A DNA stretch of 64,000 nt from the NCBI GenBank assembly GCA_016199985.1, contig JACQFQ010000033.1:1-64000 (forward strand). Direction: 5' to 3'. This document shows, piece after piece, positions 1 to 64,000 of the stretch; within the stretch, counting starts at the first letter, position 1; every line of letters starts with the position of its first letter. Source of the stretch: Verrucomicrobiota bacterium. Its GTDB lineage: Bacteria > Verrucomicrobiota > Verrucomicrobiia > Limisphaerales > UBA11320. The notes under the pieces were generated by a model. It was not told the origin of the DNA and searched no databases. It saw only the letters and a program-made list of their open reading frames with translations. Made by a program: the position numbers and the translations under genes.

Positions 1-52
1 GCGAACTTGGCGGCGACACTACCGACAAAAACTAAGCATTTCCCGCCGCCGC

Positions 53-79
53 CCCTCACCCGCGGTGAAGGGCTTTTTT
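53..79 (+). terminator. Rho-independent terminator of an upstream gene outside the window
   Basis: An imperfect stem, CCCTCACC paired with GGTGAAGGG (one bulged A), closes a three-base loop and runs directly into six T residues at 74-79. This is the form of an intrinsic terminator on the + strand. It would end a transcript entering from before base 1, so the beta-helix gene that follows probably has its own promoter. The rest of 1-205 shows no gene that I can support. Confidence 0.6.
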
Positions 80-205
80 CGAGCATGAGAACGGAATTTC
101 AAACCGCCACCTTTCCGCCACTTTCACGCCGCCGCGCACACGAACCAAGGGTCTTGGTTCAAGTATCGTACGAACGCGGTCGCTTCTGTCACGACTGGAA
201 CTCCC

Positions 206-1465
206 GTGGTTCAGAAGGTGACCTTGCTACGCTTCGACACAGTCATGGCCGACCCGACCAAAATCGGCCCAAATACTTGTGTCCATCTGGGGCCGGGCAC
301 GTTCATCACGGCGGGCTACTACGAGGGTTTCACTGGGGGGGCAAAGCTCCAACCGGGTATGAGACTTGTTGGGTCGGGCATGGATGTCACGATCCTGAGA
401 AGAGTGAACAGCGTCCCAATGTCCGTTCATGCCTATGCGATCGGTCACGCGCTGACGCAAACAGTCCCGACGGTGCAGCCCAACCTCATGGATTTTTGCG
501 AAATCGCGGAGATGACCATCGATTGCAATTTTGGGGAGGTTTCGAATGGTCAGGCGGCAGCGGGCGCCATCCGGATGATGGGGAATCATTCCCGGGTCGT
601 GCGGGTCAAGATCGTCAATTGGGGAGGCATCCCTGGCATAGCACCGAGCTTTGGGATTCTCGTGATCACCGGGAACACAAACTCTGGGGATGCGAGATCG
701 GATGTGGCGGGAGTCGTGAATTGTGGCATCCAGGAATGCATCGCCATCAATCCAGGGCTGAACTCGAACGGAACATTCATTGCCCTCCAGGTAGGCGCCA
801 AGGAAACGCCCGGAACTGTCGAAGCTGTTGGCGTTGGGCCATACATCGTGAACAACTACGTTGAGGGCCTCGGCGTGACGAGCGCGAAGCGAGTCGGCCT
901 CGGCATATCGTGGTGCACAGCTGGCGTCGTCGAGGGAAACCAGGTGGAGAAAGTGGATTCTGGGTTGGGCATGATGTATGAGGCCGGTTTGCGCGGTGTC
1001 CGGGACGCGACGATTCGTAACAATGCCTTTCGCAGTGTTGGAGTTGCGATTGGGATCCAGGCGACCACAGAAAGCCGGCAGGATGTGTTGATTCATGGGA
1101 ATTGGTTTTCCTTCAGTGCGTCCACCCGTCCGGTAGAGATCCAATACCTGGGAACACCGACCACTGTGCCTGGAAACACAAGCATCCGCGGAAACCGTTT
1201 CTCGATCCTGGGTGCAAGTCAGCTCAATGAGGCTGCCTACATCCAAGGTGCTACCACGATCCAAGTCGGGGAGAATATCTTGGATCCCATTACAAGTGGA
1301 GTTCCCGCGCTGTACTTTAGTGGCGTAGGAGCCGCCAAATTCTTTGAGAACCGAACGACCGACGGAACTCTCGTGCGGGGTTACAACTCCACGACAAGCC
1401 AGTATCTGGGAGAGATGGCAACCGACGTGGAAGACGCGTTGGTCCTGGGGCTCATGCAACGGTGA
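206..1465 (+). CDS. Right-handed beta-helix (pectate-lyase-like) protein, start uncertain
   Basis: The protein (419 aa from a GTG at 206) has the look of a parallel beta-helix: many short strands with recurring Asn/Gly/Val turns (VEGNQVEKV, IRNNAFRSV, IHGNWFSF, IRGNRFSIL). It opens with the VHLGPGTF...LVGSGMDVT pattern seen in glycoside-hydrolase-28-related and tail-spike-like proteins. No signal peptide or catalytic set is obvious. The frame stays open upstream to a stop at 86-88 and that stretch (NQGSWFKYRTNAVASVTTG) reads like protein, yet holds no ATG. The true start may therefore be non-ATG, or the 5' end may be frameshifted or truncated. It is followed by three genes in the same direction that look structural. 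A surface or phage-tail-type adhesin is my inference. Confidence 0.6.
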   Translation: MVQKVTLLRFDTVMADPTKIGPNTCVHLGPGTFITAGYYEGFTGGAKLQPGMRLVGSGMDVTILRRVNSVPMSVHAYAIGHALTQTVPTVQPNLMDFCEIAEMTIDCNFGEVSNGQAAAGAIRMMGNHSRVVRVKIVNWGGIPGIAPSFGILVITGNTNSGDARSDVAGVVNCGIQECIAINPGLNSNGTFIALQVGAKETPGTVEAVGVGPYIVNNYVEGLGVTSAKRVGLGISWCTAGVVEGNQVEKVDSGLGMMYEAGLRGVRDATIRNNAFRSVGVAIGIQATTESRQDVLIHGNWFSFSASTRPVEIQYLGTPTTVPGNTSIRGNRFSILGASQLNEAAYIQGATTIQVGENILDPITSGVPALYFSGVGAAKFFENRTTDGTLVRGYNSTTSQYLGEMATDVEDALVLGLMQR

Positions 1466-1512
1466 TCTCAACAGCAATCAGCTCAACAACCCACACAGAA
1501 AGGAAATAGAAC

Positions 1513-1854
1513 ATGCCTATTGTCATAAAAAACTTGGTAACAATGAAGCTTCCTGGCGCGACTGGGACCGTCTACTCAGCTCCAACTTCTCCAGCACGCG
1601 CGGCGGTAGTCACTTCGGTGCGTATTGTCAACCGATCGACCACCACGGCGGTGACCGTGAACTTGTATGCGGCGTCCCCTGTGGGCGGGACTGCGTATTG
1701 CATCGTGCCTGCTGGCTTGGTGCTCCAACCCAAGGCGGTCTTTATCGACGACGCAGAGATATCCTTGGCGTCGGGTGATGGCATCACAGGTGATGCTTCG
1801 CTTGCCTCTACTGTCGACATCGTGTTGAGCGGATTCGAAAGGGACGTTGTATGA
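1513..1854 (+). CDS. Small structural-type hypothetical protein
   Basis: A 113-aa protein preceded by a good ribosome site (AAAGGAAA about 7 bases before the ATG). It has no signal peptide, no cysteine pattern and no transmembrane segment. It is predicted to be mostly beta: alternating strands such as VVTSVRIVNRSTTTAVTVNLYA, then a loop, then ISLASGDGITGDA. Short beta-sandwich proteins of this kind are common in phage and surface-structure modules, but I recognise no named family. Its stop codon overlaps the next start as ATGA (1851-1854), so it is translationally coupled to the first glycine-rich protein. Function unknown; a structural partner of its neighbours is inferred. Confidence 0.6.
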   Translation: MPIVIKNLVTMKLPGATGTVYSAPTSPARAAVVTSVRIVNRSTTTAVTVNLYAASPVGGTAYCIVPAGLVLQPKAVFIDDAEISLASGDGITGDASLASTVDIVLSGFERDVV

Positions 1855-2792
1855 GAATGCTTGATGCCTCAGGGCGTATCCTTGTGACCTTGGTTCCGCC
1901 ACCCAGTGAAATGGGGTGGTTCGGGGATGGATCGGACGGAGCGCTGACCTTCAACGGAGGCACTGTGCTGGGGCTCACTGCTGCATCAAGCGTCTATACG
2001 CTCAACCGATCCATTTTCTGCACGAACCTTACGATCAACTCAACGTATACGGTTAAGACCGCAGGTTACAAAGTCTTCTGCACTGGGACGCTCACCATTC
2101 AGAACAATGCGGTTCTTATGAATGATGGGAATCCAGCTCTTACTCCCCCGGCGGCCGGGGCTGCGCTCGCGGCGACTGAGCTTGGCGGAGGTACCATTGG
2201 GGGCGTGGGTGGGAATGCTGTCACCGTCGGAGGCCCTGGCGGTAACAATACGAATCCCAATCCCGGCACAACTGCCGGTCAGTGCGTTGGTGGTGCAGGC
2301 GGTGCCGCCGGAGCTGTTAGTGGCGGAAATGCGGGTACTAACGCTGTGCAGCGCCCGATCCGATACCTGACAACACACCTGCTTGCCGGAGCCTCGATCC
2401 AGACTGGAGCTAGCGGCGGTGGTGGAGGGGCGGGAGGCACGAATGCTGTCGGTGGCGGCGGAGGTGGTGGTGCGGGGGTCGTCATGGTTTTCGCGAACTC
2501 AATTGTTGTCGACACGACAACACCCGGAGGACTCATCAGCGCGAACGGGGGTAAGGGTGCGGACGGCGCTACGGGTACTGGTGCTCAAAACAGCGGAGGT
2601 GGCGGTGGTGGTGGGGGGGGTCTTGTGTATCTCGCTTACTACACACTTTCTGGAACCAGCAAGATTCAAGCGGTGGGAGGTGCTCGGGGCAATGCTGGTA
2701 CGGGCGCGACTGCGGCGGGAAGCAATGGGACCGCCGGCGGAAACGGCGTCATCCTTCGGTATAACCTGCAAACGAGGAGCTGGGAGGCTTAG
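1851..2792 (+). CDS. Glycine-rich 'GDGSDG' surface or tail-fibre-like protein, copy 1
   Basis: The 313-aa protein has two parts. Residues about 1-90 carry GDGSDGALTFNGG-TVLGL followed by a run of beta strands (YTLNRSIFCTNLTIN, YKVFCTGTLTIQNN). Residues about 95-300 are dominated by glycine runs (for example around 190-210 and 245-258). The GDGSDG opening followed by a glycine-rich body is a layout I associate with phage tail-fibre-like and environmental surface proteins; that association is from memory. There is no signal peptide. The protein starts inside the stop of the preceding gene (ATGA overlap). It is a clear paralogue of the next gene, so the pair arose by tandem duplication. Transposed poly-Pro frames on the opposite strand are shadows of the glycine codons. 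Confidence 0.75.
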   Translation: MRMLDASGRILVTLVPPPSEMGWFGDGSDGALTFNGGTVLGLTAASSVYTLNRSIFCTNLTINSTYTVKTAGYKVFCTGTLTIQNNAVLMNDGNPALTPPAAGAALAATELGGGTIGGVGGNAVTVGGPGGNNTNPNPGTTAGQCVGGAGGAAGAVSGGNAGTNAVQRPIRYLTTHLLAGASIQTGASGGGGGAGGTNAVGGGGGGGAGVVMVFANSIVVDTTTPGGLISANGGKGADGATGTGAQNSGGGGGGGGGLVYLAYYTLSGTSKIQAVGGARGNAGTGATAAGSNGTAGGNGVILRYNLQTRSWEA

Positions 2793-2808
2793 CCAACTTT
2801 TTCCACGT

Positions 2809-3774
2809 ATGAGTATTCTTGACACAACTGGTGCGATTCCACTTGTAACGCCGAGCATCCTGGATGCCTCCGTGTTGGGGGATGGCTCTGATGGGGCCGT
2901 CACTTTCAACGGAAGCAGCACGGTCCTGGGATTAGTTCCGTCGGGGAATGCGTACACACTGGTTCGGTCGATCTACTGCACCAGCATCACCGTGAATGCC
3001 GGAGTCACTATCTTCACAAACGGATTCAAAATCTTCTGCACCGGTTTAATGACGCTGAACGGTACGCTCTCGAGTGTTGGAAGTAATGGAACCGATGCTA
3101 GCGGGAGCGTAGGAGGGCAAACTGGTGGGTTCGGTGCGTCGACGGGGGATGTGGGTGGTGGGGGCGGAGGCGGCGTTGGCCCAAACGGAACGACCGGAGC
3201 ACCTGTCTCGGGAGGTGGCGGGTCGACCAGTTCATCGTTCACTTTAGGAGGAGCAGGGGGAACCGGTGGCGCAAACGGAGCTGGCACTGGTGGGGTGGGT
3301 GGCTCCGGCATCCTTGCTGGACATCTGTTCACTCGAGACTTGCTTGGCGGAAACCAACTACTCGGCGGCGGTGGCGGTGGCGGTGGCGGCGCGACGGGGG
3401 CAGGAGCCGGGGGGAACAGCGGTGGTGGGGGGGGGTCAGGTGGTGGCGGTGGTGGTGTCATCGGGCTGTTTGTCGGCGACCTTGTCATGGGCGGCGCGGG
3501 GCACATCTTGGTAACCGGAGGCAAAGGTGGCAACGGAGGCGCGGGCGGTGGGACGAGCTCGGACGGTGGAAGCGGTGGCGGCGGCGGCGGAGCCGGCGGC
3601 ATCTTGATCGCGTTTAACACAATGGCGGGTGGGACAGCGGGCATCACCTACAGCGGTGGGGGTATTGGGACGAAAGGAACACCTGGCACTAACCCAAAAG
3701 ACGGTGCGGCAGGGGGCAGTGGGATCCTGATGCTCTACGATGGCACTAACAAGGTGATGACTAAATTCCCGTAG
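2809..3774 (+). CDS. Glycine-rich 'GDGSDG' surface or tail-fibre-like protein, copy 2
   Basis: The reading frame is open further upstream, but the ATG at 2809 (MSILDTTGAIP) aligns with the start of copy 1 and lies 16 bases after its stop, so I use it (321 aa). The order matches copy 1: a short leader, GDGSDGAVTFNGSSTVLGL, YTLVRSIYCTSITVN, FKIFCTGLMTLNG, then a long glycine-rich body (roughly residues 100-300, with runs of eight or nine glycines) and a C-terminal ILMLYDGTN strand. The simple glycine codons make the region locally GC-rich and prone to slippage. The two copies differ in the length of the glycine-rich part. Function is inferred only from architecture and neighbours. Confidence 0.75.
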   Translation: MSILDTTGAIPLVTPSILDASVLGDGSDGAVTFNGSSTVLGLVPSGNAYTLVRSIYCTSITVNAGVTIFTNGFKIFCTGLMTLNGTLSSVGSNGTDASGSVGGQTGGFGASTGDVGGGGGGGVGPNGTTGAPVSGGGGSTSSSFTLGGAGGTGGANGAGTGGVGGSGILAGHLFTRDLLGGNQLLGGGGGGGGGATGAGAGGNSGGGGGSGGGGGGVIGLFVGDLVMGGAGHILVTGGKGGNGGAGGGTSSDGGSGGGGGGAGGILIAFNTMAGGTAGITYSGGGIGTKGTPGTNPKDGAAGGSGILMLYDGTNKVMTKFP

Positions 3775-3821
3775 CTCCACGGTTTAGGTCGGTGGCTGCT
3801 CAAGGAAGACGCTCCTCACAC

Positions 3822-4886
3822 ATGGCTTTGAAGTCTGGAGATGTTCGCCTTTGCCTGGTGATGATTGTGCGCAACGAGGCGAATGTCATCGCTCGCTGCC
3901 TGGATTCCGTCGCGCCCTTGATTGATTGCTGGGTCATCTGCGATACAGGTTCAGACGACGCGACGAAGGACATCATCCGGGAGCGTCTCAAAGACATCCC
4001 CGGTGAACTTCACGACGTGCCCTGGGTGAACTTTGGCCACAATCGGTCCGACTCCCTCGCCCGGGCCCGAGGGAAGGGCACTCATCTCCTGATGCTCAAT
4101 GCCGATGAGACGATCCACATCCATTCCGACTTCCCTCCAGAGATCCCTTACGACGGCTGTCTCCTGCGTTACACCGGAAAACTGGATTATTCGCTCCCAC
4201 TGCTCCTCCGGTCCGACGTCCTTTGGCATTTTGTCGGAGTGACGCATGAGTATCTCAGCTGCAGTGAGCCTGCCACCTACGGGAGACTTGAGTGCTGTAG
4301 CATCACGCATCACTTCGATGGCGGCATGCGCGGAGATAAATTCGGGCGCGATATTCGGCTCCTGACCCAGGCCTTGAAGGAGGATCCTGAGAACCGGAGA
4401 TCGATGTTCTATCTCGCGCAGAGTTATCGGGACATCGGGATGGGTTTCCAGGCTCTTCAGTGGTACGAGCGTCGGGCTGCTGTGGCCGATGGGAGTGAGG
4501 AGGCCTGGTATTCGCAGTATCAGGCGGCGAAGATCCGCCAGGAGTCAGCCCAGTCATGGGCCGGAGTTTTGGACGCCTACTTGAAAGCGTACCAGATGCG
4601 TCCTGGCCGACTCGAACCGCTCTGGCATGTGGCGCGGCACTATCGGATGACGGGACAATTCATGTTGGGATGGATGTTTGCGCGGATGTGGCAGGAGATT
4701 CCTTATCCGGGGGACATTCTGTTTATCGAGAGGGAGGTCTACTCCTGGCAACTGCCCTTGGAGCTCGCCCTCTGTTGCGAAGCGCTCGGGTTGTCCGAAG
4801 AAGCTCGAGGCGTATTCGAGCGCCTCCGGACCGTTGTTGATCCTTCCCAAGAGTTGAGCGTTCATTTGAAGGCGAAAGGCCTATAG
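3822..4886 (+). CDS. Family 2 glycosyltransferase with TPR-like C-terminus
   Basis: The first 100 residues carry the GT-A signature: LCLVMIVRNEANVIARCLDS, then WVICDTGSDDATKDII, and a metal-site-like motif LNADE (usually LDADE in this family). The C-terminal half (YLAQSYRDIGMGFQALQWYERRA and later helices) resembles TPR repeats, as in SunS-type and other TPR glycosyltransferases. A longer frame starts at a GTG at 3792, but the ATG at 3822 follows an AAGGAAG motif and directly precedes the conserved fold, so I prefer it (354 aa). It stands last in the beta-helix/glycine-rich module. It could glycosylate those proteins, which is inference. No transmembrane segment is seen, so it is probably cytosolic. 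Confidence 0.8.
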   Translation: MALKSGDVRLCLVMIVRNEANVIARCLDSVAPLIDCWVICDTGSDDATKDIIRERLKDIPGELHDVPWVNFGHNRSDSLARARGKGTHLLMLNADETIHIHSDFPPEIPYDGCLLRYTGKLDYSLPLLLRSDVLWHFVGVTHEYLSCSEPATYGRLECCSITHHFDGGMRGDKFGRDIRLLTQALKEDPENRRSMFYLAQSYRDIGMGFQALQWYERRAAVADGSEEAWYSQYQAAKIRQESAQSWAGVLDAYLKAYQMRPGRLEPLWHVARHYRMTGQFMLGWMFARMWQEIPYPGDILFIEREVYSWQLPLELALCCEALGLSEEARGVFERLRTVVDPSQELSVHLKAKGL

Positions 4887-4932
4887 GCCTGTTTGACAAG
4901 GAGGAAAGGGTGAAGAACTATCCCGCAGGGAA

Positions 4933-5346
4933 ATGACAAATGACGCAGACAACGAGCATTTGAGGCTGCTCTCCATTGCTCACTACGTGGTTGGAGGGCT
5001 GGGCTTGGTTTGCGCGTCATTTCCCCTAATCCATCTCACGCTGGGATTGGTGATGATCTCGAAGCCTGAGTTCATGAGAGGCCCCGGAGGGGAGGGACCG
5101 CCGGCGGCTCTTGGCTGGGTGATCGCGGTGGTCGGAGGGGTCGCGGTTCTGCTGGGCTGGACTCTCGGCCTCTGCACGATTGTGTCCGGCCGATTCATCC
5201 ATCAACGAAAGCACCGCACATTCAGCCTCGTTGTAGCCGCGATCCAGTGCCTCTTCATCCCGTTCGGCACGACGCTGGGCGTGTTCACCCTGATCGTGCT
5301 GGTGCGACAAAGCGTCCGAGGCCTGTACGAACTCAAGAGCGGCTAG
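4933..5346 (+). CDS. Small multi-pass membrane protein of unknown function
   Basis: A 137-aa protein with about four hydrophobic segments: residues ~15-42 (HYVVGGLGLVCASFPLIHL), ~58-82 (ALGWVIAVVGGVAVLLGW) and a pair at ~98-127 separated by a Pro/Gly turn. A short polar N-terminus and a basic segment (FIHQRKHRTF) fit a cytoplasmic loop. I recognise no family name; similar small four-helix proteins of unknown role occur in Verrucomicrobia and Myxobacteria. The last 20 bases of its coding sequence and stop (TACGAACTCAAGAGCGGCTA) recur at 12431-12450 in a non-coding stretch, which suggests a decayed paralogue there. Confidence 0.7.
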   Translation: MTNDADNEHLRLLSIAHYVVGGLGLVCASFPLIHLTLGLVMISKPEFMRGPGGEGPPAALGWVIAVVGGVAVLLGWTLGLCTIVSGRFIHQRKHRTFSLVVAAIQCLFIPFGTTLGVFTLIVLVRQSVRGLYELKSG

Positions 5347-5709
5347 CCTGACTTCCTCGCTGCGCGAGGAAAAAGGCCAATAGAACCGAGGTATTCTCGA
5401 TTTTGTCGGGCTACAGCGCTAACGCATGGGCGGCGCAGCGAAGAGGGGAGCCAAGCCCAGCGTGCGTCACTGCGCGTTCAGATTCTTAGGGATGTCGGTC
5501 ATGATGGAGCGTTGCGCTCTTGAACCGAGTTTGAGCATCCAGCGGATACCCCCCATCTTGTTGAGCCTCCGCCGCAATCACGTCCTCCATGGAATTAAAC
5601 CACCTCAGGCGCCAACCAAGGCCCCGAGTGCGACAAGATTCGCCAAGCGGAAACCGGGGCGCTGGCTTCAAATCATTGCATTCGAAGACTCCATCATCAA
5701 ACCAAGACA
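5347..5709. other. Intergenic region, 363 bp, one hairpin, no supported gene
   Basis: A perfect 8-bp hairpin (TTCCTCGC / GCGAGGAA, three-base loop, 5353-5371) lies just after the membrane-protein stop. It is followed by A residues rather than T, so it is not a standard + strand terminator. Short open frames exist on both strands (up to 95 codons) but have no recognisable domain or ribosome site, and I do not call them genes. Confidence 0.4.
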
Positions 5710-6576
5710 ATGAAACGTCATATCGTCACGCTCACCGGAATCGCCACAGCCCTCTTCACCACGCTCTCGTTTTCTAGAAACGCAGCCGCGCAAGACAACT
5801 GGAAGGACCACGCCATTTCTCCGGTTGCCAATCCCCTGTTCTTTGAATCGCCCCTGATTCAGAGCGAGGTGAAGCCGCTGTACGTGTACCACCGCATCGA
5901 CAACAGCTTTATTGGAGGGTTCGCCAGAGTCTTCGCGGTCGAGCTTCGGTATGCGGTGAGCGATCGTCTTGCGATCATTGCCACCAAGGACGGCTTCATT
6001 CAGCTGCGTTCGGGGGTCGCGGCGTTGCGAGCGGATGGATGGGCCGACATCGGCGCCGGGTTCAAGTACGCGTTGATTGACGACCAGGAGAACAATTTCA
6101 TCCTCACTCCGGGCCTGAAGTTCGAGCTTCCTTCAGGGAACAAGCGCGTATTTCAAGGAAATGGCCAGGGCGAGTTCAATCCTTTTGTCTCCGCCATGAA
6201 GGGCTGGAAGGATTTCCATCTCACGGGAACCTTCGGAGGACGCATCCCGGTGAATTTCGACCAGGAAACCGCCTCGATCCACTACAGCCTGCAGTTTGAT
6301 TACTACTTCTGCCAGTGGTTCATTCCTTTTGGAGTGGTCAACGGGTTCACTGTCCTGAGCGAGGCGAAGGGTCCCGCGTTCGGCGTGGAGGGTTTTGATT
6401 TGATCAACTTCGGAACCTCGAATGCCGGTGGATTCACCCAGGTCGCCCTGGGGGGCGGGTTTCGATCCCGACTCTGCAAAGCGGCCGACATCGGCTTCGC
6501 ATACGAGCGGGGCGTGACCGGACCGCGCGGTTTGTTCGACGAGAGGTTCACAACAGACCTCACCGTCCGATTCTAA
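5710..6576 (+). CDS. Outer-membrane beta-barrel protein
   Basis: The 288-aa protein starts with a signal peptide (MKRHIVTLTGIATALFTTLSFSRNAAAQ, cleavage after about residue 28). The mature part is made of amphipathic strands separated by short turns (VELRYAVSDRLAIIATKDG, DIGAGFKYALI, FILTPGLKFELPSGN, LTGTFGGRIPVNF) and ends in ...TTDLTVRF. A C-terminal phenylalanine in an alternating strand is the usual outer-membrane barrel signature. The overall pattern resembles the MetA-pathway-of-phenol-degradation (transporter) barrel family. It is followed by two secreted or membrane proteins with heme motifs, so a role in an envelope redox or transport unit is possible but not shown. Confidence 0.7.
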   Translation: MKRHIVTLTGIATALFTTLSFSRNAAAQDNWKDHAISPVANPLFFESPLIQSEVKPLYVYHRIDNSFIGGFARVFAVELRYAVSDRLAIIATKDGFIQLRSGVAALRADGWADIGAGFKYALIDDQENNFILTPGLKFELPSGNKRVFQGNGQGEFNPFVSAMKGWKDFHLTGTFGGRIPVNFDQETASIHYSLQFDYYFCQWFIPFGVVNGFTVLSEAKGPAFGVEGFDLINFGTSNAGGFTQVALGGGFRSRLCKAADIGFAYERGVTGPRGLFDERFTTDLTVRF

Positions 6577-6612
6577 CCCCCAAGTCATGATGCTCACGAA
6601 GGAGGACTCAGA

Positions 6613-7899
6613 ATGAACCGAAGCCTGCCCGTCAGGTTGCTTGTCAGCGCGGCGTTGGTGTTAAACCCGACGGCGGCCTTCACTCAGTCCGCCGCGGGAC
6701 CGCATCCCCTTGTCAGCTACGAGCTCGAGCTGGCCCAGTATGCCACCGCACCCTCCGAGGATGCGGTGGCCCGTCTCCAGAAGCGCATCGACGCGGGAGA
6801 AGTCACCCTGGCCTTCGAGCCGACCCATGGCTTTCTGAACGCGCTCCTGAAGGAGCTGGGGCTCTCGCCGAGCTCCCAACTCCTGGTGTTCTCAAAAACC
6901 TCCCTGCAGCGATATCACATCACATCGAAAAGCCCGCGAGCGCTTTTCTTCAATGAGCGTGTGTATATGGCCTGGATTCCCGGAGCCCCGATGCTGGAGT
7001 TTCTCGCAGAGGATCCCCAGCTGGGCGCCGTCCTCTACACACTGGAACAAACCAACGTCGCGCAGCCCCGCTTCGTCCGCGACAACCGCTGCCTGGAGTG
7101 CCACGTCGGACCTCGCACGCTTGGAATCCCAGGGCGACTTGTGCGTTCCATGCGGACAACGAAGGACGGGGATGTCGATCTTCTGAGCGGCGCGGCCATT
7201 GTCAGTCATAGCACACCGCTCAAGGATCGGTGGGGAGGCTGGTACGTCACCGGGGCGTATGGCGCCTTGGAGCATCAGGGCAACCATTTCAGCCTGTTGA
7301 CCCCGACGCCTCAGCCCGCATCGACGACGCCCTCAACGCCATCCAACCCCTCCGCGGGAGATCTTCGAGATTTCCTCGATATCTCCCGCTATCCAACGCC
7401 CACCAGCGACGTGACGGCGCTTCTGGTTCTCGAGCATCAAACGCACCTGGCCAACCTGCTGACGCGTCTCGGCTACGAAGCTCGAGCCTCGCTTCGACAG
7501 TGGGGGCACATCAACTCTCTCACAAACGTCCTCCATCAAACACTCAATGATCTCCTCTTCGTTGGAGAGATTCCGCTGGCGGGGGCGATCCGGGGTGAGA
7601 GCAAGTTTGTTGAGGGATTCCAGGGTCAGGGTCCCAGGGATTCCCAGGGTCGTTCCCTGCGCGAGTTCGATCTCCAAACCCGGCTATTCAAGTATCCGTG
7701 CAGCTACATGATTCACTCCGACGCTTTCGCGGGCCTCCCGCGCGCCGTGAAACTGCGGCTCTATCGGCGGCTCTACGCTGTCCTGACCGGCGAGGATTCG
7801 TCGGGAGATTTTCAGTCCATTCCTGCCGAGAAGCGGCGGGCGGTTCTGGAGATCCTCGCGGACACCCAGAAAGACCTCCCAGCCTACTGGAAACTATGA
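6613..7899 (+). CDS. Exported protein with one c-type heme motif
   Basis: A very good ribosome site (AAGGAGG, 8 bases before the ATG) supports this start. Residues 1-28 are a signal peptide (LPVRLLVSAALVLNPTAAFTQS). The single heme-binding motif CLECH is at residues 160-164, within RFVRDNRCLECHVGPRTLGIP. The rest (428 aa in total) has no other CXXCH and no transmembrane helix. Related monoheme proteins of unknown function occur in Planctomycetes and Verrucomicrobia. It sits between the outer-membrane barrel and a DUF2231/PSCyt1-type protein in the same direction with short gaps, so the three are probably co-transcribed. A periplasmic electron-transfer or sensing role is inferred from the heme motif alone. 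Confidence 0.7.
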   Translation: MNRSLPVRLLVSAALVLNPTAAFTQSAAGPHPLVSYELELAQYATAPSEDAVARLQKRIDAGEVTLAFEPTHGFLNALLKELGLSPSSQLLVFSKTSLQRYHITSKSPRALFFNERVYMAWIPGAPMLEFLAEDPQLGAVLYTLEQTNVAQPRFVRDNRCLECHVGPRTLGIPGRLVRSMRTTKDGDVDLLSGAAIVSHSTPLKDRWGGWYVTGAYGALEHQGNHFSLLTPTPQPASTTPSTPSNPSAGDLRDFLDISRYPTPTSDVTALLVLEHQTHLANLLTRLGYEARASLRQWGHINSLTNVLHQTLNDLLFVGEIPLAGAIRGESKFVEGFQGQGPRDSQGRSLREFDLQTRLFKYPCSYMIHSDAFAGLPRAVKLRLYRRLYAVLTGEDSSGDFQSIPAEKRRAVLEILADTQKDLPAYWKL

Positions 7900-7965
7900 C
7901 ACCCTCCCGATGGCCTTGATCATGGACTTCGCCGGAAAGCGAGTGGGTAAGGAAAGCCACTCCAT

Positions 7966-8922
7966 ATGAGATCCACCCGGAGTTCACTCGCCCCGATCTC
8001 GCTCGCGCTCATTGTCGTGGGGCTCCTCAGCGGTGGGGCGTGCTGGGCTGCAGGAAGCGACTCGGCGGCGGGCGAGGCTGGAGGCATGTTCCGGTGGCGT
8101 CCGTTCTTGGGGCCGTTTCACTCCCTGGTTCTGCACTATCCCATCGGGTTTCTCACCATGGCATTCCTCCTGGAGATCCGTTCGCTTCGGGATGTTAGCG
8201 TGGAACGGAGGCGCATCACCCGACTTGTGATCTGGCTCAGCCTTCTGAGCGGTCTGGCCTCCGCAGGGCTCGGAATCCTGCGCGCGGGAGGCGGGGGTTA
8301 CGACCCCAAGGCTGTAAGCCTGCACCGCTGGTTTGGTCTTTCCATCCCCGTCTCGACACTGATGGCTCTGTTCGCGCAGAGCGTCTCCTTCCGGACCCCG
8401 GGTCATCGCGGTTGGCTTTGGACCTATCGCGGCCTCCTGACCGTCACGCTCGGACTCCTGGTCACGGGAAGCCATCTCGGCGGCAACCTGACCCATGGTT
8501 CACACTACCTCACTCAACATGCCCCGCCATTTGTGAAGACGCTGCTTGAAGAAGACAGCGAGGGCCTTTCGCCAGAAGCGCATCCCTCACCCAGCCCGGC
8601 ATCCGGAACAGCCGCCTCGGCGCACGAGGCGCTCCGATCCAAGTGCATCCGATGCCACGGGCCGGAGAAGCAGAAAGGAAACTACCGATTAGATCAGGCT
8701 GAATCGGCGCGGCGCGGCGGGGAGAGCGGAAAGGCTGCGATCAAGCCCGGAGATCCCTTCTCCAGCGAATTGGTCCGATTGATTTTTCTTCCCCGAAGTC
8801 ACGAGGATGCGATGCCTCCCGAAGGAAAGGAGGCTCTCACCCCGGATGAAATTGCGACCGTGATCCGTTGGATTCAAGAAGGAGCCATTTTCCCCGACGA
8901 CCCGCCGTACGACAAGAAGTAG
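7966..8922 (+). CDS. DUF2231-like membrane protein with C-terminal PSCyt1-type cytochrome c
   Basis: After a signal or anchor segment (residues ~9-29) come four hydrophobic segments between ~50 and 170 with conserved histidines (LVLHYPIGFL, SLHRWFGL, LVTGSHLGGNLTHG). This is the DUF2231-like predicted membrane part found at the front of many PVC cytochromes. The C-terminal part (~215-318) is a planctomycete-type cytochrome c (PSCyt1): CIRCHGPEKQKGNYRLDQ with the heme motif at 227-231, then MPPEGKEALTPDEIATVIRWI, where the Met is the likely sixth heme ligand. An AAGGAAAG ribosome site precedes the ATG. Membrane-bound electron transfer is the likely role; partner unknown. Confidence 0.8.
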   Translation: MRSTRSSLAPISLALIVVGLLSGGACWAAGSDSAAGEAGGMFRWRPFLGPFHSLVLHYPIGFLTMAFLLEIRSLRDVSVERRRITRLVIWLSLLSGLASAGLGILRAGGGGYDPKAVSLHRWFGLSIPVSTLMALFAQSVSFRTPGHRGWLWTYRGLLTVTLGLLVTGSHLGGNLTHGSHYLTQHAPPFVKTLLEEDSEGLSPEAHPSPSPASGTAASAHEALRSKCIRCHGPEKQKGNYRLDQAESARRGGESGKAAIKPGDPFSSELVRLIFLPRSHEDAMPPEGKEALTPDEIATVIRWIQEGAIFPDDPPYDKK

Positions 8923-9252
8923 CAAGCAGACCCAAGGTCACATCGTAACCGTCCGGCGGAGCGTGCGGCGTCGGCGGGGCGGCGAGAAGTTCGAGGGTAA
9001 CATTGGCTCCTGGAAACACTCAGGGTTCAGCGTCGACCAAAGCGTGCGGCTGGAGGCATGGGCTTTGTCCGAACGCAGCCCAAATTCGAGTTTTCAAAAC
9101 GCTTTTCCGGCCAGGGCTGGAAGAGGATTCTCGCGTGGAGCGGCCGCCGCGGCCGCTCCACGCGAGAATCCTCTTCCACCACCCTTCCACACCCGGTTCA
9201 GAGGGAACTTCTCATTGCCTCAGCTTCTCCGGACCGCCATGGTCACTTCGCT
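8923..9252. other. Intergenic region with a large palindrome, no supported gene
   Basis: About 330 bases between the cytochrome gene and the LamG protein. It contains the 29-bp-arm inverted repeat listed separately. An open frame runs through the palindrome into the LamG gene, but its peptide (GWKRILAWSGRRGRSTRESSST) is simply the palindrome read through, so I treat this stretch as non-coding. Confidence 0.5.
9118..9178. repeat. Perfect inverted repeat, 29-bp arms, 3-base loop
   Basis: The left arm 9118-9146 begins TGGAAGAGGATTCTCGCG and ends GGAGCGGCCG. The right arm 9150-9178 is its exact reverse complement. The loop is CCG (9147-9149). No T-run follows on either side, so it is not a standard intrinsic terminator. 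Arms this long and perfect suggest a mobile repetitive palindrome (REP/MITE-like), a protein-binding site, or recent insertion. Confidence 0.9.
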
Positions 9253-12240
9253 TTGAAAAAGCATATTCCTATCAGTATCAGTCGAGAGAGACTGAAACAG
9301 TTGAGCGCGGTAGCCTTGGCCGTTGCCGGCGCCGCGATGGAATCCAACTCGACGCAGGCGGCCACGCTGGCAGCAGGCTGGGATTTTGAAAAAGTCGAAG
9401 CCGATGGGATTACCATCAAAAGCGTGGTGGGCGATACGGTGGGAATCATCAACGGCAGCGCGATGCAGACTGATGCCAATGGTGGCCGGCCCAACGGCGG
9501 CGGACACGGGTTTGATGTCTCCTTCAGCCACCCCGGCTGGCTTCAGGTTGACAATAAAAATGGCGCGACAAAGGTCCTCACCACAGCGGCAGCGAATGAC
9601 TCGATGACGGTTGTTCTGTGGCAGCAGAACAAAAGCAACCCCAACGCCAGCTCGTTCTGGGCGTCTTCCGAGCGCAACAACCGATGGTTCCAATCCCACA
9701 TTCCCTGGTCTGATGGAGCCATCTACTTCGACACCGCGGGTGGCTGCTGTGCCACACCCGGACAGCGCCTGGGCGCCAACGTCCTCAACACGTTCCCGAA
9801 TCACGCCTGGACGGCGTGGCACCACTACGCCTTTGTGAAGGATCACGGCGCCAAGCGAATCTATGTCGACGGCAATTTGCTCATCGGCCAGCTTTCCGGC
9901 GCTAACCCGTTGGATGTAGGTGCGGCGAACTTTCGATTCAGCGTTGGCGCGGCAGACAAAGTCTTTCCGCCAGACGCCGTCATTGACGATTTTGCCATTT
10001 TCAAAGGCGTCCTCTCGGAGGTTGAGATCAAGGCTCTGGCCAATGGCAGCCCGCTCGCCTCGGTGAACGACACTGACGGAGATGGGATGCCCGATACCTG
10101 GGAAATCGCCCACGGTTTCAACCCGAATGATCCGAGCGACGCCGCCAAAGATTGTGACGGCGACGGCGTGAGCAACCTGGGCGAGTACATGGCCGGCGCC
10201 GACCCGTGCGACATCACTCCTCCCACGCTCGTTGGCGCAGCGGCCACGGAAACCTACAGCGAGGTGATCGTCACGTTTTCGGAGACCGTGGATCCGGTCG
10301 TGGCCGCGAACAAGTCCCACTACTCAATCACTCCGGCCCTGTTGATTTCGGCCGCTTCGGCGAAGGGGAGTGTCGTAACTCTCATCACTGCGCCGCAGGC
10401 GCCCGGTGCGACGAAGTACACCGTCAAGGTCAATGGCGTCATGGACACTTCAAAGAACAAGGTGCCGGCGAACAGCACGGCGGTGTTCTATTCGTATCTC
10501 TCAACCCAAACCGGAGTTCTCAAGTTGTCTTACTGGGGAAGTATCACAGGAACTCCGGTCGACAACCTGTATGACGACCCGCGCTATCCAACGTCACCAG
10601 ACTTCATTCAGACCGTCTTCTCCTTCAATAGCCGTGACGCATTTCTGGACGATTCACATGAGAACTTCGGCGCTACCATTGAGGGCTACCTGACTCCGAC
10701 GGAGTCCGGCGACTATCGGTTCTTCCTGGCGAGCGATGATGCTTCGCAGCTGTTCCTCAGCACCGATAACCAGGAAGCCAACCTGACCCAGATCGCCGAG
10801 CAAACCAGTTGCTGTAATGTTTTCACCGAGCCCGACTCGCCTCTGACCAGTGAGCCGATCCCACTAGTCGCAGGCAAGAATTACTTCATCCGTGCCGCCT
10901 ACAAAGAGGGCAGCGGCAGCGACTATTTGCGGGTGGCGTGGCGCAGAGAAGTCGATCCAACCCCGGCTTCTTTGCTGTCGGCTATTCCAGGAAAATTTCT
11001 CTCGTCCGCCACGAGGCTCTCGGCGCCCCCGGAAGGAGCCTTCCTGACGCAGAGACCTGGCGCCGATGCCAAGGACGTGGCGCCGAACACGCACGTCACG
11101 ATCGTTCATCGTGATGGGAAGACCGCATGGACGGCCAATAACACCAGCCTGACGCTCGACGGCGTGAAAGTTGCCCCGACGTTCAATAAGGAAGGCTCGG
11201 TGGCGACAATCGACTTGCCGCCGAGCGGTCTGCTCGCGAGCAATTCGCTTCACACCGTTGCGCTCGGTTATCTTGATGCGGGCGGGGATCCGGCGACGCT
11301 GACTTATTCCTTCACAGTCCTCAAGTATGACGGACCCACGAAAGACAAGGTCAGGGGTTACCCCGCCGTGATCACGGGCGCCGCGGTCTACTCGGAGAAT
11401 GGCGGAGGTCATTCGGGCAAGGGGGGTGACTATGCCATGGATCTGACCACGGAGGGCGGGGCCATTGTGAACTTCGACGCGACCTGGGTGAACGCGGCCT
11501 TTGCGAAGGATGAGGTTTCCGTTGGTTTCTGGATCAAGAGGCATGACATCCAAGGCAGTTCCGCATTCTGGTTCAACTCTCCTTCGAGCAACTATGGTCA
11601 GCGCGGTTTCCAGGCTCACGTACCGTGGAGCGACAACACCCTGTACTATGACACTGCGGGCTGCTGCGGCATCGGCCAGCGTAGCAGCGTGGAGATTGCA
11701 ACGTTCCCCGATTATTCGGGGAATATCACGTGGTGGACGGCCAATTGGCACTATTTCGTCTTCTCGAAGAAAGCGCATGACAAACAGGTCTGGATCGACG
11801 GCAAGCTCTTCCTCGAGGCCCCTCTTGCCGTCCCGCTGCCTTCAGATATCACCTCGCTGTACCTCGGCTCCACTGGCTACGGCACTGGCTTCATGCATGC
11901 GGTCATCGATGACTTCGCAGTGTTTTCGACGAAACTCTCCGGGGCTCAAATCTTTTCACTCGCGAGTGGATTGCTCCCATCGGCCCTGGGGCCGAGCGCC
12001 GGACTTGTTGCCTATTGGGACTTCAATGACATCAAGCTGCCTCCCGGCCCCAAGTTGTTCGCCTCCGATGCCGTTGGCGGCGTTTACTCGGAAGCCGCCG
12101 CCGTCATCGACCCAGTCGCCAAGACCGCCACGATCGGTGTGCCGCTAAAGAAAAAGTTCTTTCGCTTGCAGTCGATCGCTCCCTCGAAAATCACGGGCAT
12201 CTCCGTGAAGGGTAAAAGCGTGGTGATCAGCTACCAGTAA
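9253..12240 (+). CDS. Large secreted protein: LamG, TSP3-like Ca-binding, PA14, LamG
   Basis: The frame is open from 9058, but the first 65 codons read through the palindrome. A TTG at 9253 (LKKHIPISISRERLKQLSAVALAVAGAAM) gives a normal signal peptide and about 995 aa; an ATG at 9337-9345 is the other option. Domain order: LamG/concanavalin-like (~30-250, GWDFEKVEADG ... YVDGNLLIG), a thrombospondin-3/EF-hand-like stretch (DTDGDGMPDTWE ... DCDGDGVSNLGEY), an Ig-like segment (VIVTFSETVDP), a PA14 domain (~410-560, GYLTPTESGDYRFFLASDD), another Ig-like part, and a second LamG near the C-terminus (WFNSPSSNYGQRGFQAH). Such multi-domain proteins are secreted carbohydrate-binding or surface proteins in this phylum. 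No catalytic domain is visible. Confidence 0.8.
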   Translation: MKKHIPISISRERLKQLSAVALAVAGAAMESNSTQAATLAAGWDFEKVEADGITIKSVVGDTVGIINGSAMQTDANGGRPNGGGHGFDVSFSHPGWLQVDNKNGATKVLTTAAANDSMTVVLWQQNKSNPNASSFWASSERNNRWFQSHIPWSDGAIYFDTAGGCCATPGQRLGANVLNTFPNHAWTAWHHYAFVKDHGAKRIYVDGNLLIGQLSGANPLDVGAANFRFSVGAADKVFPPDAVIDDFAIFKGVLSEVEIKALANGSPLASVNDTDGDGMPDTWEIAHGFNPNDPSDAAKDCDGDGVSNLGEYMAGADPCDITPPTLVGAAATETYSEVIVTFSETVDPVVAANKSHYSITPALLISAASAKGSVVTLITAPQAPGATKYTVKVNGVMDTSKNKVPANSTAVFYSYLSTQTGVLKLSYWGSITGTPVDNLYDDPRYPTSPDFIQTVFSFNSRDAFLDDSHENFGATIEGYLTPTESGDYRFFLASDDASQLFLSTDNQEANLTQIAEQTSCCNVFTEPDSPLTSEPIPLVAGKNYFIRAAYKEGSGSDYLRVAWRREVDPTPASLLSAIPGKFLSSATRLSAPPEGAFLTQRPGADAKDVAPNTHVTIVHRDGKTAWTANNTSLTLDGVKVAPTFNKEGSVATIDLPPSGLLASNSLHTVALGYLDAGGDPATLTYSFTVLKYDGPTKDKVRGYPAVITGAAVYSENGGGHSGKGGDYAMDLTTEGGAIVNFDATWVNAAFAKDEVSVGFWIKRHDIQGSSAFWFNSPSSNYGQRGFQAHVPWSDNTLYYDTAGCCGIGQRSSVEIATFPDYSGNITWWTANWHYFVFSKKAHDKQVWIDGKLFLEAPLAVPLPSDITSLYLGSTGYGTGFMHAVIDDFAVFSTKLSGAQIFSLASGLLPSALGPSAGLVAYWDFNDIKLPPGPKLFASDAVGGVYSEAAAVIDPVAKTATIGVPLKKKFFRLQSIAPSKITGISVKGKSVVISYQ

Positions 12241-12588
12241 TGGACGCGCCCAAGCCTGGGAATCGTCCGGTTGCATCGGCTGCGAATCCAGCCGCCGCCG
12301 GTGCGGAGGTCCGCTTGGATCTCCCGTTTGATGCCGGGGTTGGCATTCACCCGATCGCGATACTCTCCGAGCAGGAACACGGCGCAATCCGCCGCCCCCT
12401 TACCCAGCCCAGGAGAAAGCCCAGGCGGTTTACGAACTCAAGAGCGGCTAACCGGGGCTTCGCGCCCTCTCGTCCTGCCGCCATGGGAGAGCCTCGGACG
12501 CAAGAACGGAGCCGCGCGCTTTCGAGCCTGAAAACCGGGCTGCCGGCTTGTAACCGCGTGCCAGGAAGGCAATGTTTGCTCCGCGCGC
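12241..12588. other. Intergenic region with a relic of the 4933-5346 gene end
   Basis: Between the LamG protein and the PaiB-like gene. The 20 bases at 12431-12450 (TACGAACTCAAGAGCGGCTA) are identical to the last coding bases and stop of the small membrane protein ending at 5346, and in the matching frame read ...AVYELKSG-stop. Upstream of this the similarity is lost and the frame is proline/arginine-rich nonsense. The likely reading is a degraded paralogue end or a moved fragment. No intact gene is supported here. Confidence 0.45.
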
Positions 12589-13206
12589 ATGTATATCCCC
12601 ACGGCATTTCGGATACAGGACCCGGAGAAGCTCGCCGGCTTCATCGAGCAACATAGTTTCGCGACTCTCGTCACCCAGAGCGAATCAGGGCCGTTCGCGA
12701 GCCATCTGCCCCTGCTCCTGGATCGCGCGTCGAACCGTCTCCTCGGACACATGGCGCGGGCGAATCCTCAATGGGAACATTTTGCTGAAGGCGGGGAAAC
12801 TCTCGCCGTATTCCACGGGCCGCACGCCTACATATCCCCAAGGTGGTATCGAACGGCGCCCGCTGTGCCGACCTGGAATTATGCTGTCGTCCATGTCCAG
12901 GGGAGCGCGCGGGTCATCGCGGACGAGCCGGAAGTCGCGCGCATCGTCCATCGCACAATCCGATTCTATGAAGGCGACGGCCCCGAGGCCTGGGACGGAA
13001 ACCTGCCGGCGGAGTATGAAGCCCGGATGCTTCGCGGGATCGTGGCTTTCGAGGTGGCGATCACGCGCTGGGAAGGAAAGTTCAAACTGGGGCAGAACCG
13101 GGACAAGGCGGACATCAACGCCGTGCGCTCCGCGCTCAGTCAATCCACCGACCAGGGCGAGCGTCGCCTCGCGGACCTCATGAAACAGGAAGGATGGGTG
13201 GAATGA
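12589..13206 (+). CDS. PaiB-type FMN-binding negative transcriptional regulator
   Basis: The 205-aa protein matches the PaiB family (FMN-binding split-barrel). It opens MYIPTAFRIQDPEKLAGFIEQHSFATLVT, then has SHLPLLLD, GHMARANPQW and the conserved AYISPRWYRTAPAVPTWNYAVVHVQG. The C-terminal half ends KFKLGQNRDKADINAV, also typical. PaiB in Bacillus is a regulator of sporulation and degradative enzymes; in other bacteria the role is unclear, so the regulatory label is by family only. It is about 200 aa, the usual length. It lies upstream of a DUF2007 protein and an MntR-like gene in the same direction, with short gaps. Confidence 0.9.
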   Translation: MYIPTAFRIQDPEKLAGFIEQHSFATLVTQSESGPFASHLPLLLDRASNRLLGHMARANPQWEHFAEGGETLAVFHGPHAYISPRWYRTAPAVPTWNYAVVHVQGSARVIADEPEVARIVHRTIRFYEGDGPEAWDGNLPAEYEARMLRGIVAFEVAITRWEGKFKLGQNRDKADINAVRSALSQSTDQGERRLADLMKQEGWVE

Positions 13207-13245
13207 AAGGATCGCAGGCAAACGCCGACCCATAGGAACAAGAAT

Positions 13246-13485
13246 ATGAAACGCATCTACTCCACGCCGGAAAACGCGCGCATCGGGCTGATCCGAGGAC
13301 TGCTTGAAGCCGCGGGCATTGGCTACGAGATCCGCAATGAAGGGATCTCCCAAGCGATCCCGGGGATCCTGTTCATGCCCGAGATCTGGATTCTGCGGGA
13401 TGAAGACGAGGCCGAATCGAAGGAGATCATCCAGTCCATCCTCTCCTCAGGACAAGACAGTCCTCCGGAAGAATCGGGGCAATGA
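13246..13485 (+). CDS. DUF2007-type small signalling protein
   Basis: A 79-aa protein with an AGGAAC ribosome site 8 bases before the ATG. It reads MKRIYSTPENARIGLIRGLLEAAGIGYEIRNEG ... MPEIWILRDEDEAESKEII, the DUF2007 'putative prokaryotic signal transducing protein' pattern: a beta-alpha-beta-beta-alpha fold that resembles PII proteins. Length and layout match the family. No ligand is known. The acidic tail (DSPPEESGQ) is probably disordered. Confidence 0.85.
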   Translation: MKRIYSTPENARIGLIRGLLEAAGIGYEIRNEGISQAIPGILFMPEIWILRDEDEAESKEIIQSILSSGQDSPPEESGQ

Positions 13486-13503
13486 ACGCAGGCGTCTTCC
13501 CCG

Positions 13504-13550
13504 CGAAGACATAGTCTTCGCCTCCGTCGCCGCGCCCCGCGCGGCGACGG
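13504..13550. promoter_or_regulatory. Two adjacent perfect hairpins upstream of the mntR-like gene
   Basis: The first is a 7-bp inverted repeat with a 3-base loop (CGAAGAC/GTCTTCG, 13504-13520). The second is a 12-bp perfect stem (CCGTCGCCGCGC / GCGCGGCGACGG, loop CCC, 13524-13550). They fill most of the gap between the DUF2007 stop and the mntR-like start. No T-run follows. They could be operators, a terminator remnant or mRNA structure; an autoregulatory site is one possibility. Confidence 0.45.
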
Positions 13551-13581
13551 GGACAATCTGCTTGGCCGCCTGGGAGCGGGT

Positions 13582-14037
13582 GTGATTGAATTTCGGGAAA
13601 TGCCGCAAGAGTCGCCCAGCCAGAGCGCCGAGGACTATCTCGAGAGGATCCAGGAGCTGATCACGGAGAAGGGCTACGCTCGCGTCGTCGACATCGCGGA
13701 ATCTCTCGGAGTCAAGCAGGCCTCCGTCACCAGCATGGTCCAGCGGCTCGGGGAGCTCGGCTATCTCAACTACGAGAAGTACCGGGGGCTCATCCTCACC
13801 GACAAGGGCCGAAGCGTCGCCCTCAGCGTCCAACAGCGGCACGCGACCCTCTCCCGCTTCTTCTCCCTCTTCCTGCTTTCCGCGGAAACGCAGCGCAAGG
13901 ACATCGAAGGCATCGAGCATCATCTCAGCCGCGACACCGTCGATCTGCTCGCGGATCTCGCCGCGTTCTTCGAAAGGAACCCGGCCGTCCTGAAGGACTT
14001 TCTCGACGAGAAGGCGCGCTCCTCGAAGCCTTCCTGA
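13582..14037 (+). CDS. mntR: MntR/DtxR-family metal-dependent repressor
   Basis: A 151-aa protein closely following the Bacillus MntR pattern: SAEDYLERIQELITEKGYARVVDIAESLGV (helix-turn-helix), VTSMVQRLGELGYLNYEKYRGLILTDKG, QQRHATLSRF and DIEGIEHHLS. The metal ligands expected from MntR are all present: Asp and Glu in AEDYLE, His in QQRHATL, and Glu, Glu, His in EGIEHH. The GTG start at 13582 is preceded by GGGAG five bases upstream; an ATG at 13600 is the alternative. It has no Fe/Mn transporter gene next to it, so its targets lie elsewhere. It ends soon after the metal-binding helix without the extra SH3 domain of DtxR, which again fits MntR. Confidence 0.88.
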   Translation: MIEFREMPQESPSQSAEDYLERIQELITEKGYARVVDIAESLGVKQASVTSMVQRLGELGYLNYEKYRGLILTDKGRSVALSVQQRHATLSRFFSLFLLSAETQRKDIEGIEHHLSRDTVDLLADLAAFFERNPAVLKDFLDEKARSSKPS

Positions 14038-14101
14038 GCCCTCGCGGCCTTTCCGCGCAGCGCCGTTGACTTGTCCCCCCCTCTGCCTAAGCTGCCGGAC
14101 A

Positions 14102-16330
14102 ATGATTCTAACGCCAGCCGAATTGGAAAGCCTGGTGGGCCTTGTGCATCAGTCTCCCCACCAGCTGCTCGGGATGCACCCCCTGGGCGATGGCGCGGGC
14201 GTGGTCGTCCGGGCCTTCATCCCATGGGCCCGCAGCGTCGAGGTTCTCCCCACGCACGAAAAAAAGCTGCCTCGGTTCGCCTTGCAACGGATCCACGAAA
14301 GCGGCGTGTTCGAAGGCGTCTGCCGCGACGTCAAGCGGGTCTACGCGTACGACCTCGCGATCAAGAACGAGGCTGGCGATACGCATCGTCAGCGCGACGC
14401 GTATTCTTTTCTCCCCACGCTGGGCGAGACGGACCTCTACTTGTTCGCCCAGGGAAACGAGCGCCGCATCTACGACAAGCTCGGAGCGCATCTACGGAGC
14501 TTCGACGGCGTCGCCGGCACGAGCTTCTCCGTCTGGGCGCCGAACGCGCAGCGCGTGAGCGTCGTGGGAGATTTCAACGGATGGGACGGACGCTGCCATG
14601 CCATGCGCCTGCTCGGCGGCTCCGGCATCTGGGAGATTTTCATCCCCGGGGCGCGCGAGGGCGCCTTGTACAAATTTGAGATCCGGAACGCCCAGGGCGA
14701 CATCGCGCTGAAGACGGATCCCTACGGATTCTTTTTCGAGTCGGCTCCGAAGAACGCGTCGCTGGTGTGGAACACCTCGAAGTTCGCGTGGACGGACGAC
14801 GCCTGGATGAAGGAGCGCGCGGCCCAGAATCCGCTGCGGCGTCCGATGAGCGTGTACGAGCTGCACCTGGGCTCGTGGCGGAAGCGCAACTCGGTCGAGT
14901 CGCTCGGATACCGCGAGCTCGCCGCTCCGCTCGCGGACTATCTGAAGCGCATGGGCTTCACTCACGTCGAGCTGCTGCCGGTTTCCGAGCACGCGTTCTA
15001 TCCGTCCTGGGGTTATCAGGTGACCGGGTTCTACTCGCCCACCTGCCGTTTCGGAACCCCCGACGACTTCCAGTATTTCGTCAACGCGCTGCATGAGGCG
15101 GGGATTGGCGTGCTGATGGATTGGGTGCCGGCGCACTTTCCGCGGGACGACTGGGCCCTGGCGCGATTTGACGGCACGGCTCTCTACGAGCATGAGGATC
15201 CGCGGCAGGGCGCGCATCAGGATTGGGGCACGCTCATCTTCAACTACGGGCGGCACGAAGTGCGGAATTTTCTGACGGCCAACGCGCTGTTCTGGTGCGA
15301 GCGCTATCACATCGACGGGCTCCGGGTCGACGCCGTGGCGTCCATGCTCTATCTCGACTACTCCCGCAAGGCGGGAGAGTGGGTGCCCAACCGTCACGGA
15401 GGCCGCGAGAACCTCGAGGCCGTGGAGTTTCTGAAGGAGTTCAACCACATCCTCCACACCGAGCATCCGGGCGTGTCGACGATCGCGGAGGAATCGACCG
15501 CGTGGCCGATGGTGTCGCGTCCGCCCTATCTGGGAGGGCTGGGCTTCACGCTCAAGTGGAACATGGGGTGGATGCACGACACGCTGGGCTACTTCAAGCG
15601 CGACCCGGTCTACAGGAAGTTCCACCAGAACGACCTCACCTTCGCGATGCTGTATCACAACCATGAAAACTTTGTCCTCCCGCTGTCGCACGACGAAGTG
15701 GTGCATGGGAAGGGATCGCTTCATCGCCGGATGCCGGGCGACGACTGGCAGCGTTTTGCGAATCTTCGAACGCTTCTGGGATATCAGTGGATGTTTCCCG
15801 GCAAGAAGCTGCTCTTCATGGGCGGCGAGTTCGGCCAGACCGACGAATGGAACGCGAACGCCAGCCTGGAATGGTGGCTGCTGGACGCCGGACCCTACCA
15901 CGCCGGCGCGCAGCGCTTCGTGGCGGACCTGAACGCCCTCTACCGGAAGGAGCCTGCGCTCTGGGAAAGCGACTACGAAGCCGAGGGCTTTTTCTGGGTC
16001 GACTGCTCGGATCACGAGAACAGCGTGCTGTCCTTTGTGCGCCAGACCCGCGATCATCGCAGCCGCCTGCTCGTGGTGATGAACCTCACGCCGGTGCTTC
16101 GCACGGATTACCGGCTCGGGGTTCCCGAAGCGGGGCGATGGCTGGAGGCGTTGAACAGCGACGCGGCGGTCTATGGCGGATCGAATCAGGGCAATCTGGG
16201 CGGTGTGTCGACCAACGACATGCCCTGCCACGGACACGCCCAAAGCCTGTCGCTGGCGCTCGGCCCCATGAGCATCGTGGTGTTCAAGCCCGAGCGAACC
16301 GCCCTTTCTCCGACGGCCCCCACGACATGA
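14102..16330 (+). CDS. glgB: 1,4-alpha-glucan branching enzyme GlgB
   Basis: GlgB makes alpha-1,6 branches in glycogen. The 742-aa protein has an N-terminal CBM48-like pair (SFSVWAPNAQRVSVVGDFNGWDGRCHAM at ~141-168) and a GH13 barrel. Catalytic residues by position: nucleophile D410 in DGLRVDAVASMLYLDYS, acid/base E463 in IAEES, and D531 in LSHDEVVHGKGS. The family phrases MGGEFGQTDEWN and NPLRRPMSVYELHLGSWR are present. The ATG at 14102 (MILTPAELESL) is preferred over an in-frame start at 14066 because it begins the aligned domain. It ends in an ATGA overlap with recJ, so the two are translationally coupled. No other glg gene is next to it. Confidence 0.95.
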   Translation: MILTPAELESLVGLVHQSPHQLLGMHPLGDGAGVVVRAFIPWARSVEVLPTHEKKLPRFALQRIHESGVFEGVCRDVKRVYAYDLAIKNEAGDTHRQRDAYSFLPTLGETDLYLFAQGNERRIYDKLGAHLRSFDGVAGTSFSVWAPNAQRVSVVGDFNGWDGRCHAMRLLGGSGIWEIFIPGAREGALYKFEIRNAQGDIALKTDPYGFFFESAPKNASLVWNTSKFAWTDDAWMKERAAQNPLRRPMSVYELHLGSWRKRNSVESLGYRELAAPLADYLKRMGFTHVELLPVSEHAFYPSWGYQVTGFYSPTCRFGTPDDFQYFVNALHEAGIGVLMDWVPAHFPRDDWALARFDGTALYEHEDPRQGAHQDWGTLIFNYGRHEVRNFLTANALFWCERYHIDGLRVDAVASMLYLDYSRKAGEWVPNRHGGRENLEAVEFLKEFNHILHTEHPGVSTIAEESTAWPMVSRPPYLGGLGFTLKWNMGWMHDTLGYFKRDPVYRKFHQNDLTFAMLYHNHENFVLPLSHDEVVHGKGSLHRRMPGDDWQRFANLRTLLGYQWMFPGKKLLFMGGEFGQTDEWNANASLEWWLLDAGPYHAGAQRFVADLNALYRKEPALWESDYEAEGFFWVDCSDHENSVLSFVRQTRDHRSRLLVVMNLTPVLRTDYRLGVPEAGRWLEALNSDAAVYGGSNQGNLGGVSTNDMPCHGHAQSLSLALGPMSIVVFKPERTALSPTAPTT

Positions 16331-18045
16331 AGTACCGCTGGGTCACCGCCACGCCACAACCGGTCCTTGCCGAGTTCCTCGCCAAAGAGCTGAACATCTC
16401 CCAGCTCCTCGCCCAGTGCCTGCTCAACCGGGGCCTGAGCGAGCCGGACCCCATTCGTCGATTCCTCGATCCAAAGCTGAAATCCCTCGCCGATCCGTTC
16501 CTGATTCCGAACCTCGGGGCCGCGACGCAGCGGCTCCTGCTGGCGCGCGAGCGGAGCGAGTCGGTCGTCATATTCGGAGATTACGATGTGGACGGAGTCA
16601 CCTCCACGACGCTGATGCACGCCATCCTCGCCCAGCTGGGCTGGACGGTTCACTGCTATCTGCCGCATCGGCTGGACGAGGGCTATGGCCTGACGCAGAC
16701 GGGGGTCGAGAACTGCCTGAATCGGTTTGCGGCGTCGCTGATTCTCGCGGTGGACTGCGGATCGACCGCTGTCGAATCCATTCGCTGGCTCAAGTCGCGC
16801 GGCGTGGATGTGATTGTCCTGGACCATCACCAGGTCTCCCAGCCCCCGCCCGAAGCCGTCGCGTTGGTGAACCCGCAAGTCGCGACGGCGCCGCCCTTTT
16901 TTCGCGAGCTCTGCTCGGTGGGCCTGGCGTTCAAGCTCGCCCACGGCCTGCTGAAGCACGCGAGGCAGCTCGGGCTGCCGGGAGCGGAGGACATCGATCT
17001 CAAGGCCAGCCTCGATCTCGTCGCCCTGGGAACGATCGCGGACCTGGTTCCCCTGACCGGAGAAAACCGCATCCTCGTGAGCGCCGGCCTTGATCGCCTC
17101 AACCACACGCAACGACCCGGCATTCTGGCGTTGAAGAAGGTGGCGCAGATCGAGGGCAAGATTCAAGGTTACGAAGTGGGCTTCCAGCTCGCGCCGCGCC
17201 TGAACGCGGCCGGACGCCTCGAGAACGCATCGGAGGCCCTGGAGCTGCTGCTCGCGAAGGACGAGGACTCCGCGATGCCGCTCGCCCAAAGCCTGGACGC
17301 TTGCAACCGGGAGCGTCAGAACATCGAACGCGCGATCGTCGAGGAGGTCATGGGCGGCGTCCGCGCCAAGTTCAACCCCGATCAGGACTGGGTGATCGTC
17401 GAGGGAGAGCTCACCTGGCACATCGGAGTGGTGGGCATTGTGGCTTCCAAGGTCTGCCAGGAATTCTACCGCCCCACGATCATCATGGGCGGCGATGGAC
17501 ATGAGTGGAGGGGATCGGGCCGCAGCATCGAGGGCTTCGATCTCGCCGCCGCGCTCCGGGAGTGCGGCGATCTTCTCGCGCGTCACGGAGGGCACTCCAT
17601 GGCGGCGGGCCTCAGCCTCGCGCCGACCAAGGTCTCGGAGTTTCGCCGCAGGCTGAACGAGATCGCGAAGCGCACGCTGACGCCGGAGCAGCTCCAGCCG
17701 CGACTGCGCATCGACGCGGAGGTTCAGGCGGAGCAGATCTCGCTTGAGCGGATCGGGGAGCTTCAGAGACTGCAGCAGACAGGGATGGGAAATCCCGCGG
17801 TGCAATTCTGCGCGCGAGGGCTGCGTCACTCCCGTCCGCCCCAACGGATCGGAACCGACCGCCGCCACGCCAAGCTTTGGGTGTCGCAGGCGCGAAGCCA
17901 CCCGCTCGAGGCCATCTGGTGGGGCGCCGGAGAGGCGCCGCTGCCCGTGGGGAGCTTCGACCTCGCCTTTGTCCCCAAAGTGAACGACTACCATGGGCAG
18001 AGCACCGTCCAGCTCAACGTGCTCGACTGGCGACCCGCGAGCTGA
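16327..18045 (+). CDS. recJ: Single-stranded-DNA-specific exonuclease RecJ
   Basis: RecJ degrades single-stranded DNA 5' to 3' in recombination and mismatch repair. The ATG at 16327 overlaps the glgB stop (ATGA); the frame is open much further upstream but only as a shadow of glgB. The 572-aa protein shows the DHH phosphoesterase motifs: FGDYDVDGVTSTTLM (85-96), AVDCGS, and LDHHQV (165-170). The DHHA1 part carries GSGRSIEGFDLAAAL and RHGGHSMAAGLS, followed by the OB-like C-terminal region. All Mn-binding aspartates and histidines I would expect are visible. Length is normal for RecJ. Confidence 0.95.
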   Translation: MKYRWVTATPQPVLAEFLAKELNISQLLAQCLLNRGLSEPDPIRRFLDPKLKSLADPFLIPNLGAATQRLLLARERSESVVIFGDYDVDGVTSTTLMHAILAQLGWTVHCYLPHRLDEGYGLTQTGVENCLNRFAASLILAVDCGSTAVESIRWLKSRGVDVIVLDHHQVSQPPPEAVALVNPQVATAPPFFRELCSVGLAFKLAHGLLKHARQLGLPGAEDIDLKASLDLVALGTIADLVPLTGENRILVSAGLDRLNHTQRPGILALKKVAQIEGKIQGYEVGFQLAPRLNAAGRLENASEALELLLAKDEDSAMPLAQSLDACNRERQNIERAIVEEVMGGVRAKFNPDQDWVIVEGELTWHIGVVGIVASKVCQEFYRPTIIMGGDGHEWRGSGRSIEGFDLAAALRECGDLLARHGGHSMAAGLSLAPTKVSEFRRRLNEIAKRTLTPEQLQPRLRIDAEVQAEQISLERIGELQRLQQTGMGNPAVQFCARGLRHSRPPQRIGTDRRHAKLWVSQARSHPLEAIWWGAGEAPLPVGSFDLAFVPKVNDYHGQSTVQLNVLDWRPAS

Positions 18046-18048
18046 CGC

Positions 18049-18750
18049 ATGAACTCCGTCGTCATCGTTGCCGCCGGCAAGGGAACGCGATTCGGACCCG
18101 ACCGCGACAAGCTCTTCATTGAGGTCTTGGGTCTCCCCGTCGTGGCGCACACGTGGCGACGCTTCGACGCGCATCCCGAGGTGGACGAGACGATCCTCGT
18201 GATCCGTCCGGAGCTCCGCGACGCGTTCGAGGAAATCGCGACACAGCTCGCGGTTCGCAAACCTTACCGTTTCGCGGCGGGCGGGGCGGAGCGCCAGGAC
18301 TCCGTGTGGAACGGCCTCGAAAAGGTGTCTCCTTCCGCGGCCCTCGTGGCGATTCACGACGCGGCGAGGCCCTGCGTGACGCCCCAGGTCATCGCCGACT
18401 GTTTCGCCGCGGCGCGAAGCTCGGGCGCCGCGGTGGCCGCGCAGCCCGTGACCGACACGATCAAGGAGTCCCACGATGGCGCGACCGTCGCAAAACATCT
18501 CGACCGATCCCGGCTGTGGGCGGTTCAAACGCCGCAGACCTTCCAGGTGGCCGTGATCCGACGCGCCCTCTCCGCGGTGAGGCAACGAGGAATCCCAGTC
18601 ACCGACGACACCGCCGCCTGCGAACTCATCGGCCAGGCTGTGCGCCTGGTGCCCTCCCTCGCGCCCAATCCTAAAGTCACTGTTCCCGCCGACGTGCCGT
18701 ACATCGAACTGCTGCTGGCGGCGCACGCGGTCGCCCACCCAGTCCGATAG
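18049..18750 (+). CDS. ispD: 2-C-methyl-D-erythritol 4-phosphate cytidylyltransferase IspD
   Basis: IspD transfers CMP to MEP in the non-mevalonate isoprenoid pathway. The 233-aa protein starts three bases after the recJ stop. It shows the nucleotide-binding VIVAAGKGTRFG loop with K in DRDKLF, then AGGAERQDSVWNGL, HDAARPCVTP, VTDTIKE and QTPQTFQ, all hallmark motifs. Towards the end are TDDTAACEL and VTVPADVPYIE; the usual form there is KIT.PEDL. No fused IspF domain is present. The tight glgB-recJ-ispD spacing suggests one transcript. Confidence 0.95.
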   Translation: MNSVVIVAAGKGTRFGPDRDKLFIEVLGLPVVAHTWRRFDAHPEVDETILVIRPELRDAFEEIATQLAVRKPYRFAAGGAERQDSVWNGLEKVSPSAALVAIHDAARPCVTPQVIADCFAAARSSGAAVAAQPVTDTIKESHDGATVAKHLDRSRLWAVQTPQTFQVAVIRRALSAVRQRGIPVTDDTAACELIGQAVRLVPSLAPNPKVTVPADVPYIELLLAAHAVAHPVR

Positions 18751-18813
18751 TGGCGGCGAGAGAGTCCTTTCACGCCCAAAGGAAGCCCGACGCGCAGCGC
18801 CCTGGGACGCGGG

Positions 18814-20577
18814 CTACATCTGGTCGGGCGCCTCGATGCCCAGCACCTCGAGCCCCTGCTTCAGCACACGACCGGTCATCTCGCAAAGCAGCAGCCTCCC
18901 AGGACGGTCCGCGGCCTCCGCCTTCAGAACGGGACAACTCTCATAGAAGCGGGCGAAGTGGCCGGCCAGCTCGTAGAGGTAGAGGCACAAATAATTCGGG
19001 CGATACTCAGCGGCGACAGCCTCAAGCGTTATCCCGAATCGCAGAAGGTGTTTCGCCAGCGACAGCTCATCGGCGTGGCGCAGAGCCACCAACTCGGAAC
19101 CGGAGGCGCGGGCGTCTCCAGACTTCCGGAAGATGGACTGGATACGAGCGTGGGCGTACTGGAGGTACGGAGCGGTGTTCCCCTGGAGGGAGAGCATCTT
19201 CTCCCAGCTGAAAACGTAGTCGCTCTGGCGATTCGGGCTCAGATCGGCGTACTTCACGGCTCCAATCCCAACGCGCTTCGCGATCTCGCGCCTGTCCGGC
19301 TCGGCCAGCTCCGGATTCTTCTCGCTGACCACCTGGAACGCGCGCTCCTCGGCCTCATCCAGCACCTCGAAGAGCCGGACCGTTTCTCCGCTGCGCGTCT
19401 TGAACGGCTTCCCGTCGTCTCCGAGGATCGAACCAAACCACACATGCTCGAGCTTCATCCCCTCCGCGCGCTCGGGTTGCCAGCGCTTCCAAACCGCGAA
19501 GAGCTGTCGGAAGTGAAGCTGCTGACGTCCGTCCGTGACGTAGATGACTTCGTCCGGCCGCCACGTTTCCCAGCGGTAGGCCAGTGTGGCCAGATCGGTG
19601 GTGGCGTAGTTGGCGGCGCCGTCGGCTTTCTGGATCAGCAGCGGATTCGGCGCCCACTCCTCATCCCGCTGCACCAGGAAGGGATCTTCCTTCGGCGGCG
19701 AGGTCCCATCGCTGAAGACGCAAATCGCGCCCTGGCTCTCCCGCGCGATGCCGCGGTCCCGCAGCTCTTGAACAACCTGCTTCAGCCTCGAGTTGTAAAA
19801 GCTCTCGCCCAGCGTGTGATCGAAGGAAACACGAAGTCGGCCGTAGACGCGGTCGAACTGCGCTTGAGACAGGTCGATCATCCTCTTCCAAATGGCCAGG
19901 TTCTCCGGGTCGCCGGACTGCAGCTTCACCAGCTCCTGTCGCGCCGTCTCGCGGATCGAAGGATCGTTCTCGGAGGCCGCGTTGACCTGCTTGTAGAGCC
20001 GTTCCATCTCGCTGAGCGGATCCCTCGCCAGCGCGTTCGCGTCGAGGTCCGTTTTCCAGCCCACGGTGAGCAGGCCGAACTGGGTTCCCCAATCTCCGAT
20101 GTGGTTGTCGGTGACCACGCGATGGCCGAGCAGACGCATCACCCGCGCCAGGCAATCCCCGAGGGCGGTGGAGCGGATATGTCCGATGTGCATCGGCTTC
20201 GCCACGTTGGGCGAGCTGAAGTCGATGACGACGGAACGCGGCTTGGCGGCTTTGGCGAAAAACAGCGGCTCGCCGGCCAAGGGCCCGCGCAGCGCGGCGG
20301 CGACGGCGTCGGGCTTGAGTCGGAAATTCAGGAACCCGGGACCTGCGATCTCGACAGGCTCGCACCACGGCGAAAGATCCAGCCCCGCCGCCACCTCGGT
20401 CGCGAGCTGGCGAGGATTCATCTTGCGCTCCTTGGCCAGCGACATCATCGCTGTGTTCTGGTAGTCGCCGAACTTCGGATCGGGGCAGGGGCGGAGCGCG
20501 GCCGCGGAGGCCGCGGCGTCGGGCAAACGAAGGGTCAACGCGGCGCGAAGGCGCGACTCAATGAGGAGATGTATCAT
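18814..20577 (-). CDS. argS: Arginyl-tRNA synthetase ArgS
   Basis: ArgS charges tRNA-Arg. The 587-aa class I synthetase has the ArgS N-terminal domain (~1-85, FGDYQNTAMMSLAK), the HIGH motif at 130-133 within SSPNVAKPMHIGHIRSTALGD, and the arginine-type body YVTDGRQQLHFRQLFAVWKRW. The region FKTRSGETVRLFEVLDEA replaces KMSKS, as is usual for ArgS. The C-terminal DALR anticodon-binding helices run ~460-587 (QYAHARIQSIFRK, LYLYELAGHFARFYESCPVL). It is convergent with ispD; I see no clear terminator in the 63 bases between them. Confidence 0.96.
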   Translation of the reverse strand: MIHLLIESRLRAALTLRLPDAAASAAALRPCPDPKFGDYQNTAMMSLAKERKMNPRQLATEVAAGLDLSPWCEPVEIAGPGFLNFRLKPDAVAAALRGPLAGEPLFFAKAAKPRSVVIDFSSPNVAKPMHIGHIRSTALGDCLARVMRLLGHRVVTDNHIGDWGTQFGLLTVGWKTDLDANALARDPLSEMERLYKQVNAASENDPSIRETARQELVKLQSGDPENLAIWKRMIDLSQAQFDRVYGRLRVSFDHTLGESFYNSRLKQVVQELRDRGIARESQGAICVFSDGTSPPKEDPFLVQRDEEWAPNPLLIQKADGAANYATTDLATLAYRWETWRPDEVIYVTDGRQQLHFRQLFAVWKRWQPERAEGMKLEHVWFGSILGDDGKPFKTRSGETVRLFEVLDEAEERAFQVVSEKNPELAEPDRREIAKRVGIGAVKYADLSPNRQSDYVFSWEKMLSLQGNTAPYLQYAHARIQSIFRKSGDARASGSELVALRHADELSLAKHLLRFGITLEAVAAEYRPNYLCLYLYELAGHFARFYESCPVLKAEAADRPGRLLLCEMTGRVLKQGLEVLGIEAPDQM

Positions 20578-20649
20578 GTGAAAGACTCCCAGAGGGTTTC
20601 CGCGGCCCTATCGCGCGCGACAAGGCACAGAGCGCGGGCGGGACCCGAT

Positions 20650-21132
20650 TCAGGCCTTGCAGGCCTTGATCGCCTGGTACATCGAGTCGGCATCGGGAGC
20701 GTCTTCGAGTGATCGGCGAAATTCATTTCGATGCAGCAGCTTCGCGATGTCAGCGAGAGTCCGGAGGTGCTTTTGGAAATGGCCTTGCGGCACGAGAAAC
20801 AGCATCACCAAGCTGACGGGCTGGTTGTCGAGGGCGTCGAAGTTGATCCCCTGCCTGGAACGGCCCAGCGCGCCGACGACTTCATAGATGAGGTCGGTGG
20901 ACGCGTGGGGAATGCCCACCCCGTACCCGATCCCGGTGCTCATCGAATTCTCCCGTTTTTTCACGACGGCGAGAATGGCTTCCCGGCTCTCGGGCTTAAT
21001 CTTGCCCGCCGCGACCAGATGGTCGATCAACTCGTCGATGGCCTCCCACCGATTGGTGGCCTTCATCGCCGGGTTGATTTGCTGCGGGCTAAGGATGTCG
21101 CCAAGATCCATGACGCGATAACTGAAAAGCAT
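20650..21132 (-). CDS. PTS EIIA domain protein (PtsN/fructose type)
   Basis: The 160-aa protein is a single EIIA-type-2 domain. The phosphorylated histidine is H76 in GIGYGVGIPHASTD. The other conserved phrases are MDLGDILSPQQI at the N-terminus and FDALDNQPVSLVMLFLVP, where family members have ...DG.PV...FLL..P. PtsN-type proteins regulate nitrogen and potassium metabolism through phosphorylation; no sugar permease is next to it, so a regulatory role is more likely than sugar uptake. Translation could also begin at the second Met (residue 8), which starts the aligned domain. It is upstream of argS on the same strand with a 72-base gap. Confidence 0.85.
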   Translation of the reverse strand: MLFSYRVMDLGDILSPQQINPAMKATNRWEAIDELIDHLVAAGKIKPESREAILAVVKKRENSMSTGIGYGVGIPHASTDLIYEVVGALGRSRQGINFDALDNQPVSLVMLFLVPQGHFQKHLRTLADIAKLLHRNEFRRSLEDAPDADSMYQAIKACKA

Positions 21133-21556
21133 TTCGCCCCATCGGTCCCGTCAAAGCAAGAGCGGAATCTTGAGAAGAGTGAAAATCAAGAGGCGCCGCG
21201 TCCTTCGCGTGCGGCGCCTGGCTATCCTGCCTCGCCTTGCGACTCCACGCACGATCCTAGCTCTTTGTTGTCGAGCGCTCGATCCGCCGACTTTTCCTGG
21301 AAGAACAAAACCCTCCGTCGCCGCCTCCCGGTCTGGGCGCATAGAGAGCGAACGCGATCCTCCCAGCCAGAGCCTTTCGTTTTTTCTAGGCACGGAGCGG
21401 AATTCTTGATTCCGTTGGGATCCGCCCAGGCCTTCGGAGAGGTGTTTTGGCGCGCGGAAGATCCTCTCGGGACGACCAACCCTCGGGCTGTGGATCATCG
21501 ATTCGCAAGCGATTCGTTTCCGCCGCCGGCCTTGAAGGAAAGGCGGGGCAATTCTT
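21133..21556. other. Intergenic divergent region, 424 bp, with a hairpin
   Basis: This stretch separates the minus-strand EIIA gene from the plus-strand VTC gene and must hold both promoters. A perfect 9-bp inverted repeat (AGGCGCCGC / GCGGCGCCT, 21191-21199 and 21211-21219, 11-base loop) lies 59 bases before the EIIA start. I see no convincing -35/-10 pair and no supported gene, although the frame is open on both strands. Confidence 0.45.
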
Positions 21557-22408
21557 ATGTCCGTCGATAGGATGCAAGCGCAGCGTTTTGAGCACAAGTA
21601 CCTCGTCACCGAGGACACCGCGCTCAAAATGCGTGAATTCATCCAGACACATCTCGAACCCGACGAGTTCGGGATCGGCCAGCCCAATTCCTCCTATCCC
21701 GTCCATAGCCTCTACCTCGATTCAGAGGACCTTCGTCTGGCGCGCGAAACGATTAACGGAAACAAGAACCGCTACAAGCTCCGCATCCGTTTCTACAACA
21801 GCAATCCTGACACGCCGGTCTTTTTTGAGATCAAGCGGCGGATGAACAATTGCATTCTCAAGAAGCGAGGCGGGGTTCGCCACGACGCTGTGGAGTGGCT
21901 CTTGGCGGGGCACCTTCCCGAGTTTTCGCATTTGATCTCCAAGGACCCGCGGCAGCTCCTCGCTTTGCAGGAGTTTTGCATGCGATCCCAGGAGCTGAAC
22001 GCCAGGCCGATGGTTCACATCGCCTATCTCCGCGAAGCCTATGTTCACCCGGACAACAACTCCGTCCGGGTGACGCTCGACCGGAATGTCCGCGCCGACT
22101 ATGAACCCACAGCGAGGCTCTCCACCGAGATGCGGAGGCCGGTGGTTCCGTTTGGCAAGGACGTGATCCTGGAGCTGAAGTTCACCAATCATTACCCCAA
22201 CTGGTTCCGGGACCTGGTCCATGTCTTCGGCTGCATGCAGTGCGGCGCGGCAAAATATGTGGAGGGGGCGGAGGACCTGGGTTTCATCCGCATGCAAGCC
22301 CGGGAAACGGACGAATCCGGGGTTGCGGCAGGGGAAGGAGGCACGTCTGTAACAATCGTGCTTCCCAAAGATTCAGATTTTGGCACTCTCAACGCCACCT
22401 CGACATAA
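21557..22408 (+). CDS. VTC-domain protein (polyphosphate polymerase type)
   Basis: The 283-aa protein has the VTC catalytic-domain pattern: RFEHKYLVTEDTALKMREFI, YPVHSLYLDSEDL, NRYKLRIRFYN, FFEIKRRMNNCILKKRG (basic tunnel residues), VRVTLDRNVRAD and VILELKFTNHYPNWF. In yeast Vtc4 this tunnel domain makes polyphosphate from ATP. Bacterial VTC proteins commonly sit beside a DUF4956 membrane protein, as here. A purine-rich GAAGGAAAGG sequence lies upstream of the ATG. Enzymatic activity is by family only. Confidence 0.88.
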   Translation: MSVDRMQAQRFEHKYLVTEDTALKMREFIQTHLEPDEFGIGQPNSSYPVHSLYLDSEDLRLARETINGNKNRYKLRIRFYNSNPDTPVFFEIKRRMNNCILKKRGGVRHDAVEWLLAGHLPEFSHLISKDPRQLLALQEFCMRSQELNARPMVHIAYLREAYVHPDNNSVRVTLDRNVRADYEPTARLSTEMRRPVVPFGKDVILELKFTNHYPNWFRDLVHVFGCMQCGAAKYVEGAEDLGFIRMQARETDESGVAAGEGGTSVTIVLPKDSDFGTLNATST

Positions 22409-22439
22409 TTGAAAACCAGAGCGACCGCACACTTTCACT

Positions 22440-23126
22440 ATGCTTGACAGGCTACTTCAGGGCGACTACGGCTCAGCCCCAACCAATTGGCCGGTAGTTG
22501 TCCTCGGTCTCCTCCTGGCTTTCGCATGCGGCCACGTGATCGCGTGGGTCTACATGTTCACCCACTCCGGGCTGTCGTACTCGCGCTCCTTCGTGAACGC
22601 GCTCGTCCTGATGCCCGTGATCGTGTCCCTGGTGATGATGGTGCTCTCCAACAACCTGGTGACCGCGTTCGGGATGATGGCCGTCTTCGCGATTGTTCGT
22701 TTTCGAAACATCCTGCGCGACACCCTGGACACCACCTATATCCTGATCTCGCTCGTGATCGGCATGGCGGCGGGCACCCAAAAATACTCCAGCGCCATAT
22801 TGGGCTGCGTCGTAGGGGCGCTCGCGATGCTCTATCTCTGGTACACCTCCTTCGGAAGCCGCCACCGCTACGACCTGATCGTAAACCTCCATTGGGCGAG
22901 AACCCCCGCGGAGATGCCCGATCTGAACCGCGTCCTCACCCGCCACACCTACAAGGCGCATCTCGCCACCCAGCGCACCCACGAAGGCTACGAAGGCAGC
23001 GACCTTTCCTACCGACTACTGCTGAGGAATCCCCGCCGCTCCGACGAGCTCATCATCGAGCTGAAGCAGACGCAGGGGGTCTCCCGGGTCACGAGCATGC
23101 AGGCGGAAGAAGAATCTGAGATCTAG
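22440..23126 (+). CDS. DUF4956 membrane protein
   Basis: A 228-aa protein with four hydrophobic segments in the first 145 residues (VVVLGLLLAFACGHVIAWVYMF, NALVLMPVIVSLVMMVL, LVTAFGMMAVFAIVRF, ILGCVVGALAMLYLWY) and a cytosolic C-terminal domain. The phrase FGMMAVFAIVRFRNILRDTLDTTYILISLVIGMAAGTQ is the DUF4956 core. This family nearly always neighbours VTC-domain proteins, and its role with them is not established. It is 31 bases downstream of the VTC gene and 3 bases upstream of the HlyD-like gene. Confidence 0.88.
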   Translation: MLDRLLQGDYGSAPTNWPVVVLGLLLAFACGHVIAWVYMFTHSGLSYSRSFVNALVLMPVIVSLVMMVLSNNLVTAFGMMAVFAIVRFRNILRDTLDTTYILISLVIGMAAGTQKYSSAILGCVVGALAMLYLWYTSFGSRHRYDLIVNLHWARTPAEMPDLNRVLTRHTYKAHLATQRTHEGYEGSDLSYRLLLRNPRRSDELIIELKQTQGVSRVTSMQAEEESEI

Positions 23127-23129
23127 ACA

Positions 23130-24200
23130 ATGGAAGACACCAAACTTATCCCCGTTCCCTCAGCCCAACGCTGGCGTGAGTTTCGCATTGGATTGCTGCC
23201 CTGGGTGGTTTTCCTGTTGGTGGCCCTGGCCATCGCCACGTTGTGGAAGCAAGTGGTGACCCCTTCGGCGGTGGTGGGGGAGGTGGCCACGGTCCAATAC
23301 CAGGTCCGCAGCCTCTACGATGGCACCCTCCTCAACCTGGCCGTCGAGCCGTTCGCTTTTGTTCGCAAGGGAGAGGTGATCGGAACTGTGACGCCCGTGG
23401 AACTCACCAACACCCTGGCTGACATAGCGGTCGCGGTCTCGAGCCTGGAGCTGGAGCGTCTCCGCACCGGGATGAACGTGAACCGAAATCTGCTCGAGCT
23501 CAGCACGCTCGAGCTGAACCGGCTCCAGGTCATGTCGGACGCCGAGCTGGCGAAAGCGGATCTGGCCGTGAAGAAAGTCGAGCTCGATCGGGAAAAAGAG
23601 CTCTTCAAGATCCAGCAATCGTCCCAGGCGCTGCTGGAGCTTAAAACAGCGGCCTATGAAAGAGCGAAAACCGTCGTTGAACAGCTGAACCTGAGGATCA
23701 GAGGCTATGAGGAACAGCTGAAGAGCTACAGGGAAGGCCAGCAGCACCTCGAAATGCGGGGCCAAAGCGACGCCGTCGACAAGGCGATCATCGCAAAGAC
23801 CAACGCGCTGATGATCGCCAGCCGCCCCATTCCCCTGGTCGCCCCCGCCGATGGCATCATTACCTCCCTGGCGCATCGCTCAGGAGAGAAAGTCCGCGCG
23901 GGAGAGCCGATCGCGGTGATCATCGAAACCAACGCCACCTACATCGTCGGCTACATGCGCCAGCCGATCGTCCACATGCCGAGAGTCAACGACGACGTCC
24001 AGGTCCGCACGCGCGGGCATTCCCGGCTGACCGGCGGCGCGAAGATCCTGAAGGTGGGCGCTCAGTTCGATTACATGAATCCAGCCCTGGTGACGCCTGA
24101 CAACAATCGCCATGAGAAAGCGCTGTCCTTCATGGTCAGCATTCCCGCGGGGCTGCCGGTGAAGCCCGGAGAGTTTGTCGATCTCGGCTTTGGAAACTAG
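23130..24200 (+). CDS. HlyD/membrane-fusion-like protein
   Basis: The 356-aa protein has one N-terminal transmembrane helix (LLPWVVFLLVALAIATLW, ~22-40). A biotinyl-lipoyl-like half motif follows (VRSLYDGTLLNLAVEPFAFVRKGEVIGTVTP), then a long coiled coil (~100-220, heptads such as LELERLRTGMNVNRNLLELS) and the second half motif (LVAPADGIITSLAHRSGEKVRAGEPIAVI). This is the periplasmic-adaptor architecture of HlyD/EmrA proteins. Only three bases separate it from the DUF4956 stop, so it belongs to that operon. No inner-membrane pump or outer-membrane channel is adjacent, which is unusual for a drug-efflux adaptor. Confidence 0.85.
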   Translation: MEDTKLIPVPSAQRWREFRIGLLPWVVFLLVALAIATLWKQVVTPSAVVGEVATVQYQVRSLYDGTLLNLAVEPFAFVRKGEVIGTVTPVELTNTLADIAVAVSSLELERLRTGMNVNRNLLELSTLELNRLQVMSDAELAKADLAVKKVELDREKELFKIQQSSQALLELKTAAYERAKTVVEQLNLRIRGYEEQLKSYREGQQHLEMRGQSDAVDKAIIAKTNALMIASRPIPLVAPADGIITSLAHRSGEKVRAGEPIAVIIETNATYIVGYMRQPIVHMPRVNDDVQVRTRGHSRLTGGAKILKVGAQFDYMNPALVTPDNNRHEKALSFMVSIPAGLPVKPGEFVDLGFGN

Positions 24201-24299
24201 CGCCAGCTGGATTTCCTTTCGATCGCGGCGCCCCGGCGCGGCCGACTGCCGCCCGCGGGAACACAAACGGAGCGCTCATCGATCTCACTTTCGTAGCCT

Positions 24300-25499
24300 A
24301 TGAAGAATGGGTTCTCCACCGCGGGCTTGTGGGCCGGAAACGCCGACCTCCGCGAAATTGCGGCCTGGGCCAAGGCACTGCGACAGGAGATTCGTCCCGC
24401 GGCGGTGGATCTTGGCCTGATTTTCATCTCCCCGCGCTTCTTCGAGGCGGCGCAAGACATCCTCCGATGCGTGCGCTCAAGCGCTGAGATCCCGATCCTC
24501 CTTGGTTGCTCTTCCAACTCGCTGATCGTCGGGCAGGAGGAGATAGAGGAGGGCTCAGGAATCAGCCTTGGCCTTTACTCCCTTCCTGGCGCCGCGCTAT
24601 CCGCCGTTCGGTTCACGCAATCGCAAGTGGAGGAATGGAACGGCGCCGGGTATTGGAGGATGGAGACCGGGATGTCGCCGGAAAAGATGACCGGATGGCT
24701 GGCGTTCGCCGACCCGTTCTCGTTGGACGCGGAGCGGTGGCTGAAGCAATGGGATGACGCGTTTGCCGGAATCCCCATTCTGGGAGGCATGGCAAGCGGG
24801 GACTACGCGGCGAGGAAGACGCATGTGTACTTCAACGAGCAGGTTCACGAGGATGGCGGCGTCGCTCTCGCCCTCTCCGGCGCCGTCGCTCTCGCGGGCA
24901 TCATCTCGCAAGGCTGCACGCCCATCGGCGAAACTTGGACCATCACGAAAGCCGAATCGAACGTGATCCTGGAGATCGCCAACCGACCCGCCTATCAGGT
25001 TCTCGTGGAAACCGTGTCCGCCCTGCCGTCCGCGGAGCAGGCCAGGACGAGGGGAAACTTGTTCATCGGGCTGGTGATGGACGAATACCGCGACGAGTTC
25101 CAACGGGGAGATTTCCTCATCCGCAACATTCTCGAGGCGGACGCTGAAACGGGAGCGATCGCGATCGGGGCGCTGCCTCGGCCCGGGCAGACAATGCAGT
25201 TCCAGCGTCGGGACGCCGAGGCCAGCAGCGAGGACATGACCGTGCTTCTCCGACGCGCGCAGAACGAGCTCGCGGGCCGTCGGGTGCTGGGGGGATGCCT
25301 CTGCAGCTGCAACGGACGCGGACGACGGCTGTTCGGTCCCATCCATCACGACGCCTCCCAGGTTCAGCAGGCCTTCGGCCCCATGGGGCTCGCCGGGTTT
25401 TTCTGCAACGGGGAGATCGGTCCGGTTTCCGGGCACAACTTTCTCCACGGATACACAGCTTCCCTGGCGCTCTTTGTTGAGGAAGCTCCCGGGAAGTAG
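24300..25499 (+). CDS. FIST domain protein (FIST-N plus FIST-C)
   Basis: A 399-aa cytosolic protein. The N-terminal half shows LGLIFISPRFFEAA, IPILLGCSSNSLIVGQEEIEEGSGISLGLYSLP and IPILGGMASGDY, the FIST-N features. The C-terminal half shows FLIRNILEADAETGAIAIG, VLGGCLCSCNGRGRRLFG and GFFCNGEIGPVSGHNFLHGYTASLALF, the FIST-C features. FIST proteins are predicted small-ligand sensors. This one is free-standing, with no attached kinase or cyclase domain. It follows the VTC/DUF4956/HlyD cluster in the same direction after a 99-base gap, and is convergent with the helicase after 11 bases. Confidence 0.88.
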   Translation: MKNGFSTAGLWAGNADLREIAAWAKALRQEIRPAAVDLGLIFISPRFFEAAQDILRCVRSSAEIPILLGCSSNSLIVGQEEIEEGSGISLGLYSLPGAALSAVRFTQSQVEEWNGAGYWRMETGMSPEKMTGWLAFADPFSLDAERWLKQWDDAFAGIPILGGMASGDYAARKTHVYFNEQVHEDGGVALALSGAVALAGIISQGCTPIGETWTITKAESNVILEIANRPAYQVLVETVSALPSAEQARTRGNLFIGLVMDEYRDEFQRGDFLIRNILEADAETGAIAIGALPRPGQTMQFQRRDAEASSEDMTVLLRRAQNELAGRRVLGGCLCSCNGRGRRLFGPIHHDASQVQQAFGPMGLAGFFCNGEIGPVSGHNFLHGYTASLALFVEEAPGK

Positions 25500-25510
25500 A
25501 GGCCTGGCGA

Positions 25511-28078
25511 TCAGCGCCGGCGGAGGTCGATGCGATGGTCGATTCGCTTTGTCTGGGCGTATTCCAAGGAAGGGAAAGTGGTCAGAGTGGGAGACTCCGT
25601 CTCGAGAAGAATCCCTTTCGCCATCGCCTGGAGCGCTGTCCAACGCGGCCACGCCAGGGGCGGGGAGTGGCTGATCTGCCGGAGAAAGCTTCTCCATTCG
25701 ATGATCACGCGATCGATGTCCCCAATTCCCAGAAACGAATGGATCCAGCGCGACTTGCTTGCGGGGTTTTTGTGCACCGCCGCAACGATCTCCTCGGCGC
25801 CCGAGCCATAGTTGGGAGGAAGCCCGTTCTCCAGGTAGCCCGGCACGGACTGCATCGAGTAGACCTGACGACAGGCGAGCGCCAGACGACCCGCCCACCG
25901 ATTCTCCTCGCCGCAAAACCGGAATCCCGCGTCCAGGTCGGCCAGATCGTAAATCAGGTCCTCGAGCCGATAGGTTTCATCCTCCAAAGCCGCCGCGACC
26001 GCCAATCCGTCCGCTTGCTTGAAGAAGCTCACCATCTCCCCGCGTCGAGTGGGTTTGCCGGCGCCATCGACCAAGCCCAGCCGCCGCCACATGAGCGCGA
26101 CCCCGGTCCCAGTCGTCAACCGTCGACACGTCGGAGCGATCGCGCAGGTTCCGCAGTCCAACGGCGCCACATCTCTCTCAAAGGGTCGCCAGAGGGCGGC
26201 GCCATGGCGATCCACAATAGCTTTCAAGGGCTGTTCAGCGACGCTCAGGAGAATCGAGATTCGGGAACCCTCTTTCTCCACACGGATCAACGGCAGTTTC
26301 TTGGCGGCGAGTTCCCGAGCCAGGATCGGAACCACCTCCTGGTCCCAGACAAGCATGGAAGCCTCTCGACGGTTCCACCCTGTGAGACGGCGGGTCCATT
26401 TCGTCAAGACCACGCGTCCATCCGCCAGCACATCCGCCACAGTCAGGGTTCGCCCCCAGATCTTGCGTTCGCCTCGATCGTCGACGACGGTCAACCCGCC
26501 AAAGCCGAGCTTCTCCAGGGCCGCGGGCACGCTCAGGACGGGCGTCCACGCGTGCTCCGAGCCTTGCGGCTCGTTGGAGGAAGGAGTTTGAACCTGTGCC
26601 GCGGGACGTTCCTCAAACTTTTTAAGAGGCTCCCACTCTCCGCGCGAGTTCAGGAACTCGCGCAGCCTGCGACGAACATGGCGCGCGCGCTCCGCGTCGG
26701 CCTTGAGACCGCAGGGCGCGTTCGGGCTCTTGAGCGAATCCTCCACCCCCAGCCAGATGGGCTTGGTGGTGAACAACCGCTCCTGAGCTCGCACCGCGGC
26801 CTCGTAGGGCTCGCGCCCCTGCTCGACCGCCGCGCGCATCAGTCCGAGGAGGGCGCTCCAATCCACCATGGCGGAGCGACAGAGATGGGAGGCATGAGCC
26901 TCGTGAAGCCGGATTTCATTCGGACCCACGATGGCATAGCCTACGTCGTCGATGCCTCGGCGGCCGGCGCGTCCGAACATCTGCAGGATCTCATCCGAGC
27001 GCAGGGGATGCTCCACGTGGTCGCGCCGATAGGAGTCGCCGGCCAGCGCGACGCTTCGAAGGGAGAAGTTGATTCCCGCGGCCAACCCCATCGTCGCGAC
27101 CACGACCCGCAGCTGGCCGCTCTTGGCCAGCGGCTCGATCACGCCCGCGCGCGCGCCGTAGCTCAAACCGCTGTGGTGGTAGGCCACGCGGTTCTTCAAC
27201 TGCTTCTCGAGCGATTCGCCCACGAGGCGCTTCTGCTCCAGCGTTAGGGAGAGCGGAGGCGCCGCCGGCAGGTGGCGAGAGAGCTCCGCGGCCAGGGCCT
27301 CAACCGCCTGTCGTCGCGGAGCAAAAATGAGAATGGGGCCCAGCCCCTCCATCAAAGCGCGCGTCACCAGTCGCGGCCAAACTCCCCGGATCTCAGCGGG
27401 CAGCGGATGCCCCAGGCTGTTGCCGTGAACTTCCTCCAAGGGGACAGGCCGCTCCTCATGCTTGATCAGCGTCGCGCTGCGACCGAGCCGACCCAGCCAC
27501 TTCACGACATCCTGCGGATTCGCGACGCTCCCGCTCAGCAGCAGGAGCTGGGTGTGGGCGGGCGCCAGAGCGATCGCAAGCTCGTAGTTCAATCCCTGGT
27601 CCTGGTCGCCGAGCATCTGATACTCATCGATCACCAAGAGCGTTGGGCCCTCCCCGCGTATCAGTCGGCTTTTCTGGGTTTCGAGCGTTGCGACCAGGAC
27701 CGGGGCGTCCAGGTTCTCGGCCAAATCCCCAGTGGCGATCCCCACATCCCATCCGCGAGCCCGCCACTCCGCGAGCTTGTCGTTGGCCAGAGCGCGAGTG
27801 GGAACCGTGTAGATGGCTTGTCCCTTGTGACGTCCCTGATTCGACCACAGCTCGAAGATCAAGGTCTTCCCAGATCCCGTCGGCGCCTGAACGACGACAT
27901 CCCTCCCATCCCTTAAGGCGGTCACCGCCGCCTGTTGCCAGAGATCCGGCACCAACACCTGATTCAAACCAGGATGCTCGCTCAGTATTCCAGAAAACCT
28001 CTGCACGCCGACACGGTAGGTCTCATCCGCTCCCGGGTCCACTCCTGCGTGAAAACGGAGGACGATCAGCGCCCTCAA
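25511..28078 (-). CDS. Ski2-like DEAD/DEAH-box helicase
   Basis: An 855-aa superfamily 2 helicase. Walker A is APTGSGKT at 65-72. Motif Ia is PTRALANDKLAEW. Motif II is the variant DEYQ at 151-154 (LLVIDEYQMLGDQDQG) in place of DEVH/DExH. Motif III-like is LLLSGSV, and motif VI is MFGRAGRRGIDDVGYAI. The C-terminal 400 residues contain a four-cysteine stretch (CGTCAIAPTCRRL) that may bind a metal or Fe-S cluster, and no HRDC domain. The Ski2-like reading (RNA or DNA unwinding) rests on motif VI and on the extended C-terminus. It is four bases downstream of a zinc-ribbon gene, so the two are probably translated together. It has no DUF or CRISPR neighbours. Confidence 0.85.
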   Translation of the reverse strand: MRALIVLRFHAGVDPGADETYRVGVQRFSGILSEHPGLNQVLVPDLWQQAAVTALRDGRDVVVQAPTGSGKTLIFELWSNQGRHKGQAIYTVPTRALANDKLAEWRARGWDVGIATGDLAENLDAPVLVATLETQKSRLIRGEGPTLLVIDEYQMLGDQDQGLNYELAIALAPAHTQLLLLSGSVANPQDVVKWLGRLGRSATLIKHEERPVPLEEVHGNSLGHPLPAEIRGVWPRLVTRALMEGLGPILIFAPRRQAVEALAAELSRHLPAAPPLSLTLEQKRLVGESLEKQLKNRVAYHHSGLSYGARAGVIEPLAKSGQLRVVVATMGLAAGINFSLRSVALAGDSYRRDHVEHPLRSDEILQMFGRAGRRGIDDVGYAIVGPNEIRLHEAHASHLCRSAMVDWSALLGLMRAAVEQGREPYEAAVRAQERLFTTKPIWLGVEDSLKSPNAPCGLKADAERARHVRRRLREFLNSRGEWEPLKKFEERPAAQVQTPSSNEPQGSEHAWTPVLSVPAALEKLGFGGLTVVDDRGERKIWGRTLTVADVLADGRVVLTKWTRRLTGWNRREASMLVWDQEVVPILARELAAKKLPLIRVEKEGSRISILLSVAEQPLKAIVDRHGAALWRPFERDVAPLDCGTCAIAPTCRRLTTGTGVALMWRRLGLVDGAGKPTRRGEMVSFFKQADGLAVAAALEDETYRLEDLIYDLADLDAGFRFCGEENRWAGRLALACRQVYSMQSVPGYLENGLPPNYGSGAEEIVAAVHKNPASKSRWIHSFLGIGDIDRVIIEWRSFLRQISHSPPLAWPRWTALQAMAKGILLETESPTLTTFPSLEYAQTKRIDHRIDLRRR

Positions 28079-28082
28079 AGAA

Positions 28083-28283
28083 TCAATCGAAGTCCGAACA
28101 ACTCATGAAGTAGTGGCAACGCGGGCATCGAAGTTTGCACTTTTCGTTGCGCAGTTCGTGGCTGCAGCGAGGACACCAACGCCAGGGCTCAGGGGGTTCA
28201 TCCGGGGGCGGCGAGCTCGCCGCGCCCAAATCGGGGACGCGGGGCGAAGTCGAGGAGGACGAAGGCTGCCGCGCGTCGTTCAT
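28083..28283 (-). CDS. Small zinc-ribbon protein
   Basis: A 66-aa protein with a disordered Pro/Ser-rich first half and a C-terminal zinc ribbon: WCPRCSHELRNEKCKLRCPRCHYFMSCSDFD. Two CPRC knuckles, plus extra Cys and His residues, are present. It ends four bases before the helicase start on the same strand, so the pair forms an operon. A helicase partner or nucleic-acid-binding role is inferred. Just upstream (28328-28350) is a short (GTCGGC)n repeat of nearly four units. Confidence 0.65.
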   Translation of the reverse strand: MNDARQPSSSSTSPRVPDLGAASSPPPDEPPEPWRWCPRCSHELRNEKCKLRCPRCHYFMSCSDFD

Positions 28284-28327
28284 GTCCCGTCAATGAACCA
28301 GGACAAGGAGATGGCTTCAATGCGGAA

Positions 28328-28350
28328 GTCGGCGTCGGCGTCGGCGTCGG
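28328..28350. repeat. Short hexamer tandem repeat (GTCGGC)
   Basis: Nearly four copies of GTCGGC lie between the zinc-ribbon start and the pdxA stop. It is simple-sequence DNA and may vary in copy number between strains. The position upstream of the zinc-ribbon/helicase pair places it in their promoter region. Confidence 0.6.
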
Positions 28351-28360
28351 AGCGAAGTCG

Positions 28361-29347
28361 TCATGCGCGTTGAGCGAGACGCTTCGCGAAGCGAAGCGCG
28401 GAGAGCATGCTGCCTGCGGAGGCGATGCCTCGGCCCGCAATCTCGAAGGCTGTGCCGTGGTCGGGCGATGTGCGCGGAAACGGAAGACCCAGGGTCCAGT
28501 TGACCCCGGTTTCGAACCCGATCATTTTCAGCGGAGCCAAACCCTGGTCGTGGTACATGGCCACCACCGCATCGCAGTCGCCGCGCAGGGCAAAATGAAA
28601 AAGCGTGTCGGCGGGAATGGGACCCGTCACATCCAGTCCGCGCCGCCGCGCCGCGTCGACGACGGGACGGATCATCCGAATCTCCTCATCGCCCAGCTTT
28701 CCCCCTTCGCCCGCGTGGGGGTTGAGGCCGCAGACCGCGACGCGCGACCGCGGCAAGCCCAGAGCGACGCAGGCCTCCGCGGCGCGCGTGATCGCGAGGT
28801 CGATCCTGGCCGCGGTGAGACGCTCCGGGACGAGTCGCAGCGGGATATGGACGGTGGCGAGCGCGACTCGGAGCCAGCGTTCTCGATCGTCGCATCCCAG
28901 AAGCATCATCACGGTGTCCGGCGTCCCCGCGAGCTCTGAGAGAAACTCGGTCTGCCCCACGAACGACGAAAACCCCGCGTCCACGATCGCCTCCTTGCAC
29001 ACGGGTCCGGTCACCAGCGCCCGACATCGCCCCTCCAGGCAGGAGAGGGCGGCGGCGCGCAACCCAGCCATCGAAGCTTGCGCGGCGGCGGATGAAAAGG
29101 GAATCCATGGCGCCTGGGGCTTTGGATGGGCTGTCGCAAAGACCACCACGCGGTCCGAGAGGCGCGACTCGTCTTGTGAAACAAGGGGAAGTCGAGCGCC
29201 GAGGGATTGGTTGAGGCGATGGAGCTGTTCGGGGTCCCCGAACAGGTGGTAGGTCGTCGTATCCGCGGAGAACTCCTCGGTCAGCGCCTTGAGAGTCACC
29301 TCAGGCCCCACGCCGGAAGGGTCACCCACAGTGATGGCGATCGTCAT
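28361..29347 (-). CDS. pdxA: 4-hydroxythreonine-4-phosphate dehydrogenase PdxA
   Basis: PdxA oxidises 4-phosphohydroxy-L-threonine in vitamin B6 synthesis. The 328-aa protein has TVGDPSGVGPEV at the start, TGPVCKEAI, GQTEFLSELAG (the usual form is GHTEFLAE), the metal-binding NPHAGEGGKLGDEE, and MYHDQGLAPLK and SPDHGTAFEIAG. These His and Asp residues form the zinc site in the family. It lies 63 bases downstream of a surA-type gene on the same strand. This surA-pdxA order is the same as in Escherichia coli, which is striking given the distance. Confidence 0.95.
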   Translation of the reverse strand: MTIAITVGDPSGVGPEVTLKALTEEFSADTTTYHLFGDPEQLHRLNQSLGARLPLVSQDESRLSDRVVVFATAHPKPQAPWIPFSSAAAQASMAGLRAAALSCLEGRCRALVTGPVCKEAIVDAGFSSFVGQTEFLSELAGTPDTVMMLLGCDDRERWLRVALATVHIPLRLVPERLTAARIDLAITRAAEACVALGLPRSRVAVCGLNPHAGEGGKLGDEEIRMIRPVVDAARRRGLDVTGPIPADTLFHFALRGDCDAVVAMYHDQGLAPLKMIGFETGVNWTLGLPFPRTSPDHGTAFEIAGRGIASAGSMLSALRFAKRLAQRA

Positions 29348-29410
29348 GTGTCAGGCTGGCGTTCCACCGGAACAGGCCGCGCGTCGCCGGAGGAGGGGAG
29401 GGGACGGGGC

Positions 29411-30382
29411 TCAGAAATAATTCACGAAGCCCTTCTTCCGAAGGCGCTCGATCCACCGACGTTCCATCCGGCTCCGCTCCTGAAGCACCAAAGTTTGCTC
29501 AATCTCGTCGCGCACGTCGGCGAGCGGACGAGTATGCGCCTCTTTGCGCTCCTCCACACGAAGCAGATAGAATCCATCGTCGGTCTCGATGACCGGGGAG
29601 GTTTCCTTCAGAGCCAGCTTCATCGCATGGGGCCTGAAGTCCTCCCGCAGGGTGGACACCTCCAGCATCTCCTTGCGATCGCCGCCGTCCCGCGCCTGGG
29701 CATCCTCGGAATAAGTCTTGGCCATATCCTCGAAGGGAGAGCCGCCCTTGATCTTTTGGGCGATCTCCTCGGCGAGCTTCCGCTTGGAAGCGTTGTCATC
29801 GCCCGCGGTCTTGCCCAGGGTGATGATGCGGAGGCGAACAGAGGGATTCACGGCGAAGACGGTTCGGTTGGTGTCGTAGAACGATTCGATGCGCTTGGGG
29901 GAGATGACGATCTTCTCATTGGAGAGGTGTCGGAACCGCATGATATCCAGGATGATTTTTTCCCGGGTCCTCTCGCGATACGCTTCGAAGGTTTCGCCCC
30001 TCTCCTTCAAGGCGCGCGTGAGCGCGACCCGGTCGCCGAAGGTGTCGCGGATGTCCTTGCGGATCTGGTCCTCGACATAGCGGTCGGGAACGGAGATCCC
30101 GCCTGTCTTGAAATCATCGATGATCAGCCGACGGTCGATCAACTGCTCCAGGCGTTCCTTCCTCACCTCGCCCAACTTCTTGTAAAACTCCTCAGGCTCG
30201 CCCCGGTACCGGCTGCGGAGCGGCGTCAATGCGTCGCGGGTCGCGTCCTCGACCTGCAAAAACGTGATCACCGCCTCGTTCACCCGCGCCATGACGCCGC
30301 CGGCAATGTTCGTCGCGGTTTGAGCGACAAGCAGATGGGACGCGAGACAGAGCCCAAGCAGGGCGAGGCAAATGGTTCTCAT
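29411..30382 (-). CDS. surA: SurA-like periplasmic chaperone/peptidylprolyl isomerase
   Basis: The 323-aa protein begins with a signal peptide (RTICLALLGLCLASHLLVAQ). It continues with a SurA N-terminal helical domain (VNEAVITFLQVED, ERLEQLIDRRLIIDDF) and one parvulin domain in the C-terminal half (VRLRIITLGK, GGSPFEDMAKTYSEDAQARDGGD, PVIETDDGFYLLRVEERKEAH). E. coli SurA has two parvulin domains, so this is the single-domain form. Role: folding of outer-membrane proteins. It precedes pdxA on the same strand. Confidence 0.85.
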   Translation of the reverse strand: MRTICLALLGLCLASHLLVAQTATNIAGGVMARVNEAVITFLQVEDATRDALTPLRSRYRGEPEEFYKKLGEVRKERLEQLIDRRLIIDDFKTGGISVPDRYVEDQIRKDIRDTFGDRVALTRALKERGETFEAYRERTREKIILDIMRFRHLSNEKIVISPKRIESFYDTNRTVFAVNPSVRLRIITLGKTAGDDNASKRKLAEEIAQKIKGGSPFEDMAKTYSEDAQARDGGDRKEMLEVSTLREDFRPHAMKLALKETSPVIETDDGFYLLRVEERKEAHTRPLADVRDEIEQTLVLQERSRMERRWIERLRKKGFVNYF

Positions 30383-30729
30383 ACCAAAGACATCGGCAAT
30401 CTAGAGAACGCATTCAATCGCGGTCAACTGGGAAGGAGCAAATCTCTTGGCCCCGATTCTTGAGCCCTTTCGGCCCGAAACGGCGGAGGGGGAAGGAAGA
30501 GGACAGGCCAGACCGTGGACACCCGGACGGGGAGGCTGGGGGGGCGAGAAAAAAAGTTAAAAATATTGTTGCTATTCCAGTAGGAACGGCCAAGTTCCAG
30601 CGGTCTGTTAGATAGCTTGTCACTTTCAAGGCATGGTAAATCCTCAGGTGAACTTCGTTCAGTGATGATTCTAAACCCGGCAATCGGGAACAGTCTCTAG
30701 AAAGCAACGGTTAGTCAGACAGCAATCAC
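30383..30729. other. Divergent intergenic region and leader of the RRM gene
   Basis: 347 bases between the surA-like start (minus) and the RRM gene (plus). The part 30540-30620 is relatively AT-rich (AAAAAAGTTAAAAATATTG), unlike the rest of the window, and could hold the promoter. The leader has short self-complementary patches (for example CCCG/CGGG around 30677-30690). No Shine-Dalgarno precedes the RRM ATG. I cannot fix the -35/-10 elements by eye. Confidence 0.4.
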
Positions 30730-31044
30730 ATGAACACGAAACTGTTTGTCGGAAATCTTTCCTTCAACACCACTGAGAACGATCTGCAGGACGCGTTTGC
30801 CGCTTTCGGCACCGTCGTTGAGACCACCATCATGATGGATCGCACCACTCAGCGCCCCCGTGGCTTTGGCTTTGTAACCATGGCCACCCCTGAGGACGCG
30901 GAAAAGGCGATCCAGAACATGAACGGCAAGTCGATTGACGGCCGGGCCCTTACGGTCAACGCGGCGCGTCCTCGTGAAGAGCGCGCGGGCGGCGGCGGCG
31001 GCGGCGGCGGCGAGCGCCGCGAATACGGCCGCAACCGCTACTAA
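30730..31044 (+). CDS. RRM RNA-binding protein (cold-inducible type)
   Basis: A 104-aa protein with one RNA-recognition motif: RNP2 at residues 5-10 (LFVGNL) and RNP1 at 44-51 (RGFGFVTM), followed by [22 protein letters not shown]. The C-terminal tail is basic and glycine-rich (about eight glycines, then [10 protein letters not shown]), as in the RNA-binding proteins of cyanobacteria and other bacteria that respond to cold. Its long leader and strong terminator suggest a highly expressed monocistronic gene. Targets unknown. Confidence 0.93.
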
Positions 31045-31061
31045 GCCGTATCCATGTCAGC

Positions 31062-31094
31062 GGCGGGGCTCGGGAAACCGGGCCCCGCCTTTTT
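31062..31094 (+). terminator. Rho-independent terminator of the RRM gene
   Basis: A 12-bp stem, GGCGGGGCTCGG paired with CCGGGCCCCGCC (one G-T pair), closes a GAAA tetraloop and is followed by five T residues. It lies 18 bases after the RRM stop. This is the clearest terminator in the window. Confidence 0.93.
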
Positions 31095-31121
31095 GCTTTC
31101 CCTTGAATCCGAAGTCACCGA

Positions 31122-31337
31122 ATGAAAGAACAACACATCGAAGTCGAAGGTCGTGTCACCGTGGTGCTGCCAGGCACCATGTTCCGCGTCGAGCTGGACA
31201 ACAAACACATGGTGCTGGCCACGATCTGCGGCAAGATGCGGAAACGCTTCGTTCGCCTGACCGTCGGGGATCGCGTGAAGATGGAGATGTCGCCCTACGA
31301 CCTGGACAAGGCGCGCATCACCTGGCGGCTCCGTTAG
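31122..31337 (+). CDS. infA: Translation initiation factor IF-1
   Basis: A 71-aa S1-type OB-fold protein: [27 protein letters not shown] ... [39 protein letters not shown]. The usual form is HISGKMRKN.IRI..GD.V.VE.SPYDL.KGRI.YR. The substitutions ([14 protein letters not shown] and ITWRLR) are within family range. It binds the 30S A-site with IF-2 and IF-3. It is convergent with lpxD after 15 bases. Confidence 0.95.
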
Positions 31338-31352
31338 GGGCCTCAGCTCTCG

Positions 31353-32399
31353 TCACGCTCGGGAGCTCGCGGCGCTCTGCGCCGCGGTCAGGCTCTCCAG
31401 CTGACGTTCCAGTTCACGCATCCTTCGCAGCATCTCCGGCAGCTGCTGCAGGCTGATCCACTGCCGCTTCGTCTGCTTATCCGGCATCGCCGGAATCCCC
31501 AAAACAGTCGCCTTGTCGGGCACATCCCGCATCACGCCAGACTTCGCGCCCACGGTCGACTGGTGGCCGAGACGAAGGTGCCCCGCAATGCCGGACTGCG
31601 AGGCGATAACACAGTAATCGCCGAGATGGGTGCTGCCCGCGAAGCCCACCTGCCCCATGACCAGACAGTGCCGGCCCATGACAACGTTGTGGGCGACATG
31701 CACCAGGTTGTCGATCTTGGTCCCCTGGCCAATGACGGTTGAGCCGAAGGCGGCGCGGTCGATCGACGCATTGGATCCTATTTCCACATCCGACTCGATC
31801 ACCACATTCCCGAGCTGAGGCACCTTCCGATGCCGCCCCTGATCCAGCACGTAGCCGTAGCCATCCGAGCCGATCACGGTGCCCGCATGGATGGAGACCC
31901 GGTCTCGGATCTCGCACGCCGGGTACACCACCACGTTGGGAAAAAGGCGGACGTCCTCGCCAACGCGCGCGCCGCGCCCAATGTGATTGCCTCCGAGTAA
32001 AACGGAGCGGGCGCCAACCCGGACATCGGGTCCCAAAACGCAATGCGGGCCGATATGGGACGTCGGGTCGACCCTCGCGCTGGCATGGATGACCGCGGCG
32101 GCATGGATCCCCGGATCAAAGACATCCGGGGGAGCAAAGACGGCAAGAATCCGCGCCATCGCCACGCGAGGGGAGCGAACGACGATCAATGTCTTTGTCG
32201 AGGAGACGAGAATCTCTGGGACAAGGACCGCCGCGGCGTCCGTATTCTCGGCGGTGCGCAGGAAGTCCGCGTTCTCGGCGAATGTCAGATCCCCCGCTTT
32301 CGCGGTGTCCGCGGACGCGACTCCCGATAGGACGGCGGATCCATCGCCAAGAACTCTGCCCTGAGCGCATTCTGCCACTTGATCGACGGTCATTTGCAT
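31353..32399 (-). CDS. lpxD: UDP-3-O-acylglucosamine N-acyltransferase LpxD
   Basis: LpxD adds the second acyl chain in lipid A synthesis. The 348-aa protein has an N-terminal LpxD domain (to ~100, ADTAKAGDLTFAEN) and a left-handed beta-helix of hexapeptide repeats (IHASARVDPTSHIGPHCVLGPDVRVGARSVLLGGNHIG). The motif HVAHNVVMGRHCLVMGQVGFAGSTHLG carries the catalytic His (second H of HVAH). The C-terminus ends in a short helix. It shows that the cell makes LPS. It lies downstream of the desaturase on the same strand with a 60-base gap. Confidence 0.95.
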   Translation of the reverse strand: MQMTVDQVAECAQGRVLGDGSAVLSGVASADTAKAGDLTFAENADFLRTAENTDAAAVLVPEILVSSTKTLIVVRSPRVAMARILAVFAPPDVFDPGIHAAAVIHASARVDPTSHIGPHCVLGPDVRVGARSVLLGGNHIGRGARVGEDVRLFPNVVVYPACEIRDRVSIHAGTVIGSDGYGYVLDQGRHRKVPQLGNVVIESDVEIGSNASIDRAAFGSTVIGQGTKIDNLVHVAHNVVMGRHCLVMGQVGFAGSTHLGDYCVIASQSGIAGHLRLGHQSTVGAKSGVMRDVPDKATVLGIPAMPDKQTKRQWISLQQLPEMLRRMRELERQLESLTAAQSAASSRA

Positions 32400-32459
32400 A
32401 AGGCGGGCGCGGCGCTCGCGCGGCGAAAGCCGCGACCAGAGGGACCGCGTGTGCGGAAC

Positions 32460-33416
32460 CTAATGGCCGCGCGTCCCTGTCATCACCTGACGGCTCACAT
32501 CCCAGACCTTGAGGCGCAAGCAGCGGTAGACTTCGACGGGGTTCAATAAAGTGATCTTCGGGCTCTGAAGCTCGGGAATCTCGCTCATGGCCTCCGGAAG
32601 CCGATAAAACGGGATTTTGGAGTTCAGATGGTGAATGTGATGGTATCCGATGTTTGCCGTGAACCAAGCCATCACAGGATTCAGCTTCATGAAGCTCGAC
32701 GACTCCAACGCGGCCGACTCGTACGTCCAGCCCGAGTTGTCCCGGAACGCGACGCCGGGGAAATTGTGTTGCGCGTAAAACAGATACGACCCCAGGGCGT
32801 AGACGATGAGGCTCGGGAGGGTCTGCGCCAGGAAGAGCGTGGTCCAATCCCTCCAGTGGACGAGGGCGAACCCCACGGCGATGTGGAGGACAAGGGCCAA
32901 CAACCCGTCCCAGTGCTTGCGGGGGCTGTTGATGAAGGGGTTCAGGCACATGCCGAACAGGAAGATGAACACATATCCAAAAAGGAGCGTGAACGGATGC
33001 CGCATGAAGAGATACTTGGCGCGCGCCACGCGAGGAAGCTTGGTGAACGCTTCTCGAGTCATGATCGGGAACGACCCGATGTGCGATCCGCGGAGCTTGG
33101 AATTGTGATTGTGGTGGTGATTGTGCGAGGACCGCCAGATGCTGCTGGGGCTCAGGGCCCAGACGCCGAACACCCACATGAAACCCTCGGCCAACCGGGA
33201 GCGATCCAGGATCGCGTGGTGCTGCTGGTCGTGATAGATGACGAATAGACGGAGGGTGAGCAAACCCGCGAGAACGCTGGAGGCAAGGCGCGCCGCGGGA
33301 TTCACCAGCAAAAGGGTTCCGGCCAGGCTCCCGGCGAGGAGAGCCGCGGTGGAGAGCACAAACCACCAGCTCTTCGCGGGGTCATCGAACGCGAACGGCT
33401 TCGTCGCCTGGATCAA
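32460..33416 (-). CDS. Membrane fatty acid desaturase
   Basis: The protein has the three histidine boxes of membrane di-iron desaturases: YHDQQHHAIL, SSHNHHHNHNSKL and NIGYHHIHHLNSKIPFYRLPEA. Hydrophobic segments lie between them. There is no ATG near the front of this frame. I use a TTG at 33416 (LIQATKPFAF), which has GGGA six bases upstream, giving about 319 aa; longer starts at 33524 (GTG) or 33578 (TTG) add a low-quality Arg/Ser/Pro-rich stretch. The substrate is unknown. It sits between a lipoprotein gene and lpxD on the same strand, so a role in envelope lipids is plausible. Confidence 0.85.
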   Translation of the reverse strand: MIQATKPFAFDDPAKSWWFVLSTAALLAGSLAGTLLLVNPAARLASSVLAGLLTLRLFVIYHDQQHHAILDRSRLAEGFMWVFGVWALSPSSIWRSSHNHHHNHNSKLRGSHIGSFPIMTREAFTKLPRVARAKYLFMRHPFTLLFGYVFIFLFGMCLNPFINSPRKHWDGLLALVLHIAVGFALVHWRDWTTLFLAQTLPSLIVYALGSYLFYAQHNFPGVAFRDNSGWTYESAALESSSFMKLNPVMAWFTANIGYHHIHHLNSKIPFYRLPEAMSEIPELQSPKITLLNPVEVYRCLRLKVWDVSRQVMTGTRGH

Positions 33417-33586
33417 ATCGGTCCCAGATCGGGCCAGGGGCCTGGGGGTTGAGCGGATCCGCGCCCCTTCACGATGTGGAGAGCTCGGACGGCTGGCCCG
33501 CGGGTCAGTGGATCTCTGAGTCACTTTAGGCCACAGTGACGGTGTTGCCGGGAGAGTGCAACCCTTCGTTTGTAACAAGGAAGCAG

Positions 33587-34153
33587 TTAGCGGACCGCCA
33601 TCGCCACCGAGTTAGGCGAGGACACGATGGGCGTCTGCCGCGGCAACACGTAGCGGGCGATGACAGTGAAGCTATCCTTCGTGGGCTTGTCCGATCCCCA
33701 GCGGAGCGTGAGGCGGTAGCCGACGCCCAAGGATGTCGGGGAGGCGAAAGGACGCAGTTGGGAGGCGTCGAAGGTCCAAACGTGAAGAGGTTTCGCCACG
33801 ACGTCGTCGCTCTCGCGAAGGATCCCGTCATAGAACATCACGTCGACCTTGCCTCGACTGATCGGCAATCCATGAGCGCGCCCCATCGAGCTTGCGTAGA
33901 CGCGCATCTCAAAGCCATCCGGTCCTGGAATCCCGTCCAGGTTCATTGCGGTCGGCGCCGTAAAGAGATGGATTTCCTCGATCTTCCCATTCCCAGCGGC
34001 GGGCCGCGGACGAGGCGGCTTCGAGGCCCCGTTATCCGTGGACACACAACCGGTCCCCAACAAGAACGCGAGCGCAACACAGGCGGCCGCCAGCAACGGT
34101 GGCGGAAGGCGAGCCCATGGATGGCTCTCGGCCCAGTTTCTGGAACGGATCAT
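33587..34153 (-). CDS. Small lipoprotein of unknown function (possible secretin helper)
   Basis: The longer open frame begins at 34318, but its first 55 codons read backwards into the secretin gene, so I take the ATG at 34153 (MIRSRNW). This gives 188 aa with a lipobox LLGTGC (Cys at about 36) and a Pro/Arg-rich linker (SKPPRPRPAAGNG). A beta-rich domain follows (EIHLFTAPTAMN, GFEMRVYASS, DVMFYDGIL, YRLTLRWGS, FTVIARYV). No family is recognised. It starts 37 bases after the stop of the giant secretin on the same strand. Pilotin lipoproteins guide secretins to the outer membrane, so a pilotin-like role is possible from position and lipobox only. Confidence 0.7.
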   Translation of the reverse strand: MIRSRNWAESHPWARLPPPLLAAACVALAFLLGTGCVSTDNGASKPPRPRPAAGNGKIEEIHLFTAPTAMNLDGIPGPDGFEMRVYASSMGRAHGLPISRGKVDVMFYDGILRESDDVVAKPLHVWTFDASQLRPFASPTSLGVGYRLTLRWGSDKPTKDSFTVIARYVLPRQTPIVSSPNSVAMAVR

Positions 34154-34190
34154 ATCATGATGAGGCTCGGGCGCGTCGAATCGGGAAGCT

Positions 34191-37100
34191 TCATTGCCTG
34201 TTTCTGTCCGTCTTCTCCCTCTGCGCAGGAGAGGGCCCCGGGCTGACCGACCTGTCCGCCGTCCCTGGAAAAAGAGGATCCAGCATCTGGCGCTGCAGAT
34301 TGTCCCTCTTGATCTCATCCTTGATCCGGGACTGATTCAGCTGCTCACGCGTGATGTCCTGAATGTTCCGAACGAACCCGTTGGTGCGGTCGTTTGAGAG
34401 AACCTGGGGAGTGAGAAGGATCAGCAGCTCCTTGCGATCGCGGTTGATTGTCGTGGACCGGAACAATCGGCCGAGTCCCGGGATGTCGCCCAGCACCGGG
34501 ATCTTCTTCGTCCGCTTGTCATCGGTCGTGGCGATCAAGCCGCCGATCAGGATCGTTTGCCCGCTCTGAACCGTGACCGTCGTGTTGGCGCGACGCTGGT
34601 TGATGATGGGCACGACAGCCGACTTGTTGATCTCCACGCTCGAGCTGCTGATGGCGCTGTTCGTCGTGCCGATCTCCATCTTCACAAAGCCATCGGGGCT
34701 GATCTTGGGCGTCACCGAAACATTGATTCCCACATCCTCGTATTTGAAGGAATTGATGGTGACGCCCAGCTCCGTCACGCGGCTGTCCGTGATCAGCGGA
34801 ACGCGCTGGCCCACGTTGATGCTCCCGGGCTTGTTGTCCGCCGTGACGATCTGCGGACGGCTCAGCACTTCCAAGCGTCCTTCGTCTTTCAACGCCCGGA
34901 GCAGGAAGCTGAAGTCCGTGCCGGAGACCGCCGTTGAGAAGCCGCCGAAGCTCTTGAGGGCGTCCTTGACCCCGAAGTCGGTTCCGATTCCATAGGTCGT
35001 ATCGCCCTTGCTCCCCGTGTGGCTCCACTCCACGCCGAGGTCGCTCAGCGCGTCCAGGGTCACTTCGGCGAGAAGCACCTGAATCAGGACCTGCGGCTGA
35101 GCGCGATCGAGCTCGTCGATCAACGCGCGCAGCTCGACAAAGAAGCGGGGATCCGAGGAAACCAGGAGCGTGTTGCTGATGGGCTCGGCGATCACCGCCA
35201 CCTCACGCTCCAACAGCCGCTGGGTCGTTCCGACGGCGTCGCCGCTCAGCACAGAGCGCACGCGGGTTCGCTCCTGGTCGAGAAAGCCGCGCAGCGCCTT
35301 CTCCACCTCGGCCGCCTGGGTGTTTTTGAGGCGCACGATCTCGGTCTTCCTCTCGTTCGCCGGCGTGGAATCGAGGGAATCGATCACCTGGGCGACCAGG
35401 TTGACATAATGCTCCGTGCCTCCCACCAGCAGGCTGTTGGTTCTCGGATCGACCGTGACGGTGAGCGCGTTTTGCTCAGCCGTGCCCAAAGTCGCGGAGG
35501 CGAGCGCCTCTTCACTGGAGATCTCCCCAGCCGAGCCTGTCACCGGACGCACGAGCGTGTATTGAATCGATCGCTGGGTTCCAGTCTGCGCCGTCGCCTG
35601 CGTCATCCGGAAAAGCTGCATCAGCAGCTGGCCCATTTGGTGGGCGTCCGCGTTTTGCAAGGCGAAGACCTGGATCTTCGCCTGCTGCGGGGAGCTCGCG
35701 TCGAGGCGCTCGATGATCTGCTCCAACAATCCCATGTAATCCACCGGCCCGCTCACAATGAGGGAGTTCATCCGGGCGTCCGGCGTGATCAACACCGCTT
35801 CCTTCAACGCCGCGGTGACCAACTCCTTCCCCTCCATCGTTCGGGTGATGAATTGGAGAACGGATTGCGCGTTCGGACTTTGCTCGCTCAAGGGGGTCGG
35901 CTTCGAGTTGAGGGCGGTGTTCAGGATGGTGGAGAGCGACTCCGCCTTCGCGTTCTTCAAGGGGAAAACCTTGATCTCGCTCACCCGCGCGACTTGCTCG
36001 GTGTCCAGCTTCTTGACGAGCTCCGCGATCCGCTTGGCGTCAATCTCCCCGCAAGACACAACAATCGCGTTGATCCGCTCATCCGCGTTGACGGTCACCG
36101 GCTGGGTCGCGGCCCCCGCCGTCGCGGCGGTCGAAACCGAGGTCTCCCGGAAAAGCCCCTGGACCACTTGCGCGACACGGCGCGCGTCCGCCTTCGCCAG
36201 CGGGAACACATGGATGGCGATCCCGGTTTCCGCGGGGTCGCTGTCCAATCGTTCCACGAGCGATTCCACCGTCGTCATGTCGTCGACGCTCGCGCCGACC
36301 AGCAGCGCGTTCACCCACGAGTCCGCGACAATCGTGATCGGGTCCAGCGGCTCCCCGCGAACCCGCGGCGGACGGTTGGCGACGATCTGTTGCAGCGTCG
36401 TGTGCAGTTTCGTCGCCGTCGCCTTCTTCAATGGGAACACCTTGAAGTTCATCCGGGCGAACACGCTGTCTCCATCGAGCGCCAGGATCAGGCGATCCGC
36501 CACATCAAAGGCCTCCTTCCCTCCGGTGACCAGCAGCGTGTTCATTCGATCGTCGGCGATCACGCCCACGGGAATCTGCCTCTCGGCCGCGTTGGCAACG
36601 ATGGTGTCGCCCGCCTTCTTGGCGCGGAAGAATTGCTCCAGCGTGGCGGCTAGGCCGCTGGCCCGGGCCTTCTTCAGAGGATAGATCTTCACGTTCGTCG
36701 CCTCGGCGCTTTCCTTGGTGTCCACGCGACGAATCACCTCGCGAACGATCGCGAGATTCTCCGGGCTGGCGCTGATCATCAAAGTGTTGCTCCGCGGATC
36801 AGCGCTGATCGAGAGGACGTCCCGGGCCGAGTTGCCCTTGGCCGGGGCGTTCGGGGGAAGGCCGGGACGATACAGCCCCTGGTCGACAAGTGTTTTCAGC
36901 ATGCCCGCGACGCGCTGCGCATCCGCGAACGCCAGCGGAAACACTTCCAGGACGCCGCCCGCGATCGTGGGCTCCACATCGAGCTTGGCCAGGAGCCCCT
37001 GAAGCGTTTCCAGGTTCTCCTTGCTCGCGGACACAATCAGCGCGTTGTTCAACGAGTCGGCCTCCACCTTGATCTGGTCGCTCGGGAGGGAAGACTGCCC

Positions 37101-40100
37101 GGGAAGGCTCTGCGCTTTCTGCCTCGCCGCAAATATCCCCTCAACCAAGGCGGCGATCCGCGCGCTGTCGTTGTGCTTCAGGGGCAGGACGCTCAGCGTC
37201 AGCGCCGGGTTCTCCAGCTTCGCGTCGAGCCTCTTCAACAGATCGTCGATCGCGACGTTGTCCTCCTGATTCGCGGTCACGAGCAGGCTGTTGCTCCGCG
37301 GGTCCGGCAGAATCACGGGCTTGTTCCGCTGCACATCGCTCGCCCGGGACGCCGCGTAGCGCTGCTCGAAGAGCGCGTTCAACGTGACGGCGATCACGCG
37401 GGCGTCGGCTTGCGCCATGGAGAGGATGCGGATCCGTCCGCTGAGCGCCGGGCCGCTCTTGTCGAGCTGCTTGGCCAGCGACTCCACAACCTCAAAGCTG
37501 TCCTTCGATCCGCTGACCAGCAGCGAATTGCTGCGATTGTCGGAAAGAATCGTCACCTTGAGAATGTCGCCCTGGCCCTTGTTCAATCCCGCGCGCTGCG
37601 TCATCCGGGAGTCCATCAGCTTTTGCACCGTCGCGGCCACGGAAGCGGCGTCGGAGTTCTCGAGCGGCAGCACGCGAACGTCCCGCAGCTCGAACGACAG
37701 CTTTTGGTCGAGCTGTTGCAGCAAGCCTTCGATGACGCCGAAGCTCTTGCCATTGCCCGCGACGATCAGCGCGCTCGTCCGTTCGTCCACGGTGATCACC
37801 GGCTTGTCCTCGTTCCGCAAAGTGGCGGCGCGCGCGCCGGTGTAAAGCTCCAGGAGGATCTTCTGGATCGCCGCCGGATCCGCGTGATTCAAAGGATAGA
37901 TGCGAACCGTCTCAAGCCCGGACGCGGCCGGAATATCGAGCTGATCAATCACGTCGCCGATGAGCGGCAGCATGTCGGCTCGCGCGGCCACGATCAGGAT
38001 GTTGGAGAGGTCATCCGCCTGCATCAGCAGGGCCGCCCGCGCCTTGGGGGTCTGGGACGTTTGGGAGGGCTGCGCCTCCTTCAGCGTTCGCAGACGCGTC
38101 ACCTGCGTGCTCAGGCCTTCGCTGCCAGGCACGCTGGGGCCCTCGGCGAAGACGGCTTGCAGCAAGGGGAGAAGCCGGATGGCCGAAGCGTGCTTGAGCC
38201 GGAAAAGTTTCACCTCGGTCATGAACCGATCCATCTGCTGATCCATGTCAGCCACGAGCTTCACGGCGAGGTCGAGCGTTTCCTTCTGCCCGCTCAGGAT
38301 GACGCTGTTGGCCCTCGGATCCACGGCCACATTCAGCGGATGCACCAGCGCCTTGCCCGTGACCCCCTCCGGCTGAGCGCCCGGCCCCCCGGGCCCCACC
38401 GCGAGCTGCCGCCCCTGCGAGAAGATGGTTGTGAGGGTTTGCGAGACGCTGGTCGCGTCCGCGAACTTGAGCGGGATCAAGCGGACATCGACGCCGTCCG
38501 TCAACGCCGTGACATCCATGTTGGTCGCGACAGCGACGAGCGCCTTCAGGTTGTCCGGCGTGGACGTAAGGATCAGTCGATTCCCGCCGGGCTGGCCCGC
38601 GGCCGAATCCGACGCGATTTTGATCGGTTTGGAAAGGTCCAGGGAAACGGTCTGCCCCGCGTCGTTTTGAATCCTCAGACGTCGGACCTGTTCCTGCAGC
38701 TCCCGCGCCTCGGCGGGCCATTCACCCTGGGCCCCGGGCTTGAGCATCCCTTGCAACACTCCGGCCAGCTGGGCGGCGTTCGCCCGTTTGATCGGAAGCA
38801 CCAGAACCTCGGCCTCGGTGTACGTCGAAGGCGCGTCGAGAGTGGCCACCATTCGCTCGAGCTGGGCGATAACCGAGGTTCGGGCCATCACGAGCAGGCT
38901 GTGGGACCGTGGATCAGGGGTCACGCTCAGCGGCTCCCCGGGACGAACCAGGGCGAGCTGCGCGACCATCTGCTGGACCAGCGGCTGGATCTTCTCAGGC
39001 GGCGCGTTCGTGAGCCGGATCAGGCGGAACTCGATCTGCGAGTCCAATCCTCCGAGGTCGAGCTGCTTGATGATGGTCTCGACCAGGGCAAAGTCAGTGG
39101 GACGAGCCCGGACAAGAATGCTGCGGGTTCTTGAGTCGGGGACGAAGGTGATGTGCGGCGGTTTGGTCTGGGCTCGCTGTGCCCGCCCGGCGGCGTCCTG
39201 GACGGTCACCGGCTCCTCCTTGAGCAAATTCCCCAGCGTGCGGCTCACCACGATCGGGTCCGCTTCCTTCAGGGGGAACAGGCGGAATTCGGCCTCTGTC
39301 CCGTAAAAATTGAGCGAGAGATCGCTGATGATTCGATCGATGTTATCAAGCTCCTGCGCCGGACCGGACAGCACAAGAGCGTTCGCGGTCTTGTCGACGG
39401 CGATCACCACCTCCAGGGGCGCGTTCGTCGCGGGCGCCTGGGCCGTCGGAGGAGCGACGGGGAGAGGATTGGCTGGCGGCTGAGTTTGGGGCGGGGCGGG
39501 ATTGGCGCCGGGAGCGGCCTCAGCCTGTGGAGGCTGGACCTTCTCAACGACACGGATCTGGCCGCGCGCCATTTGAGGATAGATGCTCTGGAGCATTTTC
39601 GCCATTGCGTCCGCGGTCACGCGGTCCAGCGGGCGCAGCCTCACTTGAAGATTCGAATCCCTCACCGTGTCGTCCAGCCGTGTCACCAGATCCTGGATCT
39701 GCGCCATGTCGCCGCGCTTCGCGATGACCGTGATCGAGTTGTTGAACGAGTCGCTCTCAATCACCGGCTTGTCCCGGTCTTCCCTGGGGGCGAACACGGA
39801 CTCCAGCTTCGAAACCACTTCCGTGGCGCGCGCCTTCTTGAGCCAGATGAACTGAACCTCCCGCTCAGATCGATCCGGCGCCTTGTCGAGGGTCGGCAGG
39901 ATCTTTTCGAGCATCTTGAAATGAAGCTCCGTGCCGGAAACGATCAGGCTGTTCGATCGTTCATCCACGGACACGCTCACAGCCCGGAGAGGTATGGCGC
40001 TCGCCGTCGCGCCGCGCGTGGCGCTGCGGAGGATTTGCTCCAAGGCCCCTTGAATCTCCTTCGCGCGCCCGTTCTCGAGCTTATAAATCCGCACTTCGAT

Positions 40101-43100
40101 CTCCCCTCCGGCGCTCTCCGTGTCGAGCTCCTGGACGATTTTCAAAACCTCCGGCACAAGCTCGGCCGGGCCGTTCAGAAGAAGGCTGTTGGCGCCCGCC
40201 ACAGGGGTGATATGCACGCGCTGAAGACGATTCTGCGCCCCGCGTCCCGCGATCGACTTGGTCACCGCCTCGGCCAGATCCTCAGCGCGGCCCTTCTTCA
40301 GCTTCAGGGTCTGAATGACGGTCTTCGCGTCGGATCCGACCTGATCCAGGGTCTTCACCACTTCCTGAATCTGGTTCAGCATCGGACCCACGGCGTCGAC
40401 GATCAGGGTATGATCATCCGCGCCGGCCGTGATCACGAGGCGCTCCGCGGCCTCGGTCCCGGAGACTTGGCGCGCGTAGATCTGGTTCAGCAAGCTCGCC
40501 AGGGAGCTCGCCGAGCTGCGCTCGAGGGGAAAAACGCGCAGCTGACGGCCCGCGCCTTCGCCCGCTTCCTGAAGCTTCGCGATGATCTCCTCGATCAGCT
40601 TCATCTGCGCGTCGCTCGCGGTGATGATGAGGCGATTGCTGACCTCGTCGCCCAGGATGAGAGCTTCGGCGCCCATCTTCGGACGTCCCTTGATCTGGTC
40701 CTGATAGAGCTGCTTCACGCGCCCCGAAACGGACGCCGCCATCCCGCTCTTCAGCGGAATGACCCGCATCTGGCGCTGATCCTTCGCCGCGATCCCGTCC
40801 ATCTGCTCGATGATGATCGCCGCGGACTGTAGATCCTTCGGCTCGCCGCTCACAATCACCAGGTTGTTCTGAGGATCGGCCCCAACGCTGACGCGGGGGG
40901 TCTTCACGCCATAGGCGCTGATCTGAACCAGGGAGGCGGACAGCATCGTCGACACCTGCTCCGCGTCGGCGTTTTTCAATGTGAATACGCGGGCGTTCCC
41001 GGTTTTGGCGCTGACCTTGTCGAGCTTCGTGATGAGCGTCTCCACCACGGCGAGTTCATTGCTGACGCCGGACACCACGAGCCGATTCGCGGTCGTATCG
41101 GCGAACATCGTCGCTCGCGCCGAGTACGAAATCGATCGGAGCTTCAGCTGCTCCTGATAAAGCGATCGGACCGTGACGACCACCTCCGCCGCCGATGTGC
41201 TGCTGAGGTCGTACACCTTGGTCTCCCTCAGCTCGCTGTTCGTCGAGCTCAGGCTGATCGCGCGCAGGATGCCCTCGATCTCCTTCAGGTGCTCGCCCCG
41301 GGCGTTCACGATCAGGCGCCCGGTCTTGGAGTCGGGCAGGAACTGGGCGTCGGCGGGATCCGCCGCTTCCTTGCTCTTCCACTTGTCCTGATAGAGCTGC
41401 TGCAACATCGGCTGAACCCGCTGGAGCTCCTCCGAATTGCCGATCTCAAAAATCTGCGTTTCGCGGGGCTGCTGGAGAACCTGGTTGGTTTGAAGCTGGG
41501 TGGCGATCTGCTCCACCAGGACGATCTGCTTCTCGGAGCCTCCCACGATGAGCTGATTGCTGACGGGGTCGTCCAGCAGCAAGGGCTCCGTGGTTCCCAG
41601 ATCCGGAATCGTCTTCGCCTGATCCAAATACACCTGGCGAACCTTGGTGGATAGCTCGGCGACCTTGACGGCCTTGACCGGGAGGACTTTCATCTTCCGC
41701 TCCGCCTGCGCGCCCAGGGTCGAATCGATCTGCTCGATGATCACCGAAGCGGACTGCAGCTCCTTCGGATCGCCGGTCGCGATCAAGGTGCGCGTCTTCG
41801 CGTCGACGACCACGGACACGCGCTTAATCGGACGGTTGAACGAATCATATCGCACCAGCGCCGTCGCCAGGATTTCGACGATCTTGTCGGGATCCGCGGA
41901 CTTGAGCTTGAACACACGCGTCGTCGCGCTCTGGGCGCTCACCTTGTCGAGCTTCTTCACGATCTCCTCGACGATCGCGAGCTCATTGGTGGAACCGGTG
42001 ATGATGAGTCGATTCGATCCGGAGTCCGGAAGGATGAGCGTTTCCGACGCGGTGGAGCCAGGTCGAGTCTTCGCCTGCTCGAGGTAGAGCGTGCGGACGG
42101 TGGTGGACAGCTCGGACGCGCTCGCCGTTGTGAGGTCGTAGATCCGGGTGTCGCGCGGATCGGGCTGCGTCTTGCCGCCTCTCAGCTGCGCCAGGATGGA
42201 CTCGATCTCGGCGAGCTGATTGGTCCTGGCCGTGATGATGAAACGGGCGTTCTTGGAATCGGGGACGATCTGCGCATCAGGCGGATCGCTGGCGTCGCGG
42301 CCCTTCCATCGGTCCTGGAAGAGCTGCTGCAGGAGCGGCTGCAGCCGGGCGACCTCGTCGGAGGTGCCAATGTCGATCATCCTCGTCTCGCGGGGCGCGA
42401 GCCTGATCTGCGCGGTCTGGAGATCGTCGATGAGCTTTTCGGCCAACGCGAGCTGCGCCTCCGTGCCCGCCAGGATCAGCTGGCTGCTCGCGGCTTCCTC
42501 GAGAATCAGGAGCTCGGATGTGCTCAGCTCGGGCTGGCTCTTCACCTGATCGGCGTAGAGCTGGCGGATACGCGCGGCCATCTCGGTGGTGCGGCCCTGC
42601 TTGAGATTCGCGACCTTCATTTTCCGGGGGGGCTGAGCCCCGAGCGATGTGTCCAGCTGCTCGATGATGACGGAGACTCCCTGCAACTCCTTCGGATCGC
42701 CTGTGACGATGAGTGTGCGGGTCTTGGCGTCGACCGAAACAGTCGCCCGCCTCACGGACCGTCCATTTCCGTCGAAGCGCACAAGCGAGGCGGTGAGGAT
42801 CTCGGCGACTTTGTCGGGATCGGCGGCCTTGAGCTTGAACACGCGGGCGGTCGAGCTTTGCGCGCTCACCTTGTCGAGCTTCTTGATGATCTCCTCCACG
42901 GCGGCGAGCTCGGTCGACTCCCCAACAACGATCAACCGGTTCGCGCCCGCGTCGGGCATGATCACCGTGTCAGGCTGCAATGCCCCGAAGCGCGACTTCG
43001 CCTGCTCCAGGTACAGGCTGCGAACCGTGGTCGCCAGCTCGACAGCGGTGGCCGTCGTCAGGTCAAAGATCCGCGTGTCCCGCGCCTCCGGCTTCGCCTT

Positions 43101-46100
43101 TCCCGTCCCGATCTGCTGCAGGATGGCCTCGATTTGCTTGAGATGATCGGGCTTGCCCGTGACGATCAGGCGGCCGGTTTTCGCGTCGGCCACGATCTGG
43201 GCGTCCGCCGGATCGGTTTCCGCCTTGTCCCTCCACTGGTCCTGATACAGCTGCTGAACCAGCGGCTGCATCCGCTGAACATCGCTCGCGCTCCCCACCT
43301 CGAAGGTTCGCGTCTCGCGGACGGGCTGGTTGGTGGCGGAGGTCAGCTGCAAACGTCCGATGATGTCCTCAATGCTCTTCAGCTGGTCGGCCCGCGCGGA
43401 GACAATCAGCCGGCCTGTGCGGCCGTCGGTGATCATCTGCGCGTCCGGCAAGCCCATCTTGGGATTGCCCGCCACCTGGTCTCGGTACAGCTGCTGAATG
43501 AGCGGAAGAGCGCGCTGCGCCTCGGCGGCCTTCCCCAGATCAAACGTGCGCGTCTCCCGCGGCGAACGCTCCTGGCTGTTCAGCGTATCGACGATCTGAC
43601 GAATGCTCGCGGCCTGCTCCTTGGTGCCATACACCATGATCCGGGTTCCCGAGGTGTCGGGGTACAGGGTGGCGGGCTTGATCGTCTTGCCCTGCGATTG
43701 CTCCGCGTAGATTTGTGTCACCTTGGGCAGCACATCGGCGGCGGCCCCGTTTTTCAGCTCCACCGATTGCAGTTCGCGAACCCCCTGGTCCGGCTTCGCG
43801 TCGAGCGTTGTGATGACCGTCTCGACCTGCGGCATCATGGTCAAGGGCGCGAGAACGATGAGGCGTTTTGTGGCGGGCTCGGGAGTGATGCTGACCAGCG
43901 TGCCGGGAGTCCGGCCGGGATTCTGCGCCGCGAACACTTTCAGAACCAGGGCGGCAAGGGCGTCGACGTCCTCCGACTTCACGTCGAAAATCCGAAGCGA
44001 TCGCTCCTTGCCCGCGGTTTCTCCGTCGAGCTTCTCGATCACCGACCCGACATCCTGGAGGTCGGAGCGCGTGCCGGAGACGATCAGCGAGTTCGACTTG
44101 TCATCCGCGGTCACGGTGACCCGCCGGATCGGCAGGCCGCGGGCGTCGAAACGGACCATCGCGTTCGAAACAATCGGGGCAAGCATCGTGGCCTCCGCCA
44201 TGTTCAGCTTGAACACCCGCGCTCCCGGGGCCTGCTCCGGCGCCTGGTCCAGGCGCTGCACGAGCTCGGCGACCTGCGTGATCTCCTCGGGAACCCCGGT
44301 CACAATGATCCGGTTGGCGCTGGCGTCGGAGACAATCTTGGTTTGCGAAACGTACTCAGGTCCGTGCTTGTCCTTTTGGAGCTCCGTGAAAAGGCTGTTC
44401 ACCGTGGTTGTGATCGCCGCTGCCTCCGTGGATTTCAGCTCCATGATCCGAAGCTCCCGGGGCGCGACATTCGACTTCGAGTCGAGCTGCTGGACAATCT
44501 GCGACGCCGCCTCCACGGCGCCGGGTTCGCCCGAGATGACCAGGCTGTTGCTGCGGCCGTCCACCATCACCCGCACCTGTTGCTGCGTGGCGTTGAGGCT
44601 CTTCTCGATGATCCCGACCAGGTCCAGCGCCGAGGCCGTCCGCAGCCGAACGACGCGAGTCTCCTCTTTGTTCGCCTTGCGGCCCTCGGGATCCAGCTGG
44701 CGAATGATCGCCTCCACCCGCGCGATCTCCCTCTCCCCGCCGCTCACCATGATGCGATTGTTTTTCGCCTCCGAAAGAATCGTCGCCGGCCCGCCCGCGG
44801 GGTCGGGCTGGCCGCGCAGCTGTTCCTGATAGAGCTGGGTCACCAGCGGGGCCATCTCCGCGGCGCCGCGCGAATACAGCTCAACCCCGCGAAACTGCCG
44901 CGGGGCGGATGTCGCCGCCGTGGTGTCGAATTGCTTCACGAGCGTTCGCACTCGCTCCAAGTCCTTGGACGCGGCGAGAACGATGATCTGCTTCCCGGTG
45001 GGATCGGCCATCAACGTCGGCGCAGGCTGGCTGGGGTCGTCCGACATCTGGCCGGCGAGCTGGGTCACCATGGTGATGACCTCGCTGGCGGGACGCGACT
45101 GGAGCGGGATCACCGCCATCTCGCGACGCGGCTTGTCCGGCGCGACGTCGATCACGCCCACAATCTGCTCGACCTCCTTGATCTGATCGTCCGTGGCGGT
45201 CACCAGGAGCCGGTTGTTGCCGGCGTCGGAGATGAGCGTCGGCTTGGGGATGTCCTGGAACCGCTTCTCGCTCATCCGATCCGCGAGCAGGTTTTGAATG
45301 CTGGCCAACGCGGCCTCGGCCCTCACGCTCTTCAGCGGGACGATCTGGAGCCGGCGGGCCTGCGGCTGGGTTCGATCCGCGCGCAGTTGGCGGACGATGC
45401 TTTCAATGCGCGACAGGTGCTCCTCGTTCGCCGTGACGATCAGCCGGTTCGAGTCGGCGTCCAACATGATTTTCGCGTGCGCCATCGCGCCCAACCCGCC
45501 GTCGCTGACCTGGTTCTTGTAAATCTGCTCGACGAGCGGCTGAAGCCGTTTGGCTTCGGCGGCCGTGCCGATGTCGATGAACCGCGTCTGCATCGCCTGC
45601 GGCTGGCTGGAGCCCGTTTCCAGCTGCGTGACGATGTCGGTGGCAAGCTGCACATCCCCGGGGCTTCCGCTGACGACCACGCTCTGGCTCGCCGAGTCGT
45701 GGCTGATGCTGGCTGTCGAGGTGAGCTGTCCGGTCGGCGACCGGCGCGTCAGCGCCTGGGTGAGAATGGAGGCGATGTTGGTGGAGTCCGAGGTGCGGGG
45801 GCGAAACACCTTTGTGATCTGAACGCTCTGGGAACGAAGCGGGACATTGATGTTCGCGGCCGCGCCATGCACCGGCTTGTCGACGCGGTTGATCAGAAGC
45901 TCGATCTGCTCCAGCTGCCCGGGGATCGGGGCCGCGACGATCAGGCGATTGAGGTTTGTGTCCGCAATCAGCCGCGCTTTGGTGGAGGCGTTGGCCGCAA
46001 GTTCTCCGGGCGACGCCACGCCGGGAACCGCCTGACGCAGCAGCGTCGCAAGCTCGTCCGCCTTGATCGTCTGAGGATAATAAATCCGCACATCGCCGCC

Positions 46101-47015
46101 GCCGCCGTCCTTTTGCTCGAACCGGTTGATCAGCTCCTCCGCCAAGCCCACGCGATCCCTCGGACCGAACAGAACCAACGTCCGCGAGGCGTCGTCGTAG
46201 ACCGACGTGATGTAGTCGTTCGGATCCGGAGGCAGCACCTCCATGACCTTCGTCGTGGGATTGTAGGTCGTTTTCTTGGGCGCGGTGGAGAGCCCAAAGG
46301 TCCGGTTCAGCAGGTCGGACACGATCGCTCCGGAGGCGTTCAGGAGCGTGTAGGTCTTCATCTGCCGATCGACCGTCGCCTCCGTGTCGATCGCCGCCAG
46401 CAACGAGCGGATGCGCTGAATGTTGCTCAGGCGGTCCGTGACGATCAAGCCCCGGCCCCTCGAGAGCGGCGCCAGCGAACCCGCGTTCGACAGCATGCTC
46501 GTGATGGCGTCGCTGATTTCCTTCGAGTCCAGATTCTTGATGTCGAGGACAACCGTGACGATCTCGCCCGGACGAACATCCCCCGCATGATCGACGCCGC
46601 GCAGGATCTTCAGCGGCATCGAGGGGAGCTCGCGGAAAGGCACGAGGCGAAGATAATGGCCGGACTCCACGAGCATGAGGCCCTTCATCGACAGGATCAG
46701 GTTCAGGGTATCGAGAGCCTCCTGATAATTGTAGGGAGTGGGATCGTTGTAGCTGAGGGTTCCCGAAATGTTCGTGTCGGCCAGCAGCGGCTTGTTCGCC
46801 ATCTGCGCGAACCGCTCCACAACATCCGCGTACGGAATTCCATCAAATTGGAATCGGATGTTCCGCGGGGCGGCGGCCGGAGCGGCGACGGCTGTCGCGG
46901 GCGACGGTGCGGCCTTGGGCGGAGTCGTGGGTTCGGGGCTCTGCCCGGGCGACGCCAGGACGGCGAGCCACATGAACAGCAGAGCCAGAAGGCTGCGATG
47001 GCGATGTCTGATCAT
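34191..47015 (-). CDS. Giant GspD/PilQ-type secretin with about 47 N-type modules
   Basis: At 4,274 aa this is about six times an ordinary GspD. Order: signal peptide (1-24); Pro/Ala linker; N0/STN-like domain (~50-145, IRFQFDGIPYADVVERFAQMA); then about 47 secretin-N-type modules of roughly 70-110 aa (typical ~77), each with a strand-helix front (RxFxLxxAxAxxVxxLL) and a D...NxLIVxGxxxxLxxIExIIxxLD back; then the C-terminal secretin domain from ~3974 (QVLIQVLLAEVTLDALSDLGVEW, VLSRPQIVTADNKPGSINVGQRVPLI, QSGQTILIGGLI, KIPVLGDIPGLGRLFRS). Modules at residues 1233-2156 form three 309-residue super-repeats. A Pro-rich insert lies near 2493-2532. Last gene of the pseudopilin operon. Frame is unbroken for 12.8 kb, so it is not an assembly of fragments. 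Confidence 0.93.
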   Translation of the reverse strand: MIRHRHRSLLALLFMWLAVLASPGQSPEPTTPPKAAPSPATAVAAPAAAPRNIRFQFDGIPYADVVERFAQMANKPLLADTNISGTLSYNDPTPYNYQEALDTLNLILSMKGLMLVESGHYLRLVPFRELPSMPLKILRGVDHAGDVRPGEIVTVVLDIKNLDSKEISDAITSMLSNAGSLAPLSRGRGLIVTDRLSNIQRIRSLLAAIDTEATVDRQMKTYTLLNASGAIVSDLLNRTFGLSTAPKKTTYNPTTKVMEVLPPDPNDYITSVYDDASRTLVLFGPRDRVGLAEELINRFEQKDGGGGDVRIYYPQTIKADELATLLRQAVPGVASPGELAANASTKARLIADTNLNRLIVAAPIPGQLEQIELLINRVDKPVHGAAANINVPLRSQSVQITKVFRPRTSDSTNIASILTQALTRRSPTGQLTSTASISHDSASQSVVVSGSPGDVQLATDIVTQLETGSSQPQAMQTRFIDIGTAAEAKRLQPLVEQIYKNQVSDGGLGAMAHAKIMLDADSNRLIVTANEEHLSRIESIVRQLRADRTQPQARRLQIVPLKSVRAEAALASIQNLLADRMSEKRFQDIPKPTLISDAGNNRLLVTATDDQIKEVEQIVGVIDVAPDKPRREMAVIPLQSRPASEVITMVTQLAGQMSDDPSQPAPTLMADPTGKQIIVLAASKDLERVRTLVKQFDTTAATSAPRQFRGVELYSRGAAEMAPLVTQLYQEQLRGQPDPAGGPATILSEAKNNRIMVSGGEREIARVEAIIRQLDPEGRKANKEETRVVRLRTASALDLVGIIEKSLNATQQQVRVMVDGRSNSLVISGEPGAVEAASQIVQQLDSKSNVAPRELRIMELKSTEAAAITTTVNSLFTELQKDKHGPEYVSQTKIVSDASANRIIVTGVPEEITQVAELVQRLDQAPEQAPGARVFKLNMAEATMLAPIVSNAMVRFDARGLPIRRVTVTADDKSNSLIVSGTRSDLQDVGSVIEKLDGETAGKERSLRIFDVKSEDVDALAALVLKVFAAQNPGRTPGTLVSITPEPATKRLIVLAPLTMMPQVETVITTLDAKPDQGVRELQSVELKNGAAADVLPKVTQIYAEQSQGKTIKPATLYPDTSGTRIMVYGTKEQAASIRQIVDTLNSQERSPRETRTFDLGKAAEAQRALPLIQQLYRDQVAGNPKMGLPDAQMITDGRTGRLIVSARADQLKSIEDIIGRLQLTSATNQPVRETRTFEVGSASDVQRMQPLVQQLYQDQWRDKAETDPADAQIVADAKTGRLIVTGKPDHLKQIEAILQQIGTGKAKPEARDTRIFDLTTATAVELATTVRSLYLEQAKSRFGALQPDTVIMPDAGANRLIVVGESTELAAVEEIIKKLDKVSAQSSTARVFKLKAADPDKVAEILTASLVRFDGNGRSVRRATVSVDAKTRTLIVTGDPKELQGVSVIIEQLDTSLGAQPPRKMKVANLKQGRTTEMAARIRQLYADQVKSQPELSTSELLILEEAASSQLILAGTEAQLALAEKLIDDLQTAQIRLAPRETRMIDIGTSDEVARLQPLLQQLFQDRWKGRDASDPPDAQIVPDSKNARFIITARTNQLAEIESILAQLRGGKTQPDPRDTRIYDLTTASASELSTTVRTLYLEQAKTRPGSTASETLILPDSGSNRLIITGSTNELAIVEEIVKKLDKVSAQSATTRVFKLKSADPDKIVEILATALVRYDSFNRPIKRVSVVVDAKTRTLIATGDPKELQSASVIIEQIDSTLGAQAERKMKVLPVKAVKVAELSTKVRQVYLDQAKTIPDLGTTEPLLLDDPVSNQLIVGGSEKQIVLVEQIATQLQTNQVLQQPRETQIFEIGNSEELQRVQPMLQQLYQDKWKSKEAADPADAQFLPDSKTGRLIVNARGEHLKEIEGILRAISLSSTNSELRETKVYDLSSTSAAEVVVTVRSLYQEQLKLRSISYSARATMFADTTANRLVVSGVSNELAVVETLITKLDKVSAKTGNARVFTLKNADAEQVSTMLSASLVQISAYGVKTPRVSVGADPQNNLVIVSGEPKDLQSAAIIIEQMDGIAAKDQRQMRVIPLKSGMAASVSGRVKQLYQDQIKGRPKMGAEALILGDEVSNRLIITASDAQMKLIEEIIAKLQEAGEGAGRQLRVFPLERSSASSLASLLNQIYARQVSGTEAAERLVITAGADDHTLIVDAVGPMLNQIQEVVKTLDQVGSDAKTVIQTLKLKKGRAEDLAEAVTKSIAGRGAQNRLQRVHITPVAGANSLLLNGPAELVPEVLKIVQELDTESAGGEIEVRIYKLENGRAKEIQGALEQILRSATRGATASAIPLRAVSVSVDERSNSLIVSGTELHFKMLEKILPTLDKAPDRSEREVQFIWLKKARATEVVSKLESVFAPREDRDKPVIESDSFNNSITVIAKRGDMAQIQDLVTRLDDTVRDSNLQVRLRPLDRVTADAMAKMLQSIYPQMARGQIRVVEKVQPPQAEAAPGANPAPPQTQPPANPLPVAPPTAQAPATNAPLEVVIAVDKTANALVLSGPAQELDNIDRIISDLSLNFYGTEAEFRLFPLKEADPIVVSRTLGNLLKEEPVTVQDAAGRAQRAQTKPPHITFVPDSRTRSILVRARPTDFALVETIIKQLDLGGLDSQIEFRLIRLTNAPPEKIQPLVQQMVAQLALVRPGEPLSVTPDPRSHSLLVMARTSVIAQLERMVATLDAPSTYTEAEVLVLPIKRANAAQLAGVLQGMLKPGAQGEWPAEARELQEQVRRLRIQNDAGQTVSLDLSKPIKIASDSAAGQPGGNRLILTSTPDNLKALVAVATNMDVTALTDGVDVRLIPLKFADATSVSQTLTTIFSQGRQLAVGPGGPGAQPEGVTGKALVHPLNVAVDPRANSVILSGQKETLDLAVKLVADMDQQMDRFMTEVKLFRLKHASAIRLLPLLQAVFAEGPSVPGSEGLSTQVTRLRTLKEAQPSQTSQTPKARAALLMQADDLSNILIVAARADMLPLIGDVIDQLDIPAASGLETVRIYPLNHADPAAIQKILLELYTGARAATLRNEDKPVITVDERTSALIVAGNGKSFGVIEGLLQQLDQKLSFELRDVRVLPLENSDAASVAATVQKLMDSRMTQRAGLNKGQGDILKVTILSDNRSNSLLVSGSKDSFEVVESLAKQLDKSGPALSGRIRILSMAQADARVIAVTLNALFEQRYAASRASDVQRNKPVILPDPRSNSLLVTANQEDNVAIDDLLKRLDAKLENPALTLSVLPLKHNDSARIAALVEGIFAARQKAQSLPGQSSLPSDQIKVEADSLNNALIVSASKENLETLQGLLAKLDVEPTIAGGVLEVFPLAFADAQRVAGMLKTLVDQGLYRPGLPPNAPAKGNSARDVLSISADPRSNTLMISASPENLAIVREVIRRVDTKESAEATNVKIYPLKKARASGLAATLEQFFRAKKAGDTIVANAAERQIPVGVIADDRMNTLLVTGGKEAFDVADRLILALDGDSVFARMNFKVFPLKKATATKLHTTLQQIVANRPPRVRGEPLDPITIVADSWVNALLVGASVDDMTTVESLVERLDSDPAETGIAIHVFPLAKADARRVAQVVQGLFRETSVSTAATAGAATQPVTVNADERINAIVVSCGEIDAKRIAELVKKLDTEQVARVSEIKVFPLKNAKAESLSTILNTALNSKPTPLSEQSPNAQSVLQFITRTMEGKELVTAALKEAVLITPDARMNSLIVSGPVDYMGLLEQIIERLDASSPQQAKIQVFALQNADAHQMGQLLMQLFRMTQATAQTGTQRSIQYTLVRPVTGSAGEISSEEALASATLGTAEQNALTVTVDPRTNSLLVGGTEHYVNLVAQVIDSLDSTPANERKTEIVRLKNTQAAEVEKALRGFLDQERTRVRSVLSGDAVGTTQRLLEREVAVIAEPISNTLLVSSDPRFFVELRALIDELDRAQPQVLIQVLLAEVTLDALSDLGVEWSHTGSKGDTTYGIGTDFGVKDALKSFGGFSTAVSGTDFSFLLRALKDEGRLEVLSRPQIVTADNKPGSINVGQRVPLITDSRVTELGVTINSFKYEDVGINVSVTPKISPDGFVKMEIGTTNSAISSSSVEINKSAVVPIINQRRANTTVTVQSGQTILIGGLIATTDDKRTKKIPVLGDIPGLGRLFRSTTINRDRKELLILLTPQVLSNDRTNGFVRNIQDITREQLNQSRIKDEIKRDNLQRQMLDPLFPGTADRSVSPGPSPAQREKTDRNRQ
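40548..43319 (-). repeat. Three-copy higher-order tandem repeat inside the secretin
   Basis: Four consecutive N-type modules (openings RETR..., RDTR.../RETK..., RVFKLK.../ARVFTLK..., RKMKV.../RQMRV...) recur three times. Matching codons lie exactly 927 bp apart: the first Arg of the unit at 43317, 42390 and 41463, and the Arg of the RVF module at 42843, 41916 and 40989. Copies are 43319-42393, 42392-41466 and 41465-40548. The exact spacing means no indels have accumulated between these anchors since duplication. Confidence 0.85.
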
Positions 47016-47073
47016 AGAATCTCAAAGTGCATTGGACTGACAACGGCCCCGGATGAGTTCAAAAAAGTTTTGC

Positions 47074-47406
47074 TCATCCGCCCGGGGGAGACTTCGCAAC
47101 AGGCTTCGACGACGGAAGATCCTTCGCTTCGAGCTTTCGCTTGTCGGCGAGGGTCTTCCCGCGCTCCACGGCCCACAGCTCGCCCCCGATCTGAAGGATC
47201 ACACGGCTGTCCGACTGAAGCCCGCTCGCGCCGCGCAGCACAAGCGGCCGGTAGTCGACCATGAGGATCGTTCCGCCGGCAAGACTGTCGCCCGGTTTGT
47301 AGCGCAGCGTTTTCTGGTTCACCACGTCCCTCACGTGAACCTCCGGCTCGCCCTGCCACTCGGACAGCGACACAATCCGAAAGCTCTCAGGCCCCGGTGG
47401 AACCAA
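47074..47406 (-). CDS. PilP/GspC-like small periplasmic-domain protein
   Basis: A 110-aa protein: EPEVHVRDVVNQKTLRYKPGDSLAGGTILMVDYRPLVLRGASGLQSDSRVILQIGGELWAVERGKTLADKRKL. The layout GDxLxGGxIxxVDxRxL...SRVIL resembles the HR homology region of GspC or the beta domain of PilP, which contact the secretin N0. No transmembrane segment is visible. It overlaps the pilO-like stop by 20 bases and lies 58 bases before the secretin start, exactly where GspC/PilP would be expected. The assignment rests on position and a weak pattern. Confidence 0.65.
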   Translation of the reverse strand: MVPPGPESFRIVSLSEWQGEPEVHVRDVVNQKTLRYKPGDSLAGGTILMVDYRPLVLRGASGLQSDSRVILQIGGELWAVERGKTLADKRKLEAKDLPSSKPVAKSPPGG

Positions 47407-48100
47407 GCCTGGATTCGAACGGGACCCCGGCGCGCATGGAGACGCGGGCGGGGGGCGGCGGCGGCGGACGCTTGACGTAGGGACGCAACAGGTCGCGCGC
47501 CACGAGCAAATCGAGCGAGCGTCGAACAGCCGAGTCCAGCGAGGCTTTCGAGGGCAATTCCTTGCGGTCGACCTCGGGGGCCGGATCCAGAACCAAAGTC
47601 AGATAGCGAAAGCGAACCTTCACCATCCCCGGGCCATCGCCCGTTGAAAGGGAAAGACCGTCCACCTGATGGATCCATGGCGTCTCCTGCATCAGATAGA
47701 CCAGGTTCACGACGTTCGACAGCGGTCCTTCGCCCTGCACGCTCCAACCGATTTCATTCGCGCCCCTCAGCTTTCGAGGACCCACGGGCAGGCGCGTGAA
47801 CTCGGTTTCCTGCAACCCGCTCGAAATAATCTGCCGCGTCAGCACCTCGCCGGACTTTGCGCTCGCCTGGTCCACTGTGTCGGCAAAGGCGCGCAGATTC
47901 CTCCCCTTTAGCCGGTCTTCCGCGCTGAAAAACGCGCGTCTCTCCTGCTTGATCTTTTCCATCTTGTCCCGCACATCGGACGTCTTCCGATCCATCTCGC
48001 GCAGGGGCTTCACGATAACGGCGCGCAATCCGAATCCGCTGACGATCAAGACCAGGATCCCGGCGACCATCGTCGCCAAAAGTTTCTCGCGCCGATTCAT
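47387..48100 (-). CDS. PilO/GspM-like inner-membrane assembly protein
   Basis: The 237-aa protein has a short cytosolic basic N-terminus, one transmembrane helix (LATMVAGILVLIVSGFGLRAVIV), a coiled-coil segment (MDRKTSDVRDKMEKIKQERRAFF) and a C-terminal periplasmic domain (SNVVNLVYLMQETPWIHQVDGLSLST) like the ferredoxin fold of PilO/GspM. It ends with a Pro-rich tail ([14 protein letters not shown]). Its start overlaps the PilM-PilN fusion stop as ATGA, and its end overlaps the next gene. It is expected to dimerise with the PilN part in the inner membrane. Confidence 0.8.
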   Translation of the reverse strand: MNRREKLLATMVAGILVLIVSGFGLRAVIVKPLREMDRKTSDVRDKMEKIKQERRAFFSAEDRLKGRNLRAFADTVDQASAKSGEVLTRQIISSGLQETEFTRLPVGPRKLRGANEIGWSVQGEGPLSNVVNLVYLMQETPWIHQVDGLSLSTGDGPGMVKVRFRYLTLVLDPAPEVDRKELPSKASLDSAVRRSLDLLVARDLLRPYVKRPPPPPPARVSMRAGVPFESRLGSTGA

Positions 48101-49857
48101 CCCTGCCCTCCTTTCCGAAGGACGGGATCCAGCGATCCGTCATCCGAAGGACGGGCGGGCGCCTTGATCTTGCCCAGGTCGATGCGGAGCTTTTCAGTGA
48201 CGCTGAGGTCCACCGTGGAGCGAAACTCGTAGCCATGACGATCCGCGCCAGGTGTGATGGCGAGAGGTTTCACGTCGTATCCCGCGCCGCGCAGCTGCTT
48301 GTCCAACTTCGCAAGCACCTCGCCGCTTCGGGCCTGAACCGCCATATGAATGACTCCCTGGCCCGACACGGTGAAGGAGGTGATGTAGAGATCCTCGCTC
48401 GGAGGGAGCACCGCGCTCAGGTAGGCATAGTGCTCGAGCCAGTTCGGTTCCGCCTTCGCCCAGTCCTCAACGACGGCCGACTGCTGGATCATCCGCTTGT
48501 AGAGCGGTCGGTTCTTCTCCGCCTCAGACAGTTCCTGCGCGGCCTTCTGATACGTCTGCGTGCGCTGATTGAGGAGGAAGGTGCGGAGCGACAGGATGAA
48601 AACAAAGATCGCGGCCGCCGCCGCAAGCCCCGCCAAAATCCGGATGCGCCCGAGATCCTTCGCCACGGCAGGTCGCTTGGGATTGAGGAAATCAAACGGC
48701 AGGCCCTTGGGATCGCCCAGCCCCAACGCCAGCCCGATGGCCGCAATGCAACCCGTCCAGTGCTCGCGTCCACCCGGCGGTAGCGTCAGCACCGTTCCCG
48801 GTTCCAGAAGCGCGCAAGGCCGGTTCAGCCGTCGCGCCAACGCGGTCACCACAGCCTCCTCAAAACCGGTCGCGCCCGTCACCACCACCTTCCCCACCGG
48901 ATTGTCCGCCTCCATCCCGCTGAAACCATGCAAACTCCGAACCACCTCAATCGTGACCGCGTCCGAAAACCCACTCCCATCGCCCTTCGTGACCTCGGCG
49001 CTCGAATCAACAATAGGGTCCGTGCGTACTAATGACTGTGCATCCGGCGTCGGACTTGCCGGCGCATCCGCAAAGAGTCGAAGGCTCGCACCACGGCTGA
49101 AGAGGAGGGATTGCTCAGCGATGACATCAATGCTGACCTCGTCGGGACGCAGTGACACCAGAGCGAAAGCTTCTGCTCCATCCGCAACCCGGCAGGCGTC
49201 GACGCATCGCGCGTTCGCGTAGGCGAGGAGGCCGAGAGCGACGAGCTTGAGGCCGGCGATCTCCGCCACTTGGAAATAGTATTCGACGACTTCCCGTTTG
49301 AGGACCGCGACGAGGACTTCGAGCTTCGCGGTGGGGGCGGACTCGGCGGGCTTATCCCCAGTCGATGGGCCTGCAGGAACGCTGGCTTCGGGCCTCGCGG
49401 CGGGAACGCGGATCTGGCGCCGCACCTTGAAATCCACCACCGCGTCTTCCATGCGAAAAGGAAGGTCGCGACCGATCTGGAAATGCACCATCGACGCGAG
49501 CTCTCGCACGTCGGGAATGACGGGAAGCTGCAGCGTGCGGAGGATAACCTGGGCGCGAGGAACGCCCATGACCACGGAACTGGGACGGAGTTGGATGGAA
49601 GCCAGAGCGCGCGCGACGGCTTTCCCCATTTGGGTCGCGTCGGAGCGATCCGCCTCGGGGCTCAGTTCGAGCCGGGCCGTGGCCACGCGCGCGATTTCGG
49701 TCTGGCTGCCCTTGCCCGTCGCTTGCACGACGCGAAGCGTGGGGCCATCGATGTCGATCGCGGTGATCTGGCTCGGCGGACGGGGCCGGCGCCCGCCGAA
49801 CGGCGATAAACGCAGCCCGCGCGTCACAAAGCTTGTTTTGCCTGTGGGTTCAGCCAC
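48097..49857 (-). CDS. PilM-PilN fusion (GspL-like) assembly platform protein
   Basis: A 586-aa protein. Residues ~30-380 are a PilM-type actin-like domain (ITAIDIDGPTLRVVQATGKG, VVMGVPRAQVILRTLQLPVI, MVHFQIGRDLPF, VEYYFQVAEIAGLKLVALGLLAYA, VTGATGFEEAVVTALA). Then comes one transmembrane helix (LAGLAAAAAIFVFILSLRTF at ~410-430) and a PilN-like periplasmic part (YQKAAQELSEAEKN, LPPSEDLYITSFTVSGQG). In type IV pili PilM and PilN are separate; GspL is the natural fused equivalent in type II systems. The start overlaps the GspK stop by 8 bases. Confidence 0.85.
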   Translation of the reverse strand: MAEPTGKTSFVTRGLRLSPFGGRRPRPPSQITAIDIDGPTLRVVQATGKGSQTEIARVATARLELSPEADRSDATQMGKAVARALASIQLRPSSVVMGVPRAQVILRTLQLPVIPDVRELASMVHFQIGRDLPFRMEDAVVDFKVRRQIRVPAARPEASVPAGPSTGDKPAESAPTAKLEVLVAVLKREVVEYYFQVAEIAGLKLVALGLLAYANARCVDACRVADGAEAFALVSLRPDEVSIDVIAEQSLLFSRGASLRLFADAPASPTPDAQSLVRTDPIVDSSAEVTKGDGSGFSDAVTIEVVRSLHGFSGMEADNPVGKVVVTGATGFEEAVVTALARRLNRPCALLEPGTVLTLPPGGREHWTGCIAAIGLALGLGDPKGLPFDFLNPKRPAVAKDLGRIRILAGLAAAAAIFVFILSLRTFLLNQRTQTYQKAAQELSEAEKNRPLYKRMIQQSAVVEDWAKAEPNWLEHYAYLSAVLPPSEDLYITSFTVSGQGVIHMAVQARSGEVLAKLDKQLRGAGYDVKPLAITPGADRHGYEFRSTVDLSVTEKLRIDLGKIKAPARPSDDGSLDPVLRKGGQG

Positions 49858-51253
49858 CGGTCGCCTCCTTGTCCGAAACCGTGTCCAGGTTGAACGGCAA
49901 TCCGAGACGCGTCAGATCGCGCAAGTAAGCGACGCGCGGCTTGTTGGAACCGAGGTCCACGACGACTTCGAGGACCCGATATCGCCCAGAGGGAACCCCG
50001 AACCCAACGACATGAAAGCTGTACTGGAGACTGCGCGTGGTGAGATGCGGGGCGATGGTCTTGAACTGCGTCGCGTCGACCACATCCTCCTGCAACAGCC
50101 ACGCAAGCGTGCTCCGACGCTCCGGGCTGATGCTCCGGCGAGCGGAGACAATCGCCTCGGCCAGCGGCTCGTCGATCCCCGCCACCGTGGCCAGGACGGC
50201 GATTGAAGCGGTATTGACGTTGATCAGCCCCTTCCGCTGCGGCTCCGAGCTCGTCGTGAAGGAGTCGAGCAGAGCGGGCAGCTCCGCCTTCCCAATGCCC
50301 GAGGGCGCTTCCACCTCGATGCCGCGGTAATCCTTCAGCTTCACGCTGGCCTCCAGCAAGTCGGTGGCCTCCGCAAAATGAAAATGGTTGGTTCGCAGCA
50401 GCGTCACAAAGTTTGTCAGCGCCGCGGGCAGGTCGGTCGCAGGCAGCGCGTCATGTTCATCGTTGATGTTTGTCCGACGTCGCCCGCGCGCGTCGGTGTT
50501 CAAATCATAGGAGAAAGTCGTCACGAGACGGCTGAGGCCCATGTCGAGCCGTCCATCGGAGTTATCGGCAGGCGGCGTCTGATCTCCATCGTCTTCGTTG
50601 GGATCCAGCCGGAAATTCATGTTGGCATCCTCGCCGTAAACAACCGAGCGAGTAAAGCCGCGAACCAATAGCAATTCTTCAACTGTGTTGAGCGCTCCGT
50701 TCCGGACACGATAGCTCAGGCGTCCGGGATCCGCGGACTCCTCCTCCTCGCCGCCGTCCGATCGGGCCGAGGCGTCGTTGTCGATGAAATCCCGCAACGC
50801 TTCCACAAGAGGCTGCGTCATGCGCGGGAGGCGAAGAAGCTCAGGGGTGTGCGCGGCGTTGAGGTTGAGCTTCGAAGCCTCGTCCGTGACGCCATAGCGC
50901 ATGTCGCGCACCGCGTCCTCGTTGGCTGGAGAATAAACGGTGAAGTACCAGCGGTCGGCCCCATCCTCCGAAACCAGGCGATCCTGAAAGCTCTTGGGAT
51001 CATCCAGCCACTCCGTCGTTCCCGCAGGGGCGGACTTCACCACGCGCATGACCTCCTCAACGCCGCTCATCGCGGCAGCCCACGCCTGTTCGGAGGACGC
51101 CATGGACGAAGTCGCCGACTCCTCCGCGCGCATGGTGAAAAGCAGGCTGATCGCGACCATCGACGCCAGGAGCACCACCACCAGCACCGCGACGAGCACG
51201 AAGCCCCGATCGGGACGGACTTGGCGTTGCAATGGAGAGCGGAGGCAGTTCAT
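49850..51253 (-). CDS. gspK: GspK-type minor pseudopilin
   Basis: The ATG at 51253 (MNCLRSPLQRQVRPDRGFVLVAVLVVVLLASMVAISLLF) gives a prepilin leader with cleavage before FVLVAVLVVV and 467 aa; the frame is open upstream but only as antisense of gspJ. The large globular part has GspK traits: a helical insert with LNLNAAHTPELLRLP, RNGALNTVEELLLVRGFTRSVVYG, LINVNTASIAVLATVAGIDEPLAEAIV and YSFHVVGFG near the end. As in many GspK, residue +5 is not Glu. GspK caps the pseudopilus tip with GspI and GspJ. Confidence 0.85.
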   Translation of the reverse strand: MNCLRSPLQRQVRPDRGFVLVAVLVVVLLASMVAISLLFTMRAEESATSSMASSEQAWAAAMSGVEEVMRVVKSAPAGTTEWLDDPKSFQDRLVSEDGADRWYFTVYSPANEDAVRDMRYGVTDEASKLNLNAAHTPELLRLPRMTQPLVEALRDFIDNDASARSDGGEEEESADPGRLSYRVRNGALNTVEELLLVRGFTRSVVYGEDANMNFRLDPNEDDGDQTPPADNSDGRLDMGLSRLVTTFSYDLNTDARGRRRTNINDEHDALPATDLPAALTNFVTLLRTNHFHFAEATDLLEASVKLKDYRGIEVEAPSGIGKAELPALLDSFTTSSEPQRKGLINVNTASIAVLATVAGIDEPLAEAIVSARRSISPERRSTLAWLLQEDVVDATQFKTIAPHLTTRSLQYSFHVVGFGVPSGRYRVLEVVVDLGSNKPRVAYLRDLTRLGLPFNLDTVSDKEATGG

Positions 51254-51260
51254 GCGAAGG

Positions 51261-52109
51261 CTACTGGAGATAGAAACCTTCGTCGGGCTCGAGGATTCCC
51301 CTCTCGCCCGCGCCGCGGGGCGGGAGCACCTCGACGATGCCGGCTTCGGCGGCGGCGCCATAGCCCGGCAACACCACCACCCGCCGGAACAGCTCTCCGT
51401 CGTATTCCGCCTCGGTATGTCCCTCAGGAAGGCCGCCCCTTCCCAGAGTGACTCGAACGGCCTGCGGCATCTGCGGCGAATCCCAGCGATCGCGCCATCC
51501 GAGCCCATCCCAATAACCGAAGGCCAGATACCGAACGCGATCCGTTATCGGGCGGCCGACTCGATTCGTTTCGATGATCGTCTCGAACACAGCCGCAGGC
51601 GCCGGCGCGTTGCTGGCGCTTTGAAAAACGACGCCTGGATCACCGATGAGGAACGGATCCTCCCAGCGCAGAATGCCTGTCGCAATCCGATTGGTCCCTT
51701 CTCTCGAGGAGCTCATCTCGTAACTGACGAGCGTGAGATCGCTGGATTGGAAGACCGCCTGATGGGTGGAACCGCGCGCGGCGCCACTCGCGGCGGGCGG
51801 CGCCAGACTCAGGCGGGCGAATCGGAGCGCTCCGGGCGAGCCGCTGAAATGGACCTGCGGTTGCGCGTGGGCGGTGCGGAGATCTGTCGTCAGCCGCTCC
51901 ATCAGCAGCCGAGCCGCCGCGATGCCTTCCGATTCCTCGATCAGCGTCGACCTCAGCTGCGCGGACTGATGATAGAAATAGAGGGCAACCAGCAGGATTC
52001 CGATCGCCAAACCCATGGCAAGAAGCACCTCGATCAAGGTGAAGCCCGAGGACCGCGGTGTGTCGCGTCGAAGCCATGAGCCGAAATGAGGGATCGACTT
52101 CATGCGCAT
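51261..52109 (-). CDS. gspJ: GspJ-type minor pseudopilin
   Basis: A 282-aa protein with a prepilin leader and cleavage in RSSG/FTLIEVLLAMGLAIGILLVALYF (Glu at +5). The soluble part has ARLLMERLTTDLRTAHAQPQVHFSG and later beta-rich stretches (RYLAFGYWDGLGWRDRWDSPQMPQAVRVTLG) matching the GspJ fold, which ends in FRRVVVLPG. It lies one base downstream of the gspI stop and seven bases before gspK. Confidence 0.85.
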   Translation of the reverse strand: MRMKSIPHFGSWLRRDTPRSSGFTLIEVLLAMGLAIGILLVALYFYHQSAQLRSTLIEESEGIAAARLLMERLTTDLRTAHAQPQVHFSGSPGALRFARLSLAPPAASGAARGSTHQAVFQSSDLTLVSYEMSSSREGTNRIATGILRWEDPFLIGDPGVVFQSASNAPAPAAVFETIIETNRVGRPITDRVRYLAFGYWDGLGWRDRWDSPQMPQAVRVTLGRGGLPEGHTEAEYDGELFRRVVVLPGYGAAAEAGIVEVLPPRGAGERGILEPDEGFYLQ

Positions 52110-52110
52110 G

Positions 52111-52563
52111 CTAAGAGTTGCCTCCAGCCTGCGAGGCGGGCCCGGCGGGCGGAGGAGAGCTGGGAGGACTCGTCGGGCGCGACAGGTTCAGCCATTGCGC
52201 GAGTCGATACACCAGAGGACTGCTCTTGTGCCGGATGGTGACTTCCACACGCCTCACCGCGCCCGTCTCCTCGTTGGACAGCGGGGTCACAACAAGCTGC
52301 CAGGTGAAATCCTGAAACGGCGCGTTGAAAGCGGCGGGTCCGCCCGAGGCGGCCGGCCGCGTTCCCAGTTGAACGCCGGAGAGCACCGTGATGGCAAGGT
52401 CGCTGGCGTGCAGTTGTCGCTTCTGGCGATCAACGCCCTCGATCGACGCGCTGAACGCCACACCCAGGACCGCAGCGGCGGCGACGAAGATGACAAGGGC
52501 AAGAATGACCTCCAGCAGGAGAGCGCCGGAGTCGCGACGGCCGACCGGACGAAAGGGCTTCAT
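52111..52563 (-). CDS. gspI: GspI-type minor pseudopilin
   Basis: A 150-aa prepilin-like protein. Leader MKPFRPVGRRDSG, then ALLLEVILALVIFVAAAAVLGVAFSA with Glu at +5. The small C-terminal domain (FQDFTWQLVVTPLSN, VRRVEVTIRHKSS) fits GspI. It ends in a Pro/Ser-rich tail. Its ATG overlaps the GspH stop (ATGA), so expression is coupled. Confidence 0.8.
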   Translation of the reverse strand: MKPFRPVGRRDSGALLLEVILALVIFVAAAAVLGVAFSASIEGVDRQKRQLHASDLAITVLSGVQLGTRPAASGGPAAFNAPFQDFTWQLVVTPLSNEETGAVRRVEVTIRHKSSPLVYRLAQWLNLSRPTSPPSSPPPAGPASQAGGNS

Positions 52564-53276
52564 CGAACCTCCTCGGTTCGCGGGGACGCGGACTCCGCCT
52601 CGCGGGGAGGCTCCGGAAGTCCCGGCTCTTCCGAGCGCAGAGTCTCGCGCGTGAGTCCACCGGTCACGCCATCGACACGCAGGCGGATCCTTCGAGAGTC
52701 CCGAGTCTCCTGAGACATCAGATCAACCTCAAAGGAGTCGCTGGACCCATCGGGGAAGAACATCACAGGAGGCGGCTCCTGAGCAAAACCATCGGCGTCC
52801 GTGAGGACAGGAGTCGTCTCCAGTTCTCCCTCAGGCTGCCCCAGGGCGCGTTCGGGGGAGTCGCCCCAGCGCCATCGAGCGACGCGGATCTGGTCGCGCA
52901 TGTTCTGAAGATAGAACTGAGCTTCGAACACATCCTGGTATTGCCCGGGCTGTCCCAGCGGATCGGGTTCCCAAAGGACGCGGGGTATGCCGGCCCCGCC
53001 CGAAGGAGCAGATGCAGAAGTTCCGGCGGCGGGGTTGGCGTGGTCGAATCGGAGGAGCACGTTTCGTCCTGATGTTTGCGCATGAGCGCGGGAAAATCGA
53101 AGCAACGCCTCGAACTGCGTGACGCCCTCGGTGAGTCCTGCATGGCTCTGAAGGCTTGAGAAGTTGAAGACAGAAGCCCCCATCAACAAAAGGATGAGAA
53201 CCACCACCAGCAGAAGCTCGATCAACGTGAATCCGGCGCCGGTCCTCGTCCTTGCATGACGCGCCGCCGGAATCAT
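52560..53276 (-). CDS. gspH: GspH/FimT-type minor pseudopilin
   Basis: Leader MIPAARHARTRTGAG, then FTLIELLLVVVLILLLMGASVF (Glu at +5), then SSLQSHAGLTEGVTQFEALLRFSRAHAQTSGRNVLLRF, the typical GspH/FimT helix and strand. The rest is beta-rich (VARWRWGDS, VMFFPDGSSDSFEVDL, RRIRLRVDGVTGGLTR), which again fits. An upstream ATG at 53306 in the same frame would overlap the gspG end by 17 bases; neither start has a good ribosome site and I prefer the shorter leader (238 aa). Confidence 0.8.
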   Translation of the reverse strand: MIPAARHARTRTGAGFTLIELLLVVVLILLLMGASVFNFSSLQSHAGLTEGVTQFEALLRFSRAHAQTSGRNVLLRFDHANPAAGTSASAPSGGAGIPRVLWEPDPLGQPGQYQDVFEAQFYLQNMRDQIRVARWRWGDSPERALGQPEGELETTPVLTDADGFAQEPPPVMFFPDGSSDSFEVDLMSQETRDSRRIRLRVDGVTGGLTRETLRSEEPGLPEPPREAESASPRTEEVR

Positions 53277-53289
53277 ATGAAGGTCGGCA

Positions 53290-53814
53290 CTATTTGCCGC
53301 CGGCATTGCCGGTTACGGAGTCCTTGTCGTTCTCCGCCATCAGGCGAATGTCATCATCCGTATCAGGCTGGCCATCGGGTCCGATGGAAGAGAGCTTATA
53401 CGGGAGGCCGCCCTTCTTCTCGTCGCCCCCGCTGCGATCCGTCAGTTCGTATCGGAGCTTGTGACCCCAGGGATCATCCAGCCTGGTTCCCGGCTTCAAG
53501 TACGGTCCAATCCACTTCTCCCCAAGGCGTTCGTTTTCAAAGCTAGGCTTTTTGAGGAGAGCGTCGAGTCCGCCCTCCTGCTCGCTGGGGTAATGTCCAA
53601 TATTGAGACGGTAAGTATCCAGCGCGGTGCCGACGCCATTGAGGAGAAGGCGTGTGGTGTTCTTTTCGGCGCCTTCCTGCTGAGGAAGGACGAATACGAC
53701 CAACGCGCCGGCGAGGAGGAGGATGATGACGATGACGAGGAGGATTTCGATGAGGGTGAACCCTGCGGCCCGGCGAAATCCGGGTTTGGCGCTCAGAAGT
53801 GGTTTCAATTTCAT
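53290..53814 (-). CDS. gspG: GspG major pseudopilin
   Basis: The ATG at 53814 (MKLKPLLSAKPGFRRAAG) gives a normal positively charged leader, cleaved before FTLIEILLVIVIILLLAGALVV; a longer frame from 53904 adds a poor N-terminus. The 174-aa protein shows GspG hallmarks: LDTYRLNIGHYPSEQEGGLDALLKKP, WIGPYLKPGTRLDDPWGHKLRYEL and SSIGPDGQPDTDDDI, where the acidic tail binds calcium in GspG. It is the first gene of the minus-strand secretion operon, so the promoter should lie in 53815-53950 between it and the tRNA. Confidence 0.92.
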   Translation of the reverse strand: MKLKPLLSAKPGFRRAAGFTLIEILLVIVIILLLAGALVVFVLPQQEGAEKNTTRLLLNGVGTALDTYRLNIGHYPSEQEGGLDALLKKPSFENERLGEKWIGPYLKPGTRLDDPWGHKLRYELTDRSGGDEKKGGLPYKLSSIGPDGQPDTDDDIRLMAENDKDSVTGNAGGK

Positions 53815-53950
53815 AAATCGGTCGCTGGAATTGGCGTTCCTGCCAAACGAAACATCGACGTCCCATTCCGGGGCTTGATTCATTTCAAAAAATCCGACTT
53901 GCAATCAACCCGTGTTGACCTAACTTGCCGCCCTGCTTTACAGCACGGAC

Positions 53951-54027
53951 GCGAGCGTAGCTCAGCCTGGTAGAGCGTCACCTTGCCAAGGTGAATGTCG
54001 AGGGTTCGAATCCCTTCGCTCGCTCCA
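53951..54027 (+). tRNA. tRNA-Gly (anticodon GCC)
   Basis: A complete cloverleaf with encoded CCA. The acceptor GCGAGCG pairs with CGCTCGC; the D arm is GCTC...GAGC; the anticodon stem TCACC/GGTGA closes the loop TTGCCAA with anticodon GCC. The T arm carries TTCGAAT. The discriminator is T. It is followed by the GIY-YIG unit whose far end repeats the 3' half of this tRNA. Confidence 0.96.
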
Positions 54028-54028
54028 A
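53992..54028 (+). repeat. 37-bp direct repeat, left copy (inside tRNA-Gly)
   Basis: Begins TGAATGTCGAGGGTTCG and ends GCTCGCTCCAA. It covers the end of the anticodon stem, the variable loop, T arm, acceptor 3' strand and CCA of tRNA-Gly. Identical to 54349-54385. Confidence 0.95.
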
Positions 54029-54046
54029 TTTATTTCCGTCCATGAT

Positions 54047-54072
54047 CAAGGCTTGGACCGTTCCACGGCCTG
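54047..54072 (+). repeat. 26-bp direct repeat, left copy, with internal hairpin
   Basis: Starts CAAGGCTTGG and ends CCACGGCCTG. It matches 54325-54350 with one mismatch (A here, G there, at the eleventh base). It stands four bases before the GTG start of the GIY-YIG gene, so it could form the 5' leader or promoter element of that gene. Confidence 0.85.
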
Positions 54073-54075
54073 TGG

Positions 54076-54351
54076 GTGTATGTCCTCCAATCGTCCACCT
54101 CCCAGCTTTACGTTGGGATTTCCAAGGATCTCGACCGAAGGATCAAGGAGCACCACCGTCGTCAAAGCCCCTCGGTCAAACGCCTCGAAGGCGACTTGAT
54201 CGAGATTTACCGTGAGGAGTTCGCCAGCTACGCCCAAGCGCGCAAGCGAGAGGTCTACCTCAAATCGGGCGCGGGTAGAGCGTGGCTCAGGCAGCGTCAG
54301 GGCGTTCCACGCCCCGAGCCTTGCCAAGGCTTGGGCCGTTCCACGGCCTGA
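54076..54351 (+). CDS. GIY-YIG nuclease family protein
   Basis: A 91-aa single-domain protein from a GTG start: (V)YVLQSSTSQLYVGISKDL carries the GIY-YIG pair as YVL and YVG. Next come LDRRIKEHHR with the catalytic Arg, and YAQARKREVYLKSGAGRAWLR with the catalytic Glu. The length is right for the compact UPF0213-like group. The last 20 residues are coded by the flanking repeat, and the stop lies inside it. Single GIY-YIG domains of this type are free-standing nucleases of uncertain role; homing and DNA-repair relatives exist. It is the only gene between the two tRNA 3'-half copies. Confidence 0.82.
   Translation: MYVLQSSTSQLYVGISKDLDRRIKEHHRRQSPSVKRLEGDLIEIYREEFASYAQARKREVYLKSGAGRAWLRQRQGVPRPEPCQGLGRSTA
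54325..54350 (+). repeat. 26-bp direct repeat, right copy, interrupting a tRNA fragment
   Basis: Pair of 54047-54072. The core GGCCGT-TCC-ACGGCC (54334-54348) is a perfect 6-bp hairpin. To its left is CCTTGCCAAGG (54319-54329), equal to the tRNA anticodon arm at 53981-53991, and to its right is the tRNA 3' half. The tRNA-like sequence is therefore split by 19 bases at the anticodon stem. Confidence 0.85.
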
Positions 54352-54385
54352 ATGTCGAGGGTTCGAATCCCTTCGCTCGCTCCAA
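54349..54385 (+). repeat. 37-bp direct repeat, right copy (tRNA-Gly 3' half)
   Basis: Exact copy of 53992-54028, 357 bp downstream. It has no acceptor 5' strand or D arm, so it is not a functional tRNA. Confidence 0.95.
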
Positions 54386-54392
54386 ATGACTG

Positions 54393-54473
54393 TCACGCGA
54401 AGGCGCGAAGAGAAGACAAAGGAGAAGGGCTTTCCGATTCCCCCTTCGCGGCTTCGCGGCTTCGCGTGAAGTC
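54393..54473. repeat. Hairpin of CGAAG/CTTCG units (REP-like intergenic repeat)
   Basis: TCACGCGAAGGCGCGAAG at the left is complementary to CTTCGCGGCTTCGCGTGA at the right, spaced by about 45 bases. The repeated short unit (CTTCGCGG) makes several alternative pairings possible. It lies between the tRNA unit and the end of the minus-strand mega-protein. No T-run follows. It looks like a dispersed intergenic repeat; I have only this copy to judge from. Confidence 0.5.
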
Positions 54474-54543
54474 CACTTCACCGGCAAGAGCCGCCGCTGA
54501 CGCAAGGCTGCAAGACCACGCGCTGAACTGCTAGAAACCCGGA

Positions 54544-57500
54544 CTAGGGGCTGATTCTCGCGCCCACCGGGACAAGATCGAGCAGGCGATTCACGTCTTT
54601 CTGATGTCCCACCCAGGCAATGCCCCGCAGAACGAGCACCCGATAGAGCGGATCGTCGAACGTCCATGTGTAATGCCCCGGAATGGACCCAAAGACCCGC
54701 GCCTTCCCACGCTCATAAGCCCAGATCTGCGTTCGCGCGTCGCCTTCCTCCACCGCGTCCGCCAACACCTGGATCCGCTTCTCGTCTCCATGGAAGGCCC
54801 AATAAGTTTCGTCCAGCAGCGACAGCTTTGTGAATCCGCGCGTGATGGGATGATCAGTGGTCGTGAATCGGAGGTCCAGCGCGCCATGGCGATACTTCGA
54901 TCCGCCGGTCGCCAGCCCGATCCTTTCCGCAAGAGCATCGGCCTGCTGACGCCCTTCCATGGCCCAGTGCAGATACACCAAGCCGCCGCCTCTCGCCTGA
55001 AACGCGTCGATCTGGGCCGCGACCTCCGGGCTCCAGCGCGAGTTGCGCGAGAAGAACACAACGATGTCCGCCGTCGCCAGTTGATTGCGCGAAGGAAATC
55101 CCTGCGCCTGCGACACGAAAACGTTGTCGGCGAGCGGCAGCAGCACGGACCATCGCTTCTGCCACGCCGGATAGTCATGCTCATCCAATCCGTGGTCCTG
55201 GTCATCAATGCACAGCAGGATCCGCATCGGGGGCGGATCGACGGGCGCAGACCCGGGGGAGGGAAGGAAAGCTTCGAACTCCTGACGCTTTCGAGCAGGA
55301 GGAGCCGAAGGATACACTCGCGTGATACGAGCGGGCTCGATGGGAGTGGTCAGCAGGAATGTCAAAAGATCCTCCATCTGCTCCGCGGTCAGAAGCTGTC
55401 CCAGCCCCTCGGGCATCAGCGACGTCTTCATCGGCTCGATCGAGAGCACCTCACCCCGGGGACGCTCCATCGACGCGTTGGCTGGAAGAGCGAGAACGAT
55501 CTTCTGATCGTTCAACGTCCGGATGATTCCGCTGGCCTCCGCGCCGCCCTTGAATTTTACGAGGCTGCCGGTTTGATCGGGATTGATCGTCGCCGACGGC
55601 TTTGTGATGTCGAGCAACACGGACTCGCGGTCGCGATAGACTAGATTGGAGAGATCCGGGCCAAACACCGTGCCTTCGCCGCGGATCATATGGCAGGTGA
55701 CGCATCCGCCCTCGCCAAAATACACCCGCCGCCCTCGCAGCCAGCGTCCCTTCACATCCGCGCGCGCGATGGGGGCATCCATCGAAGTCCTGCCTTTTTC
55801 CGGTTTGGAGTTGGCCCAGGGGAGCAACACCCGATTCAACGCGATGGGCCGCGTTTTGGCATCGAGCGCAAAGTGAAGGCCGCTTCCCGCCGTCCGAACC
55901 GGACCTCTCGCCTCCAAATCCAAGGAGGCAACCGAAGTCTCCGGATCAGTGGTCGCGCCGAGCTCGGCTGGCTGAGTGGCGGAGAGCGATTGGCGGAGGG
56001 TCATGAGGCGGTTTGCGAACGCGTCGGCGCCCTGGTCCCAATCGAGCGAAGCGCCGGGTTGCACTGCGGGAACGAAAATGTTCGCCACTTTGACGCCTCC
56101 GCGAAGCCGCAGGGACTTCACGCTCTCGGAAGCGTCGAGCAGCTTGAAGAAAGCCTCGTGATCCGCCGACCCCGCGGTGAAGCGACGGGACACCGCCGGG
56201 GAGGGATGAGGGAGAACCACGCGCGCCGTCTCAGCCCCTGACTCCACCGTCGCCTGCACCCCGTTGAGGGAAACCACAAGATCCATCTCCGGCCTTTGGC
56301 CGATCGGGCTTGATGTCGACCAGGAGGCGGGAGCCGGCAACGTGATGGAATACGGAACGGGCTCGGTTTGCCGAGGCAGATGGAGGACGAGAGTCCGGCG
56401 ATCGGCGGTGATCGAGAGAGTTTGTACATCGACCCACCTTCGCGGCGCCGCCATCTGATCGCGCACCACCTGATACCCCGGACGAATCACCTCGAATCGA
56501 TCCCCGGCGTTCACATAACGCCCTGCTTCAATCCGCGTCTTTTCCCGAGCCGACGCCCATTCCGCGTCCTTCAAGGGGCGATCGAAAGCGATGCGGAACT
56601 CATCGGACGCCGACGCCCAAGCCGCCGCAGGCTGCGGAACATCCGGCCGGGCGTATCGGATTCGAAATACTTTGCCCTCGCCCGCGGGACCGGTGCCCCA
56701 ATCCGGCGGACCACTATGGCAGGCCAGGAGCAAGTCTCCCTTCGGGGTCACGCAGGCGTCCACCAGCAGCATTCCCATGCAGGCGACAATCTGGTTCTGC
56801 GCCACATAGCCTTCCTGGGTCTTGAAAAGCCGCGTGCGGTAGAGCTTCCCGCGGGATTCGCCGCACACCAGCGCGTCCCCCGCCCAGGAGGCCGGCCCGA
56901 AAGTCGGTCCGCCATTCACGCTCTCATTAAACACCATCCCCACGGTGCTCTGATGCTGAGGCGCGTACTCAAACACCGCGGGCTCGTCAATCACTTGAGG
57001 CAGATGCTTGGGATGACGCGGCGGAAATCCGTAGTGCAGCCCCGGCTGGATGTGCAGCAGTTCATCCAAGGGGTTGCCGTTGGGCAGCCACGTCGCGCCC
57101 TCCTGCTCGGTGCCGAACAGGTCCCCTTCCCGATTGAACGCCAACGCGCAGGTGAATCGAATCCCGGTGCAGATCGTTTCACGCCGGGAAAAGTCGGCGG
57201 AGACGCGTTGGATCGTTCCGCGATCGCTGGCGAGGTCGTAGTGCGCCTTCCCGGTGGCGGCGTCAATGAGATAGCCGTTGGCGTAATTGGCGGTGCCAAG
57301 GCCGAAGTAGATCGAGCCATCGCGGGGATCGACGGCGAGCCCGATCGCGTCGACATTTTGAACAATCTCCTTCCACCCTGTGGCCACAATGATCTCCTCG
57401 TCCGCGACGCCGTCGCGGTCCCTGTCGAGAATCAAGGAAACCTTCCCCTTGCTCGCCACCAAAACGCCGTCGCCGCGCGGATCATTTTTTGGAAGCAACG

Positions 57501-58602
57501 CCATGCCGATCGGACCGCGCAGCGAGGACTTGTCCCAAAATACGCTGGCCCGGTCCTCTCTGCCGTCGCCGTCGGTGTCGGTCACAAGATGGATGCGTCC
57601 GTCATACCCCAGCGCCACGAGCTTGCCGTCGTGTCGGTATCGGAGATTCGTCTGGTTGCGAAGCTTCACAGGGAGCTCCTCCACGCTGAAGCCCGGCACG
57701 AGCATTTGAACGATCGGCGGATCCTTCACCGTTTCGAGGGCATGGCCGTTGCGCCCAGAGGCGAGGGCGTTCAGTCCGGCGGCGCGCGAAAGCAGCGCCC
57801 GCTCGATGTTCTCCTTGTCGACGTCCGAAACCGCGCGGTCGTAAACAAGCACCGCGGCGATATCGCCATGAAAGGAGCCCTGCGCATGGGGCGGCTCGTT
57901 CGCCTCGTTGGAATAGATGCGTCCGCCCACGACCATGTCATCAAAGCCCATCAGCGAGGCCGCCCGCGACCGGGCCCCCAGAGCGTTGCCGTCGAGGAAC
58001 AGCTCCGTGCCACGATCGCCCAGATGGGTTCGGGCGCACAGGACATGGAATCCGCCGAACGGCAGATCCGAGGCCGGCGCGCGGCTGGCGGGAAGCATGT
58101 TTTGAAACCCGCCGCTCCCCGCGACCTCGACGCTCAACACCTGGAGTGTCGGAGTGGAGCTCGGACCCTGATCGAGATTGAAGCCGCTGGTGTAATCGTT
58201 TTGTCCCGCGGCGGCCGCCGCGAAAAACCCGGAGAATCCACCCGGGTTCGACCGAGGGGCTGCAAGGAGAAACACGGTCGCTTCCTTCAATCGGCGCTTC
58301 GGCCCCTGGATGCTGAGGAAGTCATCCTTGCCGTCGAAGTGAAGAAAGGCCTCGGCGTCATCCGCGCGCAGGACAGGCCGGCCGGGCGCCCAGGGCTGCG
58401 TGGCCTGCAACGGACCCCCTCGCGCGTCCAGCCAACGGTCCACCGGACTCCCATTCCCCAGCGGCGGCAGCTCCGCGGCCCGGCGCAATGCCGCCTGATT
58501 CGTCGCTTCCAGATGCAGAATCAAGCCCTCCTGCGCGGGAACGGCCGCCTGAAGTCGCAAAGAAGCGCCAAGGAGGACGAGGATCCACCGGGTGAGTTTC
58601 AT
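54544..58602 (-). CDS. PVC-type mega-protein: LamG, dehydrogenase propeller, cytochrome c, ThuA
   Basis: The ATG at 58602 (MKLTRWILVLLGASLRLQAA) gives a signal peptide and about 1,352 aa. Order: LamG-like part (~25-270, LHFDGKDDFLSI, FLDGNALGARSR); a PQQ/NHL-type propeller as in 'membrane-bound dehydrogenase' proteins (~300-690, LVTDTDGDGREDRASVF, LFGTEQEGATWLPNGNPLDELLHI); beta-sandwich linkers; a PVC heme domain with CVTCH near 967 (RVYFGEGGCVTCHMIRGEG); and a C-terminal ThuA-type domain (~1140-1350, VVFFSRNSRW, GGGLVYLHWA, FGSIPGHYTWTFDDPLYR). Such fusions are typical of Planctomycetes and Verrucomicrobia and are predicted to oxidise sugars in the periplasm; substrate unknown. Confidence 0.88.
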   Translation of the reverse strand: MKLTRWILVLLGASLRLQAAVPAQEGLILHLEATNQAALRRAAELPPLGNGSPVDRWLDARGGPLQATQPWAPGRPVLRADDAEAFLHFDGKDDFLSIQGPKRRLKEATVFLLAAPRSNPGGFSGFFAAAAAGQNDYTSGFNLDQGPSSTPTLQVLSVEVAGSGGFQNMLPASRAPASDLPFGGFHVLCARTHLGDRGTELFLDGNALGARSRAASLMGFDDMVVGGRIYSNEANEPPHAQGSFHGDIAAVLVYDRAVSDVDKENIERALLSRAAGLNALASGRNGHALETVKDPPIVQMLVPGFSVEELPVKLRNQTNLRYRHDGKLVALGYDGRIHLVTDTDGDGREDRASVFWDKSSLRGPIGMALLPKNDPRGDGVLVASKGKVSLILDRDRDGVADEEIIVATGWKEIVQNVDAIGLAVDPRDGSIYFGLGTANYANGYLIDAATGKAHYDLASDRGTIQRVSADFSRRETICTGIRFTCALAFNREGDLFGTEQEGATWLPNGNPLDELLHIQPGLHYGFPPRHPKHLPQVIDEPAVFEYAPQHQSTVGMVFNESVNGGPTFGPASWAGDALVCGESRGKLYRTRLFKTQEGYVAQNQIVACMGMLLVDACVTPKGDLLLACHSGPPDWGTGPAGEGKVFRIRYARPDVPQPAAAWASASDEFRIAFDRPLKDAEWASAREKTRIEAGRYVNAGDRFEVIRPGYQVVRDQMAAPRRWVDVQTLSITADRRTLVLHLPRQTEPVPYSITLPAPASWSTSSPIGQRPEMDLVVSLNGVQATVESGAETARVVLPHPSPAVSRRFTAGSADHEAFFKLLDASESVKSLRLRGGVKVANIFVPAVQPGASLDWDQGADAFANRLMTLRQSLSATQPAELGATTDPETSVASLDLEARGPVRTAGSGLHFALDAKTRPIALNRVLLPWANSKPEKGRTSMDAPIARADVKGRWLRGRRVYFGEGGCVTCHMIRGEGTVFGPDLSNLVYRDRESVLLDITKPSATINPDQTGSLVKFKGGAEASGIIRTLNDQKIVLALPANASMERPRGEVLSIEPMKTSLMPEGLGQLLTAEQMEDLLTFLLTTPIEPARITRVYPSAPPARKRQEFEAFLPSPGSAPVDPPPMRILLCIDDQDHGLDEHDYPAWQKRWSVLLPLADNVFVSQAQGFPSRNQLATADIVVFFSRNSRWSPEVAAQIDAFQARGGGLVYLHWAMEGRQQADALAERIGLATGGSKYRHGALDLRFTTTDHPITRGFTKLSLLDETYWAFHGDEKRIQVLADAVEEGDARTQIWAYERGKARVFGSIPGHYTWTFDDPLYRVLVLRGIAWVGHQKDVNRLLDLVPVGARISP

Positions 58603-58633
58603 GGGGCGACATTGCCGAATCCCGTCCGGGGCA

Positions 58634-59575
58634 TCAAGGTTTGCTTCCCCTGGCGGGACGCAGACGCCAGAGCCCCGCGATGAAGCTCCCAATGATGGAA
58701 TGGAAGGTCGCCGAAATCGCGCACGGGACCGACGCGGTCGGAAGCGAAGGAAAATTCTTTGTCGCCAACGCCACCGCCAGGCCGGAGTTCTGCATTCCCA
58801 CCTCGATGGAGATGGTGCGACAGATCAAAGCGTCGTAGCCCAGCGCGCGCGCAAAAAAGTATCCGAGAAAGAACCCGCAGCCGTGGAGCAGGAACACCGC
58901 AAGGACAAGGATGCCGCCGTGCCGCTTGATGGCCTCCGCGTTTTGTCCCAGGATGCCCGCGCAGATCAGGACAATCGCCACCACCGAGACCACCGGCGAG
59001 AAGGGCAGCGCGGCCTTCACCGCCCGGGGAAACCGATGATGCAGCGCGAGCCCGCCGATCACGGGCAAGAGGACAATCTGGAGCGTGTCGCGGAACAGCG
59101 CCCATCCATCCACGGGCACATACTGGCCCGCCAGCCACCGGGTGAGCAACGGCGTCAGGACGATCGCCCCGAGCGTGGAACAGAGGGTCATCAGCACCGA
59201 GAGCGCGACATCGGACCGGGCAATGTAGTTCACCACGTTCGACGCCGTGCCGCAGGGGCAGCACGCCACGAGGATGAGCCCGACGGCGAAGGAGGTCTCG
59301 AGCTGGAGGAGATGGGCGATCGACCATCCCAAAAAGGGCATGATGAGATAGTGAGCGACGAATCCGACGGCGACCGCGCGCGGCATGCGGATCACGCGCC
59401 TGAAATCGTCGACGCTCAGCGTGATCCCCATCCCCAGCATGATGATCGAGAGCCCCCAGACGACCGCGTTCCCGTGGAACCAGGTGAACAACGCCGGCCG
59501 CCAGAGAGCGGCGATTCCCCCGAGCACAACCCAGAGCGGAAACAGATTCGTGAAGAGAAGCAGCGCGCGATTCAT
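58634..59575 (-). CDS. Bile acid:sodium symporter (BASS) family transporter
   Basis: A 313-aa membrane protein with about nine hydrophobic helices. Family phrases: LGMGITLSVDDFRRV, ILVACCPCGTASNVVNYIARSDVALSVLMT (the core of the crossover region) and ISIEVGMQNSGLAVALA. Bacterial BASS proteins move bile-acid-like or small organic acids with sodium. It starts downstream of a DUF1501 gene and ends 31 bases before the start of the mega-protein, all on the minus strand. Confidence 0.88.
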   Translation of the reverse strand: MNRALLLFTNLFPLWVVLGGIAALWRPALFTWFHGNAVVWGLSIIMLGMGITLSVDDFRRVIRMPRAVAVGFVAHYLIMPFLGWSIAHLLQLETSFAVGLILVACCPCGTASNVVNYIARSDVALSVLMTLCSTLGAIVLTPLLTRWLAGQYVPVDGWALFRDTLQIVLLPVIGGLALHHRFPRAVKAALPFSPVVSVVAIVLICAGILGQNAEAIKRHGGILVLAVFLLHGCGFFLGYFFARALGYDALICRTISIEVGMQNSGLAVALATKNFPSLPTASVPCAISATFHSIIGSFIAGLWRLRPARGSKP

Positions 59576-59630
59576 GCGATTGATCGAACCACTAGAGAAC
59601 CGCGCGTCCCCCGCTCCAAGCCAAATCGTT

Positions 59631-61091
59631 TCAGGCCAGCATGAAGTTCAGGACCTCGCCCTGCACATCGGTGAGGCGGAAGTCACGGCCCTGAAAGCGG
59701 AAGGTGAGACGTTGATGGTTCAGGCCGAGCAGATGCAGCAGCGTTGCGTGGAGATCGTGAACATGAGCGCGGTCGGCGACGGCGTTGAACCCCAGCTCGT
59801 CGGTGGCGCCGACAACCGCCCCCGCTTTCACTCCTCCTCCGGCGAACCACATCGTGAACGCGTCGATGTGATGGTTTCTTCCTGTCTTCTCCCGCACCTC
59901 CCCCATCGGAGTCCGCCCAAACTCACCGCCCCATATCACAAGCGTGTCGTCCAGGAGTCCGCGCGACTTGAGGTCGAGCACCAGCCCCGCGCAGGCTTGA
60001 TCCACCTCGCGCGCGACCTTCGACAGGTCTTCCTCGAGATTCTGGCCGGGGGCGCCATGGCTGTCCCAGTCGGTGTGGTAGAGCTGAACAAATCGGGAGC
60101 CGCGCTCCACAAGCCGGCGGGCGAGCAGGCAATTCCTGGCAAAGCTCGGCTTGTCCCTCTCGCATCCATAAAGTTTCAAGGTCGCGTCGGACTCGCGTCG
60201 CAGATCCACGAGCTCAGGCGCGGCCACCTGCATCCGAGCGGCGAGTTCATAACTCGCGATCCGTGTCAGAATCTCGGGGTCGCCGGTGTCCACCCAGTGT
60301 TTGAGATTCAGGTCGCGAACGGCGTCGAGCGTGTCCCGCTGCCGCTCCGGCCGGATGTTTTTGGGGGTCTCCAGGTTGAGGATTGGGTCTCCGGAACCGC
60401 GGAAGGGAACACCCTGATACCTCGTGGGCAAGAAGCCGCTCGACCAGTTCACCGCTCCGCCGCGCGGGCCGCGCGGGCCGCTCTGCAGAACCACAAATCC
60501 CGGCAAGTCGTCGGCCTCGCTCCCCAACGCGTAGTTCACCCAGGCGCCCATGCTCGGACGTCCGAACTGTCCCGACCCGGTGTTCATGAAAAGCTTCGCC
60601 GGCGCGTGGTTGAAGAGGTCGGTGGCGCAGGACCGGACGAGCGTGATCTCGTCCACCACGCCGGCCGTGTGCGGCATCATGTCGCTCACCCACGCGCCCG
60701 AGCGCCCCGCCTGGCGAAACGCGCGACGCGAGCCCAGCAGCGTGCTGCGGTTCTTGAACGACGTGTCCATGAAGGCAAACCGCTTCCCGGCAAGAAAGGA
60801 GTCGGGGATCGCCTGCCCGTGCAGGGCGTTCAGGCGCGGCTTGTAGTCGAACATCTCCAGCTGCGAAGGCCCGCCCGCCATGAACAGATAGATCACGTTC
60901 CGGGCGCGAGGCTGGGAATGCGATGGATGGGCGTTCGCCGACGCGCGGCCGGGATGGGCGGCGCGTCCTTCGGCAAACACGCGCGGATCCAGCAGCGAAG
61001 CGAGCGCGACACCGCCGAGCCCCATTCCGCAGCGACTGAAGAAATGTCGACGCGTGCCGCCAAGCCCGGGGAATTCGAGCGGACCGTTCAT
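59631..61091 (-). CDS. DUF1501 sulfatase-like secreted protein with Tat signal
   Basis: The 486-aa protein opens with a twin-arginine signal (GGTRRHFFSRCGMGLGGVALASLL). The body has the alkaline-phosphatase-like DUF1501 phrases NVIYLFMAGGPSQLEMFDYKP, HTAGVVDEITLVRSCATDLFNHAPA, FVQLYHTDWDSHG and VIWGGEFGRTPMGE..GRNHHIDAF. These proteins accompany DUF1549/DUF1553 proteins in Planctomycetes and Verrucomicrobia and are folded before export. Its start overlaps the stop of the DUF1549/1553 gene by 4 bases (ATGA). Substrate unknown. Confidence 0.93.
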   Translation of the reverse strand: MNGPLEFPGLGGTRRHFFSRCGMGLGGVALASLLDPRVFAEGRAAHPGRASANAHPSHSQPRARNVIYLFMAGGPSQLEMFDYKPRLNALHGQAIPDSFLAGKRFAFMDTSFKNRSTLLGSRRAFRQAGRSGAWVSDMMPHTAGVVDEITLVRSCATDLFNHAPAKLFMNTGSGQFGRPSMGAWVNYALGSEADDLPGFVVLQSGPRGPRGGAVNWSSGFLPTRYQGVPFRGSGDPILNLETPKNIRPERQRDTLDAVRDLNLKHWVDTGDPEILTRIASYELAARMQVAAPELVDLRRESDATLKLYGCERDKPSFARNCLLARRLVERGSRFVQLYHTDWDSHGAPGQNLEEDLSKVAREVDQACAGLVLDLKSRGLLDDTLVIWGGEFGRTPMGEVREKTGRNHHIDAFTMWFAGGGVKAGAVVGATDELGFNAVADRAHVHDLHATLLHLLGLNHQRLTFRFQGRDFRLTDVQGEVLNFMLA

Positions 61092-63301
61092 TCGCGGGTG
61101 ATGGTTTCGTCGAGGTTGAGAAGCACGCGCGCCACGTCCGTCCAGATGGCGGGCTCCGAGGCGGAGGATCGCTTGCGCTGAGCGGACACGAACGACCCCA
61201 GGCGTCTCTTCTCCTCCGGCTTCGGAGAGCGGCTGAGACAGAGCTGAAAGCCGAGATCAATCCCGCGCGGGCTTTCCGCGAGACGCCGCCCCAGCGCCTC
61301 CGCGAATTCCGTGAACGCGGGATCGTTCAGCAAAGCGAGCGCCTGAAGCGGCGTGTTGCTGCGGAGCCGCCGGGTGCAGGTCTGATAGCTGTCGGGCGCG
61401 TCAAAAACAGCGAGCGCCGGATGGAGGCTGGTGCGCTGAAGATGGGTGTACAGAGCGCGCCGATAACGGTCGGGCCCCTTGCTGGTGGCCCACGGCCGAT
61501 CGTTCTGCGTGAATGCTCCCAAGCCCGTGGGCTGCGGCGGGAACACCGGAGGCCCTCCGACCTTCTGATCGAGAAGCCCGCTCGCCGAAAGGACGGCGTC
61601 GCGGATCACCTCGGCATCCAGGCGAATCCTGCTCTGCCGCGCCAGCCAGCGATTCGACGGGTCGCGTTCCATGAGGTTGGAGCGCGCCGTGGAGCTCTGG
61701 CGGTAGGTGGCGCTCGTGACAATGCTCCGAAGCAAGGCCTTGAGGCTCCATCCCCGACTCATCAGATCGATCGCGAGCCCATCCAGCAGCTCCGGATGCG
61801 ACGGCAAGGAGCCCTGGGTTCCAAAGTCATTCTCCGTCTCAACGATCCCCCTGCCAAAGAGCTGCTGCCAAACGCGATTGACGAGCACGCGGGCGGTCAG
61901 CGGATTCTCCGGACTGGTCAACCACCGCGCCAGATCGAGCCGGTTGGGCCGCGTCCGATCCACGCCCGAGCTCGGTAGAGCGGGCAAAACCGCCGGGGTG
62001 CCGGCTTCGACAACGTCCGACGGACGCGTGAAGTCTCCCTTGATCAGAACACGGGTCTCGCGGGGTTCGCGCCGCTCACGCATCACCAGCGACGTCGCCA
62101 CGCGAGGCTCGGAGGACTTGAAGGAGTCGATCTCCTTGCGTCGCCTCGTGTACTCCGCGCTTTGGTTGCGAAAAGCGGTCCACACCACGTTGGACTGGTC
62201 CTTGCCGCGCTGCGCGGGCGGAACCTCCAGCGTGTCCCGAACAAGCGGCGCAAGCTCGGATCTGGCCTTGGGCGTGAGGCTCGCCTCCCATTTCGCGAGG
62301 CCGGGCGCGATCTCCCGGCTCAGCCAGTCGTTCAGTTGAGCCTCCCGGCGCTTGTGCTCGGCGCGATGCGCGTCGCGCGCGGCGATCTCCGCCGCGGTTC
62401 CCAGGTCCACATGGTTGACAGCCTCCAGACTCAGGTCGCCATGCCCGTCATTCTCGCAGGAGTTGAAGAAGGCGAAGAAGCGGTAGTAGTCGCGTTGGGT
62501 GAGTGGATCGAACTTGTGGTCGTGGCACTGCGCGCAGGCCAGCGTGATTCCCAGCCACACGGTGGCGGTCGTGTTCACCCGATCAACGACGCTCTCCACG
62601 CGAAACTGCTCCACATCCACGCCGCCTTCGTGATTCACCTGCGTGTTGCGGTGAAAGCCGGTCGCGATGAGGGGGTCTTTGGCGTCGACCCCCCGGGGCA
62701 GCGCATTGGAGGCCATCAAATCGCCCGCGATCTGCCAGAGCGTGAACTGGTCGAAGGGCATGTCGGCGTTCAGCGCGCGCACAACCCAGTCCCGATACGG
62801 CCAGATGCTCCGAGGACTGTCGATGCTGTAGCCGTTGCTGTCGGCGTAACGCGCGGCGTCGAGCCACCAGCGTCCCCATCGCTCGCCGTAGTGGGGCGAG
62901 TTGAGCAGACGATCCACGACACGCTCGTAAGCCCCGGGATCCCGGTCGGCGAGAAAGGACGCGAGATCCTCCAAGGAAGGCGGGAGCCCGGTGAGGTCCA
63001 GGCTGACGCGCCGCAGCAGAGTCGATCGATCCGCCTCCGGAGAGACGCGGAGCCCCTCGGTTCGAATGCGGGCCTGGATCAAGGCGTCGATGGGATTGTG
63101 GGCGCCGGGCTCGCCGCCAGGGAAAGGACGTTGGGGCTTCTCGAAAGCCCAGTGGCGTTTCGTGCTTGCCGCCTGAGGCTCCCGTGCCGGTGTCGCGCCG
63201 AGAAGATCCATCGCGAGCAGAAGGCAGAACGCCTCGACGCCCGCAATGAACCGGCGCGCGCGAAGCGCCCGGCTCGAGCGACATGGCATCACGGAGGACA
63301 T
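61088..63301 (-). CDS. DUF1549/DUF1553 (PSCyt2-PSD1) protein
   Basis: The frame is open to 63346, but an AAGGAAA ribosome site sits before the ATG at 63301, which gives 737 aa with an N-terminal hydrophobic segment (FIAGVEAFCLLLAMDLLGA). DUF1549 (PSCyt2) covers ~60-270: IDALIQARIRTEGLRVSPEADRSTLLRRVSLDLTGLPP, HYGERWGRWWLDAARYADSNGY, and LACAQCHDHKFDPLTQRDYYRFFAFFNS with a heme-type CXXCH. DUF1553 (PSD1) covers ~430-690: NPLTARVLVNRVWQQLFGRGIVETENDFGTQG, SHPELLDGLA, FDAPDSYQTCTRRLRSNTPLQALALLND. No separate PSCyt1 domain is fused in front here. Confidence 0.93.
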   Translation of the reverse strand: MSSVMPCRSSRALRARRFIAGVEAFCLLLAMDLLGATPAREPQAASTKRHWAFEKPQRPFPGGEPGAHNPIDALIQARIRTEGLRVSPEADRSTLLRRVSLDLTGLPPSLEDLASFLADRDPGAYERVVDRLLNSPHYGERWGRWWLDAARYADSNGYSIDSPRSIWPYRDWVVRALNADMPFDQFTLWQIAGDLMASNALPRGVDAKDPLIATGFHRNTQVNHEGGVDVEQFRVESVVDRVNTTATVWLGITLACAQCHDHKFDPLTQRDYYRFFAFFNSCENDGHGDLSLEAVNHVDLGTAAEIAARDAHRAEHKRREAQLNDWLSREIAPGLAKWEASLTPKARSELAPLVRDTLEVPPAQRGKDQSNVVWTAFRNQSAEYTRRRKEIDSFKSSEPRVATSLVMRERREPRETRVLIKGDFTRPSDVVEAGTPAVLPALPSSGVDRTRPNRLDLARWLTSPENPLTARVLVNRVWQQLFGRGIVETENDFGTQGSLPSHPELLDGLAIDLMSRGWSLKALLRSIVTSATYRQSSTARSNLMERDPSNRWLARQSRIRLDAEVIRDAVLSASGLLDQKVGGPPVFPPQPTGLGAFTQNDRPWATSKGPDRYRRALYTHLQRTSLHPALAVFDAPDSYQTCTRRLRSNTPLQALALLNDPAFTEFAEALGRRLAESPRGIDLGFQLCLSRSPKPEEKRRLGSFVSAQRKRSSASEPAIWTDVARVLLNLDETITRE

Positions 63302-63413
63302 TGCCCTGAGTTTCCTTGAGAATCCGCTCGCGTCAAGAACGGCCACACTGTCACGGCGACCAGCCTTGCCAAAACCGGAGGGTATGACACGCTAACCCCC
63401 ACATTTATAACTT

Positions 63414-63752
63414 ATGGAAAAACCAAAAATCATCGCTTACTTAAAACCTTCCTGCGGCTGGAGCCAGGGCGTGCGCGCCGTTCTCCGCAAATACGACCTG
63501 CCCTACGAGGATCGCGATATCATCAATGATCCGGTCCAACGTCAGGAAATGATCGAACGCAGCGGCCAGATGCTGAGCCCCTGCGTTGAGGTCAATGGCC
63601 GAATGCTCCCCGATATCAGCGGCGAGGAGGTCGAGGCCTTCCTGCTCGCCCAGGGCCTCGTCAATCCGAACGAGAAAACCCCCGACGCCCCCACCAACCA
63701 GCCTTGCGCGCATGAGATGCCGCAGCCATCGACTCTGAATTTCCGTCGCTAG
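63414..63752 (+). CDS. Glutaredoxin-like protein (single-cysteine CGWS site)
   Basis: A 112-aa thioredoxin-fold protein: KIIAYLKPSCGWSQGVRAVLRKYDLPYEDRDIINDPVQRQEMIERSGQMLSPCVEVNGRMLPDISGEEVEAFL. The active site is CGWS, with Cys at residue 14 and no second Cys, so it is a monothiol-type. The cis-proline is in LSPCVEVNG (commonly TVP). The C-terminal tail (PDAPTNQPCAHEMP) is unusual for glutaredoxin and carries an extra Cys. It lies just before the cobA-like gene. Confidence 0.85.
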   Translation: MEKPKIIAYLKPSCGWSQGVRAVLRKYDLPYEDRDIINDPVQRQEMIERSGQMLSPCVEVNGRMLPDISGEEVEAFLLAQGLVNPNEKTPDAPTNQPCAHEMPQPSTLNFRR

Positions 63753-63762
63753 GCGGGCTTTC

Positions 63763-64000
63763 ATGAGTTCCCCAGGAACCGTCTATCTTGTAGGAGCAGG
63801 GCCCGGCGATCCCGGTTTGATCACAGCGCGCGGCGCCGAGCTGCTCGGCCGCGCGGATGTCGTCTTTTACGACGCGCTCGTGAGCAAGGAGCTCCTCAGC
63901 CTGGCCCCGCCGGGGGCGGAGCTGATCTACGGAGGCAAGCGCGCCAAGGATCACGCCATTCCGCAGGAGCAGATGAACCAGCTCCTGGTCGAGAAGGCCC
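63763..64000 (+). CDS. cobA: Uroporphyrinogen-III C-methyltransferase (SUMT), 3' end beyond window
   Basis: From the ATG at 63763 the protein reads VYLVGAGPGDPGLITARGAELLGRADVVFYDALVSKELLSLAPPGAELIYGGKRAKDHAIPQEQMNQLL up to the window end (79 residues seen). This is the start of the SUMT methyltransferase domain: the SAM-binding GAGPGDPGLIT loop, YDALVS and the GKR motif. The product feeds siroheme and cobalamin synthesis. Whether a HemD domain is fused cannot be seen. Confidence 0.93.
   Translation, partial: MSSPGTVYLVGAGPGDPGLITARGAELLGRADVVFYDALVSKELLSLAPPGAELIYGGKRAKDHAIPQEQMNQLLVEKA

Follow-up and report, generated by a model that had tools for sequence, protein, structure and literature searches.

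A 4,274-residue type II-like secretin with 47 N-type modules and its length-variable family in Limisphaerales and Phycisphaerae

The ring-building N domain is usually present in three to six copies per secretin, and one N ring adds about 2–3 nm in the known secretin structures. To our knowledge, the number of N rings in a described secretin does not exceed about six. GspD of the type II secretion system (T2SS), as represented by PulD, XcpQ and EpsD, usually has three N modules in a chain of about 650 residues. PilQ of Thermus thermophilus, the secretin of a type IV pilus, is elongated by additional N rings (N0–N5, six rings in 757 residues), and it forms a channel about 35 nm long in a species with a periplasm of about 70 nm (PMC4463427, PMC5745081).

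The window analyzed here, a stretch of 64,000 nucleotides from a Verrucomicrobiota bacterium (contig JACQFQ010000033.1), encodes a secretin of 4,274 residues. This giant secretin resembles GspD in its secretin domain, its N0 domain, its N modules of beta-alpha-beta-beta-alpha type, its pseudopilin operon and its best matches in the PDB, but it has 47 N modules, a novel lipoprotein is encoded downstream of it, and GspC was not found in its genome. Like the Thermus PilQ it is lengthened by extra N modules, although their number is about eight times as large. It belongs to a common secretin superfamily with PilQ of the type IVa pilus of Myxococcus and Neisseria, whereas the Pfam scan finds no AMIN domain in it and a pseudopilin operon takes the place of the PilMNOPQ cluster; these two differences rule out an identity as PilQ. 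The giant secretin is almost certainly a type II-like secretin.

Architecture and fold of the giant secretin

The original prediction of a single 4,274-residue frame with N0, about 47 N-type modules by hand count and an intact C-terminal secretin domain holds. The frame runs from ATG to stop on the minus strand at positions 34191–47015 of the window, and plus-strand frames over the gene (e.g., 42858–47264, 1,468 aa) are mirror frames of a real high-GC gene. The minus-strand frame encodes, in this order, a signal peptide, N0, 47 Secretin_N modules in an unbroken row and a single secretin domain of GspD type:

46938..47015, minus strand: Sec signal peptide, residues 1–26, recognized by eye (MIRHRHRSLLALLFMWLAVLASPGQS)
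46632..46862, minus strand: N0 domain, residues about 52–128; PF21305 E 9e-5, sub-threshold, with the AlphaFold2 (AF2) model fitting PDB 4jtm
46371..46574, minus strand: module 1, N1-like and weak, residues 148–215; own profile E 0.016, N1 end of GspD 3oss E 0.22 by sequence, AF2 fold
43563..46382, minus strand: modules 2–13, residues 212–1151, position-conserved N-terminal zone; own profile and 48–72% per-module identity to 14 orthologues with 42 modules
40554..43574, minus strand: modules 14–26, residues 1148–2154, expandable zone with a four-module super-repeat; period-four repeats
35091..40562, minus strand: modules 27–47, residues 2152–3975, position-conserved zone adjoining the channel; 40–82% per-module identity to orthologues
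34383..35090, minus strand: C-terminal secretin domain, residues 3976–4211; PF00263 and PDB PulD/GspD 6hcg
34194..34382, minus strand: conserved C-terminal tail, residues 4212–4274, S-domain-like by its place; motif TREQL..S.I...KRD...LLDPLxP in alignments A1 and A3

The Pfam scan, which might have left only a few true N domains, returns 47 Secretin_N stretches (1,209 bits, E = 0), and a profile trained on the protein itself finds 46 strong modules, almost gapless over residues 212–3975, together with the weak module 1, so that the hand count was exact. The secretin domain matches PF00263 at residues 4041–4206 with 167.5 bits against a cut-off of 27.5 (E 2.6e-49), and N0 matches PF21305 at residues 63–121 with 22.6 bits, which is below the cut-off of 27 bits. 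The NCBIfam equivalog for GspD (TIGR02517) reaches 1,240 bits against a cut-off of 351, which is passed easily because the score is summed over 31 stretches. Identity among the modules has a median of 23% and a 95th percentile of 33%, and the median module-to-module spacing is 78 residues. Several modules near the C-terminal end have long inserts (module envelopes of 104–119 residues), which are concentrated in modules 31–47, and a Pro-rich insert lies within module 31 at residues about 2490–2540.

AF2 models of residues 47–1077 (22 sequences, pLDDT 72) and residues 3435–4274 (36 sequences, pLDDT 66) contain beta-alpha-beta-beta-alpha modules, a complete N0 and a secretin barrel, and every modeled module is predicted to carry the N-domain fold. 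Since the pTM is 0.33–0.35, the models fix the fold of each module and their inter-module geometry is unusable, the relative placement of modules being unreliable. Foldseek superposes the modeled N0 on the solved N0 of GspD (PDB 4jtm) with a TM-target of 0.83 and an rmsd of 2.5 Å, and it matches the modules to N domains of XcpQ/GspD and the C-terminus to PulD and GspD. In agreement with this, GspD chains top the list in PDB profile searches; the secretin domain matches PulD/GspD 6hcg with an E of 2e-67 by sequence profile and of 2.8e-27 by fold. In most modules of the model of residues 47–1077, helix 2 is separated from the following strand by a linker of 6–10 residues.

The pseudopilin operon and the adjoining lipoprotein

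The place of the gene, in frame within a pseudopilin operon, is as first described: GspG-H-I-J-K-L-M are encoded upstream on the same strand, and the giant secretin gene stands at the end. These genes, and that of the lipoprotein downstream, are the following:

53290..53904, minus strand: GspG, major pseudopilin; PF08334 T2SSG E 2.8e-19
52560..53306, minus strand: GspH pseudopilin; PF12019 E 1.1e-5, above cut-off
52111..52563, minus strand: GspI-like pseudopilin; TIGR01707 E 1.3e-4, sub-threshold
51261..52109, minus strand: GspJ-like pseudopilin; PF11612 T2SSJ E 1.5e-4 and N_methyl, both below cut-off
49850..51508, minus strand: GspK, minor pseudopilin; T2SSK_1st E 7e-8, and NF037980 GspK E 6e-25, below its cut-off
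48097..49857, minus strand: GspL/PilM-like protein; PF11104 PilM_2 E 8e-14
47387..48100, minus strand: GspM-like inner-membrane protein, named from position and conservation; its homologue adjoins giants, and it matches no Pfam or NCBIfam family
33587..34153, minus strand: lipoprotein LP, candidate pilotin or partner, with lipobox LGTGC and an inferred start at 34153; its family lies beside giants

The gene order J-K-L-M-giant recurs across Limisphaerales, and K-L-M-giant is found in Phycisphaerae. The LP family adjoins 55 of 58 giants on the same strand in two phyla and has conserved W-x-F/Y/L and G-x-G-Y motifs. It has no family in Pfam or NCBIfam and no homology to known pilotins, and against the PDB it gives one marginal match only, to an LPXTG cell-wall protein (E 5e-4). 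Its position makes LP a likely candidate for a pilotin or scaffold of the giant secretin.

GspC (PF11356) is absent at E 0.1 from the genome, which is about 95% complete. GspC characterizes the classical T2SS and is not part of the secretin, so that its absence weakens the case for a canonical T2SS and leaves the case for a GspD-type secretin as it was. GspE and GspF are present in several copies elsewhere in the genome, and one pair of GspE (T2SSE plus MshEN) and GspF (L214:4829–7873, G000:C67) is a possible motor for the giant system. Other genes of the window include one for a 1,382-residue protein with DUF7133, cytochrome c and ThuA domains (54544–58692, minus strand) and three neighboring genes for a VTC domain, DUF4956 and an HlyD-like protein (21557–24200, plus strand).

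Distribution of the family and growth of the array

The gene had at first been thought to have no described equivalent. Searches of the open full-text literature indeed found no description of a giant or multi-N secretin, but the gene is not a singleton and belongs to a large, length-variable family in Limisphaerales and Phycisphaerae. A homologue search in other Verrucomicrobiota, proposed with the original prediction, finds orthologues in many families of one Limisphaerales-type order, where a close match to the C-terminus (E <= 1e-60) occurs in 58 of 196 genomes, nearly always in giant or contig-truncated frames of up to 5,155 aa. The full-length orthologues of Limisphaerales have 25–56 modules in total, with a mode of 43 (16 of 37). 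The matches in the class sample are confined to this order, and the phylum sample contains only relatives of 400–510 aa outside it. The next kin are found in Phycisphaerae (Planctomycetota), with matches at E <= 1e-50 in 183 of 298 genomes, and the frames there are short, of about 1,700 aa, or giant. The Phycisphaerae giants that were fetched have 34–62 modules, several of them on contigs of 3.4–5.5 Mb, and the intermediate secretins of about 1,700–1,750 aa (L203, L204 and others) have about 14. The component parts are known domains, and their combination is both extreme and widespread. The longest frame, of 6,169 residues (L189 with L190, G575:C18), has 62 modules and 12-module block duplications, and its modules 25 and 37 are 87% identical. 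Several public records with the gene are titled Akkermansia muciniphila, Klebsiella pneumoniae or Proteobacteria and are evidently mislabeled bins.

In a tree of the secretin domain the giants group together (SH-aLRT 96), and those of Limisphaerales are nested within those of Phycisphaerae. The ordinary secretins of the same genome (frames of 400–1,000 aa) have the same secretin domain, over which the closest paralogue is 41% identical, but they are short, and such short paralogues mostly fall outside the giant clade; one group of paralogues on a long branch stands within it, probably through misplacement. The nesting points either to an old transfer or to a gene that is ancient in PVC bacteria, and this quick tree does not decide between the two.

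Modules 2–47 map one to one and in order within the genus (46 to 46), with 74–78% identity. Across families, modules 2–13 and 27–47 still map one to one, and the number of modules changes in the central zone of modules 14–26. The conserved ends are 40–82% identical across families, compared with 23% between modules inside the giant secretin. The central zone consists of period-four units (modules 15–18, 19–22 and 23–26), in which modules 16 and 20 are 66% identical and modules 17 and 21 are 69% identical, and many orthologues have 42 strong modules, one four-module unit fewer than the 46 found here. Duplication units of 1, 2, 3, 5 or 12 modules occur in other lineages, which rules out period four as a structural necessity. 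The arrays enlarge through internal block duplication, four modules at once in the clade of the window. In the most divergent clade of Limisphaerales (L101–L104), only three N-terminal and eight C-terminal modules map to those of the window, and the total is nonetheless 42–43 strong modules, which hints that the module total is kept as a length. Most full giants keep about 34–49 modules though the duplication units vary by lineage, and the shorter members with 25–35 modules indicate that the length is not fixed.

Possible arrangements of the array

The leading explanation, with about even odds, is that the 47 N modules stack as a long trans-periplasmic tube. By homology, the C-terminal domain would be a gated outer-membrane channel, from which the N modules would extend as successive rings, so that N0, at the distant end, would be brought up to the assembly platform in the inner membrane. 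The pseudopilus may push cargo through this tube across an unusually deep periplasm, with LP acting as a putative pilotin or scaffold. The number of modules would then be a length ruler, altered by block duplications or losses, in steps of four modules in the clade of the window. At 2–3 nm each, 48 rings would amount to an estimated length of about 100–150 nm. Tentatively, the secretin conduits of Limisphaerales and Phycisphaerae could be the longest known: stacks of rings built from a single protein, about 100–150 nm long or longer, whose module number would serve as a ruler that is genetically adjustable and fits the depth of an enlarged periplasm. If so, the module number would be a gauge of envelope architecture readable from sequence in uncultured PVC bacteria, and the secretion machine would have a novel pilotin family of its own. 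Because the module number varies naturally among species, the relation of tube length to module number and envelope depth is directly testable. A conserved family of about 14 to 62 modules breaks the assumed size limit of secretins and poses a testable question on the disputed PVC envelope, namely how deep the periplasm is and by what means machines cross it. It also offers a clear case of a modular machine that grows through block duplication while the identity of each module is kept by position, and it brings forward a candidate pilotin from a lipoprotein family that has no name yet.

With the barrel placed in the outer membrane and N0 required to reach the inner-membrane platform, the array must either span the distance between them or be slack. 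Retention of N0 at the far end of the array, the position-specific and colinear modules and the conserved T2SS operon around the gene count for the tube, for which the Thermus PilQ is a precedent. Purifying selection is even along the chain, with the middle modules like the ends: relative to the orthologue L065, dN/dS is about 0.1 over the whole chain, with dN of 0.12–0.17 and dS above 1.3 in all zones of the array. This even constraint, together with the short and uniform linkers, favors a bridge over slack. The ordinary size of GspM and GspL and the negative search for GspC count against the tube, as does the cost of a 15-mer, which would weigh about 6.9 MDa, and the long inserts near the C-terminal end do not obviously fit identical rings.

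An enlarged, deep periplasm has been reported in PVC bacteria (PMC11131199). A "paryphoplasm" has been described in the subdivision 3 strain Ellin514 (PMC2647929), and a later interpretation of Gemmata reduces its internal compartments to cytoplasm and periplasm only (PMC5945725). About 14 proteins of the TolC family are encoded in the genome of the giant secretin, and most are 463–652 aa long. These ordinary lengths argue against a uniformly deep periplasm, since other trans-envelope machines bridge an ordinary depth. TamB, sought as an independent gauge of the depth, was not found. Local deep pockets or an incompletely extended array are possible.

A somewhat unlikely but serious alternative is that the rings stack straight only near the outer membrane, and perhaps near N0, and that the rest of the array doubles back, coils up or wraps the channel in a second layer, giving a bulky periplasmic cage in a periplasm of ordinary depth. 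Such a structure would agree with the TolC-family lengths, with a copy number that varies in modules 14–26 between two conserved ends and with the clustering of inserts in modules 31–47, but purifying selection acts on the middle modules as it does on the ends, and the linkers in the middle are equally short and uniform and leave little slack. The modules could also be beads, not rings, on flexible arms, which would scan the periplasm, attach to substrates or to peptidoglycan, or link the secretin with the platform. Their diversity (median identity 23%), the capability of KH-like domains for ligand binding and the absence of defined inter-module packing in the AF2 models are compatible with this; it is nevertheless improbable, because Secretin_N modules build rings in the known GspD and PilQ (PMC5745081), flexible low-complexity linkers between the modules are absent, and the pseudopilus would be left without a conduit along most of its path. 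Cleavage of the chain after export, releasing the array as separate modules or ring pieces, would account for a very long chain and for the one Pro-rich insert, that of module 31. Between the modules, however, there is no recurring conserved spacer that resembles a cleavage site, and the position-specific conservation and the kept order of N0, array and secretin domain point to one continuous chain, which makes a polyprotein highly improbable.

The gene is present in each of the four other genomes of the genus, and the two full-length frames, of 4,297 and 4,302 aa, do not uphold the concern raised at the outset that the array is an assembly expansion. Genes rich in repeats are often misassembled, but the probability of an assembly or annotation artefact is negligible here, since Tandem Repeats Finder detects no tandem repeats in the DNA, the gene is under purifying selection, the same modules stand in the same order in independently assembled genomes, and Phycisphaerae giants lie on multi-megabase contigs such as C1 of G694 (3.84 Mb) and C1 of G817 (5.48 Mb).
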